Positions 1 through 46,869 of a DNA stretch of 46,869 bases are shown here, piece after piece. Every line of letters begins with the position of its first letter. Position 1 is the stretch's first letter. The notes under the pieces were generated by a model, which saw only the letters and a list, made by a program, of their open reading frames with translations, was not told the DNA's origin and did no database searches. Position numbers and translations under genes: made by a program. This stretch comes from Candidatus Bathyarchaeia archaeon (GTDB lineage: Archaea > Thermoproteota > Bathyarchaeia > 40CM-2-53-6 > DTGE01), in the NCBI GenBank assembly GCA_038852285.1, contig JAWCKG010000010.1:1-46869 (forward strand). The letters are read 5' to 3'.

Positions 1-1
1 A

Positions 2-667
2 TTCAAGACCATGGTCGGCGCCGGCGATGATAATCGCACCCTTATTGGCAAGGCTTTAAACAGGAAGGTTCGCAGAGGGGACTACGTGCATCTAGGGGTT
101 TCATGTCAAAGGGATGGGTTGACCGCTTGTATCAGAAGGTCTGCGATCGCCGTTGAGTATCCCAAAGAAGTCACGGAGTATCAAGCATTCTGGAGGACAT
201 TGGTCGAGGAAGCCTATATGGTGGGGTTTAGGGAATACTGCAGGGTGGCGAAGGAGCGGGCTCCGCCAAGGGAGCAGGAGCGGGCCTTGATAGAGTACTT
301 TAAATCTAAGACAGGGGAAGCGAACAGGATGATTCAAAGGTATTACCCTGGGTCAAAACCCATCGACGACCTGTCCAAGCTTAAGCCCTACACAGGAACA
401 CATAACGCGGGCTATACCGAATGCCAAGAATTCTACGGTGCCATCACATTGGATTCATATGAACCATTAGACCGCCAAGTTGTCACGATGCTCGATGTGG
501 CCTTAAGAGGCGTAGGAGATAAATGGGATGAGGTCATCATCCCAGGGTTCGATTACTGGGTTATCGAGAATACGCTGGGCAAAATGGGGGATAATGTTGT
601 AAACTTTAATGAAAAAATCCCCGTGAATGTTCAACATATGGTTGGAAACGTCGACGAGTTAAGCTAA
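2..667 (+). CDS. M24-fold (creatinase/Xaa-Pro peptidase-like) protein, C-terminal part
   Basis: The reading frame runs in from the left edge, so the N-terminus is missing; an internal ATG lies at 11. The visible part matches the C-terminal pita-bread domain of M24 proteins: a GD-V stretch at the start of the domain, a THNAGYTE segment where the family has its GHxxG...E motif, and a final segment resembling the last metal-binding region. The two Asp metal ligands expected early in the fold (DxG and SD-xTR positions in Xaa-Pro peptidases) appear as Gly and Cys. Peptidase activity is therefore doubtful; it may be one of the non-canonical M24 homologues. The next gene starts 17 bases downstream and is probably co-transcribed. 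Confidence 0.65.
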   Translation, partial: FKTMVGAGDDNRTLIGKALNRKVRRGDYVHLGVSCQRDGLTACIRRSAIAVEYPKEVTEYQAFWRTLVEEAYMVGFREYCRVAKERAPPREQERALIEYFKSKTGEANRMIQRYYPGSKPIDDLSKLKPYTGTHNAGYTECQEFYGAITLDSYEPLDRQVVTMLDVALRGVGDKWDEVIIPGFDYWVIENTLGKMGDNVVNFNEKIPVNVQHMVGNVDELS

Positions 668-684
668 GAGAAGCGGGGAATCAA

Positions 685-1599
685 ATGTTGAGCGAGCGTA
701 AAAGCGCCTTCAAGTGGCTCCTCATCGCGAGCTTACTGGCGAACGTGGCTCTATCAGTATTCGCGGCCGCCTTTTTCCTTCAAAGCCTAGACTACGAGAG
801 TAGGCTTAAGTCGATCGCGGAGGAAAACCACGCCTTGAACCAAAGGCTCATGGAGCTGCAGAAAGCCTATGAAGTCGAGAGAAGCCAGCTCGAATACTAT
901 AAAAGGCAAGCCGAATACTACACCCGTGTAAGGGAAGTTGCCTCTTCAGGGGAAGCTGTGCTGTCAGGTACCTCCAGAGTAAACCTCGTCGCCGTTAAAA
1001 CCATCGGAGGGGCCTTCACCGCGATCTATGAAGGGGTCGTCTTAACGGCTGACATTGAGTTAAGGCTAGGGCAAGGAAGGATTCTGATCGACACAAAACC
1101 CAGAATCGGCATAGACTTACAGTCCAGCCTGAGGACCGCCGTCACGGTGGCTGAAAACATCACAGGCACCTCCTTAAACTCAACCGACGTTATCCTCACC
1201 GTCAGCTATAAAGAGGACGTGGACATCGTCGACGGACCAAGCGCCGGAGCCGCCATCACCATCGGACTAATCGCCGCCGTGGAAAAAGTTTCGATAAGCT
1301 ATGATGTTTACATAACCGGTACTGTAAACCCCGACGGCACTATAGGGAAAGTGGGGGGAATTCTGGAGAAGGCTGAAGCCGCGGCTCAGATGGGGGCGAA
1401 AAAATTCATCCTGCCAAAGGGGCAAACAACGCTCACAGGATTCAGGGAAGTAAGGAGCGAACCCATACCTGGCTTTATAATCGTCACCTACGAACCCTAC
1501 CAAGTAGATTTAAAGCAACACCTTCATGAAAAGGGATATAATGTGGAAATCTTCGAGGCTGGTCGAATTCTCGAAGCGTATCAACTCGCCACCTCATAA
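685..1599 (+). CDS. Membrane-anchored Lon-type (S16) serine protease
   Basis: A 304-residue protein with an N-terminal membrane segment (about residues 10-32), a coiled-coil-like charged stretch (about 35-85), then a Lon proteolytic domain. The catalytic Ser lies in the DGPSAG motif at residue 186 and the catalytic Lys in an LEKAEAA motif at residue 229. Their 43-residue spacing equals that of the Lon Ser-Lys dyad. There is no AAA+ ATPase domain, so this is an ATP-independent Lon-like protease, probably tethered to the membrane with the protease facing one side. The ATG at 685 is preceded by a GCGGGG-like ribosome binding site. Substrates are unknown. Confidence 0.87.
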   Translation: MLSERKSAFKWLLIASLLANVALSVFAAAFFLQSLDYESRLKSIAEENHALNQRLMELQKAYEVERSQLEYYKRQAEYYTRVREVASSGEAVLSGTSRVNLVAVKTIGGAFTAIYEGVVLTADIELRLGQGRILIDTKPRIGIDLQSSLRTAVTVAENITGTSLNSTDVILTVSYKEDVDIVDGPSAGAAITIGLIAAVEKVSISYDVYITGTVNPDGTIGKVGGILEKAEAAAQMGAKKFILPKGQTTLTGFREVRSEPIPGFIIVTYEPYQVDLKQHLHEKGYNVEIFEAGRILEAYQLATS

Positions 1600-1653
1600 A
1601 AAGCCGCCCTAATATTCGGTTAGAACCAAAAGATCCGGGTCTGTTTGGCGATT

Positions 1654-1664
1654 GATTTAAATTT
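1654..1664 (+). promoter_or_regulatory. TATA-type promoter of the DUF362 gene
   Basis: GATTTAAATTT lies about 40 bases before the ATG at 1704, which places a start site near 1688 and leaves room for the AGGTG ribosome binding site just before the ATG. Judged by eye only. Confidence 0.4.
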
Positions 1665-1703
1665 ACGCTAACCCGATACTACTCAGCTCCGATAGGTGTT
1701 TTT

Positions 1704-2549
1704 ATGGTTGAAGTGGCGATTGTGAAAGGGGAGGTTCCTCAAGTAATAACCGAGGATGCTCTAAAAATGGTCAATGCGGAGAAAGCACTCCCGGTAGGTA
1801 AACCGATCTTAGTTAAACCAAATTACCTTAACGCGAAGCATCCTTCAACAGGCGTCACCACTGATGCTAGGGTCGTTGAAGGGGTGATCAAGTATCTGAA
1901 ACGCTGTGGAGTAGGGGAGATCATAATCGGGGAGGGTAGCGGGTTCGCCGACACCTTCGAGGCCTATAAAGTAGCTGAAGTAGATGTTATAGGTGAAAAA
2001 TGGGGCGTGAAGCTGGTTGATTTGAACAAGGATAGGTTTATTGAAGTTAATCCCTCAAACCCGTTGGCATTGGAGAAGGTAAAGGTGGCTGAAACAGCCT
2101 TAAACAGCGCGATAATCAGTGTACCAAAGTTAAAGCCGCACAGGATCGCGGGCGTCACCTTAAGCTTGAAAAATATGATGGGGGCCGTCTACCCTAAGGG
2201 GTCCATGCACCTTCATTTGCATAAGAAAATAGCGGACCTAGCCTCCATCCTGAGGCCGTGCGTAGCGGTGATCGATGGAGTCATCGCTGGAGAGGGGCAT
2301 GAGGATAGCGGAACCTCTGTGGAAATGGATCTTGTCATAGCTGGAACAGACCCTGTGGCCGTAGACGCTGTCGGCGCGGCTGTAATGGGCGTAGACCCCC
2401 AGGAGGTTAAGCATCTCCGCTACGCGGAGAAGAAAGGGATTGGAACATACGACTTGAAGCAGATCGAAATATTGGGCGAGCCTTTGGAAAAAGTGAGAAG
2501 GAGGTTTAAAAGATCATTTTTAACCGGAATCCTCTCACAACTCGGCTAA
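1704..2549 (+). CDS. DUF362 domain protein
   Basis: A 281-residue soluble protein with the DUF362 pattern: an N-terminal KPN segment (residues about 37-40), a glycine-rich GEGSGFADT segment, a PKLKPH-GVTLSLKNMMG block in the middle and a DPVAVDAVGA block near the C-terminus. Many family members carry two C-terminal [4Fe-4S] ferredoxin motifs; this one has none and is the short form. The family role is not well defined. ATG start with AGGTG upstream. It is monocistronic by spacing, with about 150 bases to the next gene. Confidence 0.8.
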   Translation: MVEVAIVKGEVPQVITEDALKMVNAEKALPVGKPILVKPNYLNAKHPSTGVTTDARVVEGVIKYLKRCGVGEIIIGEGSGFADTFEAYKVAEVDVIGEKWGVKLVDLNKDRFIEVNPSNPLALEKVKVAETALNSAIISVPKLKPHRIAGVTLSLKNMMGAVYPKGSMHLHLHKKIADLASILRPCVAVIDGVIAGEGHEDSGTSVEMDLVIAGTDPVAVDAVGAAVMGVDPQEVKHLRYAEKKGIGTYDLKQIEILGEPLEKVRRRFKRSFLTGILSQLG

Positions 2550-2652
2550 CCAAACAATATTTTCAACTTTAAACATCGTGACCCAATGTTCGGTCCTCGA
2601 CTTGGAAGATGCGATCCTGTAGGCGTCACTTATTTCGCGTTAGAGTCGGTCT

Positions 2653-2664
2653 GGTTTAAAAAGG
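2653..2664 (+). promoter_or_regulatory. TATA-type promoter of the GH13 phosphorylase gene
   Basis: GGTTTAAAAAGG, an archaeal BRE/TATA-like sequence, lies about 40 bases before the ATG at 2700. The rest of the 2550-2699 spacer shows no RNA gene that I can recognise. Confidence 0.4.
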
Positions 2665-2699
2665 TGTAAGCCGTTCAATTCGCTTGAAATGGTTGCGTA

Positions 2700-4427
2700 A
2701 TGATGATCAGCGATAAAACAGAAAGGCGGATGCTTGAGAAATTGACTTTCCTCTATGGCGATGATAGGGGTAGGTGGGCTTACGCAGAGCTCATAGAATT
2801 GTTGAAAAGGTTCTCAAATCAGTTTAAGCCGAGAATTTCAAGCGAAAGATTCAGCGAAAAAGACGTTGTGTTAATCGCTTACGCAGACATGATACGAAAC
2901 GATGCGCACCCGATTCGGGCTTTAACCGCTTTCGCAAAAAAATACCTCAAGGGTAAGGTGAACACGATTCACCTTCTCCCCTTTATTAGATACGATTCTG
3001 ATAGAGGATTCTCCATAATCGATTATAGAGAAGTGGATTCAAGGATTGGTGATTGGAGCGATATAGCGGAGTTGAAGAAGAATTTCAAGTTGATGTTTGA
3101 CCTCGTCCTCAACCACGTTTCCGACAAGCATTTCTGGTTTCAGGAATTTAGGAAAGGCAACCCGCAGTACAGAGACTATTTCATATGGTTTGACGAGTCC
3201 ACTTTGCCGAGCAAAGAACTGCTCGAAAGAGTGGTCAGGCCAAGGCTAACCCCTATACTTTCAAGATACGAAACTGTTGAAGGCGAAAAATTTGTGTGGA
3301 CAACTTTCCCACACAATCAAGTGGACTTAAACTACAGGAACGAGAGAGTTCTTCTAGAGATGGTGGACATTATGCTCTTTTACGTTTCTAAGGGTGCCGA
3401 CATCATCAGACTGGACGCTGTCCCCTACTTATGGAAAGAGTTGGGAACAAGCTGCCTAAACTTGAAGCAAGCGCATTTAATAGTCCAACTACTCAGAGAT
3501 ATTTTGAACGCGGTTGCGCCCCACGTTTCCATCCTAGTTGAGGCGAACGTTCACCACAAAGATAACGTCCAGTACTTTGGAGATGGACGGAACGAAGCCC
3601 ACATAGTCTACAATTTCACCCTCCCACCCTTACTCATCCATGCGTTTTACACAGAGGATGCCTCACATCTCTCGAAATTGGTTGGATTGCTGGAAAATCC
3701 GTCGGGCGAAACCACTTACCTAAACATTCTGGACACGCATGATGGTATAGGTCTCTTATCCGTGAAAGACGTTCTCACAGACAGGGAAATTGAGAAAATG
3801 GTGAAAAAGTCTGTGGAAAACGGTGGGCTGGTAAGCAACATGAGGGATCCAGACGGCGGCGAAAGCCCGTACGAGATGAATATAACATGGTGGTGCGCGC
3901 TTCAATCCACATACTTATCAATCAAGACTGAAACGGATACTCTGATTAAAAGATATCTGGCTTCCAGGGCCATAGCCTTATCCCTGAAGGGTGTTCCCGC
4001 CATTTATCTGAACGGTTTATTGGGCGCTTTAAATGACCTTGAGGGCGCTAAGAGAACTGGGTATAACAGGGACATTAACAGAAGGAATTTTAACCTAAGT
4101 GACCTTCTAAGGGAAATTGAGGATAAAAATTCGAGGACGCACAGTGTATTTTACGGATACTTGAACCTTATAAAGAGAAGGGTTGGTGAGAGGGTGTTCC
4201 ATCCGAATGGGGAGCAAAAAGTTCTCTTCCTAAATAAATCAGTATTCGCCGTCGCTCGGGTCTCCCCCGATAAAGGGGAGAGAGTGATAGCGTTACATAA
4301 TTTGTCGGACAGGAGACGAAAGGTAAGATTGGGGGAAGGCACTTACCGTGATTTGATTTCTCAAAGAAAATACTCGAAGGATGTGAAGTTGGAGCCATAC
4401 CAGGTTTGTTGGTTAAAGAGGAATTAA
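2700..4427 (+). CDS. GH13_18-type glycoside phosphorylase, probable glucosylglycerate phosphorylase
   Basis: A 575-residue (beta/alpha)8 glycosidase-fold enzyme of the sucrose phosphorylase subfamily. Visible motifs are LVLNHVS, the nucleophile Asp in IIRLDAV (D239), the acid/base Glu in ILVEANV (E281) and the transition-state Asp in LDTHDGIG (D348). The THDGIG signature is typical of GH13_18 phosphorylases rather than amylases. Known members act on sucrose, sucrose-6-phosphate, glucosylglycerol or glucosylglycerate. The converging neighbour is GpgS, which makes the glucosylglycerate precursor, so phosphorolysis of glucosylglycerate to glucose-1-phosphate and glycerate is the best guess. The substrate is inference from context. 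An ATG at 2703 is an alternative start. Confidence 0.75.
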   Translation: MMISDKTERRMLEKLTFLYGDDRGRWAYAELIELLKRFSNQFKPRISSERFSEKDVVLIAYADMIRNDAHPIRALTAFAKKYLKGKVNTIHLLPFIRYDSDRGFSIIDYREVDSRIGDWSDIAELKKNFKLMFDLVLNHVSDKHFWFQEFRKGNPQYRDYFIWFDESTLPSKELLERVVRPRLTPILSRYETVEGEKFVWTTFPHNQVDLNYRNERVLLEMVDIMLFYVSKGADIIRLDAVPYLWKELGTSCLNLKQAHLIVQLLRDILNAVAPHVSILVEANVHHKDNVQYFGDGRNEAHIVYNFTLPPLLIHAFYTEDASHLSKLVGLLENPSGETTYLNILDTHDGIGLLSVKDVLTDREIEKMVKKSVENGGLVSNMRDPDGGESPYEMNITWWCALQSTYLSIKTETDTLIKRYLASRAIALSLKGVPAIYLNGLLGALNDLEGAKRTGYNRDINRRNFNLSDLLREIEDKNSRTHSVFYGYLNLIKRRVGERVFHPNGEQKVLFLNKSVFAVARVSPDKGERVIALHNLSDRRRKVRLGEGTYRDLISQRKYSKDVKLEPYQVCWLKRN

Positions 4428-4463
4428 AGGTGTTAAAGATTTGTTAAAGGGCTTAAGCCTAAT

Positions 4464-5888
4464 CTAATCGTAGCTAGTTAACCTTTGCTTGGATAACAGT
4501 TGAAACGTATAGGTGACAGCCCTTCTCCTAAGATAATTCTGGAAATTTCTTCCCTCAAGCGACGCCGTGACCTCTTTCCATGGAGGTAGCTTTAAGACGG
4601 CCTTTCTAAGAGAATTTCTCGACTTCAACATGTTTCTTAAAGTTTGCTCATAGCTCTTTATCCTCATTCTATCTTTATCAACATCCCTGTAGAACGTTCT
4701 CCTAACGCTCTGGGAAACCTCCAGCTTCACTTCAAGCCTGTCGAAAAGCTCATAAGTGCGTTCCAGCTCCTTATATGCCTCGCTTAAATACTCGTCGACG
4801 ATCCTCTCGTCAATCTTCGCAGAGCCGTTTAATTCGGATAGGATGAGTTTAATCACCTGAGCCGCCATATCTGTTATTACCACGTCACTCCTTGGAAAAT
4901 GCTGATAAATGTGGAGATCTGCCTCAGAGACCTTGTCGAGCATTTTCTTCTTCCATATGTCGATGAGCAACCCACTTTCAACGCCGTAATCGCCTGGAAA
5001 GCTGAGGGATTCGATGAAACGCCTACGCGCGGAGAACTCACCCGCCAAAGGGTATCGAATCTTGTCCAAACCCTTCAATACACCGCGTTTATTAAGTGCC
5101 TTAAGGAAGGGAATCATGAACAGCCGCGTAACCCTTCCTCCCAGCTCGTAGAAGCCCCTTTCAGGGGAGTCTAGGTTCACGGCTAAACGGGCGTAATAAG
5201 CTTTAACGAATTCTACGCCATCGGGATTTTTGTATTCTCGAAGAATCGGCATAACCAAGGAGGCTATTTGCCATTCCTCTAAGTTTCTAATATCGCTGTC
5301 CAAGTACACGAGCAGGTCGCCTGAAGCCACCGCGGTGGCCAACCATAGCCCAGATCCCTTACCTGCTGGGATCCTCGTGAACTTTAACCCAGCTTTCTCA
5401 GCCGCGTTTTGAATGTTGCTGTCCAGTTGATGAAATACTTTAAAGACGAAGTCATAGAGCCCCAATTTCGCCCTATCCTTTAAAACGGGAAACTTGTTTA
5501 GTAAATCAACTTGCTCATGAAACAGGGGTAGGATTCGGTAAGCTGTTGCGATTATTCGCTGGGCTAGAGTCTCGTCGAGCTGTCCCTCGGGGGTCCTACT
5601 TCCGTCGACGATGACGACTTCGTCGATTAAACCGTTGGTGATGAGTTGACTTAAAACCATCAACTCGTTTCTAATGACCTCGTATCGATAACCGGATAAC
5701 TCACTTTTGTCTTTAAGAAAGGTTGGGATGATGACGGATATATTGATCGGGAAGGTTTGACCTCCCTCATCCTCCAATAAAACGGATTGCTTAGCCTTCA
5801 ACACCTCGTCGACTAACTCCAACCGCCTTTTATAAGCGGCTTTTTCAAAAAACCGCCACAGGCGGCTTCGAACCCCCGTCAATATCAT
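4464..5888 (-). CDS. gpgS: Glucosyl-3-phosphoglycerate synthase (GT81)
   Basis: Transfers glucose from a nucleotide sugar to 3-phosphoglycerate, the first step to the compatible solute glucosylglycerate. The GT-A domain shows a VIIPTF strand, an EVVIVDGS strand, a GKGSGLWLA segment (about residues 176-184), a DSD metal site (D197 and D199) and a later PLAGEFSARR and YGVESGLLID block, all typical of GpgS. Length is 474 residues from ATG 5888, longer than mycobacterial GpgS (about 320) because of N- and C-terminal helical extensions. ATG 5888 is preferred to an upstream TTG at 5954 because GAGGG stands five bases before it and a TATA-like box lies further upstream. It converges on the GH13 phosphorylase gene. 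Confidence 0.82.
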   Translation of the reverse strand: MILTGVRSRLWRFFEKAAYKRRLELVDEVLKAKQSVLLEDEGGQTFPINISVIIPTFLKDKSELSGYRYEVIRNELMVLSQLITNGLIDEVVIVDGSRTPEGQLDETLAQRIIATAYRILPLFHEQVDLLNKFPVLKDRAKLGLYDFVFKVFHQLDSNIQNAAEKAGLKFTRIPAGKGSGLWLATAVASGDLLVYLDSDIRNLEEWQIASLVMPILREYKNPDGVEFVKAYYARLAVNLDSPERGFYELGGRVTRLFMIPFLKALNKRGVLKGLDKIRYPLAGEFSARRRFIESLSFPGDYGVESGLLIDIWKKKMLDKVSEADLHIYQHFPRSDVVITDMAAQVIKLILSELNGSAKIDERIVDEYLSEAYKELERTYELFDRLEVKLEVSQSVRRTFYRDVDKDRMRIKSYEQTLRNMLKSRNSLRKAVLKLPPWKEVTASLEGRNFQNYLRRRAVTYTFQLLSKQRLTSYD

Positions 5889-5926
5889 TTCATCCCTCAG
5901 CCAGCTACCACTGAGAAAAGCATCCT

Positions 5927-5941
5927 CAAAAATAATTAAAC
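5927..5941 (-). promoter_or_regulatory. TATA-type promoter of gpgS
   Basis: On the minus strand the sequence reads GTTTAATTATTTTTG, about 40 bases before the chosen ATG at 5888. This supports that start over the TTG at 5954. Confidence 0.4.
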
Positions 5942-6087
5942 ATATTGTCCACAAGCCCTATCTACGAGGAGACAGGAGGATGTTGGGAGTTCAATCGATG
6001 TGGCCTATAGGACTTCAATTCACCTAAAGCGAGCATTTTATGCGAAATGCATAAAAACTATGAAATTTATTCGGTCGTGGATGAAAG

Positions 6088-7497
6088 TTGAAGCCAGAAT
6101 ACGCGGCTATTTTCCTTGCGTTAATGCTCACCTCCTTCATAATTAATTGGCCTGAAGCTTGGACAGGGTCGGCTTCCATTAAGGAGGGGATGTTCTGGAA
6201 AATCAAAATGAGCGGTAGTGAGGAGGTTTATGGTTGGGGAGGCTATAGAGGAACGTTCAGGTCTACAGTCGACGGTCTTCTAAAATACGAGGTGGAGGAT
6301 ATTACAGATGACAGGGTCACGCTCACCATCTATGATTCTGTGGAGTGGAGCTATGATGCCTCAGGCTTCTTCGAAAAATTGTTGAAAAACGCGCGGGGCT
6401 CGGGTAGTAAAGTTCAGCGATACGACTTGATATTGGATCGATTCACAAGTAAGATTTTAGCGTCTTCCCCAGGGTACGAATTTATGGTTGGAGGCATATC
6501 TAACGAGTTAATCAACCCTGAGGAGATTGAGGTTGGTATACAGATTTCAAGGAGCCGAGTAGACCTTGATAATATGTGCGTGGAAAATAAATTTAACGTT
6601 TCTGAAACCGTGTTAAGTATCAAAGGCTTCGACATAAATGCTTGGCATTTACATTACTTCGGGATGCCAGCGGGCAGATGGATGGAGTCACTACTACCTT
6701 TAAAAAAAGCTGGGATAACTCCGTCCAACGGGTCAATTGAGCATCACCTATACTACGATAAGGATTTTGGCATTCTCATCGGCTTCGAGCTTAAAGGAAG
6801 ATGCGAGTATCAAAAGGGTAGGAATTCCGTCGAGCAAAATATTAAGAAGACTTCAAGGCTCATCGAGTCAAACATATGGTATGTGAACACGTTCGACGTA
6901 GATCCTAAAGTAACAGGGTTAAGAATCGATGGGAAAGAAATTCCATCTAAAGACCTACCAAAGGCATTTCTCTACAGCGTGAGCAGCGTCCACATTGCCA
7001 CAGCTCCCGAGGAAGTTTTAATGGGGGAAGTCAAATACATTTTCCAGAAATGGAGTTCGGGAGCGGAGGTTAATGAGCTCATCGTCACCTCAACAAAAAC
7101 AGGTGATTTTAAAGCGATTTACTCCACACAGTACTGGCTTACGGTTAAATCAAAGCATGGATCCCCCAAAGGGGAAGGATGGTATGATTCTGGAGCTACA
7201 GCTACTTTCTCAGTGGAGTCCACCTTACCCTTTGAAGGAATACTTGGGCAACTCGGTGTCAGGTACGTCTTTGAGCGCTGGAGCGGGGACTCCAACGCCG
7301 CCACGATAGAAGCCACGATCATAATGGACTCGCCGAAAACGGTTGAAGCCATTTGGAGAATAGACTACGCCCCATTATACATATTAATATTAACCCTCAT
7401 AATACTTATCGCCATACTATACGCCATCTATAAGTTGAAACGCAGGCTGGATCAAGTAATAGTGCGCCTTCAAGAACGCTACCATATAAATGTTTAA
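6088..7497 (+). CDS. Secreted, membrane-anchored surface protein of unknown function
   Basis: A 469-residue protein with an N-terminal signal sequence (about residues 4-22), a long extracellular region and one C-terminal membrane segment (about residues 427-450) followed by a short basic tail. The C-terminal part of the outer region contains repeats of the type common in archaeal surface proteins: a GEGWYDSGA motif followed by YVFERWSGD and an AIW strand end, with a more diverged copy before it (FQKWSSG). I recognise no catalytic motif in the N-terminal 280 residues. An in-frame stop at 6082 makes the TTG at 6088 the first usable start. Probably an envelope protein. Confidence 0.7.
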   Translation: MKPEYAAIFLALMLTSFIINWPEAWTGSASIKEGMFWKIKMSGSEEVYGWGGYRGTFRSTVDGLLKYEVEDITDDRVTLTIYDSVEWSYDASGFFEKLLKNARGSGSKVQRYDLILDRFTSKILASSPGYEFMVGGISNELINPEEIEVGIQISRSRVDLDNMCVENKFNVSETVLSIKGFDINAWHLHYFGMPAGRWMESLLPLKKAGITPSNGSIEHHLYYDKDFGILIGFELKGRCEYQKGRNSVEQNIKKTSRLIESNIWYVNTFDVDPKVTGLRIDGKEIPSKDLPKAFLYSVSSVHIATAPEEVLMGEVKYIFQKWSSGAEVNELIVTSTKTGDFKAIYSTQYWLTVKSKHGSPKGEGWYDSGATATFSVESTLPFEGILGQLGVRYVFERWSGDSNAATIEATIIMDSPKTVEAIWRIDYAPLYILILTLIILIAILYAIYKLKRRLDQVIVRLQERYHINV

Positions 7498-7588
7498 CGT
7501 TAGAATCGTTCCATAAATAACGTAAGCCAACTTATCCAAAACACTTCACGCCGCATAGGTTTGACCGTCTTTAAAATCGAAAAATTAT

Positions 7589-8329
7589 CTATGAGCCCTT
7601 TATCCAGCTTTCCACAGTCCCTGCCGCTTGGAGAATGGAGCTCACGATAGCGTCTGGTGGCTCTTTAAAGTGTTTTAACAAATTATATACGTCTCTTTGA
7701 ACGTAGATAGTCCTCATCTTTATTTTCTTCGCTCCAAGTATATCGGTTTCATAAGTGTCGCCTATCATGACTCCTTCCTCCGATTCAACATTAAGGGCCT
7801 TCAAAGTTTTCAGGAAAGGCTCCTCTCTGGGTTTTCTTACACCTAGCTCAGCCGATGTGGTCACAACGTCGAAATAGGAGCTTAAGCCTAGCTTTGAAAC
7901 CAATTTCCTCACCATCCAATCACTTCTACTATTGGATACAACGGCCATCTTAACGTCGAGCCGCCTGAGTTTTTCAAGAGCCTCAAAGGAATCTTGGAAT
8001 ACGTGCCACGCCTCGAGCTCAGCTCTATAATAAGCCCGCTCGAGCTTCACTAACATTAATGGAGCCGCATCTACTCGTAACTTCTCTAAAGTTTCATGGA
8101 AAACTTTCTTAATTGTGATTTCAACACTATTCTTCTCGCATAGCTTAGCTGTTTTTTCCCTAACCCTCTTTAAAACAGTAATAAATCTTTCAAATTCCAC
8201 ATCCAACCCTAATTTCATCAACGTCCCCCATGTTTCTTTTAACCGAACCTTCTCCACCCATTCCTTTTTTCCAAAAGGGATGTGAATGAGGGTTTCTCCT
8301 AAATCCATCAATACAGCTTTAATCTTCAT
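7589..8329 (-). CDS. HAD-family hydrolase, candidate glucosyl-3-phosphoglycerate phosphatase
   Basis: A 246-residue HAD subfamily I phosphatase. Motif I is near the N-terminus (MDLGETL), motif II is VVSNSR, the Lys motif is in GVRKPR and motif IV is GDTYETD. In motif I the second Asp, normally the general acid/base, is replaced by Gly; such DLGxTL forms occur in the family. A two-step glucosylglycerate route needs a phosphatase after GpgS, and HAD enzymes serve that role in some organisms. Position between gpgS and two glycosyltransferases makes this the best local candidate, but that is inference. ATG 8329 is chosen over TTG 8335 because of GGTGA seven bases upstream. Confidence 0.72.
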   Translation of the reverse strand: MKIKAVLMDLGETLIHIPFGKKEWVEKVRLKETWGTLMKLGLDVEFERFITVLKRVREKTAKLCEKNSVEITIKKVFHETLEKLRVDAAPLMLVKLERAYYRAELEAWHVFQDSFEALEKLRRLDVKMAVVSNSRSDWMVRKLVSKLGLSSYFDVVTTSAELGVRKPREEPFLKTLKALNVESEEGVMIGDTYETDILGAKKIKMRTIYVQRDVYNLLKHFKEPPDAIVSSILQAAGTVESWIKGS

Positions 8330-8492
8330 GGCCAATTCACCAGGACCCTTAACACTTTGTTAAGATGGTGTCTGAGTGGTTAATTCTAAATCTAAAATGA
8401 AGTGGTTTAAGCTATTTAAAACGAAGCGAAATCCAATTTAAGTAGAGTCGGGTTAAGGGTTAATTGGACTTCATGCTCGTTATGTGTCTGTG

Positions 8493-8504
8493 AATTTAAA
8501 AAGG
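8493..8504 (+). promoter_or_regulatory. TATA-type promoter of the GT4 gene
   Basis: AATTTAAAAAGG lies about 40 bases before the ATG at 8538. A weak GAGGG ribosome binding site follows at 8523. Confidence 0.4.
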
Positions 8505-8537
8505 AACTTTAACCATTAAGTTGAGGGTCAGCCTTTA

Positions 8538-9692
8538 ATGAAGAACTCTGGGACGCTGTTAAAGATCGCGTTAGTCAGAACGTCCTTGCATCGAGGATCT
8601 GGCCAGGTCCAGCACATAAAGGGTTTAGCCTCGGAGCTCTTGAAAATGGGGCACTCGGTCACCGTGTACGCGAGGAGTGTTGAAGTGGATTTAGCTCCCA
8701 TCCAAGTAGCGCAGGTATCCACGCCATCCAGTAACATGCCCTTTATCAGGCACTTCACGTTTCCCATAGCTTTCAGGAGAACACTTAACTCAGCGGACCT
8801 CATTCACACACAGTATCACCCAGACATCTTCGCAGGCAATTTTATACGCCAAATAAGCAAGCTACCCCACGTCTTCACTTACCATGGATTTTCCCCTGTA
8901 AGGGTTTGGAGAAACGTTAGGCAGAGAGTTAAAATGTTAGATCATAGAATCGGAGCCTTTTTCGGTCTAAGAGGAGGAGTAGACAAGATAATATCGGTAA
9001 GCCATTATCTTCGAAAAGAGCTTGAAAACAAATATTTAGTAGGTCGAGACAAGATCCACGTCATATATAATGGTGTGGACCTTAAAAGGTTTAGACCTAA
9101 CCTTGAAACTCGTGATCTCCGAGATAGGTTTAAACTTAAGGATTCACATGTGATTTTGTTTGTTGGTAGGCTTGTTCCATATAAGGGGGCGGAGTTCCTC
9201 TTGGAGGCGATTCCTAAGGTTTTAAAGGCACATCCGAAGACGAAGTTCATGATTGTCGGCTCCCCAAGGTACGACTCCCCCAGAGTTGGAAGAATGCTTC
9301 AAAGGATGGATGTTAGAAAATCTCTGATTTTCACAGGATACGTTGAGGACCATGAGCTTCCATATTTTTACGCCCTATGCGACGTGTTCTCCTTTCCAAG
9401 CTTGTGGGAGGGCTTTGGCTTACCACCAGCTGAGGCTCAAGCCTGCGGTAAGCCCGTTGTCGCCTTCAATCACTGCTCGCTACCCGAGGTTGTGGCGAAC
9501 GATAGGACAGGCATACTCGTCCAACCGGGAAACTCTGAAGCCATGGCTGACGCGTTAATCTACCTTTTGGATAATGAAGACAGAAGGGTCAAAATGGGAT
9601 TAGAGGGTAGGAAAAGGGTTGAAGTGTTGTTTAACTGGACAAATGTAGCGAAAGAAACCTTAAAGGTCTATGAGAAAGTGCTACAAGTTTAA
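8538..9692 (+). CDS. GT4-family glycosyltransferase (GT-B fold)
   Basis: A 384-residue enzyme with the two Rossmann domains of GT-B transferases. The N-terminal half has a GSGQVQHI glycine loop and an HTQYHPD segment. The C-terminal half has FVGRLVPYKG and the nucleotide-sugar binding SLWEGFGLPPAEAQACG block with the EGFGLPPAE core. The acceptor cannot be told from sequence. It lies between the HAD phosphatase and an MscS-like gene in a region that otherwise suggests osmolyte metabolism, but a role in protein or lipid glycosylation fits equally. Confidence 0.8.
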   Translation: MKNSGTLLKIALVRTSLHRGSGQVQHIKGLASELLKMGHSVTVYARSVEVDLAPIQVAQVSTPSSNMPFIRHFTFPIAFRRTLNSADLIHTQYHPDIFAGNFIRQISKLPHVFTYHGFSPVRVWRNVRQRVKMLDHRIGAFFGLRGGVDKIISVSHYLRKELENKYLVGRDKIHVIYNGVDLKRFRPNLETRDLRDRFKLKDSHVILFVGRLVPYKGAEFLLEAIPKVLKAHPKTKFMIVGSPRYDSPRVGRMLQRMDVRKSLIFTGYVEDHELPYFYALCDVFSFPSLWEGFGLPPAEAQACGKPVVAFNHCSLPEVVANDRTGILVQPGNSEAMADALIYLLDNEDRRVKMGLEGRKRVEVLFNWTNVAKETLKVYEKVLQV

Positions 9693-10184
9693 AGGAGATA
9701 CTTCTTGTACAAACCTTAAAAGTTTTCTCGCATAGATTCATGGCATAAAAGACGCGTTGTATGCTATGCTTCCTACAGGCTTGTGTGCCGCGGTTCTCTC
9801 CATGTTTATAGCTACACAAAAGCTGCACAAAATATTCCTGAATTTAAAGCAGCCCTTACCGGCCTCCCTTGTGATTCTTGCGACCAACCTGATTGCAACA
9901 ATAATGTTGTGGTCGCACCATAGAAAGCGCGATTAACCACGTTAATTTTTAAACAATCTTTACAGAGCTTCTATACGAAAACTCTTATAACGCCTGATAT
10001 TATCCCTATATTAAAGGGTTAAGAAACGCTCTTCTTGATAGACATTTTACCTTCCACTGTAATTCAAAAACTTAAACGAATTTTCTAGAATTGGGTAAAA
10101 AGCTAGGTTTTAAGCTGGTAGATTGAAATGTTTACGGCAAAATGTTTAAATTAGAAGAAGGTTTTCGGTTAGCTCCGGTTTACA
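9693..10184 (+). other. Intergenic stretch of 492 bases
   Basis: No large gene on either strand. It holds one possible small membrane-protein frame (9766-9936, listed separately). The rest is A/T-rich, with a TATA-like GTTTAAAT near 10144 that could serve the gene starting at 10185. No tRNA or stable hairpin was recognised by eye. Confidence 0.5.
9766..9936 (+). CDS. Possible small membrane protein (56 residues)
   Basis: An open frame of 56 codons with ATG start (a TTG nine bases upstream is in frame). The product would have two hydrophobic stretches (about residues 5-18 and 34-49) and a basic tail (HHRKR), as in small hairpin membrane proteins. No good ribosome binding site is visible and I recognise no family. 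It may be chance. Confidence 0.25.
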   Translation: MLPTGLCAAVLSMFIATQKLHKIFLNLKQPLPASLVILATNLIATIMLWSHHRKRD

Positions 10185-10904
10185 ATGCCCCTGAATCAAA
10201 TTCTGTTAGATATGTGGATGACTTTTTTACAGATGATGCCTAAAGTTGTCGGGTCAATCATAATTTTGGCTTTGGGCTGGGCGATTGGAAGGATGCTAGG
10301 GAAAGGCGTTTCCAAAGCTCTAGAGAGAGCTGGCGTTGACGACGCAGTGCGGAGAACACTGCTCGGCAGAGCCTTGGAGCGTTCGGGGATCAGCACGGTA
10401 CGGTTTTTCGACCTTACCGTCCGATGGTTCATCTATTTGGTTGCAGTGTTCGGAGCTGTTAACGTATTGGAGATAACAGCCCTCACCGAGTATATGAGAA
10501 GTGTGGTGGAGTACCTGCCCAGTTTTATCGGGGGCGTTTTCCTGTTAATTTTAGGATTCATAATCGTTGACTTCATCGGAGACGCCATCGCCTCGGTCGG
10601 CAGAGAGGTTAGGGTAGAGTTTGCAGGCATCATCTCCGCTGGTTTAAAGCTTCTGCTCTACTTCGTGGTTTTGACTATAGCATTGAAAATGATGAGGATT
10701 GACGTTGAGATCTTGTACATTTTCGCCAGGGCGTTAGCATGGGGAGCGGCAGTAGGAGTCGCCGTCGGGATTGGAATCGCATTTGGCTGGGGCTTCAAAG
10801 ACGTCGTAGCAAAGAACGCGAAGAAATGGTTCGCCTCAACTACTAAGGCGGCTGAGAAAGTTGAAGACTTCTGGAAGTGGTATACCAGGAGAATAGAGGA
10901 GTGA
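10185..10904 (+). CDS. MscS-related conserved TM-helix protein (possible small-conductance channel)
   Basis: A 239-residue membrane protein. Two copies of the conserved TM-helix pattern occur: IIILALGWAIGRMLGKGV near residue 22 and a VFLLILGFIIVDFIGDAI segment near residue 118. Other hydrophobic segments lie near 83-100 and 140-160, and a Gly/Ala-rich helix AAVGVAVGIGIAFGWGF ends the membrane part, resembling the pore helix of MscS-type proteins. The soluble beta and C-terminal MscS domains are absent. A role in osmotic or ion balance is plausible next to osmolyte genes but is inferred. Confidence 0.7.
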   Translation: MPLNQILLDMWMTFLQMMPKVVGSIIILALGWAIGRMLGKGVSKALERAGVDDAVRRTLLGRALERSGISTVRFFDLTVRWFIYLVAVFGAVNVLEITALTEYMRSVVEYLPSFIGGVFLLILGFIIVDFIGDAIASVGREVRVEFAGIISAGLKLLLYFVVLTIALKMMRIDVEILYIFARALAWGAAVGVAVGIGIAFGWGFKDVVAKNAKKWFASTTKAAEKVEDFWKWYTRRIEE

Positions 10905-10918
10905 GTGAGGATTTAAGG

Positions 10919-12178
10919 CTAAGAAATTAGCGGAATAATTTTTTTATCGCATATCGTGTCCCAGCTAAATCTTTTAATCACGTTGTGGAAGTTACTTTCC
11001 ACCCTATCCGTTATAAATAACTTGTAGATTCTGAACGCTATGCTTTTGGGGTCATCGTTTAAGTCAAACATGTATCCCTCTATATCGTCTCTGATGAGCT
11101 CCTTGAATGGAGGTATCCTGGAGCAAAAAACGGGCTTCCTCGCGGCTCCAGCTTCTATGATAGGCATTCCAAACCCTTCCTCCCTGCTGGGAATGAATAT
11201 TAAATCAGCTATGTTATACACATCGGCGACGCTCCACTTGACTATTTCACCGTTCTCATACTCTCGATATAAGCCAATGACTTCGTGACAGAATATGACG
11301 TTTTCCTCTAACCCTCTTCTTTCGATTAACTCCTTCAAATAGTCGAGATACTCTACACCCTCTTTAACAGCTTGATGATCCGGCGGTCCAGTGATTAAGA
11401 CCTTCACTTGTCGAGCGTCTCTCATCAAGTGTTTTAACTCATCCGCCACGAATAAGGCAAGCTCTATGTTTTTTCTCGGCGTCACTCGAACGGGTACGAG
11501 AAGGACCTCATCTTCAAAGGATAATCCAAGCTTTCGCATTAGAAGCTTTGTGGTTTCGTCTATTTTTATATAGTCTTCAAGCTCAACTCCGTTAGGAATG
11601 ACGTTGATAGATGGTATTCGATAGGGTTCAGGCATCTCCCTAAACTGTTTAGCTCTAAACTCAGTAGGAGTCACATAGGTGACTTTTGGGCTATAGTGAT
11701 GTAGGAGGTTTATAGGAAACTGGTTCTTGACCACGTTCAAATCAACCCTGAAAAGGAAGCTGTCGTGTAACCAGAAAATAATCTTCGCTTTCACCTCATC
11801 AACTAATTCGTTCACAGCCGCAGTAGCCGGGTAGTTGAAGGGCATTGATGGAATGTTATGGATTATCAAAACCTTCATACCGCGTGCAAAATCTTTGAGG
11901 CGGTCTTTAACTTCAGACTTTACAGCGTTGAATGCCTCATTTTCTCCTTTTCTCATAATGACTTCATGAATCCTCTGCACATCCTTATGTCTAGGAGAAA
12001 GAAGTGGAATTTCATGCTCCTCGACACCCGGGTAACCCACGTTACCTCCAGCCCCATAGATTAAATGAACTTCATATTCTCTTTCCCTTAATAACCTCGT
12101 ATGATGGTCTATGACTGCTTCCACGCCACCAACCTCCCGCTTAGGGGCAGTGTAATGTACAATCCCTATTGTCTTCAA
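10919..12178 (-). CDS. GT4-family glycosyltransferase, candidate mannosylglucosylglycerate synthase
   Basis: A 419-residue GT-B enzyme. The N-terminus HYTAPKREVGGVEAVI contains the glycine-rich GGVE loop, and the C-terminal domain has a VTPRKNIELAL segment and the SREEGFGMPIIEAG nucleotide-sugar site. The HYTAP...GGVE start resembles GT4 proteins often found near glucosylglycerate genes, some of which add mannose to glucosylglycerate. Presence in the same 10 kb as gpgS and the GH13 phosphorylase supports this, but the acceptor is not proven by sequence. TTG start. It is convergent with the MscS-like gene and separated by 134 bases from cysS upstream on the same strand. Confidence 0.72.
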   Translation of the reverse strand: MKTIGIVHYTAPKREVGGVEAVIDHHTRLLREREYEVHLIYGAGGNVGYPGVEEHEIPLLSPRHKDVQRIHEVIMRKGENEAFNAVKSEVKDRLKDFARGMKVLIIHNIPSMPFNYPATAAVNELVDEVKAKIIFWLHDSFLFRVDLNVVKNQFPINLLHHYSPKVTYVTPTEFRAKQFREMPEPYRIPSINVIPNGVELEDYIKIDETTKLLMRKLGLSFEDEVLLVPVRVTPRKNIELALFVADELKHLMRDARQVKVLITGPPDHQAVKEGVEYLDYLKELIERRGLEENVIFCHEVIGLYREYENGEIVKWSVADVYNIADLIFIPSREEGFGMPIIEAGAARKPVFCSRIPPFKELIRDDIEGYMFDLNDDPKSIAFRIYKLFITDRVESNFHNVIKRFSWDTICDKKIIPLIS

Positions 12179-12312
12179 CTTCGCATCCTAGCCATGTGAA
12201 GTAAACCATGAATTTCAGCTTTTCTGTAAGGGACATATTTAGTTTAGGATCATTTGGGAACCAACACTTCACGCTCCGAAAAACGGTTCAAGAATGTTAT
12301 AGAAGTATAGGA

Positions 12313-13719
12313 TTAATGGTAGCGCCATCTTGGGCCGGTGGGCGTATCTTCGACGACGAACCCTGCCTCTTGAAGGTGTTTTCTCAACACGTCCGAGAGC
12401 CCATATTCCTTCCTACTCCTCAGCTCTTCTCTAATCTTTATGATGATGCTCATAAGTTTCTCAACCTTTCCGTCCCCTGATACTTCTGCGCGTAGAAACC
12501 CAAATATATAGTCGATCTTCTCCAACAGTTTTAAAGCCGACTCTACGCCTTTAAGGGATGGCTCTGCAGAGAGATATTCGTTAATACTTTTCGCCGCTTG
12601 CAGAATTATGGCGAGGGCCTTTGGCGTGTTGAAGTCTTCATCCATCGCCTTATATAGTTTTTCTTCAATCAACTTTAACTCCTCAAACAGTCGCCCATCG
12701 CTGGGAGTGGATGTGGTTAAATCCTCGGTCATTAGGGCCATCAATTCTCGGTAGACGTTGTTGATGGTTTTAACGTTCTCCTCAGATTGCCTTAAGCTCG
12801 CGTAGGTGAAGTCTATGGGGCTTCTATAGTGGCTGGATAGGAAGAACATTCTCAGGGCTTCAGGGGAGCTTTCCTTCAACGCATCCCTAACGGTGATGAA
12901 GTTTTTCAGCGACTTGGACATCTTTTTCCCGTTTATGGTGAGGACACCGGTGTGAACCCAGTAATTCACTAAAGGTTTAGCCCCAGTATAGGCTTCGGCT
13001 TGAGCTATTTCGGCTTCGTGATGCGGGAAGACGAGCTCAACAGCTCCACCATGGATGTCGTATTGAGGTCCAAAATACGTTATGGTGATAGCTGTGTCCT
13101 CAATATGCCATCCGGGCCTCCCATTCCCCCATGGGCTGCTCCAGCTGGGCTCCCCTGGCTTAGCCGCCTTCCATAGGGCGAAGTCGCCTAGACTGCGCTT
13201 CTTGGGGTTTGGATCGATTCGATGCTTCACCAACTCCTCTGGCTTCTGATGGGAAAGCTTCCCATACTCTGGGAACCGTGAGATATCGTAGTAAACGTCT
13301 CCATCCACGACGTAGGCGTATCCTTTTTCGATGAGAGCCTTAATCTGCTGTATGATTTCATGGATGTGCTCAGACGCCTTGGCGAATAGGTTTACGCTGT
13401 CTATTTTTAAGGCCTTCAAATCCCTGTAAAACTCTCCGGCCATCTCCTCAGCCAGCTTGAATGGGGTGGTATTCAACTCACGGGCCCTTTTAATGATCTT
13501 GTCATCTATGTCGGTGATGTTCATAATGTAGAAAACGCTGTATCCTCTAAGCCTAAGGTACTTGGCCATCACGTCGTAGGCTACGTAGGTTCGGGCGTGG
13601 CCTAAGTGGGACAGGTCGTATACGGTTGGACCGCAGACAAACATGTTTACCCTGTTATCTTTTAGAGGTTTGAATTCCCGTTGAGTCCTCGTCAACGTAT
13701 CGTAGATCGTTAACGGCAT
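12313..13719 (-). CDS. cysS: Cysteinyl-tRNA synthetase
   Basis: Charges tRNA-Cys in the cytoplasm. The class I signatures are present: HLGHARTYV (HIGH motif) in the first 45 residues and KMSKSLKN (KMSKS). The zinc-site pattern CGPTVYD is at the N-terminus and GGAVELVFPHHE in the middle. Length of 468 residues is normal. ATG 13719 is preferred over TTG 13728 because the GAGGG ribosome binding site overlaps the TTG. It follows the adenosine-specific kinase gene in the same direction with a 24-base gap, so it may be the last gene of the hyp cluster transcript. Confidence 0.93.
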   Translation of the reverse strand: MPLTIYDTLTRTQREFKPLKDNRVNMFVCGPTVYDLSHLGHARTYVAYDVMAKYLRLRGYSVFYIMNITDIDDKIIKRARELNTTPFKLAEEMAGEFYRDLKALKIDSVNLFAKASEHIHEIIQQIKALIEKGYAYVVDGDVYYDISRFPEYGKLSHQKPEELVKHRIDPNPKKRSLGDFALWKAAKPGEPSWSSPWGNGRPGWHIEDTAITITYFGPQYDIHGGAVELVFPHHEAEIAQAEAYTGAKPLVNYWVHTGVLTINGKKMSKSLKNFITVRDALKESSPEALRMFFLSSHYRSPIDFTYASLRQSEENVKTINNVYRELMALMTEDLTTSTPSDGRLFEELKLIEEKLYKAMDEDFNTPKALAIILQAAKSINEYLSAEPSLKGVESALKLLEKIDYIFGFLRAEVSGDGKVEKLMSIIIKIREELRSRKEYGLSDVLRKHLQEAGFVVEDTPTGPRWRYH

Positions 13720-13743
13720 TGAGATCAACCCTCAGCCTCAACC

Positions 13744-14226
13744 TTAGAGTTTGTACCCGATTCGCCTTAGAAACTCCTTACGGGACTTTACGTCTTCTCC
13801 TCCCTCTATTCCTTTGCTCTTAAATCCATCCACAACCCCGATGATTCCTTTCCCCTGCTCTGTTTCGACGATGAGTACTTCGATGGGGTTAGCCGTGGCG
13901 CAGTACACGGTGCATACTTCCTGAACCATTTTAACGGCGTTTAAGACGTTGATTGGGTAAACTCCCCTCAAGATCACGATGAAGGAATGTCCAGCCCCAA
14001 TCTCATAAGCCTTCTCAGCAGCCCATTTCTCCAACTCCCCATCCGTACCCGCATGCCTTACCAAGCACGGTCCTGAGGACTCGCAGAACCCTAATCCAAA
14101 CCTGATCCCTGGAATGGAGGTAACCAAAGCCTCATACAAGTCTTCAACGGTTTTGATGAAATGTGACATCCCAAGGATGATGTTGCATCCTTCAGGAACT
14201 TCTATCTTTACACTTTTGATCTCCAA
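13744..14226 (-). CDS. Adenosine-specific kinase (PF04008 family)
   Basis: A 160-residue protein matching the archaeal family annotated as adenosine-specific kinase: MSHFIKTVEDLYEAL near the start, GFCESSGPCLVRHAGTD in the centre, GAGHSFIV, and NPIEVLIVETEQG with GIIGVVDG at the end. Family members are short, compact proteins reported to bind adenosine; the physiological role is unclear. Its start overlaps the end of the hydrogenase maturation protease gene by 35 bases, suggesting translational coupling. The link to hydrogenase maturation is positional only. Confidence 0.8.
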   Translation of the reverse strand: MEIKSVKIEVPEGCNIILGMSHFIKTVEDLYEALVTSIPGIRFGLGFCESSGPCLVRHAGTDGELEKWAAEKAYEIGAGHSFIVILRGVYPINVLNAVKMVQEVCTVYCATANPIEVLIVETEQGKGIIGVVDGFKSKGIEGGEDVKSRKEFLRRIGYKL

Positions 14227-14809
14227 CTCTCCCGCCCTTCGCTAATGTCTCAGCGAATCTTTGAGTACGAGCGATATAAGAGTTTACCATCGCCTTCTTT
14301 AGCATATAAGCGACCTTTTTCAACGCGTTTGCAACCTCAGGCGACAAACCCTCTTTAAAGCTTAGGTTCGCAGCCTGTACTCCCAAAAGCATAATATCCA
14401 CTTTCATCACGCTTTTCAGGAACTCTGAGAAAACGCCTAACGGAATCGAATGTGTGGAAACCGCGATTTCACCGCCTTCCTTCAACTCGGTGAAGACAAC
14501 GCTTCCAGGTGGGAGGTTTGCTTCAACGGCGTCGACGAGTAAGATGTGGCTAGGAGCCTTTTCCTGGATTACATGTAAGAAATTTTCCGGAACTGTTTCA
14601 CATTCAATAAAATAGACCTTTCCTTGAAGTCTATGCTTCTCCAATTCCTGTACGGCCCTTACTCCAAAGGCGTCATCTCCCCTTAAAGGGTTTCCAATCC
14701 CCATCACGAGTAACCGTTCACATCCACTTAGCCAGCTCGTTAAACGCCTAAGGATCGTCCACTCATCAGCGTTTAACCTGCTTACACCTCTTTTTATACC
14801 TATACTCAA
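14192..14809 (-). CDS. Hydrogenase maturation protease (HycI/HyaD type)
   Basis: Endopeptidase that trims the C-terminus of the [NiFe]-hydrogenase large subunit after nickel insertion. The GIGNPLRGDDAFGV motif starts at about residue 37, with the conserved nickel-sensing Asp in RGDD, and the VDAV strand and THSIPL segment follow. About 34 residues precede the usual first strand, so the protein is a little long. The TTG start at 14809 overlaps hypD by 44 bases; no better start follows before the GIGNP core. No hydrogenase structural gene is in the window. Confidence 0.87.
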   Translation of the reverse strand: MSIGIKRGVSRLNADEWTILRRLTSWLSGCERLLVMGIGNPLRGDDAFGVRAVQELEKHRLQGKVYFIECETVPENFLHVIQEKAPSHILLVDAVEANLPPGSVVFTELKEGGEIAVSTHSIPLGVFSEFLKSVMKVDIMLLGVQAANLSFKEGLSPEVANALKKVAYMLKKAMVNSYIARTQRFAETLAKGGRVGDQKCKDRSS

Positions 14810-15872
14810 TGTGGCATGTTCCCTCTATGGAAACCATGCATGGGCCGACTGGGCTTTGCGGGGTACATCTTACCGAAAATAGGGGGCATTCCTCAGGGTC
14901 TGCGATGCCTCTCAACACCTCTCCGCATAAACATCCTTTAGGCTTCCCGAATTCTCCGCTACTCAAATCTCCTATGGAGTCTTCAAATTTAAGCCTAGCA
15001 TCGTATTTTTCATACTCCGGTTTCAACTTCATACCAGACTTTTCAATTTCAGGGAAACCCCTCCAATGAACCTTAATTGGATAGAAGACTTGGTTAATCA
15101 TGTTCAAGGCTTTAAGGTTTCCCTCAGGCTTCACGCTCCTCACATACTCGTTCTCAACACGGGGGGGTCCTTCATAAATCTGTTTAACCAACATAAGCAC
15201 GGCCATCAAGACGTCGAGGGGTTCAAAACCCGCGATTACTTGAGGTATGTTAAATTCCTTCAACAACCTTTCATATGGAGTTAGCCCGATGATTGTGGAG
15301 ACGTGGCCCGGTTGGATTAACCCATCCAGCTTTAACTCCCCCATGCTCAATAGTTTCTGGACGGCTGGTGGAATGTACCTGTGGCAGCTGAGGATGGAGA
15401 AGTTTTCCGGCGGACTGTTAATTATCGTTGAAGCTGTGCTGGGAGCAGTTGTTTCAAAGCCTACACCCATGAACACTACTTCTTTACCGGTTTTAAGAGC
15501 TATGTTAACTGCGTCAGAGACGCTGTAAACGATTCTTACATCGCATCCTTTGGCTCTCATGTCGAGGAGTGATCTATCGTATCCCGGAGATTTCAACACG
15601 TCTCCGTAGCCTGTGATGACTACACCCTTCTCCGCCAAGGTGATGGCCTCCTCATACTCCTCCGGCGGGGTGACGCATACAGGACACCCTGGACCAGCCT
15701 TAACCTTCACGTTAACTCGCTCCAGCAATGAGTCTAGGCCATATCGAAGCAGGGTGTCTTGATGGGTTCCACAAACATGCATGAAAGTGGCCTTCACACC
15801 ATACTCTTTGATTTTACCAACAATCTTCAAGGCGAGGTCTCTGTCCCGGAACCTAAAGGTCTCCAACTTCAT
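14766..15872 (-). CDS. hypD: Hydrogenase maturation factor HypD
   Basis: Scaffold with HypC for assembly of the Fe(CN)2CO unit of [NiFe]-hydrogenases. Signatures are MHVCGTHQDT (about residue 36), GPGCPVCVTP (about 60), MGVGFETTAPSTA, and the C-terminal cysteine cluster GCLCGEVLRG, ECPLF, RCTPQSPVGPCMVS and EGTCHIEYRYK, which holds the [4Fe-4S] cluster. Length of 368 residues is normal. The gene overlaps hypC by 20 bases upstream and the maturation protease by 44 bases downstream. Confidence 0.95.
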   Translation of the reverse strand: MKLETFRFRDRDLALKIVGKIKEYGVKATFMHVCGTHQDTLLRYGLDSLLERVNVKVKAGPGCPVCVTPPEEYEEAITLAEKGVVITGYGDVLKSPGYDRSLLDMRAKGCDVRIVYSVSDAVNIALKTGKEVVFMGVGFETTAPSTASTIINSPPENFSILSCHRYIPPAVQKLLSMGELKLDGLIQPGHVSTIIGLTPYERLLKEFNIPQVIAGFEPLDVLMAVLMLVKQIYEGPPRVENEYVRSVKPEGNLKALNMINQVFYPIKVHWRGFPEIEKSGMKLKPEYEKYDARLKFEDSIGDLSSGEFGKPKGCLCGEVLRGIADPEECPLFSVRCTPQSPVGPCMVSIEGTCHIEYRYKKRCKQVKR

Positions 15873-16095
15873 CTCCCTTTTCCAACTCTAAAATCTCCTT
15901 CCAGATCTCCAAGGTTTTCAAAGCGTCTTCCTCCTTAAGCACTTGAATGGCGAACCCAGCGTGCACCAGTACGTAATCTCCCTCCACGACTTCTACCAGT
16001 GTTAAATCCACATCCCTTAACACGCCGTCTCCGAAATCCACCTTACCCTTAGAACCCTCCACTTTCAACACTTTGCCAGGTACTGCCAGGCACAT
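15853..16095 (-). CDS. hypC: Hydrogenase maturation chaperone HypC
   Basis: An 80-residue HypC/HupF protein that carries the Fe(CN)2CO moiety with HypD. It begins with the diagnostic MCLAVPGKV, where Cys2 is the ligand residue, and has GDYVLVHAGFAIQVL in the middle. ATG at 16095. It lies 15 bases after hypF and overlaps hypD, so hypF, hypC and hypD are clearly one transcript. Confidence 0.94.
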   Translation of the reverse strand: MCLAVPGKVLKVEGSKGKVDFGDGVLRDVDLTLVEVVEGDYVLVHAGFAIQVLKEEDALKTLEIWKEILELEKGDEVGDL

Positions 16096-16110
16096 GAGAT
16101 CGTTCCTCCT

Positions 16111-18435
16111 TTAAACCAGTTCTCTTTGAGCCGAGTAGGCTTGGCCTAGAGAGAGGCCTCCGTCACCGCATGGAACACTCCTACAGGAGATGAAGTTGAA
16201 CCCTGCGCGCTCTACTCGGCGCTTAATGGCCGTGTAAATGATCTCATTGTAGGCTACGCCTCCCGTGAAACCAACGGTGTTCACATCCAGTCTTTCAGCC
16301 TCTCTCAGGGCGTAGTCCGCTAGAGCCACTCCAACAGTGGTTAAAGCCGAGTACGCTAAATCCTTCAGCTCAAAGGCCTGAAGGTTTCTGAATAGCTCCT
16401 TTACGATGTCCCTCGTCACTATCACATCGCCTTCTATGGAGTAGGGTAGTTCTATTTCCGGTTTTCCACCATAAGCCGCTGCCTCCAGCTTCATAGCTGG
16501 CTCTCCTTCATAGGTTCTATGATAACATACGCCGAGAAGTGATGAGATGGCGTCCAGCAACCTACCGCAGCTGGATGTTCTCAACCCATTTCCCTTTCTC
16601 GCCAACTTTAACACCAACTCCGCCTCCACGCGCCCCCTCGGCAGTTTGCTCGAGTTTTCTAAAAACCATTGTTCAAAGCCTTCTTCTTCAAAGAGTATGG
16701 CGGCGAGCATCCTTAGAGGATGCTTGGCGGCCTGGTCTCCGCCTATTAACGGGTATTCCTGCATATGCCCTATCCTTTCATACCCCTCTTCGTCGGAGTA
16801 AACTATTTCTCCCCCCCAAGCGTTTCCATCCAAACCATACCCATATCCGTCGCATACGATGGCTATTAACTTCTCTACTGAATGTTCAGCCATCAAAGTT
16901 GAAGCGTGGGCGTAGTGGTGTTGTATCCTGTAAAGCGGTACTCCAAGCCTCTCTGAAAGCTTCATCCCAAGTTTCGTGGTGTTGAAGGTTGGGTGTAGGT
17001 CGCAGGCCATAGCGTCTACATGGCATCGTGTAATCCTGATAAGGTGGTTGATGGAGGCCTCCAAAAACCTTTCCGTTTCGATCGTTTCAACGTCTCCGAT
17101 GTGCTGGGTGAGGAATGCCTTATTCCCAGTGATGAGGCACGCGGTATTATTGAGCTCTCCCCCTATGGCTAAAACGGTTCTTTTGAACTCTCCTTCTACG
17201 AGTATGGGGAGGGGCGTATAGCCTCTGCTTCTCCTAAGGTAAGTGACCTCTCCCCCTACCAGTTTAAGCACGGAGTCGTCGCATCTGTTTACGATTCGCC
17301 TATTGTGGGTGAGGAAGTAATCGCAAACATCCCCTAGCTTTTCGTAGGCTTCTTCTTCGCTTGTGATGATGGGTTGGTTGGGAGGATTCGCGCTGGTCAT
17401 TATGATGGCGGGGTCATCGACCTCGTCGAACAGCATTACATGCAGCGCAGTATAAGGTAGCATGACGCCGATATGTTTAAGCCCAGGAGCCACAAGCCGA
17501 GAAATGGGGCTGTCCTCCCTTAGCTTGAGGAGGAGGATGGGCTTCACGGGTGAAGTTAAGATCTCCTTTTCGGCCTCGGTGAGGTATGCGAACTTCTTAA
17601 CCGACTTGAGGTCTTTAGCCATCACCGCGAATGGCTTCTGCGACCGATGCTTGGCCTCTCTTAACTTCAATATGGGTTTGGGTTTCATGGTCGAGGCGGC
17701 GATATGGTAGCCTCCGTTTCCCTTAACGGCGACGATGAATCCTTCCTGAATTAGTTTTCCAGCCTCCTCTATAGGCCTTTTCGCCTCGACTATCATTCCA
17801 TCGACGTCCGTAAGTTTAATTGTGGGGCCGCATCGTTGGCAGGCGATTGTTTGCGCGTGAAACCTCCTGTCAAGGGGGTCGCCGTACTCTTCTCGACATT
17901 CCTCACATATCGTAAATTCCTTCATCGACGTATTTTCACGGTCGTATGGTAATCCTTCGATAATCGTGAACCTAGGTCCGCATTCAGTGCAGGTAATGAA
18001 GAAATAACAGTATCTTCTATTCTCGACGTTTCTTAACTCGGTGACGCATTTGTCACATACGGCGATGTCGGCTGGAACGATGGATCCAATGGAAAGAGCC
18101 GCTTCATCACTCTTCAGGATGCTGAATCTCGGGAGAAGGGTATCATGAATGGGTTTAACGTCTATCCTTTCGATGCGAGCTAGTGGAGGGTGCTCCACCT
18201 TTATTCTCCTTATCATCTCTTGGATTAAATGCTCCTGACCTGTTAACGCTATCTCCACAACGGCGTCCCCTCTGTTCCTGACATAGCCCCTTAGCCCCAG
18301 CTTCACCGCGTTCCTGTAGATGAACGGTCTAAACCCTACTCCTTGGACCACTCCATGCACCGTAACGCCTACAGTGATCTCCAAAACGGGCTCCCTCGTC
18401 TCCACGGCGAGTCTTCGATGATATCGCGGCTTCAA
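16111..18435 (-). CDS. hypF: Carbamoyltransferase HypF
   Basis: Makes the thiocarboxamide precursor of hydrogenase cyanide ligands from carbamoyl phosphate. Domains in order: acylphosphatase (VHGVVQGVGFRPF, about residues 28-40), a double zinc finger with CDKC, CTEC, CEEC and CQRC, a YrdC-like domain (about 205-400) and a Kae1-like domain with the HHYAHAS metal site and GFTGGVAYNE near the end. Length of 774 is normal. The TTG start at 18435 is uncertain: a TATA-like TTAAAAATA lies only about ten bases before it, so a GTG at 18405 could be the real start. Confidence 0.94.
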   Translation of the reverse strand: MKPRYHRRLAVETREPVLEITVGVTVHGVVQGVGFRPFIYRNAVKLGLRGYVRNRGDAVVEIALTGQEHLIQEMIRRIKVEHPPLARIERIDVKPIHDTLLPRFSILKSDEAALSIGSIVPADIAVCDKCVTELRNVENRRYCYFFITCTECGPRFTIIEGLPYDRENTSMKEFTICEECREEYGDPLDRRFHAQTIACQRCGPTIKLTDVDGMIVEAKRPIEEAGKLIQEGFIVAVKGNGGYHIAASTMKPKPILKLREAKHRSQKPFAVMAKDLKSVKKFAYLTEAEKEILTSPVKPILLLKLREDSPISRLVAPGLKHIGVMLPYTALHVMLFDEVDDPAIIMTSANPPNQPIITSEEEAYEKLGDVCDYFLTHNRRIVNRCDDSVLKLVGGEVTYLRRSRGYTPLPILVEGEFKRTVLAIGGELNNTACLITGNKAFLTQHIGDVETIETERFLEASINHLIRITRCHVDAMACDLHPTFNTTKLGMKLSERLGVPLYRIQHHYAHASTLMAEHSVEKLIAIVCDGYGYGLDGNAWGGEIVYSDEEGYERIGHMQEYPLIGGDQAAKHPLRMLAAILFEEEGFEQWFLENSSKLPRGRVEAELVLKLARKGNGLRTSSCGRLLDAISSLLGVCYHRTYEGEPAMKLEAAAYGGKPEIELPYSIEGDVIVTRDIVKELFRNLQAFELKDLAYSALTTVGVALADYALREAERLDVNTVGFTGGVAYNEIIYTAIKRRVERAGFNFISCRSVPCGDGGLSLGQAYSAQRELV

Positions 18436-18492
18436 GATATTTTTAACATAGTTAAGTTTTTCGAACCGTTAACTCTAATACCATCGGCGTTT

Positions 18493-19287
18493 ATGAAGGA
18501 GGAATCAGGGATAAAGTTGCCTGAATCCATACCACAACTATACGTTTCAGCGTCCATTCTACCGGAGGCATGGGAGAAGAGCCTCATCGCGTTAAAATCC
18601 GATGGAATCTCATCAAGAAAAGAATCCTACACCGACCCTAAAGGCGTAGATCACATTTTGGAGGCCTCTATGACGATGGTGGTGAAGACCCCGGCTCGAG
18701 AGCCCATGCTACATAGGGGGTGCGAAGGCCTATTCATGCTGGGGCAGTACGTAGAAGAAGTGTTGGAGGGCGTGAAAGACTCCTACATCGGCGAATATTG
18801 GGATTACACTTATCATCAAAGACTTTTCAAATACGAGTCACCTGAAGGCCAAGCGGTGAATCAGATCCAATACCTAGCGAAGAAGCTTACGGAATGCTCT
18901 TTCACGAACAGGGCTCAAGCCACCACATGGATGCCTTGGAGGGACCAATTCGCAAAAGGACCTCCCTGCCTCCAAAGAATATGGTGTAAGGTGGTGTCAG
19001 ACGAATATTTGGAAATGCATACGAGTTGGCGGAGCAGGGATGCTTACAACGCGGCTTTTATGAACATGTACGCTCTCGTCCAGTTGCAGAAAACCATAGC
19101 CAACCAAATCGGAGTAAAAGTAGGTCAATACGTGGACTACTCAGACAGCTACCACGTATACCAACGTAATCTAAACCAATTGGACAAGTTTCTAGAGACC
19201 GTGAGAAAAAATAGGGAGATGGGGATTTCACCTTGGGCCCCCAGCAACCTCCTTAAAAAATTTCAGAGAAATGATTCAACGAAATGA
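18493..19287 (+). CDS. thyA: Archaeal-type thymidylate synthase
   Basis: Methylates dUMP (or hydroxymethylates a pyrimidine nucleotide) in thymidylate synthesis. Signatures are the catalytic Cys in GPPCLQRIW (C159), RSRDAYNAAFMNMYAL corresponding to the family's RS-D...N block, and DYSDSYHVYQR, the dUMP-binding Y-x-S-H-Y region. From ATG 18493 the protein has 264 residues. Earlier in-frame ATGs at 18418 and 18343 would overlap the divergent hypF start, so I chose 18493, although no clear ribosome binding site precedes it. The folate-type donor in an organism with methanopterin is an open point. Confidence 0.85.
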   Translation: MKEESGIKLPESIPQLYVSASILPEAWEKSLIALKSDGISSRKESYTDPKGVDHILEASMTMVVKTPAREPMLHRGCEGLFMLGQYVEEVLEGVKDSYIGEYWDYTYHQRLFKYESPEGQAVNQIQYLAKKLTECSFTNRAQATTWMPWRDQFAKGPPCLQRIWCKVVSDEYLEMHTSWRSRDAYNAAFMNMYALVQLQKTIANQIGVKVGQYVDYSDSYHVYQRNLNQLDKFLETVRKNREMGISPWAPSNLLKKFQRNDSTK

Positions 19288-19523
19288 AGAGAACTGCCCG
19301 TCCCATCGACCCACTACAGAAATCCCTGAAAAACCGAACTTATTCATGCTGTTCGAATTGTCAAATTAAAAGGCAACATATGGTCAATAATATTAAATGA
19401 GTAATGAAAGAGGCCGATTACTGCATGAGGCCCTCTTAGGATATTGCCTGCGTGTAGAAAAGAAGATTTTCGAAATTTCTATTCAAAACGTTCACGCGGA
19501 GGTTTTTATTAATTAACGCCGAT

Positions 19524-19535
19524 AATTATTTAAAA
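19524..19535 (+). promoter_or_regulatory. TATA-type promoter of the acetyl-CoA synthase/CODH locus
   Basis: AATTATTTAAAA stands about 40 bases before the TTG start at 19571, with an upstream A/T-rich track. The whole 19288-19570 spacer (283 bases) shows no gene and probably holds regulation for the Cdh locus. Confidence 0.45.
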
Positions 19536-19570
19536 CCGTAGGAGTATGGTTAGTTTAGGTCCGTGAAAAA

Positions 19571-21667
19571 TTGACCTATAACTTTTTGGAGGCTTTGCTT
19601 CAAGGGACTAGGAGATTGGCAGCAGAAGCCGAGCGAATGACGGATGAGCTTTCAGCAAGCTACGGTCTAGAGATCTCAGTTTCATACCCGGGCACCATAT
19701 ATAACCTACCCGTCGTTTACGGGCTTACAGGCAGGAAAATAAACACATTAAAGGATGTTAGAAACGAGTTATTCTTGGTGAAGTCTTCTTTATCTAAACC
19801 CATCGATGATCAAAACAGCCGGGAGCTGGGGCAAATCGCTTTAACATGCCTAGAAATCGTGGAAGCGTTAAACCATGTTGGAAATAAACCGCTGGAGAAG
19901 CCCTGTGTAGGGTTCATACCAGACGTGGTTTTCAGAGAGCTCAGCCTAGGGTTAGCAGACGGAACGATTCCCGGCATCGTAGGACTTGCGGGCGAATCCT
20001 CGGAAAACGAGAAGCTGAAGAAGCTGCTGCTCACCATTAAAGAAAGGAGCCTGCTCTGTCTCCTCATGGGTCCAGTTATTCGCCAGGCCCAAGGGCTCGG
20101 CTTAGAGCTAGGTTTGAACAGTAAATTGATCCCAGTCGAATATCGCCCAACAGCCGTCGCGCACTTCATGAATCTCTTGATCAGGGCGCCTCTGATGTTC
20201 GGGGGAATCACGCCGGGAATGAAGGATGAAATCTTAGAATACATCAAGGAGAGGGTACCGGCCTTTATCCTATATCTGGGAAAAGCCGGCGAATCGGAGT
20301 TAGCGGCGGTTAACGGCATCTCCTCCCTAAACGTTCCAGTGATAACCGATCAGAGTCAACTCTCCACGCTGGAAAACGTTCATTACCAAACCGAGCATTC
20401 GGCTATGGTTGAGAAAGGGTGCGAGTTAAAGGGAATTAAACTCAGGCCAGGAGTTAAACCTGAAATCCCGGTGGACTATGGACCAATGTATGAAGGTGAA
20501 AAAATCAGGAGGGAAGACATGCACATCGAGTTTGGAGGAAGCTCCGCTGTCGCCTTTGAAATCGTGAAAATAGTGAAGCCTAATGAAGTCGTTGATGGGG
20601 CTGTAAACATCCAGGGCCCAGACCTGGAAGACCTGAAGGAAGGATCGTCGGCTCCACTGGCCATTATTGTTAAACTGGCTGGGGCTGGCCTTGAAGAAGA
20701 GCTTGAGCCAGTCTTGGAACGGAGAATCCACCAGTTCATGAATCAATGTCAAGGCTTGATGCATCTAGGGCAAAGAAGCGATGTGTGGATAAGGATCAGC
20801 AAGGAGGCCGTTAAAAATGGTTTAAGATTAAAACATATAGGGAGCCTCCTACACATGATGTTTCACTCAACCTTCCCTCAGCTGGTAGAGAAGGTGGAAG
20901 TGGAGCTTCTTACCGACCAAGAGCTCGTGATGAAAAGGCATGCGGAAGCTGAGTCCACGTATGCTGAGAGGGATGAAAGGTTAAGGGCTTTGAAAGAGGA
21001 GGAGGTGGACTCTTTTTACGGTTGTACGCTCTGCCAGTCCTTCGCCCCCACCCACGTATGTGTCATCACACCTGAAAGGGTGTCGTTATGCGGCTCAACC
21101 AGTTGGCTTGACGCAAGAATCTCCCATAAGCTGGATCCTACAGGGCCAAACTTTAAAGTGTCAAAAGGCCAATGCTTGGACCCGGTCAAGGGAGAATGGA
21201 GCGGAGTTAACGAAACGATAAAGCAAAAATCCAGGGGGGCTGTGAAAAGGGTCTTCCTGCACAGCATATTCGGCTATACACATACGTCGTGCGGATGCTT
21301 TCAAGCGATTGCGTTCTACATCCCGGAAGTGGATGGTATAGGCATAGTGCACCGTGGGTTTAAGGATCCTGCGATAAACGGAATGCCATTTACTACCATG
21401 GCTGGGTTCTGTGGAGGAGGCAGACAGATTGAAGGATTTCTAGGAATAGGGTTAAACTACGTTAAGTCAGATAAATTCCTCAAAGCAGATGGAGGAGTGG
21501 GAAGAGTTGTTTGGATGCCACTAGACCTCAAGTTGAGGCTTAAAGAATCCATCCCCAAAGACCTCTTTGAGAAAATCGCCACAGAGCATGACGTTAAAAC
21601 TTTAAACGATTTAAAATCATTCTTAAAATCCGTCGACCATCCTGTAACTAGAAGATGGCGACATTAA
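19571..21667 (+). CDS. acsB: Bacterial-type acetyl-CoA synthase AcsB (long form with CODH-docking domain)
   Basis: Catalyses acetyl-CoA formation from CO, a corrinoid methyl group and CoA at the Ni-Ni-[4Fe-4S] A-cluster. At 698 residues it has the N-terminal domain of bacterial AcsB (about 1-310) absent from archaeal CdhC: SYPGTIYNLPVV, a GFIPD...DGTIPG segment and LMFGGITPG with AFILYLGK. The A-cluster ligands are complete: C485, C488, C497 and C507 for the cubane, C574 and C576 (CGC) for the distal nickel, with spacings identical to Moorella AcsB. The archaeal C-terminal tail is missing. An in-frame stop at 19556 makes TTG 19571 the first start. The cdhA gene follows after a 109-base gap. 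Confidence 0.93.
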   Translation: MTYNFLEALLQGTRRLAAEAERMTDELSASYGLEISVSYPGTIYNLPVVYGLTGRKINTLKDVRNELFLVKSSLSKPIDDQNSRELGQIALTCLEIVEALNHVGNKPLEKPCVGFIPDVVFRELSLGLADGTIPGIVGLAGESSENEKLKKLLLTIKERSLLCLLMGPVIRQAQGLGLELGLNSKLIPVEYRPTAVAHFMNLLIRAPLMFGGITPGMKDEILEYIKERVPAFILYLGKAGESELAAVNGISSLNVPVITDQSQLSTLENVHYQTEHSAMVEKGCELKGIKLRPGVKPEIPVDYGPMYEGEKIRREDMHIEFGGSSAVAFEIVKIVKPNEVVDGAVNIQGPDLEDLKEGSSAPLAIIVKLAGAGLEEELEPVLERRIHQFMNQCQGLMHLGQRSDVWIRISKEAVKNGLRLKHIGSLLHMMFHSTFPQLVEKVEVELLTDQELVMKRHAEAESTYAERDERLRALKEEEVDSFYGCTLCQSFAPTHVCVITPERVSLCGSTSWLDARISHKLDPTGPNFKVSKGQCLDPVKGEWSGVNETIKQKSRGAVKRVFLHSIFGYTHTSCGCFQAIAFYIPEVDGIGIVHRGFKDPAINGMPFTTMAGFCGGGRQIEGFLGIGLNYVKSDKFLKADGGVGRVVWMPLDLKLRLKESIPKDLFEKIATEHDVKTLNDLKSFLKSVDHPVTRRWRH
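20999..21073 (+). repeat. 75-base segment shared with cdhC (A-cluster coding)
   Basis: This stretch and 25221-25295 differ at only three of 75 positions, all in third codon positions (TGC/TGT, CAC/CAT, TGT/TGC). It encodes the EEVDSFYG...HVCVITP block around the cubane cysteines. Outside it the two genes are clearly diverged. Confidence 0.8.
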
Positions 21668-21776
21668 TCGATTAACGGAATGCCGAGAGGATAGATGGAA
21701 AATAATTTAAGAATGTTTAATGTAAGTTCAATTTTTTGAAGGTTTTGAAGATTGGATTAAATGCGGGTTGTATTGT

Positions 21777-24122
21777 ATGGTAAGCAAACATGTAAAAGTG
21801 AAGGTGGACGAGTTAAAGGCCGGCTCCGCTGTCTTAAAAAACTTGGAAATTTCCTTAGGAAGGATCCTGGAAGAATATTGGGAGGAGCCTGTGGGTCCAA
21901 CTCCTCAACCAGAAATGACGGATCTGAGAGAATGGGATAAAAAGCTACTAGAGAAATACAGACCATTGTACATGCCTTTCTGCGACGTGTGCTGCCTATG
22001 CACCATGGGAAAATGTGACCTCACGAAAAATAAGAGGGGCGCGTGCGGTCTAGATATGTCCGCTCAGCAATCCCGAATCGTACTGCTGGCATGTTGCATA
22101 GGCGCCGCCACACACACCGCCCATGCCAGGCACCTTCTTGAACACTTGTTGGATAGATATGGGAGAAGACATGTACTCGACGTAGGAGGCGTTAACATCG
22201 AGGTTGAGGCGCCGATAACGAGACTGGTTTACGGTATAAGGCCGAGGACCCTAGGAGACTTGGAGGATGTTCTAGATTACGTGGAAAAGGAGATCACAGC
22301 TCTGATTTCAGCCACCCATACAGGTCAGGAAGGCAACAACATGGACTTCGAATCTAAGGTCTTCCATGCTGGGATGATAGACCACCTAGCTATGGAGGTG
22401 GCGGATATTGCTCAAATCTCAGCCTTTAACTTTCCGAAGGCGGATCCTGAACCCCGTTTCGCGGAGCTTGGATTCGGATCCGTTGACGCGTCGAAACCAG
22501 TCATCCTTGTGATAGGGCATAATGTTCCTCCCGCAATTGAGATCACACGATATTTAAAGGAAAACGGCCTTGAAGGCAAAGTGGAGTTATGCGGTTTATG
22601 TTGCACAGCCCACGATGCGTCCAGGCATACTCACAACGCTAAGATTGTAGGTCCTCTCTCATGGCAGTTGAGGTTCATTAGAAGCGGCGTACCGGACGTG
22701 ATCGTTGTGGACGAGCAGTGTATAAGAGCTGACACCTTGATCGAAGCCGGCAAAGTGAAGACACCGGTTATCGCGACAAACGGGAAGAACTGTCAAGGCC
22801 TACCTGATCGAACCATGGATGACCCTGAGGAAGTAGCTAGGACGCTGATCGAGGGAGGAGTAGGCGCATTAATTCTGGATCCTGTAAAGGTTGGCGAGGT
22901 AGCGGTGAAGACGGCGTTGGGCTTAGCGCCCAGAAGGGAGCGGTTTAAGGTCATGCCTGATGTCGAGGAGGTGGTGAGGGAAGCCAAGAAGTGCCGTCAA
23001 TGCAATGAGTGTATGCGGGCGTGTCCAAACAACCTGAACATACCGAAGGCGATGGTTGAAGCGGCGGCTGGAAAGCTTGAAGGCCTCGCCGGGCTATTAG
23101 ACTATTGTATCGGATGCGCTAGATGCGACAGCGCATGCCCAGAGCGCATATCGATCCACACCTATATGGCTAAGGCCTCTGAAAAGGCCTTGAAGGAGGA
23201 GAGGTTTAAAATCAGGGTTGGCAGGGGCGCGATCCAGGATGTTGAGATTAGAAACGTAGGCAGCCCCATCGTTCTCGGGGAAATCCCAGGTGTGGTCGCC
23301 TTCGTTGGATGCTCAAACTACGCTGAGGGAGGCAGGGAGGTGGCGGAGATGGCTGAGGAATTCGCGAAAAGAAAATACATCGTGGTGGCGTCTGGATGCG
23401 CCGCGATGTCGATGGCGATGACCCGCGACGAGGAGGGGAAGACGATATATGAAAGATATCCCGGGGACTTCGACGCTGGAGGCGTGGTGAACGTTGGCTC
23501 CTGCGTTTCAAACGCGCATATAGCCGGCGCCGCCATCAAGATCGCCAGCATATTCGCGAAAAGGAAGCTGAGGGCCAACTATGAGGAGATAGCCGACTAC
23601 ATCCACAACCGAGTTGGAGCCGTCGGCGTAGCATGGGGGGCCATGTCCCAGAAGGCGGCTGCGATCGCGAGTGGATTCTGGAGGCTGGGCATACCGGTCA
23701 TAGTTGGACCACATGGGTTCAAGTATAGGCGGATGTTGCTGGGTGATAAGGATTTGAAGGGTCACTGGGAGGTTTACGACGCGAGAACGGGAAAAAAAGT
23801 GTATGCTGGTCCAACTCCTGAACACCTCTTCTACGCAGCTGAAAGCAAGGAGGAAGTTCTACCCCTGATCGCCAAGCTATGCATGAGGCCTAACGACACG
23901 ACAAAGGGAAGAGCAATCAAATTAACCCACTACATTGACTTGTATAAAAGGACCTACGGCCGAATCCCAGAGGACATTCACTTATTCGTCAGAACTGAGG
24001 CGGACATACCCATCACCATGAAGGATGAGATAAAATCCTTTCTAGAGGAGAAAGGGTGGGTGGAAACCGAGATACCGGACCCCACGCTCCTTCCCAGGTT
24101 GATTAGGAGGAGGGTTGAGTAA
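21777..24122 (+). CDS. cdhA: CO dehydrogenase alpha subunit (CdhA)
   Basis: Nickel CO dehydrogenase of the archaeal CODH/ACS complex, interconverting CO2 and CO. The N-terminal cluster-binding block is FCDVCCLCTMGKC...GACG (about residues 63-86). Two ferredoxin motifs, CRQCNECMRACP (from C406) and CIGCARCDSACP (from C444), carry the extra [4Fe-4S] clusters of the archaeal alpha subunit. C-cluster blocks include THTGQEGNNMD, CGLCCTAHDASR, VVDEQCIRAD, SGCAAMSMAM and VGSCVSNAHI. Length of 781 is normal. ATG 21777 is chosen; a TTG nine bases upstream is also possible. It overlaps cdhB as TAATG. Confidence 0.96.
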   Translation: MVSKHVKVKVDELKAGSAVLKNLEISLGRILEEYWEEPVGPTPQPEMTDLREWDKKLLEKYRPLYMPFCDVCCLCTMGKCDLTKNKRGACGLDMSAQQSRIVLLACCIGAATHTAHARHLLEHLLDRYGRRHVLDVGGVNIEVEAPITRLVYGIRPRTLGDLEDVLDYVEKEITALISATHTGQEGNNMDFESKVFHAGMIDHLAMEVADIAQISAFNFPKADPEPRFAELGFGSVDASKPVILVIGHNVPPAIEITRYLKENGLEGKVELCGLCCTAHDASRHTHNAKIVGPLSWQLRFIRSGVPDVIVVDEQCIRADTLIEAGKVKTPVIATNGKNCQGLPDRTMDDPEEVARTLIEGGVGALILDPVKVGEVAVKTALGLAPRRERFKVMPDVEEVVREAKKCRQCNECMRACPNNLNIPKAMVEAAAGKLEGLAGLLDYCIGCARCDSACPERISIHTYMAKASEKALKEERFKIRVGRGAIQDVEIRNVGSPIVLGEIPGVVAFVGCSNYAEGGREVAEMAEEFAKRKYIVVASGCAAMSMAMTRDEEGKTIYERYPGDFDAGGVVNVGSCVSNAHIAGAAIKIASIFAKRKLRANYEEIADYIHNRVGAVGVAWGAMSQKAAAIASGFWRLGIPVIVGPHGFKYRRMLLGDKDLKGHWEVYDARTGKKVYAGPTPEHLFYAAESKEEVLPLIAKLCMRPNDTTKGRAIKLTHYIDLYKRTYGRIPEDIHLFVRTEADIPITMKDEIKSFLEEKGWVETEIPDPTLLPRLIRRRVE

Positions 24123-24661
24123 TGGCGTTGGCTGAGTCATGGCAGAAGGCTGAGGTTCCAGGCCCACTTAAAGCCATGCTCATCCCCAATCCTGAAGTCG
24201 CCGCTTCATTGATCTCCAGGTCAAGAAACCCCGTGATTGTTTCAGGCTCGGAGACGCCGAAGCTGGAGATTAACGGAAAAAGATTGATAAAGTACGTGGA
24301 AATGTTGTCCGAAAGGTTTTCAGCCCCGATCGTCGCGACCTCAAACACTGTTAGGGCGTTTGATGAAGATAGATGGCGCAATGTTTACTCCCTAAGCCTC
24401 GCAGAAGCTACGGCGAAGCTGTCAAACCCGGACTGGAGTGTTGAAGGGAAAAACCCGCCACACGACACAGCTTTGTTCATCGGCTTCAAATACTACACGT
24501 TATGGCTGGCCCTTTCAAATCTCAAACACTACGCGGAGCATCTGAAAACGGTTTCCTTGGAGAAATATTATCAGCCCCACGCCGCGTGGTCACTTCCGAA
24601 TTTAACCGATGAACGATGGATGGAAAACTTGGAAAAAATAACTCAAAAAAAGGAGGGTTAA
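24122..24661 (+). CDS. cdhB: CO dehydrogenase epsilon subunit (CdhB)
   Basis: The small partner of CdhA in the alpha2-epsilon2 CODH component, probably involved in electron transfer with flavin. The 179-residue protein shows the family start (WQKAEVPGP...AAASLI-like segment, here EVAASLISRSRNPVIVSG), a VATSNTV strand and an ALFIGFKYYT strand of a nucleotide-binding fold. The ATG overlaps the cdhA stop by one base, and cdhC starts four bases after its end, so the genes are translationally linked. Confidence 0.9.
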   Translation: MALAESWQKAEVPGPLKAMLIPNPEVAASLISRSRNPVIVSGSETPKLEINGKRLIKYVEMLSERFSAPIVATSNTVRAFDEDRWRNVYSLSLAEATAKLSNPDWSVEGKNPPHDTALFIGFKYYTLWLALSNLKHYAEHLKTVSLEKYYQPHAAWSLPNLTDERWMENLEKITQKKEG

Positions 24662-24665
24662 CGCT

Positions 24666-26075
24666 ATGTCGATGTTTAAAGATATGCCTGTCGACGTAGG
24701 CGTCATCTACGAAGGGGAGAGGATTAGGAAACCGGACATGCAGGTAGAGCTGGGAGGCCCAAAAGTTGACCATAAGTTTGAGCTAGTCAGGGTTAAAAAG
24801 CTGGAGGAAGTTAAAGACGGAGAGGTGCAAGTCATCGGCCCAGACTTAAACGAGCTGGAGGAAGGCGCCAGCTACCCCATCGGAATATACATAGAGGTAG
24901 CTGGGGAAAACCTTGAGGAAGACTTGGAGGGAATCATCGAGCGTAGAATTCATGAATACTGCAATTTCATCGAAGGATTTATGCACCTTAATCAACGATA
25001 CGACATATGGATGAGGCTGAGCAAAAAATCCTTCAAGAAAGGTTTAACCTCCTTCAAGCAGATCGGCAAGATCCTCGAACGACTTTATAAAAGCGAGCTC
25101 CCCATTGTGCAGAAAATACAGAGTACCTTCATAACGGATCCGGAGAAGGTTAGGGAGATGTGGGTCACCGCCAATGAGATCTACGAGAAAAGGGACTCTA
25201 GGGCGAGGGGGTTAAAAGACGAGGAGGTGGACTCTTTTTACGGTTGTACGCTCTGTCAGTCCTTCGCCCCCACCCATGTATGCGTCATCACACCTCAAAG
25301 ATACGCTAACTGCGGGGCCATCAGCTGGTTTGACGGAAGAGCCGCCTCCAGGGTTGACCCGAAGGGTCCAATATTCAAGATTGAAATAGGCGAGGTTTTG
25401 GACCCGGTGAAAGGCGAGTACTCAGGCGCCAACGACGCGGTGAAAAAGAAGTCCCTGGGCGAGATCCAGAGGGTCTGGCTTTACACGGCCTTCGGATACC
25501 CCCACACATCCTGCGGATGCTTCGAGGCAGCCGCCTTCTACATTCCAGAGGTCGATGGCCTAGGCATCGTCCACAGAGACTTTAAAGACGTAACCATCAA
25601 CGGTCTCCCCTTCTCCACAATCGCAGACTCCACGGCCGGAGGCAGGCAGGTAGATGGATTCCACGGGCTGTCCATCGAGTACATGAGGTCGCCGAAGTTT
25701 CTCATCGCCGACGGGGGGTGGAATCGAATCGTCTGGATGCCCAAAGAAGTGAAGGAGAGGGTGGGGGGCTTCATCCCAAAAGAATTACAAGATAAGATAC
25801 CAACCGAAGAAGATGTGAAAACCATAGAGGAGCTGAAAGCATACCTACAGGAAAAGCAGCATCCAGTGGTAGAGAGATGGAAGGAGATCCCAAAAGAGGT
25901 GACGGTTGAAGCGCCAGAGGCGGGAGGTCTTCCGGAGGAAGCCATAACGCTGACCCCGCTTGAGGGCCAAACCATCCCGCTAACCGTGGGAGGATTCAAA
26001 ATCGTTCTGAAGGACGCCAAGATCACGGCTAAGAGGGTAATCATAAAGAAAACTGGAGGTAAAAAAGCAGGTTGA
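24666..26075 (+). CDS. cdhC: Archaeal acetyl-CoA synthase beta subunit (CdhC, short form)
   Basis: The second A-cluster protein of the locus, 469 residues, the typical archaeal length without the AcsB N-terminal domain. It has C194, C197, C206, C216 and the CGC pair C283/C285, with the same spacing as the long form. The last 60 residues form the archaeal C-terminal extension (ITLTPLEGQTIPL and GGFKIVLKDAKIT), ending in a basic GGKKAG tail. ATG 24666 has GGAGGG eight bases upstream. The stop overlaps the cdhD start (TTGA). It forms the core of the archaeal cdhABCDE order. Confidence 0.96.
   Translation: MSMFKDMPVDVGVIYEGERIRKPDMQVELGGPKVDHKFELVRVKKLEEVKDGEVQVIGPDLNELEEGASYPIGIYIEVAGENLEEDLEGIIERRIHEYCNFIEGFMHLNQRYDIWMRLSKKSFKKGLTSFKQIGKILERLYKSELPIVQKIQSTFITDPEKVREMWVTANEIYEKRDSRARGLKDEEVDSFYGCTLCQSFAPTHVCVITPQRYANCGAISWFDGRAASRVDPKGPIFKIEIGEVLDPVKGEYSGANDAVKKKSLGEIQRVWLYTAFGYPHTSCGCFEAAAFYIPEVDGLGIVHRDFKDVTINGLPFSTIADSTAGGRQVDGFHGLSIEYMRSPKFLIADGGWNRIVWMPKEVKERVGGFIPKELQDKIPTEEDVKTIEELKAYLQEKQHPVVERWKEIPKEVTVEAPEAGGLPEEAITLTPLEGQTIPLTVGGFKIVLKDAKITAKRVIIKKTGGKKAG
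25221..25295 (+). repeat. 75-base segment shared with acsB (A-cluster coding)
   Basis: Counterpart of 20999-21073; 72 of 75 bases are identical and the three changes are silent. See the gene conversion finding. Confidence 0.8.
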
Positions 26076-27283
26076 GGGAGGAATCGAAAGAGAAAAATCC
26101 CCTAGAAGCCCTCGGACCCCGCATCTTAGAGCTTCTCTCAGACCTGGGGGAGCTGGAGCTTGAAGATGTCGAAATGGAGATAGGGGAGCTGGAGCTTGCC
26201 GTTCAACAGGCCCCCGTAACCGCTCTCCCAGCGGTTAAACCACCAACGGGGTTAAAGCCAAAACCTGAAACATTGTTGTTAGAGGCGTTTAAGCCACCTG
26301 TCATGGAGTATCCAGGCAAGATCGTCGAGGTGACCATAGGGGCCACCAAGTCCGAGGGAGGATCAAGGTTTAACTCCGTGACGATTGGAGGCGAAACCTC
26401 CCCTCCCTTCTACCTGTTTGAAACTCCACCACCTCATAGGCCAGCTGTGTCCATAGATGTCTTCGACATGAAGATTCACCTCGCTAGCGCGGTGAGGATG
26501 CATGTGGAAGACGTTATCGAGGATCCGGGTGAATGGGCTAAGCGGGCTGCGGAGAAGTGGGGAGCCGACGTCATAAACCTACACTTGATAAGCGTTGACC
26601 CATTGCTTAAAAATACAGCTCCAAGGGAAGCCTCTAAAACAGTGGAGGATGTTTTACAGGCTGTTAAGGTTCCATTAGCGGTAGGTGGATGCGGCGATCC
26701 TGAAAAGGACATAGCAGTGTTCAAGAGGGTTGCTGAGGACTTTAAAGGTGAACGTTTACTGTTCAACTCCGTCACCCTGGACATGAACTTGAAGGAGGCG
26801 GCGGAGTCCATCGTTTCAAACGGACACGTATTAATCGCCTTCACACCGATGGACATGGATAAGGCTAGGGAGCTGAACAGGAGGCTGTACGAATACGTGG
26901 AGAAGGATCGAATCGTGATCGACACCACCACAGCGGCCCTGGGATACGGGTTAGACTACGCCTTCACGATTATGGAGAGAACTAGGCTCGCGGGGTTGAT
27001 GGGCGACCCTGAGCTTCAACATCCCCTTTCCTCGGGTACGACCAACGCGTGGGCCGCAAGGGAGGCGTGGATGCAGATGGATCCCCAGTGGGGTCCAAGG
27101 GAGTTTCGCGGACCCTTATGGGAAACGGTGACGGCCACAGTCCTCCTACTAGCTGGGGTGGACTACTTCATGATGATGCATCCAGCGGCCGTGAAAACCT
27201 TGAAAACCCTCATAGAGGAGTTCTGCTCAGGGCTGAAGGGTCCGGATGAAAACTACCTCGACTGGCTAACATTGAAAACATAG
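26072..27283 (+). CDS. cdhD: Corrinoid iron-sulfur protein small subunit (CdhD)
   Basis: Delta subunit of the corrinoid methyl carrier that delivers the methyl group to acetyl-CoA synthase. The TIM-barrel core starts after an N-terminal acidic and Pro-rich linker (about residues 1-75). Family blocks are GGETSPPFYLFE, ADVINLHLISVDP, VPLAVGGCGDPEKD, LIAFTPMDMD, TTTAALGYGLDYAF and SGTTNAWAAREAWM. The TTG start at 26072 overlaps the cdhC stop, with GGAGGT upstream. Length of 403 is near the archaeal norm. The cdhE reading frame follows within 12 bases. Confidence 0.94.
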   Translation: MREESKEKNPLEALGPRILELLSDLGELELEDVEMEIGELELAVQQAPVTALPAVKPPTGLKPKPETLLLEAFKPPVMEYPGKIVEVTIGATKSEGGSRFNSVTIGGETSPPFYLFETPPPHRPAVSIDVFDMKIHLASAVRMHVEDVIEDPGEWAKRAAEKWGADVINLHLISVDPLLKNTAPREASKTVEDVLQAVKVPLAVGGCGDPEKDIAVFKRVAEDFKGERLLFNSVTLDMNLKEAAESIVSNGHVLIAFTPMDMDKARELNRRLYEYVEKDRIVIDTTTAALGYGLDYAFTIMERTRLAGLMGDPELQHPLSSGTTNAWAAREAWMQMDPQWGPREFRGPLWETVTATVLLLAGVDYFMMMHPAAVKTLKTLIEEFCSGLKGPDENYLDWLTLKT

Positions 27284-27289
27284 GAGGGG
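27283..27289 (+). promoter_or_regulatory. Ribosome binding site that points to an ACG start for cdhE
   Basis: GGAGGGG directly after the cdhD stop, six bases before the ACG at 27296. There is no ATG, GTG, TTG or CTG in the cdhE frame between the in-frame TAG at 27281 and the conserved cysteine motif. Confidence 0.6.
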
Positions 27290-27295
27290 AGTTAT

Positions 27296-28699
27296 ACGCC
27301 TAAAACAATCAGCCCAACCGAGATCTACAAGCATCTACCGCGCACGAATTGTAAGGAATGCGGCGAAGACAGCTGTATGGCATTCGCCACAAAGCTCGCC
27401 AACTGGGAGGCAAGCTTGGATAAATGTCCTCCCCTTCAGAAACCTGAATATAGGAATCGCCTTGGAACCCTTAACGAGATGCTGAAACCCCCTGTGCGAG
27501 AGGTTTCCTTAAAGTCGAAGACAAGAACCGTGAAAATTGGGGGGAAACTGGTCATGTACAGGCATGAGCTCACCTACTTCAACCCCACAGCCATCGCCAT
27601 AGATGTTCACGACGAGATGGATGATCAAATCCTCACCAGCCGGGTGAACGCGACCCAGGGGTTCAGCTACGAGTACATCGGGCAGAGGTTAAAGCTGGAT
27701 TTAATCGCCGTCCGCTCCACTTCCAACGACCCTAAAACCTTCGAGTTGACCGTTAAAAAGATAGTCGCCCAAACAGAGCTACCGCTGATCTTATGCAGCG
27801 AAAACCCAGACGTCTTAGAGGCGGGCATCGTCGCGACGGGCGGTGGAAAACCCCTCTTATACGCGGCGTCGAAACAGAACTGGAAGCAGATGGCGGAATT
27901 GGCGTTGATGTACGATTGCCCTTTAACGGTGACGTCTCCATTCGACTTGGAAGGCTTGAAAAGCCTCGTGAAGACGTTAAAGGAGTCAGGTGTTAGAGAA
28001 CTGGTCCTTGACCCAGGGGTGTCTTGGAAAACGCTTCCAGATACTGTCAACAACTTTACCATGATTAGGAGAGCGGCATGCAAGTTTGATGACGAGTTAA
28101 TGGGCCTGCCCATTCTAGGCGTACCAGCTCAAGTGTGGGTGGAGGAAGATGTGAAACCTGAGGTCTTGGCTTGGAGGGAGGTATGTCTCTCCTCGATGCT
28201 CATCACCAGATACGCTGACGCGTTGATCATGCACACCACGGAGGGCTGGGCCCTCCTACCCCTCGTCGTTTTAAGGCAAAACATGTACACGGATCCTAGA
28301 AAGCCCGTGGCAGTGGAGCCTGGTTTAAAGGTGTTCGGACAACCGAATGAGGCCTCACCGGTGTTGTTCACCACGAACTTCGCGTTAACCTACTATACAG
28401 TGGCCTCGGACATAGAGTCCGGTAAAGTAGACTGCTACCTTGTGGTGGTCGATACTGAAGGCCTATCAGTGGAGAGCGCCGTGGCGGGGAGGAAGCTGAC
28501 CGCTGACAAGGTGGCGGACTCCCTGAAGGAAACTGACGTGGAGAAGAAAGTAAAACACAAGACGTTGATAATACCCGGTCGAGCCGCTCGGATAAGCGGT
28601 GAGCTTGAAGAGCTCTCAGGATGGTCTGTGCTGGTTGGTCCAATGGATTCCTCGGGAATCCCAAAGTTCGTCCAGGAAAAGTGGGCTAACCGAGCCTAG
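27296..28699 (+). CDS. cdhE: Corrinoid iron-sulfur protein large subunit (CdhE), apparent ACG start
   Basis: Gamma subunit, carrying a [4Fe-4S] cluster, a TIM barrel and a C-terminal corrinoid-binding domain. Starting at ACG 27296 the protein reads PKTISPTEIYKHLPRTN and then the cluster motif C19-x2-C22-x4-C27-x16-C44, the usual CdhE N-terminus. The first canonical start, ATG 27377, lies inside this motif and would delete three cysteines. The corrinoid end is recognisable as SPVLFTTNFALTYYTVASDIE and a SGWSVLVGPMDSSGIP segment. Length is 467 residues. ACG initiation, or an ATG-to-ACG change or read error, are the options. The gene ends two bases from the opposite-strand cdhE2. Confidence 0.9.
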   Translation, partial: TPKTISPTEIYKHLPRTNCKECGEDSCMAFATKLANWEASLDKCPPLQKPEYRNRLGTLNEMLKPPVREVSLKSKTRTVKIGGKLVMYRHELTYFNPTAIAIDVHDEMDDQILTSRVNATQGFSYEYIGQRLKLDLIAVRSTSNDPKTFELTVKKIVAQTELPLILCSENPDVLEAGIVATGGGKPLLYAASKQNWKQMAELALMYDCPLTVTSPFDLEGLKSLVKTLKESGVRELVLDPGVSWKTLPDTVNNFTMIRRAACKFDDELMGLPILGVPAQVWVEEDVKPEVLAWREVCLSSMLITRYADALIMHTTEGWALLPLVVLRQNMYTDPRKPVAVEPGLKVFGQPNEASPVLFTTNFALTYYTVASDIESGKVDCYLVVVDTEGLSVESAVAGRKLTADKVADSLKETDVEKKVKHKTLIIPGRAARISGELEELSGWSVLVGPMDSSGIPKFVQEKWANRA

Positions 28700-28712
28700 C
28701 CTATGCCTCGGT
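28689..28712. terminator. Possible bidirectional transcript-end hairpin between cdhE and cdhE2
   Basis: ACCGAG (28689-28694) and CTCGGT (28707-28712) form an inverted repeat with a 12-base loop, and further imperfect pairing (GGG with CCC) flanks it. It spans both stop codons of the tail-to-tail genes. Archaeal termination usually uses T-tracts, and none is present here, so the function is uncertain. Confidence 0.3.
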
Positions 28713-30068
28713 AACCCCTAGTTTACGCAGGTAGGTAGGAAGCTCAGCTGAGTCTTCAGGGCCGATTAAAACCCTCCAACCAGAACCCTCCTCCACCTCT
28801 CCTTTCATCTTGGAAAAACCTCGGGGCAAGACGACCATCCGCTCCGAAACCTTGCCTTCAACCTCCTTCAACAATTTGGCGATTGATTCGCCGTCAACCA
28901 TCCCCCCGGCCACAGCGTTCTCCACCGACATGCCTTGGGAATCCACTACGAGCAGATAACAGCTCGCCTTCCCCGCTTGAAGGTCGCTGAAGACTAAGTA
29001 GTAGGTTAAAGCATAGTTGGTTGTAAGCACCACAGGTGAGTGAGAACCCGGTTTTCCCACCACGTATAGGCCAGGAGTAACCTTAGCGGGCTCCCGAGGG
29101 TTAGAGTAGTATCCCTGCCTTAACGCGTAAAGGGGCGCCATCGCTAACCAGTCCATCCAGCTTAACACAACAGCGTCTGCGTACCTTAAAACGCAAGCTG
29201 CGCCCGTCAGAGACTCCATCCAAACCGGGTCAAGGATGCTGCTTGAAAAGCCCTCGTGCTGGGCTGGGAATGCTAGAATGGGATGTTGAAAACCCGACAC
29301 CCCATGCTCTATGGCGGCGATCCTTATCTGAATCAAAGTGGAAACTAAACTTTTTAAACCGTTTCTGGGCGTCGGGTTTAAAACTACCTGGCATCCCTTG
29401 GATGAAGCCTTCTCAGAAAGACGATACAACTCACTAACGCTCCGTGAGGAAACGGCTATGGGACATTCTGCTCCACGGGAAACCTCAATATACTGCTCCA
29501 AAACGCCTCCGTGAGCGCCGCAAAGCACAGGCTTCAACTCAGCCAACGTATCTAAAGCCTCGTCTCCTATAGGGGAGGCGCAGGAAATCATCAGGGGTTT
29601 ACCCGCGTATTCGTCGACTTGTCGAAGCAGTTTGAGGGTTCGTTCATCTAGTTTCGAACACTTTAAGTATATGAAGTCTACTCCATAGGTTTCCCAGCCC
29701 ACCGTAAGCTTAAAATCCCCTATCCTCCGGATCTGCGAGAGCGTTTCGTCATGGTGGTTTTCAACTTCCACCTCTACGCCTAGGGCGGTGGGATGGTAAA
29801 ACCTGTGAATATGTCTGTGAAGCGATTTCTCACCTCCTATGCATAGGATCCTCCCCCTTCCGAAACATGCTTTTCTCACCGGCGGTGAGATGAGTTTGAG
29901 TAGTTCATCCTTATTCTTCCCGGTGAGGTGTGGGCATTCATCCAACTCTGCGGCGTCTTCCATGAGCTTTAAGGCGAACGCCATGCATGTGGGTACGTTG
30001 CACTCACCGCAGTTTCGACCTGGAAGGAGCCTGTACACGGTTATGGGTGAAGTTTTTTCCCCAGACAT
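28701..30068 (-). CDS. Second corrinoid iron-sulfur protein large subunit (CdhE2)
   Basis: A diverged paralogue of CdhE, 455 residues. It keeps the cluster motif (C20-x2-C23-x4-C28-x16-C45), the barrel, and the corrinoid-side blocks SPVVLTTNYALTYYLVFSDLQ and SGWRVLIGPEDSAELP, so it looks functional. Inserted or changed segments include CFGRGRILCIGGEKSLHRHIH and several extra cysteines. ATG 30068 with AAAGGTGA upstream is preferred over GTG 30077, whose GTGA would overlap the cdhD2 stop. Symbol left open; it pairs with cdhD2 and is transcribed against the main cdh operon. Confidence 0.85.
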   Translation of the reverse strand: MSGEKTSPITVYRLLPGRNCGECNVPTCMAFALKLMEDAAELDECPHLTGKNKDELLKLISPPVRKACFGRGRILCIGGEKSLHRHIHRFYHPTALGVEVEVENHHDETLSQIRRIGDFKLTVGWETYGVDFIYLKCSKLDERTLKLLRQVDEYAGKPLMISCASPIGDEALDTLAELKPVLCGAHGGVLEQYIEVSRGAECPIAVSSRSVSELYRLSEKASSKGCQVVLNPTPRNGLKSLVSTLIQIRIAAIEHGVSGFQHPILAFPAQHEGFSSSILDPVWMESLTGAACVLRYADAVVLSWMDWLAMAPLYALRQGYYSNPREPAKVTPGLYVVGKPGSHSPVVLTTNYALTYYLVFSDLQAGKASCYLLVVDSQGMSVENAVAGGMVDGESIAKLLKEVEGKVSERMVVLPRGFSKMKGEVEEGSGWRVLIGPEDSAELPTYLRKLGVTEA

Positions 30069-30073
30069 CGAGT

Positions 30074-31066
30074 TCACCTTTTGAAGGCTTCTCGCACCGC
30101 TTCCAAGGCTTTGGGGTGCATGATGGCTGTTAAATCAGACCCAGCTAGGGTTAAGATGGTCGCGGTGTGGGCCTCCCATAAGGCTCCCCTCACACGGGAG
30201 GGTGGTAGCTGAGGGTCTTCCATCCAAGCCTCTCGGGCTTTCCAGGAAGCGGGAGCAGCCCGCAGGGCTGCGATGGGGAATCGGGTTAGCTCATCGCCCT
30301 TCAACCCATCTAATCGAAGCTGCTCCAAGATGGATATGGAGTATTCTACGCCCAGCCCCAGGGAGGCCGTGGTGGGATCCATAAGGAGGCTATCCTCAGG
30401 TAGCCCAGCTTCGAGGAGCTTGGAGTTTAAGGTTCTCTGCGTTGTGGGGTCGCAGTCGGTTTCAGCCACCACCGCGTGGCCGTTTTGCAAAGCCGCCTTC
30501 ACTATGAGCCTATAGTTGTTCGTTAATGAGGCTGAGGCCAAGGCCCCCCTCCCATTCATCTTCACGGATAGGCGGTGGATTACCTGGCTGACCAGGTTTG
30601 AGTTTCCATCGACATCTAAGATTAGGGGTATGTCGCAGCTCTCTGAGACTTGCTCCACAACCCGTCCGGCCTGGGTTACCCACTCCTCCCAGCCTCCCTC
30701 CTTCACATCCAGCCTGAGGGAAATGGCGTCTGGATGAACCTCATCCATCTGCTTTAAAGCCCATTTGATCGGATCCTTGAGTTGATCCCCAAACTCGCGG
30801 ACTATGGGCTCAGGGTAGCGGTCGACCGTTTCAGCCACGCACAACGCCAACGCTGGCATGAAGGGCTGAGTTGAAAAGAGGGGAAGGGACCTAGCCCCTC
30901 CTAGGCTTAACTCTCCGCCTCCCTTAGCCTTTAACCTCACTTCGACGATAGGATGCTCGAACACCTGTTCGAAAACCTTGAGTTTAGGCCTTAAATACTC
31001 GTAGATGTCCTCCATAATACCTGCCCAAATGGTTGGAACGCCATCGAACCCTAAATACCCCTCCAC
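30074..31066 (-). CDS. Second corrinoid iron-sulfur protein small subunit (CdhD2)
   Basis: A diverged and shorter paralogue of CdhD, 330 versus 403 residues, without the N-terminal linker. Barrel blocks correspond: HPDAISLRLDV, DIPLILDVDGN, NGHAVVAETDCDPT, LMDPTTASLGLGVEYSI and APASWKAREAWM. The segment matching SPPFYLFE in CdhD is replaced by RSLPLFSTQPFM. The likely start is GTG 31066; an ATG at residue 18 is an alternative. With CdhE2 it forms a two-gene unit divergent from the CooC gene. Confidence 0.82.
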   Translation of the reverse strand: MEGYLGFDGVPTIWAGIMEDIYEYLRPKLKVFEQVFEHPIVEVRLKAKGGGELSLGGARSLPLFSTQPFMPALALCVAETVDRYPEPIVREFGDQLKDPIKWALKQMDEVHPDAISLRLDVKEGGWEEWVTQAGRVVEQVSESCDIPLILDVDGNSNLVSQVIHRLSVKMNGRGALASASLTNNYRLIVKAALQNGHAVVAETDCDPTTQRTLNSKLLEAGLPEDSLLMDPTTASLGLGVEYSISILEQLRLDGLKGDELTRFPIAALRAAPASWKAREAWMEDPQLPPSRVRGALWEAHTATILTLAGSDLTAIMHPKALEAVREAFKR

Positions 31067-31118
31067 TTTAAGATAAGTTTATCCACGGGCGAGTGTTGAA
31101 AATTAAGGAGGGATATTC
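31067..31118. promoter_or_regulatory. Divergent promoter region between cdhD2 and cooC
   Basis: Only 52 bases separate the starts of cdhD2 (minus) and cooC (plus), with A/T-rich tracts facing both ways (TTTAAGATAAG near 31073 and AAAATTAAGG near 31100) and AAGGAGGGA just before the cooC TTG. The two promoters must overlap, so the second corrinoid protein and the nickel ATPase are probably expressed together. Confidence 0.4.
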
Positions 31119-31898
31119 TTGTCTAATTCCAAGGTTATCTCGGTTTCAGGTAAAGGCGGGGTTGGAAAGACCACGGTGGTGGCCTTGATGCTTAGGAACT
31201 TCTTGGCTCAGGGTGGGCGATCCATTTTGGTAGTTGACGCTGATCCGTCAACAAACCTCCCCGACATTTTAGGCGTTCCTGTGGAGAAGACCGTTGGGAT
31301 GGTGACGGATGAGTTGAAAAGGGAGATCGCTAAGGGCTCCGTTTCTTCTACGATTTCGAAGGAAAGTGTCTTGGAGGCTAGGGTTTTCGAAGTGTTGGCT
31401 GAAACCCCTGAGTTCGACTTATTGGCCATGGGGCGGTCTGAAGGTGAAGGATGCTATTGCATGGTTAACCACATGCTTACCAAAGTGGTTGACGCCCTCT
31501 CAAAGAATTATGATTTAACCCTAATGGACATGGAAGCTGGGTTGGAGCATTTAAGTCGAAGAACGGACAGGGATGTTGACATCATGTTGATCGTCACCGA
31601 TCAGTCGAAGATGGGCCTCCAAACAGCGAAAAGGATCAAGGACCTGGCCAAGGAGGTTCACATAGAGTTTAAGGAGATGTACTTGATTGGAAACAGGTTT
31701 GAGGAAACCCTAACACCCTCCTTTCAGAGGGCCGCCGAAGCTCAGGGGCTCACCTTCCTCGGAGCTATACCGCCGGATCCCGATGTGTTAAAGTTTAGCG
31801 TGGAGGGAGTTTCGCTGCTAAGGCTGCCGCTCGAGAACCCCGCGGTAAAGAAGACAGGTGAATTGATGGGGAAAATGGGCCTACTGGACGCGTTGTAA
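31119..31898 (+). CDS. cooC: CooC-type nickel-insertion ATPase
   Basis: A 259-residue MinD/SIMIBI-class ATPase that matures nickel sites of CODH and/or acetyl-CoA synthase. The P-loop is GKGGVGKTT (residues 9-17) and VVDADPSTNL follows. The nickel-binding CxC motif is at C112 and C114, the same positions as in Rhodospirillum CooC. VTDQSKMGLQTAKRI and LIGNRF are further family blocks. TTG start with AAGGAGGGA five bases upstream. Located between the two corrinoid protein sets and the C1 branch, it could serve one or both of the A-clusters as well as the C-cluster. Confidence 0.9.
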   Translation: MSNSKVISVSGKGGVGKTTVVALMLRNFLAQGGRSILVVDADPSTNLPDILGVPVEKTVGMVTDELKREIAKGSVSSTISKESVLEARVFEVLAETPEFDLLAMGRSEGEGCYCMVNHMLTKVVDALSKNYDLTLMDMEAGLEHLSRRTDRDVDIMLIVTDQSKMGLQTAKRIKDLAKEVHIEFKEMYLIGNRFEETLTPSFQRAAEAQGLTFLGAIPPDPDVLKFSVEGVSLLRLPLENPAVKKTGELMGKMGLLDAL

Positions 31899-31910
31899 TC
31901 TTATGGTGAG

Positions 31911-32204
31911 CTATGTTCTTTCAATTCTGCTTTTAGCCATGGTTCCGGATGAAAGCTCGTAGGACAGCTCCTCCCAAGAGGTTGGGTGGAAGCTTAGCAT
32001 CGACTCTGTCTTCTTCACATAGGGCAGCCTCCTGATCCTCATGATCGTTTTGTCGATGGCTTCAGAATCCCCCTCCAGCACCACGACTAGGTCGAAGGCC
32101 CCATGTACAACATCCGCATAGACTATGCCTTCCACCGTGGCTAGATGAGCGAGAATGTCAGACTCCCGGCCTGGTTGAATGTCCACCAAAATATACGCTC
32201 TCAT
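31911..32204 (-). CDS. Stand-alone Lrp/AsnC ligand-binding (RAM) domain protein
   Basis: A 97-residue protein consisting only of the alpha-beta sandwich of Lrp regulators (AYILVDIQPG, a GIVYADVVHGAFDLVVVLEG block, RRLPYVKKTESML). There is no helix-turn-helix. Such orphans can bind amino acids or modulate full-length Lrp proteins. It is convergent with cooC and follows mch by about 60 bases on the same strand, so it may be the last gene of the fwd-mch transcript. Its ligand is unknown. Confidence 0.82.
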   Translation of the reverse strand: MRAYILVDIQPGRESDILAHLATVEGIVYADVVHGAFDLVVVLEGDSEAIDKTIMRIRRLPYVKKTESMLSFHPTSWEELSYELSSGTMAKSRIERT

Positions 32205-32268
32205 AGGTTAAACATGCCATTATTCAAGATTTAAATCTAACTATCTCATGTTTAGGATTCGCGAGCCT

Positions 32269-33264
32269 TTACGTCCATGGTTTAAAACGCGTGTATTGGA
32301 GGCTCCGTCTCAACACGCTCCAATTGACTTCACCGGCGCTGTGGGTTGCTCCACTACTCAAATTGTTTACAGCTATGAATGCTGGGGCGAAGAATCCCGG
32401 GTCAACCTTGTAGAAATCATAGTCCGCGGCCTTGAAGACCTCGTAGAAGGGTTTACCGTAGTCCTTTGAGCTTGATGACGGGGCGCTCTTAACCAACTCG
32501 CACAGCCTTTCATCATCTTCCATGTTTACTGTGAAGAAAACTTCCCCCGCGTAGGTGATAACGTCGTTAGTTCTCCCCATGGCCTTAAAGTCGTCAGGGT
32601 GTATAGGGGCTATGGGAGCGCTTCCTATCCCATGGACAACGCTCTTAGGGTTTAGGCTTAGGGTTTTTAACCGGTGAAGACCTGTTTCAACGATTCTTCC
32701 TGAGATTTGCACGGAGCCGACGATGCTGGAGGTTTTAGCGACTACAACGTATAGGTTTTTAAGGTTAACCTTACATTTCTCGGCAATGTATTTTAAGGCT
32801 TGGTCGGTTGGCAGCTTCGAAGACTCCAACACTAAGACGGCTTTCTCCGATTGATCCCGGTAACCTATTTCCTCGTACAGCTCTTTAGGGTCGAGGGACA
32901 GGGCCCTCGCGGGGCCCGACCCCATGGCGAAGTAGTCCTCCGTTTTTATCCTCCAACCCGCGAACTGAGACGCCAACAGCGACTCCACGGGATGGCTGGT
33001 TTCCACGGTGATGGTTGGAAGGGTGTAGCCGTTAAAGCTTCGGATTGATATTGAAGCTTCACCTAACCCCCCCATGCACGCGAGGGTTACAAGCCTACCG
33101 GCTTCATAGCTTCCCTTCGCCTTAACTCCCGCGTCCACGATGACCGATCCTCCTACCCCGAGCGTCACATCGACTGCCAGCCTCTCGGATTTAGCGATCA
33201 ACTCCTCGACGAAAGGCATCGCGGAGTTGTTGACGCTGATCTGTTCCTCTTCATCAGAGCTCAA
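32269..33264 (-). CDS. mch: Methenyl-H4MPT cyclohydrolase
   Basis: Interconverts 5-formyl- and 5,10-methenyl-tetrahydromethanopterin. Diagnostic segments are SVNNSAMPFVEELI at the N-terminus, ACMGGLGEASI, SSIVGSVQISGRIVETGLHRL, HGIGSAPIAPIHPDD and AMGRTNDVITYAGEV. Length is about 331 residues. TTG 33264 has an AGGTGG ribosome binding site and starts two bases after the fwdC stop; GTG 33276 would overlap fwdC. It is the last C1 gene of the fwd operon. Confidence 0.93.
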   Translation of the reverse strand: MSSDEEEQISVNNSAMPFVEELIAKSERLAVDVTLGVGGSVIVDAGVKAKGSYEAGRLVTLACMGGLGEASISIRSFNGYTLPTITVETSHPVESLLASQFAGWRIKTEDYFAMGSGPARALSLDPKELYEEIGYRDQSEKAVLVLESSKLPTDQALKYIAEKCKVNLKNLYVVVAKTSSIVGSVQISGRIVETGLHRLKTLSLNPKSVVHGIGSAPIAPIHPDDFKAMGRTNDVITYAGEVFFTVNMEDDERLCELVKSAPSSSSKDYGKPFYEVFKAADYDFYKVDPGFFAPAFIAVNNLSSGATHSAGEVNWSVLRRSLQYTRFKPWT

Positions 33265-33266
33265 CC

Positions 33267-34100
33267 CTACTCCCACCTACCTAGATATTTCTCAAACCAT
33301 GTGAAGTGGGGGTTTTTATCCTTCGCCACATATATTCGGCCTTGACCCTGCTCATTATTGTCTCCTGTGAACATGTAGAAGGCTCCCTCAACTTTCATCG
33401 TCACCAAGTCAGCGTGGGTTCTGAGGCTGTCCAATGTAAAGCTGGGTAGGATGTTTGGCACCGCTCCAAGTATGGCAATCCTTCCGCCAGTCATCTCAGC
33501 CCCCATCCTGCTCGCGCAGTCTCCTTCCACCAGGATTGATCCGCCCTGCATGTGGACGCCTAGAAATGGCCCAGCTGAGCCTTTGACGTGGATTAAACCT
33601 CCCTTCATCCATCCCCCTCCTTCGCATCCAACGCTTCCTTTCACTTGAATCACGCCTCCCGACATGCCTTCCCCAGCCCCCCTGTATGAGGCTCCCAGGA
33701 AGTCTCCGGCTGAGCCGTTGATGGCTATGGATCCGCCTCGCATGCCTGATCCCGCCCATGAGTCCACATCTCCTTCAACGGTTATCACCCCACCCTTCAT
33801 CCCCTCCCCTAAGTATATGCCCCCATTTCCCTCCACTCTAATCTCCCCAGTCTTCATCCTAAAACCGATTCTACGCGCGTTCCTTAAATCCCCCATAATG
33901 GTGAGTTTGAGGGGTTGATCCTCGCCGCTTGAGCGCTCCTCCACCTTGAAGAATCGAGAGAGCTCAAACATTCTTTTACCCGCGTACACCTTCACCTTCC
34001 CTACATCTTCCGCGCTCATCCCGTCGAGCGCCTCAGGAGTCAATGGTGAAAGGTCTAAGGGGAGATTCATAGTGTTCCTATAGTTTAATACGATTTCCAT
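33267..34100 (-). CDS. fwdC: Formylmethanofuran dehydrogenase subunit C
   Basis: Beta-helix subunit of the tungsten or molybdenum formylmethanofuran dehydrogenase. Repeated glycine-rich turns of the type GGxIxVxGxxG are visible from about residue 85 to 215 (GGVITVEGDV, GGSIAINGSA, GGVIQVKGSV, GGLIHVKGSA, GGSILVEGDC, GGRIAILGAV). Length of 277 residues is typical. The gene lies six bases after fwdA. Confidence 0.93.
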   Translation of the reverse strand: MEIVLNYRNTMNLPLDLSPLTPEALDGMSAEDVGKVKVYAGKRMFELSRFFKVEERSSGEDQPLKLTIMGDLRNARRIGFRMKTGEIRVEGNGGIYLGEGMKGGVITVEGDVDSWAGSGMRGGSIAINGSAGDFLGASYRGAGEGMSGGVIQVKGSVGCEGGGWMKGGLIHVKGSAGPFLGVHMQGGSILVEGDCASRMGAEMTGGRIAILGAVPNILPSFTLDSLRTHADLVTMKVEGAFYMFTGDNNEQGQGRIYVAKDKNPHFTWFEKYLGRWE

Positions 34101-34106
34101 CCGGGT

Positions 34107-35813
34107 TCACCTCGCCGGCGCGACTACATGAGGGTTAGCTAAATACTCATCCTCAATTACGTAGTTATCCAATCCCACGGTGTAATATTCCCTGAATTTT
34201 CCGGAGATGTTGGAAATGAGGCTTTCCCGGGCCTCTTTTGATAGCGGTGGCTTAACCCAGTATGTTCTTCCCAGCATTGAACTGACAATTTCCCCGTCCT
34301 TGCACACGATCGAGCCGTCTTTGATGGTGTAGGTGGCCTTCCTAAACGCCTTCCTTACTTTCAAATAATCTCGGGACGGGTCAACCTGTTTAGGATCCAA
34401 ATTATAGACGGCGATGTCCGCGTCGGCGCCAGGGGCCAGGTGGCCCTTCCACGCAAGCCCAAGGCTTTTAGCCTGAGCGGCCCTCGTGACCACGGCTACT
34501 TCATTTAAGCTGTACTCTCGATCTACGTCTTCGAGGTGAAGTCTCCTCCTAGCCGTACTGTTAATTTTACGCAGCAGCCTCTTTCGAGCTCTCCTGCTCA
34601 TGAGCCAAGATATGACTTTAGGATACTCGGTGAAGGGGCCGCCGTTGGGGTGGTCCGTAGTCATTTGCACGCGCCATGGGTCCTTCACTAGGAGGGCTAA
34701 CTCTAGGCCAATGCCCCATTGGATGGCGTTTACATAGTTTCCTTTCCGGTACCGGAAGGGTACGACGCCCGCTCCCGTTTCCACCTCAACATCGCTGTTC
34801 GCCCACTTGTTCCCTGAGAGGAGGTGGAGGAGGAATTGGAAGGAGCCGTCAGCGGTCATGGTGGTAGTGTCTCCGAAAACGATTTGCCCAACATCTATCT
34901 CCGCGTGCTGGTTTTGGTTAAGGTACTCGGCGATCTCAGGGGCGCCGGAGCCGACGTTGATCCAGGAAGTGCCGCTCCGACCGGTGAATTGAACATGCGT
35001 GACGTGGATGATGGGTTGGCCGTTTGAGGTTGAAGCCATGTCTTTGACGGAGTCCATGGTTTCGATGGTTGTCTCATAGTTTCCAGGCTTAGCCATGTTG
35101 TTCGTATGTACGTGTATGGGGTGGGGGTTTTTCAACTCCAAATTTATCTTACACAGCCATCGGATGATCTCTCTGGGTGTAATCTCGAACCATGGCACCG
35201 GCTCATCCAAGTATGTGATGTATTTTCCCCAGGCCCAGGCTTCAACGCCTCCTGGGTTCACGATCTTAACAGCGTATCCCTTAACAGCCTCTAAGAGCCA
35301 GGCTACGTAATCTCGGCATTCCTCGTACTTGTTTTCCCTGATGTAATCCATTATAAACCAGTTGTTCCCCATTAAGGGGAAGCAGCCCTTGTCGATGATT
35401 GGGGTTTCGTCGAGCTCTTCATGGGTGTGTCTTGTCTTTAGTGGGGGTGTGGCGGGCTCGAAGACGGTGGTGTATCCCATTTCAACGTACCTGTACCCGG
35501 TGATGTAGGTGGTGGGCACCGAGTGGCCGACTCCAGCTCTGCGTAGTCCGCTTCTAGGCAATACGTCTTTCACATGATCCTCCGGCCTCATCAGCCTTCC
35601 AACGTTAACCTTGGTTCCCGCTATGTGGGAGTGTACGTCGACTCCCCCGGGCATGATCACCATATGGGATGCGTCAACCTCCTCAGCGTTCTTTAACGGG
35701 CCTTCCACGATCCTTCCATCCTTGACGTATATGTCCATTCTCTCCCCTTCGACGCGGTTGAGGGGATCGTAAACTAAGCCGTTCCTAATTACGAGGCCGC
35801 TCATTTTCATCAC
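34107..35813 (-). CDS. fwdA: Formylmethanofuran dehydrogenase subunit A
   Basis: Amidohydrolase-like subunit with a binuclear metal centre that condenses formate with methanofuran. The metal motif GGVDVHSHIAG has its histidines at H61 and H63, and MTTDHPNGGPFTEYP holds the catalytic Asp of the family. HPIHVHTNNM and HVTHVQF supply further metal ligands. Length of 568 matches known FwdA. The ATG overlaps the fwdB stop (ATGA); a second ATG three codons later is possible. Confidence 0.95.
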   Translation of the reverse strand: MMKMSGLVIRNGLVYDPLNRVEGERMDIYVKDGRIVEGPLKNAEEVDASHMVIMPGGVDVHSHIAGTKVNVGRLMRPEDHVKDVLPRSGLRRAGVGHSVPTTYITGYRYVEMGYTTVFEPATPPLKTRHTHEELDETPIIDKGCFPLMGNNWFIMDYIRENKYEECRDYVAWLLEAVKGYAVKIVNPGGVEAWAWGKYITYLDEPVPWFEITPREIIRWLCKINLELKNPHPIHVHTNNMAKPGNYETTIETMDSVKDMASTSNGQPIIHVTHVQFTGRSGTSWINVGSGAPEIAEYLNQNQHAEIDVGQIVFGDTTTMTADGSFQFLLHLLSGNKWANSDVEVETGAGVVPFRYRKGNYVNAIQWGIGLELALLVKDPWRVQMTTDHPNGGPFTEYPKVISWLMSRRARKRLLRKINSTARRRLHLEDVDREYSLNEVAVVTRAAQAKSLGLAWKGHLAPGADADIAVYNLDPKQVDPSRDYLKVRKAFRKATYTIKDGSIVCKDGEIVSSMLGRTYWVKPPLSKEARESLISNISGKFREYYTVGLDNYVIEDEYLANPHVVAPAR

Positions 35814-37111
35814 GTTAAAAGCTCTTTCACCCTGGATAGAAGGTCGGACATGATTTCAACGTCCGTTTTAACCCCGGGCGGCGGGTCTAGGATTCTCTTA
35901 CATTCGAGGGGGACTCCGTCCATTCGATAAACCGTTCCAGTCGACTCTAGGCCAATGATGGCTGAGGGTATCACGATCTGTGAGGCCTCGGTGGTGGGTG
36001 TTCGATGGGGGTCGATGGTGATTAGGGGGATTTTCTTCAACGTTTCAGCAAGGGTTGAAGGGAGGTGGGCTATTGGATCTGAAGCGACGATGAGGGCTGC
36101 GTCGCATTCCCCTCTTCTTAACACGTCGGAGATCGTTGTGATCCCTGGGTTGTACTCCGGGTAGCCTTTGCTGAGGTCTACTCCGAACGGATATCCTGTG
36201 ACCCAGGTGAAGACTTCGTTTGAGCCCGTGACGTTGAAGTGGCCTCTCATGGGCATGATGAGAAACTTGGTTTTACGGTTTAGGTCCCTTACCAGGGAGA
36301 GGGCTGCGTCTAGGTTTCTGCTCTTCCCATACGTCATGGTTAACCCTAACCCGTAGAATAAGACGCCGAACCTACAGCTTATCAGCGCGTCAGCCAACTC
36401 TTCAACCCTTTCCACGGGCAATCCGGATACGGTGCTTAACTCTATTTCCTCACCGTTCACGGCGCATCTGAGGGCGGTCAGTAGCTCGTAGTCCGAGTTT
36501 GGTTCGATTTGATAAAACTCGTCAGCCAACTTAGCTGTCTCCGTCCTTCTGACATCCACGACGATGAGCTTCCTCTCCCTTCTTGAAGCTACGAACCTGC
36601 CCTTGGCTAGGGCGGTGTACCTGGCCATATGTCTTGGATGGGCGTTGACCGGGTTGGATCCCCAGTAAAGGATCAGGTCCGCCCTATTCTTAACCTCGCC
36701 TAAGCTACACCCTGAGATCCCGATATCTTGAACTCCGATAAGTCCCGGTCCATGGCAGACAGAGGAGTTATTATCGATCACCCCGCCTACCAGCTCGGCG
36801 AGCTCTAACCCGAGTTCAACGGCCTCGCAGGAGGTTAAACACCAACCCCATAGAACTGGGTAGTTGGAGTTCACCAACAGGCGCGCGGATTCCTGTATAG
36901 CCTCCTTGTAGGAGGTTTCCTTGAACCCGTTCCCCACTCTCATGAGGGGTTTAAGAATCCTTTCGGAGCTGTAATGTTTAAATTTGCTTAGAGCGAGGCT
37001 GCATGCGTTTTCAACTCTCTCAACCCTACCATCTGTGACCTCCACGTTTAGGTCGTCGCAGCAACAACCGCAGACAGTACACACTGCGCCTCTGATCAAC
37101 ACCTCTATCAT
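35810..37111 (-). CDS. fwdB: Formylmethanofuran dehydrogenase subunit B (CO2 reductase)
   Basis: Molybdopterin/tungstopterin-dependent subunit reducing CO2 to formate. The N-terminal [4Fe-4S] motif is CTVCGCCCDDL...ENAC, and C119 in SSVCHGPG is the expected metal-coordinating residue; it is encoded as Cys, not selenocysteine. Later blocks LILYWGSNPVNAHPRHM and MPMRGHFNV are typical. Length is 433. It overlaps fwdD and fwdA by four bases each. No ferredoxin-type subunits (FwdF/G) are nearby, so the electron donor route is not visible here. Confidence 0.95.
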   Translation of the reverse strand: MIEVLIRGAVCTVCGCCCDDLNVEVTDGRVERVENACSLALSKFKHYSSERILKPLMRVGNGFKETSYKEAIQESARLLVNSNYPVLWGWCLTSCEAVELGLELAELVGGVIDNNSSVCHGPGLIGVQDIGISGCSLGEVKNRADLILYWGSNPVNAHPRHMARYTALAKGRFVASRRERKLIVVDVRRTETAKLADEFYQIEPNSDYELLTALRCAVNGEEIELSTVSGLPVERVEELADALISCRFGVLFYGLGLTMTYGKSRNLDAALSLVRDLNRKTKFLIMPMRGHFNVTGSNEVFTWVTGYPFGVDLSKGYPEYNPGITTISDVLRRGECDAALIVASDPIAHLPSTLAETLKKIPLITIDPHRTPTTEASQIVIPSAIIGLESTGTVYRMDGVPLECKRILDPPPGVKTDVEIMSDLLSRVKELLT

Positions 37112-37449
37112 CCCTTGAGAATTTCTGCTTCAATCCCCTTAAGGGATGGCATACCGCTGCCATCGGTGTGTGGACTGGTTAAGAGGCTAGCCACCGGTCC
37201 GTAGGGTATGAAGATTACCCCTTTATGGGGTGCTCTGGTTGACGCTTTCGCGATCAGTTTGGCCTCGCCGAACTCCGTCTTCACCACTATTGACTCTCCT
37301 TCTACGAGGGAGAGTAGCTTCATGTCTTCTGGGTCAAGCTCACACGTGGAGACTTCTTTTAAGTAATCTTCCGAGAATTTTCCCCTTTCCTTGCCTGCGC
37401 CTTGAATCAGAGTTCTCCCGGTTACAAGCTTAAAACTATTCAAATCCAC
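37108..37449 (-). CDS. fwdD: Formylmethanofuran dehydrogenase subunit D
   Basis: A 113-residue molybdopterin-dinucleotide binding subunit. LVTGRTLIQGAGKERG opens the protein, LSLVEGESIVVKTEFGE is the beta-barrel core and FIPYGPVASLL with HTDGSGMPS ends it. First gene of the fwdD-fwdB-fwdA-fwdC-mch operon. GTG start with GAGGAG upstream. Confidence 0.92.
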   Translation of the reverse strand: MDLNSFKLVTGRTLIQGAGKERGKFSEDYLKEVSTCELDPEDMKLLSLVEGESIVVKTEFGEAKLIAKASTRAPHKGVIFIPYGPVASLLTSPHTDGSGMPSLKGIEAEILKG

Positions 37450-37478
37450 TAACCACTCCTCAAAACGCTAAACTACGG

Positions 37479-37490
37479 CTTAAAATTAAG
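37479..37490 (-). promoter_or_regulatory. TATA-type promoter of the fwd-mch operon
   Basis: On the minus strand CTTAATTTTAAG lies 30-41 bases before the fwdD start at 37449. The remaining spacer to 37720 (about 230 bases) shows no gene, and the 271-base gap suggests that mtd is a separate transcript. Confidence 0.42.
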
Positions 37491-37720
37491 GAAAAATGCC
37501 TCTAAATAACTTACGGTGCGTAATCGCGTGAAAGGGTTTAATGAGTGGTTTAAACATCGCTGACATAACCAGAAATGTGTGGACTTGGGTGGATTTTTAA
37601 TCTCGATAGGGTGAAAGCCATCAAAATTTTATTGAACCTCGTGACTTCGCTACCTTTATCTTTTGAGGATTATGGCGCGCGGTTTTTAATCGTTTGGGTG
37701 AGCTTCACATGGTTGAGTTT

Positions 37721-38548
37721 TCAGGAAGGCTTTTCGACAAGTCTTCTTTTCTGGAGTATTGATCCATCATCGGCGTGGGGTGTTCTGTAGAGTTGGTCGT
37801 TTGACTTCTCAATTTCTCTCGCTTCGTCCGCTATCAAGGCGGCCTTTCTCATCAATTCGTGAGCAGCCGCGGCTAGAACGGTGTATCTTTCCCACTCTTT
37901 TATTTGGAAACACGCTTTTACTGTTAAATCAGAGACCTTCTTAGCCATTTCGAAAGCCGTGATGGCTTTGGCCTTAGCGTAAGGGTTCTTGAAGGAAGCG
38001 GCTTCAACCGCTTTCTCGCTGTCGATGATGAGCCTTGGTAATGTGGGTTTTCGCTTTTCCACCACATCTCGGATCATTCGATCCATTTCATCCCTGATTA
38101 CGTTGAACACCCCTGTGACGGCGAGCACCTTGATGACATCTGCGTTGAACAAGGCCATCTCTGCTGGGTCTAGGAATTCCCTCCTAGCCCCGATCATGGA
38201 GTCAGCCTCCACTATGACGTAACCTACACCCAGCCCCTCAAATTTTTCTAAAGCCTTTTTGGCAGGTGAGTCCGAGACCACTGTTGCAGGACATCCTTTA
38301 CTCGACAGGATTTCAACCGCTTTCAAAGGTCCTGGAAGAGATGCGTTTGGGCTGGTGAGGATCACTAACTCGGGATTAAACGCGTCGAGGGCTTCGGTTA
38401 ACTCAACAGCTTCCTCTACCCCTAGTTTAGCGCCAGAGGAGACTACCCTAACCTTCAATCCCTCCCTTTCAGCTCTTTCATCTAGGAGGAATTCGATCAT
38501 GGGTGCTGAGCCTATGTTCCCTAATTTTAAAAATCCCACCTTCGTCAA
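37721..38548 (-). CDS. mtd: F420-dependent methylene-H4MPT dehydrogenase
   Basis: Reduces methenyl- to methylene-tetrahydromethanopterin with F420H2. Diagnostic segments are VGFLKLGNIGSAPMIEFLLDERA at the N-terminus (shown here from residue 4), VTSP-like LTSPNASLPGPLKA, SDSPAKKA, EADSMIGARREFLDP and LPRLIIDSEKAV. Length of 275 is normal. TTG start at 38548 with GAGGT upstream. Its presence implies coenzyme F420. No Mer (methylene reductase) is in the window, so the last step to methyl-H4MPT must be encoded elsewhere. Confidence 0.93.
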   Translation of the reverse strand: MTKVGFLKLGNIGSAPMIEFLLDERAEREGLKVRVVSSGAKLGVEEAVELTEALDAFNPELVILTSPNASLPGPLKAVEILSSKGCPATVVSDSPAKKALEKFEGLGVGYVIVEADSMIGARREFLDPAEMALFNADVIKVLAVTGVFNVIRDEMDRMIRDVVEKRKPTLPRLIIDSEKAVEAASFKNPYAKAKAITAFEMAKKVSDLTVKACFQIKEWERYTVLAAAAHELMRKAALIADEAREIEKSNDQLYRTPHADDGSILQKRRLVEKPS

Positions 38549-38582
38549 GAGATCAAACCTCAGAGATATTTTCTAGTTAATG

Positions 38583-38594
38583 GATTTTTAAGGT
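38583..38594 (-). promoter_or_regulatory. TATA-type promoter of mtd
   Basis: On the minus strand ACCTTAAAAATC lies about 40 bases before the TTG of mtd. The spacer 38549-38709 has no other feature that I recognise. Confidence 0.42.
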
Positions 38595-38709
38595 TTAAAC
38601 ATTAAAGGACCCAGTTGGCGTAAGCGAGCCTCAGCCGATCGCCGTCTCCGATGTTTCAGCAGGGTGTTAAAAAGAGTTGCATTATCTCTTTAAATTTCGA
38701 TTCAAACCA

Positions 38710-39588
38710 CTAGCATTTCGACCTGCGGACCATGTATTTTGCGATTTCATCAGATATGTTTGTAGAGGTTACCTGTTGGATCCCTCGCCAACCAGGTTGG
38801 GAGTTAACCTCGATGACCAGTGGCCCCTCCGGGCCCTCAACGATGTCTATGCCCGCGATTTCGCATCCTATAGCTTCAGCCGCTTTGATGGTAAGGGATT
38901 CCAGCTCTCCTGAAAGCTTTAACGGGATGGGTTTGGCTCCTTGGCTGATGTTTGTCTTCCACCTTTTTGAAACCCTTCTCATGGCTGAGACCAAGCGGCC
39001 TCCGATCACAAAAGCCCTAATGTCGCTTCTGCCATGAGGTATAAACTTCTGGAGGTAGAGAACATGCCTCAAGAACGTGAGGGTTCGAGCGGATCTTTCA
39101 AGAACGTCTTTATTTGATATAAGGGTTAAGCCAATCCCTCTGGATCCGAATAGGGGCTTCAAGACAACTCTTCCACCCATCCGTATAGACGCCTTCAAAG
39201 CCTCCCGATGATTCATGGTGACGTATGTTTCAGGGACTGGAATCCCCTTTTCCTTCAACTTGGAAATCGTATGATACTTGTCGGCCGCGACCTCTATGGT
39301 TTCGGGGTCGTTGACGACAACCACCCCATTCGCCTTGAGGCGGTGCAGCGCGTCTAACTCGAATATAACCTCTTCCAGGGATCCTCGGCCAATGGGACGC
39401 ACCAAGATGCTTGAAACATACTCCTTTAAATCACAGCCTTTGACCAAGAACCGCTCCTTGTCTTGAAGCGTAATCAGAAGATCCCTGAAGTTGAAGCAAA
39501 AAGCCTCTACGCCGAGCCTATTAAAAGATTTTCTAAGATTGGAGGAGCACCAAGCGTTCTCGTTGCGCGTTAATAAGCCAATCCTCAA
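38710..39588 (-). CDS. RimK-type ATP-grasp ligase, probable MptN or CofF
   Basis: A 292-residue ATP-grasp enzyme of the RimK family: ADKYHTISKL and IPVPETYV at the ATP-grasp entry, VVLKPLFGSRGIGLT with the ATP-binding glycine loop, YLQKFIPHGRSDIRAFV and GIDIVEG-EGPLVIEVNSQPGWRGI at the metal site. In archaea such enzymes add glutamate to tetrahydromethanopterin precursors (MptN) or to F420 (CofF). Position directly upstream of mtd, which uses both cofactors, supports one of these; which one cannot be told from sequence by eye. Promoter-like GCGTTATATGG lies upstream near 39635. Confidence 0.78.
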   Translation of the reverse strand: MRIGLLTRNENAWCSSNLRKSFNRLGVEAFCFNFRDLLITLQDKERFLVKGCDLKEYVSSILVRPIGRGSLEEVIFELDALHRLKANGVVVVNDPETIEVAADKYHTISKLKEKGIPVPETYVTMNHREALKASIRMGGRVVLKPLFGSRGIGLTLISNKDVLERSARTLTFLRHVLYLQKFIPHGRSDIRAFVIGGRLVSAMRRVSKRWKTNISQGAKPIPLKLSGELESLTIKAAEAIGCEIAGIDIVEGPEGPLVIEVNSQPGWRGIQQVTSTNISDEIAKYMVRRSKC

Positions 39589-39737
39589 CGGTAACAGCCA
39601 CTAATGGTTGGAGGAGTAAAAAGGGCCATATAACGCTTTTTCCTACACATTAACTTCATGGCTAAAGCCGGTGAATCAATGCTTTTAACGATGACTATCG
39701 CAATTAATTTTAAGGCAATTCGGAAGGTGTAAGTGGT

Positions 39738-40385
39738 TTGAGCTCCTCCTTCTCTTCTAGTGAGCGGGCCTTAAGAATCTTGGACGCGCTTAAACATGAG
39801 TATCCTCGGCCTAAGATTGCGTTAAGGTTCAGCGACCCTCTTCAACTGTTGGTCGCCACCATCCTTTCAGCCCAATGTACTGATGAGAGGGTCAATAAGG
39901 TTACTGAAGACCTATTCAAAAAGTACAGGACATGCGAAGACTATGTGAAAGCTCCTTTGGATGAGTTAGAGCGTGACATCAAGCCTACTGGCTTCTATAA
40001 GAATAAGGCAAGATACTTAAAGAAGGCGTGTCAGGTCCTGATAGAACGGTTCCACTCCCGGGTGCCGGATAACATGCAGGATCTGTTAAGCCTTCCCGGT
40101 GTCGCTAGGAAAACAGCGAACATCGTTCTATCCAACGCCTTCGGGAAGAACGAGGGAATAGCCGTAGACACCCATGTAAGGCGTCTCTCCAGGAAGCTTG
40201 GTTTAACCGAGGAGGAAGATCCGGATAAGATCGAATCGGATTTGATGGCGCTGATTCCCAAACATGACTGGCGAAACATCACTCTCCTATTGATGGAGCA
40301 TGGGAGAAAAATATGTAAGGCTAAGAATCCTCTATGCGGAAAATGTAGCCTTAACCACATATGTCCTTCTGCCTTCAAAATGTAA
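39738..40385 (+). CDS. nth: Endonuclease III (DNA glycosylase/AP lyase)
   Basis: Base-excision repair enzyme for oxidised pyrimidines. The helix-hairpin-helix LPGVARKTANIVL holds the catalytic Lys, and AVDTHVRRLSRKLGL holds the catalytic Asp. The [4Fe-4S] loop is C-x6-C-x2-C-x5-C at the C-terminus (CKAKNPLCGKC...CPS). Length of 215 is typical. TTG start with GAAGGTG upstream and an A/T-rich box TAATTTTAAGG near 39705. Monocistronic. Confidence 0.94.
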   Translation: MSSSFSSSERALRILDALKHEYPRPKIALRFSDPLQLLVATILSAQCTDERVNKVTEDLFKKYRTCEDYVKAPLDELERDIKPTGFYKNKARYLKKACQVLIERFHSRVPDNMQDLLSLPGVARKTANIVLSNAFGKNEGIAVDTHVRRLSRKLGLTEEEDPDKIESDLMALIPKHDWRNITLLLMEHGRKICKAKNPLCGKCSLNHICPSAFKM

Positions 40386-40576
40386 CCCACAAGCAGTGGC
40401 GTGGAGGAAATTCGAGGATGAAAATTTTTACGCGTATAGGATAAAATTCGTCAGGCAAGCTATATTCGACCTACATCGCCTTCTAAACAGAATGTTGAAT
40501 CGAAGCGCTAATCCAGGTTGGTGGGGATTTAATGTTGGGAGCAGGACTAAACAATGGAAAACCTTAATGGGTTTTT

Positions 40577-41872
40577 CTATGGGGTGGTGGGTATGAGGTT
40601 GGACTTCATCAACATCTCTAAAAGTCTTCGGGATTCCTCGATTATAGATTGGACGCTTTCTGCTAAGCTTTTCCTTGTCAACTTAAGTCTAGCAATGCCT
40701 TGTTCCATCGCCTTCAACCCGACGGCCACCGCCTCCCTAGGGTAGACTTCCCATTCATCCATCGATGGGATGATGTAGTCTTCCTTCAATCCATTTTCCT
40801 CAGCGGTTTCAGCGATGGCGTAGGAAGCGGCGACGCACATCTCATCCGTGATCGTTCTGGCCCTTACATCTAACGCGCCTCTGAATATGCCTGGAAAGCC
40901 GAGGGAGTTGTTTACAGCGTTGGGGAAATCGGATCTACCGGTGGCAACCACCTTGGCTCCAGCCTTCTTAGCCTCCCAAGGCCATATCTCCGGTTCAGGG
41001 TTTGCCAACGCGAATACGATGGAGTTGTCGGCCATCGACCTAACCATATTTTCAGTGATGAGGCCTGGTTTAGGCTGGGAGCACGCTACGCACACATCAG
41101 CGTCCCTTAACGCCTCTTCAACTCCGCCCATCCTCCCCTCTTCATTGCTTTCCAAGCATATTTTCCACTTCAATGGGCTCGTCTCCTTTAAATCGAAGCG
41201 TTGATTATTTAAAATGCCCTTACTGTCCACCATGATCACATTTCCCCTTTTCACACCGGCCGCTGTCAAGATTCTGTAGATAGCGGTGTTAGCCGCGCCG
41301 GCGCCTATGAGTGATACGTGAGCCTCTGACATATTCTTGCCAACCAATTTCAAGGCGTTGATTAGGGCGGCTAGGACAACAGTCGCCGTGCCTTGTTGAT
41401 CGTCATGCCAGACAGGTATGTCCAATCTCCGCCTCAACTTTTCCAGGATTTCAAAGCATTTGGGTGATGAAATGTCCTCAAGGTTTATCCCTCCAAAGGA
41501 GGGTTTAATCCACTCAACAGCCTGAACGATCTCCTCCACCTTCTTCGCGTTTAGGCAAATTGGATACGCGTCGACTCCGCCGAGATACTTAAATATGATG
41601 GCTTTCCCCTCCATCACCGGTAGGCTGGCTTCAGGTCCAATGTCCCCTAAGCCGAGCACCCTACTTCCATCCGTGACCACGGCCACCGAGTTCCATTTAT
41701 TAGTATACTCGTAAACCTTCAAACCATCCTCGCGGATTTCCCGACATGGCTCAGCGACCCCGGGCGTATACCATACGGCGAAGTCTCTCCAAGACCTTAT
41801 CGGAACCTTAGGGCACACCTGTAGTTTACCTCGATAGAAGGAGTGCCATCTCAAAGCCTCCTTTCTTCTCAT
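40577..41872 (-). CDS. Malic enzyme (NAD(P)-dependent, decarboxylating)
   Basis: Converts malate to pyruvate and CO2. From the ATG at 41872 the protein (431 residues) begins MRRKEALRWHSFYRGKLQV, close to the usual start of archaeal and bacterial short malic enzymes. Blocks in order: VWYTPGVAEPC, VTDGSRVLGLGDIGP, LPVMEGKAIIFKYLGGVDA, PVWHDDQQGTATV with the metal-site Asp residues, GAGAANTAI (nucleotide loop), ACSQPKPGL and SDFPNAVNNSLGFPGIFRGAL. An in-frame start at 41947 adds 25 basic residues and would cover the opposite promoter, so I prefer 41872. It provides pyruvate or NADPH. Confidence 0.92.
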   Translation of the reverse strand: MRRKEALRWHSFYRGKLQVCPKVPIRSWRDFAVWYTPGVAEPCREIREDGLKVYEYTNKWNSVAVVTDGSRVLGLGDIGPEASLPVMEGKAIIFKYLGGVDAYPICLNAKKVEEIVQAVEWIKPSFGGINLEDISSPKCFEILEKLRRRLDIPVWHDDQQGTATVVLAALINALKLVGKNMSEAHVSLIGAGAANTAIYRILTAAGVKRGNVIMVDSKGILNNQRFDLKETSPLKWKICLESNEEGRMGGVEEALRDADVCVACSQPKPGLITENMVRSMADNSIVFALANPEPEIWPWEAKKAGAKVVATGRSDFPNAVNNSLGFPGIFRGALDVRARTITDEMCVAASYAIAETAEENGLKEDYIIPSMDEWEVYPREAVAVGLKAMEQGIARLKLTRKSLAESVQSIIEESRRLLEMLMKSNLIPTTP

Positions 41873-41918
41873 TACAGTCCCCAGCCTTGTTGCCTTATCG
41901 GCACTCGGGTTCTTAAAG

Positions 41919-41943
41919 CCTTTTAATGACCGCGTATATTTAC
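41919..41943. promoter_or_regulatory. Divergent promoters of malic enzyme and the Cys-rich protein
   Basis: On the plus strand GTATATTTAC (41934-41943) is 21-30 bases before the TTG at 41964, giving a near-leaderless transcript. On the minus strand CATTAAAAGG (41919-41928) stands about 50 bases before the malic enzyme ATG at 41872. The two elements are back to back. Confidence 0.4.
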
Positions 41944-41963
41944 TCATTTCTGCGGTGAGATGT

Positions 41964-42467
41964 TTGACTCTTACCGTCGAGCGATGTATTCGGGAGGCTG
42001 TGAAGGCCTTCGAGGGTTTGAGCAGAGATCAATACTTGAATTGCTGCCAATCAGTAATCTCAGGTTTAGCTGAATTGGCCTCGGTCAACCGAGATCTGTT
42101 GGTGAAGGTCGGTACTGGGTTTGGCGGCGGCTTCGCTGGTATGGGGAAAATATGCGGGGCCTTAACAGGCGGCATCATGTTGATAGGCTCAAAGCATGGG
42201 GTTTACGGTTCAGAGCCTTATGAGTCTTTTAAGGAGAGGAAAACCCTATGCAAGGCTTTGGTGCGGGAGTATTATAAATGGTTTCTGGAGGAGGTTAAGG
42301 CATTAAACTGCCATGAGATAACGGGTATAGACTCCGGCACCGAGGAGGGAATGGCATTATATGCTGAGTTGAAGCAGGCCCGTAAGGTCCCATGCTATGA
42401 GATAATAGAGAAATCCGTTAGGAGGCTTTACGGGATTCTAACTCAAAACCCTGTTGGGAAGTTTTAA
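41964..42467 (+). CDS. C_GCAxxG_C_C family redox-type protein
   Basis: A 167-residue cysteine-rich protein of the C_GCAxxG_C_C family: NCCQSVISGLAEL, then GFGGGFAGMGKICGALTGGIMLIG, then a Cys in ERKTLCKAL and later ALNCHE. The family is found near redox enzymes and is thought to bind a metal or carry redox-active thiols; no precise function is known. TTG 41964 is chosen with GGTGAG upstream; GTG 41955 is also possible. It is divergent from malic enzyme and 35 bases ahead of panB, so it may be co-transcribed with it. Confidence 0.8.
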   Translation: MTLTVERCIREAVKAFEGLSRDQYLNCCQSVISGLAELASVNRDLLVKVGTGFGGGFAGMGKICGALTGGIMLIGSKHGVYGSEPYESFKERKTLCKALVREYYKWFLEEVKALNCHEITGIDSGTEEGMALYAELKQARKVPCYEIIEKSVRRLYGILTQNPVGKF

Positions 42468-42502
42468 ATTCTCTAAAGGAGAAGTTTACTCGGTGGGTAT
42501 GC

Positions 42503-43351
42503 TTGGAGCGGAGGAAACTGACCATTAAAGACTTTTTTGAGTTGAAGAGGCAGGGAAAGAGGTTTGTGATGATAAGTGTATGCGATTACCCCATGGCTTT
42601 ACTCGCTGACAAGGCTGGGATAGACGCCATATTGGTGGGAGACGCGTTACACATGGTGGCCCTAGGCCACGACACCACAACCACAGCCACAATGGACGAG
42701 ATGATCATGTTCAGCAACGCCATCAGCAGGGCGGCTCAAAGAGCCTTCATAATAGGGGACATGCCCTTCATGTCCCATGAGCCGAGCAGGGAGCTCGCTA
42801 TCAAAAACGCGGGCAGATTTCTCAGCGAAGGAAGATGCGACGCGGTGAAGCTGGAGGGAGGGGAGGAAATCGCCGACACTGTGAAAGCCTTGGTGAGGGC
42901 AGGCATCCCCGTCATGGGCCACATAGGGTTAACGCCCCAAAAGGTTTCCATGCTGGGAGGGTTTAGAGCCCAGGGCTTAGATGCCGACTCAGCTGAGAAA
43001 ATTATGAACGACGCCCTCGCCTTGGAGAAGGCAGGGGCCTTCATGGTGATGTTGGAGGCCACGGCCGCCGAGGTGGCTGAAGCCGTCACCAAGAAGCTGA
43101 GGATACCTACCGTTGGAATCGGAGCCGGCGTAGGATGTGACGGACAATGCATGGTTTCACACGACGTGTTGGGCATCTATGAGAGGCCTGTTGGTAAGCA
43201 CGCGAAGAAGTTCGCTAACCTCCACGACGTCATCTTGAAGACGTTTCAAACCTACAGGGATGAGGTGGTTTCAGGGAGGTGGCCTGACTCTGAGCATAGC
43301 TTCTTCATGGCCGAGGGCGAGCTGCAGAAATTTCAGTCAAGAGTCAGGTAA
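42503..43351 (+). CDS. panB: 3-methyl-2-oxobutanoate hydroxymethyltransferase
   Basis: First committed step of pantothenate/CoA synthesis, adding a hydroxymethyl group from a methylene-pterin to 2-oxoisovalerate. Signatures are MISVCDYPMALLADKAGID, LVGDALHMVALGHDTT with the metal-site Asp, GDMPFMSHE, AVKLEGG, GHIGLTPQ and VGIGAGVGCDGQCMVSHDVLG. Length of 282 fits. TTG start after GGTGGG. In an archaeon with H4MPT the one-carbon donor may be methylene-H4MPT; that is inference. Followed by a T-tract terminator. Confidence 0.94.
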   Translation: MERRKLTIKDFFELKRQGKRFVMISVCDYPMALLADKAGIDAILVGDALHMVALGHDTTTTATMDEMIMFSNAISRAAQRAFIIGDMPFMSHEPSRELAIKNAGRFLSEGRCDAVKLEGGEEIADTVKALVRAGIPVMGHIGLTPQKVSMLGGFRAQGLDADSAEKIMNDALALEKAGAFMVMLEATAAEVAEAVTKKLRIPTVGIGAGVGCDGQCMVSHDVLGIYERPVGKHAKKFANLHDVILKTFQTYRDEVVSGRWPDSEHSFFMAEGELQKFQSRVR

Positions 43352-43355
43352 CTAG

Positions 43356-43372
43356 TTTTTTTAACGTTTTTT
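43356..43372 (+). terminator. T-tract terminator after panB
   Basis: Two runs of T (TTTTTTT and TTTTTT) within 17 bases, starting five bases after the panB stop, as expected for archaeal intrinsic termination. Confidence 0.5.
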
Positions 43373-43443
43373 AAAAAGCATGTGATGGGGAGTAAACTCC
43401 CCCTTTTCATTAAAGCTGTGTAATCCTGCTCACGACTTAATGC

Positions 43444-44565
43444 TTAAGGGTGGATTATGACCTTGATCGCTCCTTCTATCCTCTTCGTGAAGACCTCTAG
43501 CGCTCTGGGGAACTCGGTTAGCGGGAACGTGTGGGTGATCAGCGGCCTGAAGTTTACTTTACCCTTCTCCAGCAGCCTTATCACGTCGTCGCAGCTGTTC
43601 GGGTTCGCTCTCACCCCGTAGACCTCTAGCTCGTTTAATGCGATGCGGTCCATGGGTATCGGAACCTCAGCCCCAGCCATCAACCCTATGCAAATTAGCT
43701 TTCCCCCTTGCCTGACCACGTTCAGCAACGTTCTGTACCCTCCCTTGCTTCCACTACACTCGATCACCACATCGGCGCCAAGCCCATCGGTTTCTCCCTT
43801 AACTATTTTAGCCGGATCCTCTACGCTGGAGTCGATGGTTAAATCGGCGCCCATTTTCTTCGACAACTCTAGACCCGGTTTGCTAACTTCACCGTACCCG
43901 ATCATGATGATTTTACCCGCGCCCGCAGCTTGAGCGAACTGCTGAGTCATTAAGCCGATGGCTCCCGGCCCTATGATGGTCACAACGTCGCCGGGTTGGA
44001 TCCGACCCCTGTTCACTGCGTGGAGGCCGACACCTGCCGTATCCACCAAAGCGCCCTCATCGAACGATATAGAGCTGGATAGCTTATGGATGCTTTTAAT
44101 GGATATCGCGCAGTACTCGGCGTATCCCCCGCTCTCCGTAAACCCATAGTGTTTATGGCCAGTTTCCCTCTTACCATAGTTGGCGCATATGTTATATCTT
44201 CCCTCAAGGCAGCGGGGGCAGAATCCACATCCCTTTGCAGACTCGGCTGAAACCCTATCACCAACTTTGAAATTCACTACTCCCCGCCCAACTTCAACGA
44301 CCTCGCCAGCCCACTCATGCCCTGGAATGAACGGGTATCCAGGAGGCCAGAACCCAGGGTATTCGCCCGCTATGAGATGTGGGTCTGTGCCGCAAATCGC
44401 GATTGACCTCACCCTACATAAAACCTCTTGGTAACCAGGTTCGGGAACGTCGACGTCTTCGATCTTATAGTCGTTTGGGCCGTATAGGACAAGTGCCTTC
44501 ATTTTCTTGCCGGGTAAAGTCGACATATTTTTTGACATCCTTCTCTGCGTAACGATTTTAACCAT
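43444..44565 (-). CDS. Zinc-dependent alcohol/polyol dehydrogenase (MDR family)
   Basis: A 373-residue medium-chain dehydrogenase. The catalytic zinc site is AICGTD and PGHEWAGEVVEVG; the structural zinc site is C-x2-C-x2-C-x7-C (CGFCPRCLEGRYNIC). The Rossmann loop is VTIIGPGAIGLMT. The sequence resembles threonine, sorbitol or other secondary-alcohol dehydrogenases, and the substrate is unknown. In-frame ATGs follow within the first 25 codons, so the start could be up to 22 residues downstream (MKALVLYGPND). An A/T-rich box (minus-strand CTTTTTATTCG) lies upstream near 44590. Monocistronic. Confidence 0.88.
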   Translation of the reverse strand: MVKIVTQRRMSKNMSTLPGKKMKALVLYGPNDYKIEDVDVPEPGYQEVLCRVRSIAICGTDPHLIAGEYPGFWPPGYPFIPGHEWAGEVVEVGRGVVNFKVGDRVSAESAKGCGFCPRCLEGRYNICANYGKRETGHKHYGFTESGGYAEYCAISIKSIHKLSSSISFDEGALVDTAGVGLHAVNRGRIQPGDVVTIIGPGAIGLMTQQFAQAAGAGKIIMIGYGEVSKPGLELSKKMGADLTIDSSVEDPAKIVKGETDGLGADVVIECSGSKGGYRTLLNVVRQGGKLICIGLMAGAEVPIPMDRIALNELEVYGVRANPNSCDDVIRLLEKGKVNFRPLITHTFPLTEFPRALEVFTKRIEGAIKVIIHP

Positions 44566-44778
44566 TCTTCTTAAACGAATAAAAAGGTTTTGGATTCAAC
44601 ATGTCTGAATATTCGACGCGTGTTGGTATAGGTTTATCGAATTTAACCTTGACTTCGGTGAAAATTGTGGATCGGCTAACCTCCCAGCGGGCTCAGGCCT
44701 ATTTATCAGGCTTGTCCGCAAACTGAACCATAGCTGGGGATGATAGAATATTGTATGAACACCCTTGTTTCTTGCTCG

Positions 44779-45570
44779 CTATTCTTTTTGAAGGGCTCCA
44801 CAATGGGGACAGTACGCGACGGCGGCGGGTATTTGAGCGCCGCAATTTACACAGTATCTTCCTATGATGCTTGGTTTACCAGCGGGTCGACGTGTCTTAA
44901 CCGCCAAAGCCGCTATTAAAGCTACTATTATGATGATGAGGATCCATGTTAGGTTGCTTGAGATTAAGTTCGTGATGTTGGCTTCCTCTCTCCGCTCTGA
45001 GGTAATGGTGGCTGGATAAGTGACGTATGAGGTATAAACGTTTTCTAGAGTAAGGGTGATAGGCTCCACCGTCGTTCTGGTCGATTTTTCCAAACTCGTC
45101 GTTTCTAAGGTTTCGGTTGTTGTCCTGAACAGGGTGGACTCGGAAGTGATCGTGAGGGGTTCTTGGACTATCGCGGGCACATAGGTACGAATGATGGCCG
45201 CTGCTCCAATGGTATTTAGTTCATAGGTAGTTCCGCAATGAATGTGCATATTCCATCTCCAGCACGTTGAACGTAAAACCGTTTGGACGGTGATGAAGCT
45301 GGTTCTGATCTCAGTTGGGACTAGAACTGTTCTCTGGACGAGGATGATTCTTCGGGTTGTTACAGGGGTTTCCAGGGTGCTTGTCTTCGTGATGTGGGTG
45401 GTTACCGTTATGTCAACGGTTTCGGTTCTCGCGGTCGTTAACGTCGTGGTGTATCGCTCCGTCACAGTCGTGGTAGAAACATTTTCCGAGGAGGTGTTCG
45501 CCACCATGGTTGAGGAGGCGACAACGATGAGAAAGATTAGGAACGCTTGGGTTATACGTTGAGATCTCAA
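44779..45570 (-). CDS. Thr-rich membrane protein with C-terminal zinc ribbon
   Basis: A 263-residue protein from TTG 45570: a signal-like hydrophobic segment (about residues 7-24), then about 185 residues extremely rich in Thr and Ser (repeats of TTT, TET and TTR), a second hydrophobic segment (about 206-224) and a cytoplasmic tail with a C-x2-C-x10-C-x2-C zinc ribbon. The Thr-rich part is probably outside the cell and could be O-glycosylated. I recognise no enzyme domain. TTG 45570 has AAAGGT eight bases upstream; a TTG at 45606 lies in what looks like promoter sequence. Confidence 0.65.
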   Translation of the reverse strand: MRSQRITQAFLIFLIVVASSTMVANTSSENVSTTTVTERYTTTLTTARTETVDITVTTHITKTSTLETPVTTRRIILVQRTVLVPTEIRTSFITVQTVLRSTCWRWNMHIHCGTTYELNTIGAAAIIRTYVPAIVQEPLTITSESTLFRTTTETLETTSLEKSTRTTVEPITLTLENVYTSYVTYPATITSERREEANITNLISSNLTWILIIIIVALIAALAVKTRRPAGKPSIIGRYCVNCGAQIPAAVAYCPHCGALQKE

Positions 45571-45925
45571 AGCTTTTACCTTTAAATTTGCTTCCTTAAT
45601 TTCCAATTAATATTTCCGTTAATAAGTCTTTGCTTCTCCTTCATGAACGCTCCCTTAATGGGTGTGCTTTTAGGCGTCGCGTTTAGGGGCCTATTCGCTT
45701 TTCGTTTCAGTCCCCCAGGACAGTACTATACTGTTTTCAGGCGTTCTTTCAGCATGAGCATGTCGTCCACGGATGAGATGATTATTGGATAGGTGAGTGA
45801 CTTTTGGATTTAGCACTAATGGCTAATTGAAGTCGAGTGGCTTGGTTCGGTGTAGTTCTCTTAAAAACTTTTTTATGAGAAGTGCTTATTAAATGTAGGT
45901 TATTTAGAATAGCCTCTGAACGTTT
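45571..45925. other. Intergenic stretch of about 355 bases with a small palindrome
   Basis: It holds an A/T-rich region just upstream of the Thr-rich protein gene, an inverted repeat ACAGTA-CTA-TACTGT at 45720-45734, and a 49-codon frame (45643-45792) with no ribosome binding site. No RNA gene is recognised. Confidence 0.4.
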
Positions 45926-46714
45926 TTACTTTTCAAGCCTTCTTACGAGGAAAAACCCTGTGGGGTCGACTTTTTCCCGGAGGATTTTAACCTCTTCAAC
46001 TGTTGGGGGCTCGGTTGTGGGCACATCGTCGGGTATGATGAGGTTGAATCCTGTTTTCTCTTTCACTTCCTCAACGGTGTGGTTTGGGTGCACGGTGATG
46101 AGCTTCATCTGCTTTGTTTTGTCGTCGAATCCCATAATGGCTATGTCTGTGATCACCTTGTCGGGTCCACCCCACTTTAACCCCGCTCTTTTTCGGCCTC
46201 CTGGCCCGTCGATCCATCCGGGACTGGTGATGTAATCTACTTTTTCAGGGAACCTCCTTTTTTCATGGTTTACTATGATGAGGATTCTTTTGACGTTGGT
46301 CGCTATGTCCATGGCGCCTCCGGAGCCTGGGAGTCGAACCTTCGGTGAATGGTATTCTCCAATCGTGGTGGCGTTGATGTTGCCGTACTTGTCGATTTGT
46401 GCTCCTCCCAGGAATCCAACGTCGACTCTGCCTGTTTGCAATAGTCCTAATACGTCGACCATGGTGGTGACTTGGGTGAGGTTGTACATCAGCCGTATAT
46501 CGCCTATTATGCGTGCTGTGTCGATGTTTCGGCATCCAACGTAGCCTGATTCGTACATGATGATGGAGTTGGGCGCGTGGGTGTGGAGGGCGAGCATGCT
46601 CGCCAGCATTGGGAGGCCTGTTCCCACGAACACTACTTCGCGGTCTCTTATCTGCCTAGCGGCGGCCACCGCCATCATCTCCAAGCTGGTATAGTCCTCC
46701 GCGTATTTCACCAA
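45926..46714 (-). CDS. gctB: CoA-transferase subunit B (GctB-like)
   Basis: Beta subunit of a family I CoA-transferase of the glutaconate/3-oxoacid type. Segments are VVFVGTGLPMLASMLA, NSIIMYESG, VGFLGGAQIDKYGNINAT (family signature), LPGSGGAMDIA and ITSPGWIDG. Length of 262 is normal. TTG (46714) or GTG (46711) start behind a strong AAGGAGGTG ribosome binding site. The partner subunit gene ends 14 bases upstream. The acid substrate cannot be told; glutaconate, succinate or acetate-type acids are possible. In an anaerobe it may link acyl-CoA pools to acids. Confidence 0.88.
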   Translation of the reverse strand: MVKYAEDYTSLEMMAVAAARQIRDREVVFVGTGLPMLASMLALHTHAPNSIIMYESGYVGCRNIDTARIIGDIRLMYNLTQVTTMVDVLGLLQTGRVDVGFLGGAQIDKYGNINATTIGEYHSPKVRLPGSGGAMDIATNVKRILIIVNHEKRRFPEKVDYITSPGWIDGPGGRKRAGLKWGGPDKVITDIAIMGFDDKTKQMKLITVHPNHTVEEVKEKTGFNLIIPDDVPTTEPPTVEEVKILREKVDPTGFFLVRRLEK

Positions 46715-46728
46715 TTCCCTACACCTCC

Positions 46729-46869
46729 TTAAATCAGCTTTCTATAATAGGTTGAGTAGCCTAGGGATGAGTTGGCTCTAAGCTTCAAGATCTTTTCGAA
46801 CCCTATCTTTTTAAGATATCCCCACTCATCTTCGACGCTGAATATGTGCTCGTCGAGATATTTGTTGAA
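46729..46869 (-). CDS. gctA: CoA-transferase subunit A (GctA-like), C-terminal fragment
   Basis: A 46-codon reading frame runs to the window edge on the minus strand and ends in TAA at 46729. It reads NKYLDEHIFSVEDEWGYL and KLRANSSLGYST, which fits the C-terminal end of GctA-type subunits, and it stands directly before gctB. The rest lies outside the window. Confidence 0.7.
   Translation of the reverse strand, partial: FNKYLDEHIFSVEDEWGYLKKIGFEKILKLRANSSLGYSTYYRKLI

Follow-up and report, generated by a model that had tools for sequence, protein, structure and literature searches.

How can two ACS genes whose silent sites have become saturated with change still share an almost unaltered stretch of DNA over their active site? 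This question is raised by the CODH/ACS operon of Candidatus Bathyarchaeia archaeon, which we analyzed in a stretch of 46,869 nucleotides (hereinafter the window) from the genome designated G000; all other G numbers denote comparison genomes.

Two types of ACS in one operon

The operon, which lies on the plus strand, includes an acsB-like gene (19571..21667) recognized by its Pfam and NCBIfam matches and its PDB homologs. Its 698 aa product combines a CODH-binding N-terminal domain with a full ACS domain (CODH_A_N, CdhC and ACS_CODH_B_C, i.e., Pfam PF18537, PF03598 and PF19436), the domain set of the bacterial-type AcsB (CODH/ACS alpha). It scores 824 bits against PRK09529 (cut-off 809) and 784 bits, slightly under the cut-off of 800, against CODH_ACS_al_bet, while PDB 7zkj, 1ru3 and 1oao are homologous to it across almost its full length. 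Downstream are cdhA (CODH alpha; 21768..24122; TIGR00314, 1157.6 bits), which separates the two ACS genes, cdhB (CODH epsilon; 24122..24661; TIGR00315, 109 bits, above the cut-off), cdhC, coding for the 469 aa archaeal ACS beta subunit (24666..26075; TIGR00316, 666.6 bits), and, from NCBIfam and Pfam matches, cdhD (CFeSP delta; 26072..27283) and cdhE (CFeSP gamma; 27377..28699). Across its ACS domain the acsB product matches both the bacterial CODH/ACS alpha subunit AcsB (PDB 1oao, 7zkj) and the archaeal CdhC (PDB 9c0s); unlike the systems from which these come, the operon holds both types around a single archaeal cdhA–cdhB pair.

Alignments that include solved ACS structures indicate that the A-cluster ligands, C-x2-C-x8-C-x9-C and C-G-C, are all retained in both proteins. 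We take the ligand roles of these cysteines, including that of the fourth cubane cysteine, to be those of established ACS biochemistry. In the codon alignment, the fourth cubane cysteine of acsB is encoded at 21089..21091, and the Cys-Gly-Cys codons, which specify the distal Ni ligand, lie at 21290..21298 in acsB and 25512..25520 in cdhC.

A near-identical tract over the A-cluster loop

The segment in question occupies 20999..21073 in acsB and 25221..25295 in cdhC, 4222 bp downstream in direct orientation, and encodes EEVDSFYGCTLCQSFAPTHVCVITP in both. As the original prediction had it, 72 of the 75 bases match and the three differences (acsB/cdhC: 21034 C/T, 21055 C/T and 21061 T/C) are all silent third-position changes. 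The tract contains the codons of three of the four cubane ligands (21023, 21032 and 21059 in acsB), with the fourth and the C-G-C motif falling outside it. The strong divergence that had been claimed for the adjoining protein sequence (ERVSLCGSTSW versus QRYANCGAISW) is likewise borne out, the left flank being equally divergent, and the remaining shared ACS domain has a DNA identity of about 56% with saturated silent sites. Divergence along the alignment is accordingly far from uniform, with a pS of 0.16 in the tract as compared to 0.80 outside, where dS is saturated. At conserved degenerate residues, 22 of 25 codons are identical in the tract versus 68 of 184 outside (Fisher p = 1.3e-6); given the codon usage of the two genes themselves, 9.5 of the 25 would be expected (p = 1.3e-7). 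The longest exact matches within the tract measure 35, 20 and 12 nt; elsewhere in the alignment of the two genes none exceeds 11 nt. The tract is the sole direct repeat of at least 24 nt within 18000–32000 of the window, and no third copy was found in the G000 genome.

Homogenization of the tract in related genomes

Among 257 genomes of the class, 174 possess an ACS gene, mostly a single cdhC, and the long acsB is rare. It is present in seven genomes. In four of these it precedes cdhC by about 4.2 kb, cdhA–cdhB lie between them and the gene order is conserved: G000, its nearest relative G027 from the same family, and G025 and G026 from one genus of the same order, three genera in total. This tandem sample thus comprises four draft genomes, probably metagenome-assembled, two of them from one genus. 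In each of the three additional genomes the tract has been homogenized, and each to its own sequence. Within genomes, acsB and cdhC agree at 72/75 (G000), 75/75 (G027), 73/75 (G026) and 70/75 (G025) bases of the tract and at 22/25, 25/25, 24/24 and 22/24 codons, respectively, against silent identities outside it of 0.37, 0.47, 0.68 and 0.66. G025 and G026 are AT-rich, the last two values are high, and against this background the silent-identity permutation for G025 alone is not significant (p about 0.1). Within-genome dS between the two genes is 0–0.18 in the tract and 0.84 to saturated outside, indicating that it is the silent sites, and not the protein alone, that have been homogenized. Moreover, paralogs within a genome (70–75 of 75 bases) are more alike than orthologs between genomes (61–62 for G000/G027 and 65–69 for G025/G026). 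The two paralogs even have a lineage-specific residue in common, at the variable position of VD[S/A/C]FYGC, which reads VDSF in G000, VDAF in G027 and VDCF in G025 and G026.

Other arrangements of duplicate ACS genes offer points of comparison. G058 has two cdhC copies 456 kb apart, which are uniformly alike along their length and give no information on islands. In G031, acsB and cdhC lie on separate contigs and the tract region matches at 55/75 bases, with no comparable homogenization. In G270 and G277, from another genus of the phylum, acsB lies 7.2 kb from cdhC on the same strand, its product lacks C-G-C (TSTLSFEC and TSTFSFEC) and its cubane loop is altered; the tract regions match at 52/75 and 57/75 bases, and 8/15 and 13/15 codons, respectively, are identical as compared to a proportion of 0.56–0.58 outside, the value for G277 being a weak signal (p = 0.024). 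Since these copies, about 7 kb apart, show no comparable homogenization, nearness alone seems insufficient and a conserved site seems to be required, although with two genomes of one genus this is a contrast rather than a proof. Given this natural contrast between the tandem loci and the unhomogenized genes lacking the nickel ligands, the parts played by function and by residual homology in concerted evolution can be tested directly. The ligand-lacking acsB-like protein is itself kept in two species (G270 L082:11605-13674 and G277 L083:4369-6465) in a CODH/ACS neighborhood and may be a non-catalytic paralog of ACS with a CODH-binding or structural role. For G034, G223 and G558 (L048, L049 and L080), likewise of this phylum, the ACS-domain search yielded only bacterial-type acsB and no archaeal cdhC.

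Conflicting histories of the tract and the rest of the ACS domain

The ACS domain minus the tract (440 columns; 23 cdhC and 11 acsB sequences) yields a tree in which all cdhC are split from all acsB with support of 100/99. The outgroup was acsB from Nitrospirota, the only matches of a contig scan with the acsB protein, at up to 37% identity. The four tandem acsB group together (90/91), apart from all cdhC, and under midpoint rooting they fall between the classical acsB and cdhC. In the tract tree, which conflicts with this, acsB and cdhC pair by genome. For the tract, AU tests reject an acsB clade (p = 0.009) and a clade of the four tandem acsB (p = 0.003), while for the rest of the domain every within-genome pairing is rejected (p ≤ 2.4e-5). 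Site patterns tell the same story: sites splitting by genome versus by gene number 12:0 in the tract and 32:133 in the rest for G000/G027 (p = 1.6e-8), and 5:1 and 14:219 for G025/G026 (p = 1.1e-5). On account of the tree conflict, the AU tests and the site patterns, conversion has occurred separately in at least three lineages (G000, G027 and the genus of G025 and G026), and probably in four. As the AU test for the tract of G025 and G026 alone is not significant (p = 0.171 on 75 columns), the events in this genus may in part go back to a single older one common to both genomes, with later ones added, their separateness resting on few sites.

Competing explanations for the tract

Few parts of ACS are as conserved as the encoded peptide, and the tract spans only about 75 bp, which would fit a constraint on the codons or nucleotides themselves, such as RNA structure, translation pausing or a regulatory site, fixing the same codons in both genes. 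Such a constraint would hold across genomes, and here the comparison refutes it. The silent sites of the tract are free to diverge between genomes about as they do elsewhere (pS of 0.64–0.70 between the G000 and G027 orthologs), the codon identity of acsB from one genome with cdhC from another (7/24 to 18/24) does not significantly exceed the background, and the codon set differs by lineage, with single-copy cdhC genes using yet other codons. We therefore regard codon constraint as scarcely credible. We give practically no credence to a recent partial duplication or gene fusion, by which the tandem acsB would have arisen newly from cdhC with the tract alone still undiverged. The intermediate position of the tandem acsB in the midpoint-rooted tree is in its favor, but their grouping apart from all cdhC outside the tract and the conserved gene order speak against it, and a single duplication could not leave a different near-identical tract in each genome. 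It is also rejected by the AU test on the rest of the gene, which disallows pairing of the paralogs within genomes.

Two further explanations invoke something other than recombination between the two genes. An assembly artifact, in which reads from two similar stretches were merged, is very improbable: the genomes are drafts and 75 bp is near the k-mer lengths of assemblers, but the same pattern recurs in four separate genomes, 3 to 5 differences are kept in G000 and G025, and the flanks on both sides retain their gene type, such that merging would need to have replaced the central part of a copy both of whose flanks were assembled through. Copying by another machine, either a diversity-generating retroelement or a homing intein or intron that sat in the active site, acted by co-conversion and has since been lost, has next to no chance of being correct. 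Inteins do favor conserved active-site codons and co-conversion of flanks is typical of them, but repeated gain and loss would be needed in every genome, and no reverse transcriptase, intein or intron was recognized at the tandem loci, whether inside the genes or in the intervals separating them. In the case of a diversity-generating retroelement, the differences in the tract are C/T rather than at A, and inspection by eye of the ORFs of 10000–36000 of the window recognized no reverse transcriptase.

Recurrent ectopic gene conversion as the probable origin of the tract

In our view the tract has most probably arisen by homologous recombination of a recurrent and non-reciprocal kind, namely ectopic gene conversion. 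The partners would be two ancient ACS paralogs of the same operon, which have the same orientation and are separated by about 4.2 kb. The identity island, its lineage-wise recurrence, the conflicting trees and the absence of codon constraint are all observed features of these loci. The exchange between the two copies posited in the original prediction is thereby strongly supported, and the relatives further reveal it to be recurrent.

As to how conversion might proceed, we infer the following repair mechanism. Strong purifying selection would hold the A-cluster loop (C-x2-C-x8-C) almost invariant in both proteins, leaving it as the only stretch similar enough for strand exchange between acsB and cdhC. 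A break or stalled fork in one ACS gene could then be repaired off the other, with the diverged flanks blocking the heteroduplex such that only about 75 bp would be copied. Each such event would reset silent divergence to zero and so keep the homology needed for the next, potentially making the island self-sustaining, and it may carry neutral or adaptive residues, such as the variable one of VD[S/A/C]F, into both genes. Repair with crossover would instead delete cdhA–cdhB and would presumably be purged by selection. The original replacement probably ran from cdhC to acsB, as one residue suggests: at the first loop cysteine the tandem acsB have FYGC, as do nearly all cdhC, in contrast to FYSC in the non-tandem acsB that we read (G031, G034, G223, G558 and Nitrospirota).

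We more tentatively entertain, at somewhat less than even confidence, the idea that the active site is a genetic unit of its own, a 25-codon catalytic cassette evolving jointly in two otherwise independent enzymes. This reading would combine selection for matching A-clusters with short-tract conversion, with one genus having a second cassette at Cys-Gly-Cys; if it is true, active-site innovations of one ACS would pass to the other.

Further homogenized islands

The second island surrounds the C-G-C motif (codons +91 to +112, counted from where the tract starts) in G025 and G026 only (L045 and L044). Its codon identity is 20/21 and 19/20 within genomes as compared to 10/21 and 12/20 across them (p = 1.2e-5, uncorrected for the windows examined, the island having been found by scanning). 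The same segment is not homogenized in G000 and G027 (p = 0.87). A third stretch, seen in G026 alone (L044), is an exact match of 69 nt at codons +151 to +173 on the same count. Residues of the cdhC type appear there in acsB, and an arginine of the acsB type in cdhC; this mixture of residues hints at exchange in both directions.

Relationship to known cases of concerted evolution

Gene conversion has been documented in archaea, e.g., in Haloferax volcanii (PMC11276520). The closest parallel is concerted evolution of mtrA-1 and mtrA-2 of methanogens, in which the whole MtrA domain is homogenized to 92–99.7% identity (PMC4632066). As with the ACS genes, these are two paralogs that share an operon for a complex of archaeal C1 metabolism, and a further domain is fused to one of them. 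Long-lasting conversion homogenizes their common domain within species while their gene-specific parts stay different. Unlike mtrA, the ACS pair shows this for a 75-bp active-site segment, the domain otherwise having about 50% protein identity and silent sites near or at saturation. RF1 and RF2 similarly show conversion limited to the shared catalytic part (RF domain 3, with GGQ) of anciently diverged paralogs (PMC4530459), but there it is one old event per lineage, covering about 85–100 codons and seen in protein trees (PMC4530459), whereas the ACS tract is about 25 codons long, repeatedly converted and still visible at silent sites. A survey of rare long-lasting concerted evolution in prokaryotes describes, in its main text, 26 genes, such as tuf and mtrA, with recurrent homogenization of paralogs that, as here, often belong to central metabolism and complexes (PMC6053082). 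ACS/CODH gene names are absent from that main text, and a 75-bp island would escape whole-gene trees. In the open-licence literature we came across no account of gene conversion affecting CODH/ACS, which is weak evidence of absence. Concerted evolution is a known phenomenon; what appears to be new is that an active-site island of such small size recurs between paralogs that have diverged this far, and that it does so in ACS.

ACS is among the oldest enzymes used for reconstructing early carbon metabolism, and in such lineages phylogenies that depend heavily on its best-conserved motif would cluster the genes of one genome instead of following descent. The tandem loci also suggest that a homologous patch of about 75 bp in a strongly diverged pair can sustain repeated conversion in archaea.

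A second CFeSP pair in the window

At 28701-31066 (minus) and 31119-31898 (plus), the window has a second, divergent cdhE-like/cdhD-like (CFeSP) pair, located on the opposite strand, next to a CooC-like P-loop ATPase (CbiA/MinD type). Similarly arranged ORFs are present in G027 (L043:246-3417).

Follow-up and report, generated by a model that had tools for sequence, protein, structure and literature searches.

On the minus strand of the window (the whole stretch of 46,869 nucleotides analysed) lies a cluster of genes for formylmethanofuran dehydrogenase and two H4MPT-dependent enzymes. It begins with mtd (37721-38548, TTG start codon), which encodes an F420-dependent methylene-H4MPT dehydrogenase matching NF002162 (386.3 bits against a cut-off of 297) and PDB 1qv9 (E value, 2.1e-79). 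An intergenic gap of 271 bases (37450-37720) separates mtd from fwdD; the first-pass annotation had placed mtd just upstream. Then follow fwdD (37108-37449), encoding the small pterin-binding subunit; fwdB (35810-37111), encoding the Mo/W-bis-pterin CO2-reducing subunit (TIGR03129, 560.9 versus 327.8 bits); fwdA (34107-35813), encoding the amidohydrolase-type formyl-transfer subunit (TIGR03121, 794.5 versus 392.75 bits); fwdC (33267-34100), encoding formylmethanofuran dehydrogenase subunit C (TIGR03122, 237.4 versus 130.65 bits); and mch (32269-33276), encoding methenyl-H4MPT cyclohydrolase (TIGR03120, 399.8 bits versus a cut-off of 228.8; best PDB match 1qlm, with an E value of 2.1e-101). The 4-base overlaps reported earlier for fwdDBAC-mch were found only at fwdD/fwdB and fwdB/fwdA; fwdA and fwdC are separated by 6 bases, and fwdC and mch overlap by 10 bases, although alternatives to the GTG start of mch are possible within the overlap.

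The cut-offs of curated families were passed by Mch, FwdA, FwdB, FwdC, and Mtd. FwdD was the sole exception, matching the tungsten-specific model NF042908 with an E value of 3.5e-24 and 85.3 bits, below the cut-off of 175; the position of its gene is kept in relatives. FwdB carries the CHGP cysteine at residue 119 and matched 5t5i_B (460.8 bits), and FwdA carries the motifs HSH at 61, VKIVN at 182, and HVHTN at 234 and matched 9sw6_I (676.6 bits) and 5t5i_A (671.1 bits). Because relatives have an identical gene order with proteins 37 to 69% identical, chance can be excluded for this gene set. The genes of the cluster are genuine.

The cluster adjoins the genes for CODH/ACS, as had been noted before, and between the two lie a second CdhD/CdhE pair, a ParA/MinD-like ATPase gene, and a small Lrp-like open reading frame. 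The genes cdhA, cdhB, cdhC, cdhD, and cdhE (21768-28699, plus strand) were each above a curated cut-off, and CODH/ACS is complete within the window. The second CdhE (28701-30077, minus strand) passed NF003195 (386.7 versus 306 bits), whereas the second CdhD (30074-31066, minus strand) remained below the cut-off of TIGR00381 (188.2 versus 252.9 bits); the pair has an equivalent place in the same-family genome G001. TAL-effector chains listed for the second CdhE were rejected as spurious, with no stretch passing alone. The ParA/MinD-type ATPase (31119-31898, plus strand), whose homologues lie beside cdh genes in three other loci (L149, L087, and L098), may be CooC-like, judging from its position. 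Besides, the window encodes a long acetyl-CoA synthase with a bacterial-type N-terminal domain (19571-21667, plus strand; NF007078, 824.3 versus 809 bits), for which we found no paper on Bathyarchaeia matching on all points in the open-licence literature. It also encodes a HycI-type protease, HypD, and HypF for hydrogenase maturation (14192-18435, minus strand; PF01750, PF01924, and PF22521/PF17788 above cut-off) and a RimK-family ligase (38710-39588, minus strand; TIGR00768, 203 versus 143.4 bits) resembling the H4MPT:glutamate ligase MptN, at 254.8 bits below the cut-off of 350 for NF040720.

The first-pass annotation had stated that formyltransferase, methylene reductase, FwdF/G, and Mcr are absent from the window, which is true as written. 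It would be a tempting error, however, to take absence from a 47-kb window for absence from the genome. Profile searches of the same genome detected Ftr on contig 4 (388.1 bits versus a cut-off of 297) and an F420-dependent Mer on contig 1 (414.7 versus 348.7 bits), the latter score covering the contig 1 protein, with three further luciferase-family proteins, candidates for a second Mer, on contigs 5, 9, and 15. Since both genes are present in the same genome, their absence from the window reflects gene placement and supports no conclusion on the pathway, and we rejected the idea that the organism truly lacks either gene. A pathway truncated at methylene-H4MPT, with genes serving something other than CO2 fixation, would account for a window without ftr and mer, but it is highly improbable in view of these above-cut-off matches, and is refuted unless contigs 4 and 1 are contaminants. 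The assembly (1.72 Mb) has a stated completeness of 98.99% and a stated contamination of 1.78%; these figures, together with its division into 42 contigs, we count against our preferred reading.

We searched the genome for two methanogenesis markers, McrA and MtrA. McrA gave no match, whereas both methanogen controls were positive. A single MtrA-like gene was found among transporter genes, with no Mtr genes among ten scanned neighbours; its product passed the subfamily model NF002126 (173.3 versus 161 bits) and failed the equivalog model TIGR01111 (139.0 versus 249.15 bits). Thus, the combination of mcr and mtr elsewhere in the genome, named earlier as the finding that would indicate methanogenesis, was not observed. 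This MtrA-like protein, the presence of HdrABC (HdrB and HdrC, on contig 5, being above cut-off), and Mcr-like enzymes reported for other Bathyarchaeia in passages of PMC9635834 might suggest that Mcr was overlooked and that the organism is a methanogen or an alkane oxidiser. Nevertheless, the null result for McrA at this completeness, together with the equivalog failure and the transporter setting of the MtrA-like gene, makes such an oversight very unlikely. According to the portions of PMC10322722 available, "Ca. Alkanophaga" has mer and metF together, like the source genome, but is an Mcr-bearing alkane oxidiser, whereas McrA is missing here. The gene content therefore upholds the earlier proposal of an acetogenic or autotrophic archaeon, with McrA absent, the H4MPT branch and CODH/ACS complete, and an acetate--CoA ligase present. 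The layout, which had been offered as the argument, does not itself separate an acetogen from a methanogen. The source archaeon, an uncultured one, would not be a methanogen, as its predicted gene complement supports.

The tungsten FwdABCDFG enzyme of methanogens (PDB 5t5i) is alike in its A, B, C, and D subunits, in the FwdB CHGP cysteine, and in the FwdA histidine/lysine motifs, but it includes FwdF, whereas none of 26 matches in the source genome reached the FwdF cut-off (best, 41.8 versus 375 bits). That no electron-input subunit was found, FwdF being the one sought genome-wide, also counts against our preferred reading. A hidden electron subunit between mtd and fwdD of relatives was considered and rejected after a scan of the intervening genes. 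In genome G003, the four genes scanned encode a PCC-domain protein, two halves of a transketolase, and PanB; in G001, an open reading frame without a Pfam match lies there. Because a FwdF-type polyferredoxin was not found, the electron donor proposed below is a putative one. The tungsten-specific models for FwdA, FwdC, and FwdD were matched, all below cut-off, so the enzyme may be of either the tungsten or the molybdenum type.

Outside the window, next door to mer, metF and metV adjoin hydrogenase and HdrA genes in a cluster, MvhADG-HdrA-HdrA-MetVF, of seven co-oriented genes, some of which overlap and none of which is more than 19 bases from the next. None of the seven passed an NCBIfam cut-off for these complexes. 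The [NiFe] hydrogenase is whole (VhuA, VhuG, and VhuD), with both [NiFe] cysteine pairs kept in VhuA. HdrBC was not found between metF and the second HdrA at this locus (L014), HdrB and HdrC lying on contig 5 instead. MetF and MetV likewise occur with HdrA and MvhD in Moorella (MetFV-HdrABC-MvhD) and "Ca. Syntrophoarchaeum" (MetFV-HdrA-MvhD), as described in parts of PMC9012536 and PMC5861303; unlike the clusters in those accounts, the present one has a whole [NiFe] hydrogenase, two HdrA, no HdrBC, and an adjoining mer. A report close to this, in an excerpt of PMC12054007, is of type III hdrA with mvhADG in Bathyarchaeota. We found no description of MvhADG-HdrA-MetVF without HdrBC in Bathyarchaeia in the available portions of the open-licence literature, including PMC9012536, PMC6085437, PMC5861303, PMC12054007, PMC7886697, PMC8407382, PMC10322722, and PMC11264602. 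Among relatives, two more genomes, from another family, have metVF beside VhuG-VhuA, and in a third family two genomes have it near mch.

We tentatively suggest that this cluster might encode an H2-driven, electron-bifurcating methylene-H4MPT reductase in which MetVF replaces HdrBC. Methyl-H4MPT formation would then be coupled to reduction of ferredoxin, which could drive Fwd, and F420-dependent Mer would be a non-bifurcating alternative. If this were true, the hydrogenase-HdrA-MetVF set would explain how archaeal acetogens could gain energy at methylene reduction, which is an open question for archaea carrying MetF.

In a tree of Mch, the window falls into a nine-row Bathyarchaeia clade (starred) with support of 100/99 for this one gene; the clade also holds QZM_B1_bin_58 and genomes from the window's own family, order, and class, the same-family genome adjoining the window. 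The source genome thus groups with Bathyarchaeia, as judged from this protein. The closest named Mch is that of "Ca. Hecatella orcuttiae" (Bathyarchaeia). We examined mtd contexts in 16 of the 26 relatives with Mtd. The order mtd-fwdDBAC-mch was present in 9 of the 16, and ftr stood divergently beside mtd in 8; in 5, which we count against our reading, no fwd or mch lay within the stretch taken. Between tblastn matches, mtd and fwdD are 25 to 83 bases apart in five relatives (G010, G005, G008, G038, and G059) and 865 bases apart in G001. "Ca. Hecatella orcuttiae" JdFR-11 (L019 and L091) shares with the window the order and orientation of mtd-fwdDBAC-mch (identities of 54% for Mch, 60% for FwdA, and 57% for Mtd) and has CODH/ACS and CooC-like ATPases nearby, but its ftr is divergent from mtd at a distance of 211 bases, and it belongs to a different taxonomic order within the class. 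Its MtrA match is also stronger (223.4 bits, versus 142.9 in the source genome), provided that genome G059 is Hecatella, as it appears to be. In the window and in the sole same-family relative, ftr is not beside mtd. Since the order is common in relatives and ftr is absent here, we regard the locus as a bathyarchaeal Wood-Ljungdahl cluster of a familiar kind, which ftr has left for another place. Mtd-fwdDBAC-mch, often with a divergent ftr, is thus a lasting order in Bathyarchaeia, and its disruption by the departure of ftr seems to be characteristic of a single family.

FwdABC, Ftr, Mch, Mtd, Mer, and CdhABCDE were all found in one genome, each above at least one curated cut-off, and the H4MPT branch is complete when the ftr and mer genes outside contig 10 are included. 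Very probably, therefore, these genes belong to a non-methanogenic bathyarchaeal H4MPT Wood-Ljungdahl pathway to acetyl-CoA, in which the ancestral order mtd-fwdDBAC-mch was retained and ftr was relocated within the family. In this pathway, FwdBD would reduce CO2 with low-potential electrons, FwdAC would pass the formyl group to methanofuran, and Ftr would transfer it to H4MPT; Mch and then F420H2-dependent Mtd would yield methylene-H4MPT. Methyl-H4MPT could come from Mer with F420H2, from MetVF linked to the [NiFe] hydrogenase and two HdrA, or from both, and CdhDE with CdhABC would join the methyl group and CO into acetyl-CoA. An 897-amino-acid acetate--CoA ligase (alpha part, TIGR02717, 576.2 versus 567.15 bits), of the ADP-forming type, might convert acetyl-CoA to acetate with ATP gain. 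Acetogenesis by the archaeal Wood-Ljungdahl pathway has been inferred for other Bathyarchaeia in sections of PMC9635834 and PMC7886697. With the ligase present, it is plausible here, the predicted genes being compatible with production of acetate, with its oxidation, or with a purely biosynthetic role.

The enzymes of the pathway are reversible. The same gene assignments might hence serve a pathway run mainly oxidatively, on acetate/acetyl-CoA or methyl groups and with H2 as the product. Nothing in the sequence argues against this direction, and Hecatella has been proposed, in a passage of PMC9635834, to be capable of running the pathway both ways; but H2-driven reduction is at least as good a match for the MvhADG-HdrA-MetVF arrangement, and we consider mainly oxidative operation the less likely direction.

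As for the window itself, a tRNA scan found none, and a promoter and terminator scan of positions 31800 to 39700 gave fewer sites than shuffled sequences, its sigma-70-type consensus being uninformative for an archaeon. The GC content of 0.488 is within the range of ten other measured stretches (0.407 to 0.517).

The window spans all of contig 10 (46,869 bases) and encodes mtd (38548-37721), fwdD, fwdB, fwdA, fwdC, and mch in that order on the minus strand (fwdD through mch, 37449-32269). Mtd, Mch, FwdA, FwdB, and FwdC passed the curated cut-offs, and FwdD was recognized at an E value of 3.5e-24, yet under its tungsten-specific cut-off. The cluster of fwd, mch, and mtd noted in the first-pass annotation is real. 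FwdA, FwdB, Mch, and Mtd each have a solved archaeal relative across nearly their full length. Besides, the CHGP cysteine is conserved in FwdB, as are the HSH, lysine, and HVH motifs in FwdA; we take all of these to be active-site motifs. The 4-base overlaps ascribed to fwdDBAC-mch were found at two of the four junctions (D/B and B/A), whereas A/C has a 6-base gap and C/mch a 10-base overlap; mtd and fwdD are 271 bases apart. The cluster is a known type of system, not a new kind.

The description of this cluster as lacking ftr and mer overreaches, since the genome carries Ftr on contig 4 (388.1 bits against a cut-off of 297, and 372.4 against 292.6) and Mer on contig 1 (414.7 against 348.7). 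All six sequences listed among the PDB matches of this Mer are themselves Mer, and the genome has three luciferase-family genes besides it. For FwdF, a genome-wide search gave 26 ferredoxin-like matches, all sub-threshold (best, 41.8 bits against 375). The genome also encodes an 897-amino-acid acetate--CoA ligase, which passed the alpha-subunit model, and an HdrABC-MvhD run on contig 5, in which HdrB and HdrC exceeded their cut-offs.

No McrA match was found in the genome, and its sole MtrA match passed a subfamily model and failed the equivalog model, which supports the earlier view that this archaeon is not a methanogen. The lone MtrA-like gene (9349-10131 of stretch L083, contig 2) comes after genes for a P-type cation ATPase and an SBF-type transporter, and ABC transporter genes are also among its neighbors. 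MtrA matches occur in 26 of the 61 genomes searched, including this one, and exceed 200 bits in only two (G055 and G059). Acetogenesis by the pathway outlined below has been proposed for the Bathyarchaeia lineage in PMC9635834 and PMC7886697.

On the CODH/ACS side, the window encodes two acetyl-CoA synthases on the plus strand, a long form (19571-21667) and a plain archaeal CdhC (24666-26075). The long synthase has a bacterial-type N-terminal domain and is 54% identical to CdhC over the shared part; its catalytic part scored 458.7 bits with archaeal 9c0s versus 431.5 with bacterial 1ru3. Both forms co-occur in G001 (the sole same-family relative), G005, and G010, and the long form is also present in G012 and G038. 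A second CdhE/CdhD pair (28701-31066, minus strand), also found in G001, opposes the main cdh operon, and the best solved relative of its CdhE is the bacterial corrinoid protein 2h9a. A ParA/MinD-type ATPase (31119-31898, plus strand), which recurs by cdh or fwd genes in relatives and has two copies in Candidatus Hecatella orcuttiae (stretch L019), is a candidate nickel-insertion helper. The hydrogenase maturation genes hypF, hypD, and a protease gene adjoin the cdh genes, and an archaeal-type thymidylate synthase-like protein (18343-19287, plus strand; TIGR03283, 124.7 bits against a cut-off of 174.55) lies at the cdh operon edge.

On contig 1 (7944-17830 of stretch L014), mer is convergent with a run of metF, metV, vhuA, vhuG, vhuD, and two hdrA genes (650 and 805 amino acids), read from the metF end, which is separated from the end of mer by 305 bases; no HdrBC was found within this run. 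MetF, a putative second methylene reductase, matches PF02219 (113.9 bits) and MetV matches PF12225 (113.3 bits); both nickel-binding cysteine pairs are conserved in VhuA. Although strong, the best NCBIfam matches of the Vhu and Hdr proteins fall below cut-off, which makes these proteins homologues rather than strict members. In another family (G005 and G010), metVF adjoins VhuG and VhuA; in a third (G003 and G019), it lies about 1.5 kb from mch, and this co-localization suggests that in the class Bathyarchaeia MetF works on H4MPT. A general link between metVF and hydrogenase is weakened, since metVF had no visible hydrogenase gene next to it in G003 and G019 and G001 gave no MTHFR match. Candidatus Alkanophaga is described as likewise carrying MetF and Mer in one archaeon (PMC10322722), MetF is proposed as a replacement of Mer in ANME-1 (PMC9012536), and MetFV-HdrABC-MvhD is known in Moorella (PMC5861303). 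The hydrogenase-HdrA-MetVF set, which lies outside the window, could be the new part.

On contig 2 (7074-10161 of stretch L145), FpoB/D/I-like proteins lie beside an FrhB homologue: a complex I-type 49-kDa protein with a CGIC and a DPCMCC pair, an Oxidored_q6 protein, and a ferredoxin. The D subunit keeps four candidate nickel cysteines. This set is possibly an F420-linked hydrogenase. It resembles Hfo, the Fpo-like hydrogenase of termite-gut Bathyarchaeia, although its second cysteine motif differs at one position from the Hfo motif printed in PMC7886697.

Written in the reductive direction, the most likely pathway steps and electron sources inferred from the genes are as follows. FwdB would reduce CO2 and FwdA would bind the product to methanofuran. 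Ftr, Mch, Mtd, and finally either Mer or MetVF would convert it stepwise to methyl-H4MPT, whose methyl group CdhDE and the acetyl-CoA synthases would combine with CO from CdhA; acetate--CoA ligase could yield ATP. H2 would be the electron source via Mvh/Hdr-type complexes, and F420 would be reduced through FrhB.

Mtd was found in 27 of the 61 genomes, including this one, and mtd contexts were fetched from 16 of the 26 relatives concerned. In nine contexts (G001, G003, G005, G008, G010, G017, G019, G038, and G059), the genes fwdD, B, A, C, and mch come after mtd in the same orientation; G003, G017, and G019 have other genes, spanning about 4 kb, that separate mtd from fwdD, and in G038 about 3 kb separates fwdC from mch. 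The cluster parts are rearranged in G052, the contig of G012 ends 0.5 kb beyond mtd, and neither fwd nor mch was seen near mtd within the stretch taken in five contexts. A divergent ftr lies beside mtd in 8 of the 16 contexts (134-1220 bases away) and was not found there in G001 or the window. The distance between the mtd and fwdD matches is 25-83 bases in G010, G005, G008, G038, and G059 and 865 in G001, compared with 271 between the genes in the window. The simplest interpretation is that ftr moved out of the cluster in the window's family, where the mtd-fwdD distance also grew.

The genome (1,715,533 bases in 42 contigs) is listed with 98.99% completeness and 1.78% contamination. Mis-binning of contig 10 is argued against by G001, where everything from mtd through the long acetyl-CoA synthase forms a mirror image of the window, and by the GC content of contig 10 (0.488, within the 0.407-0.517 of ten other stretches). 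The nearest named matches to the window Mch are those of Candidatus Hecatella orcuttiae JdFR-11 (54%), of the same class and a different order, and Bathyarchaeota QZM_B1_bin_58 (53%). In a tree built from this gene alone (32 Mch rows), the window sequence falls inside a nine-row Bathyarchaeia clade (support, 100/99), and G001 branches beside it (84/86, not starred). Two contigs titled Actinomycetota (L026 and L044) carry fwdD-B-A, followed by fwdC-mch and an MptN-like gene, and in the tree their Mch groups with a Gemmatimonadota row, adjacent to the archaeal rows.
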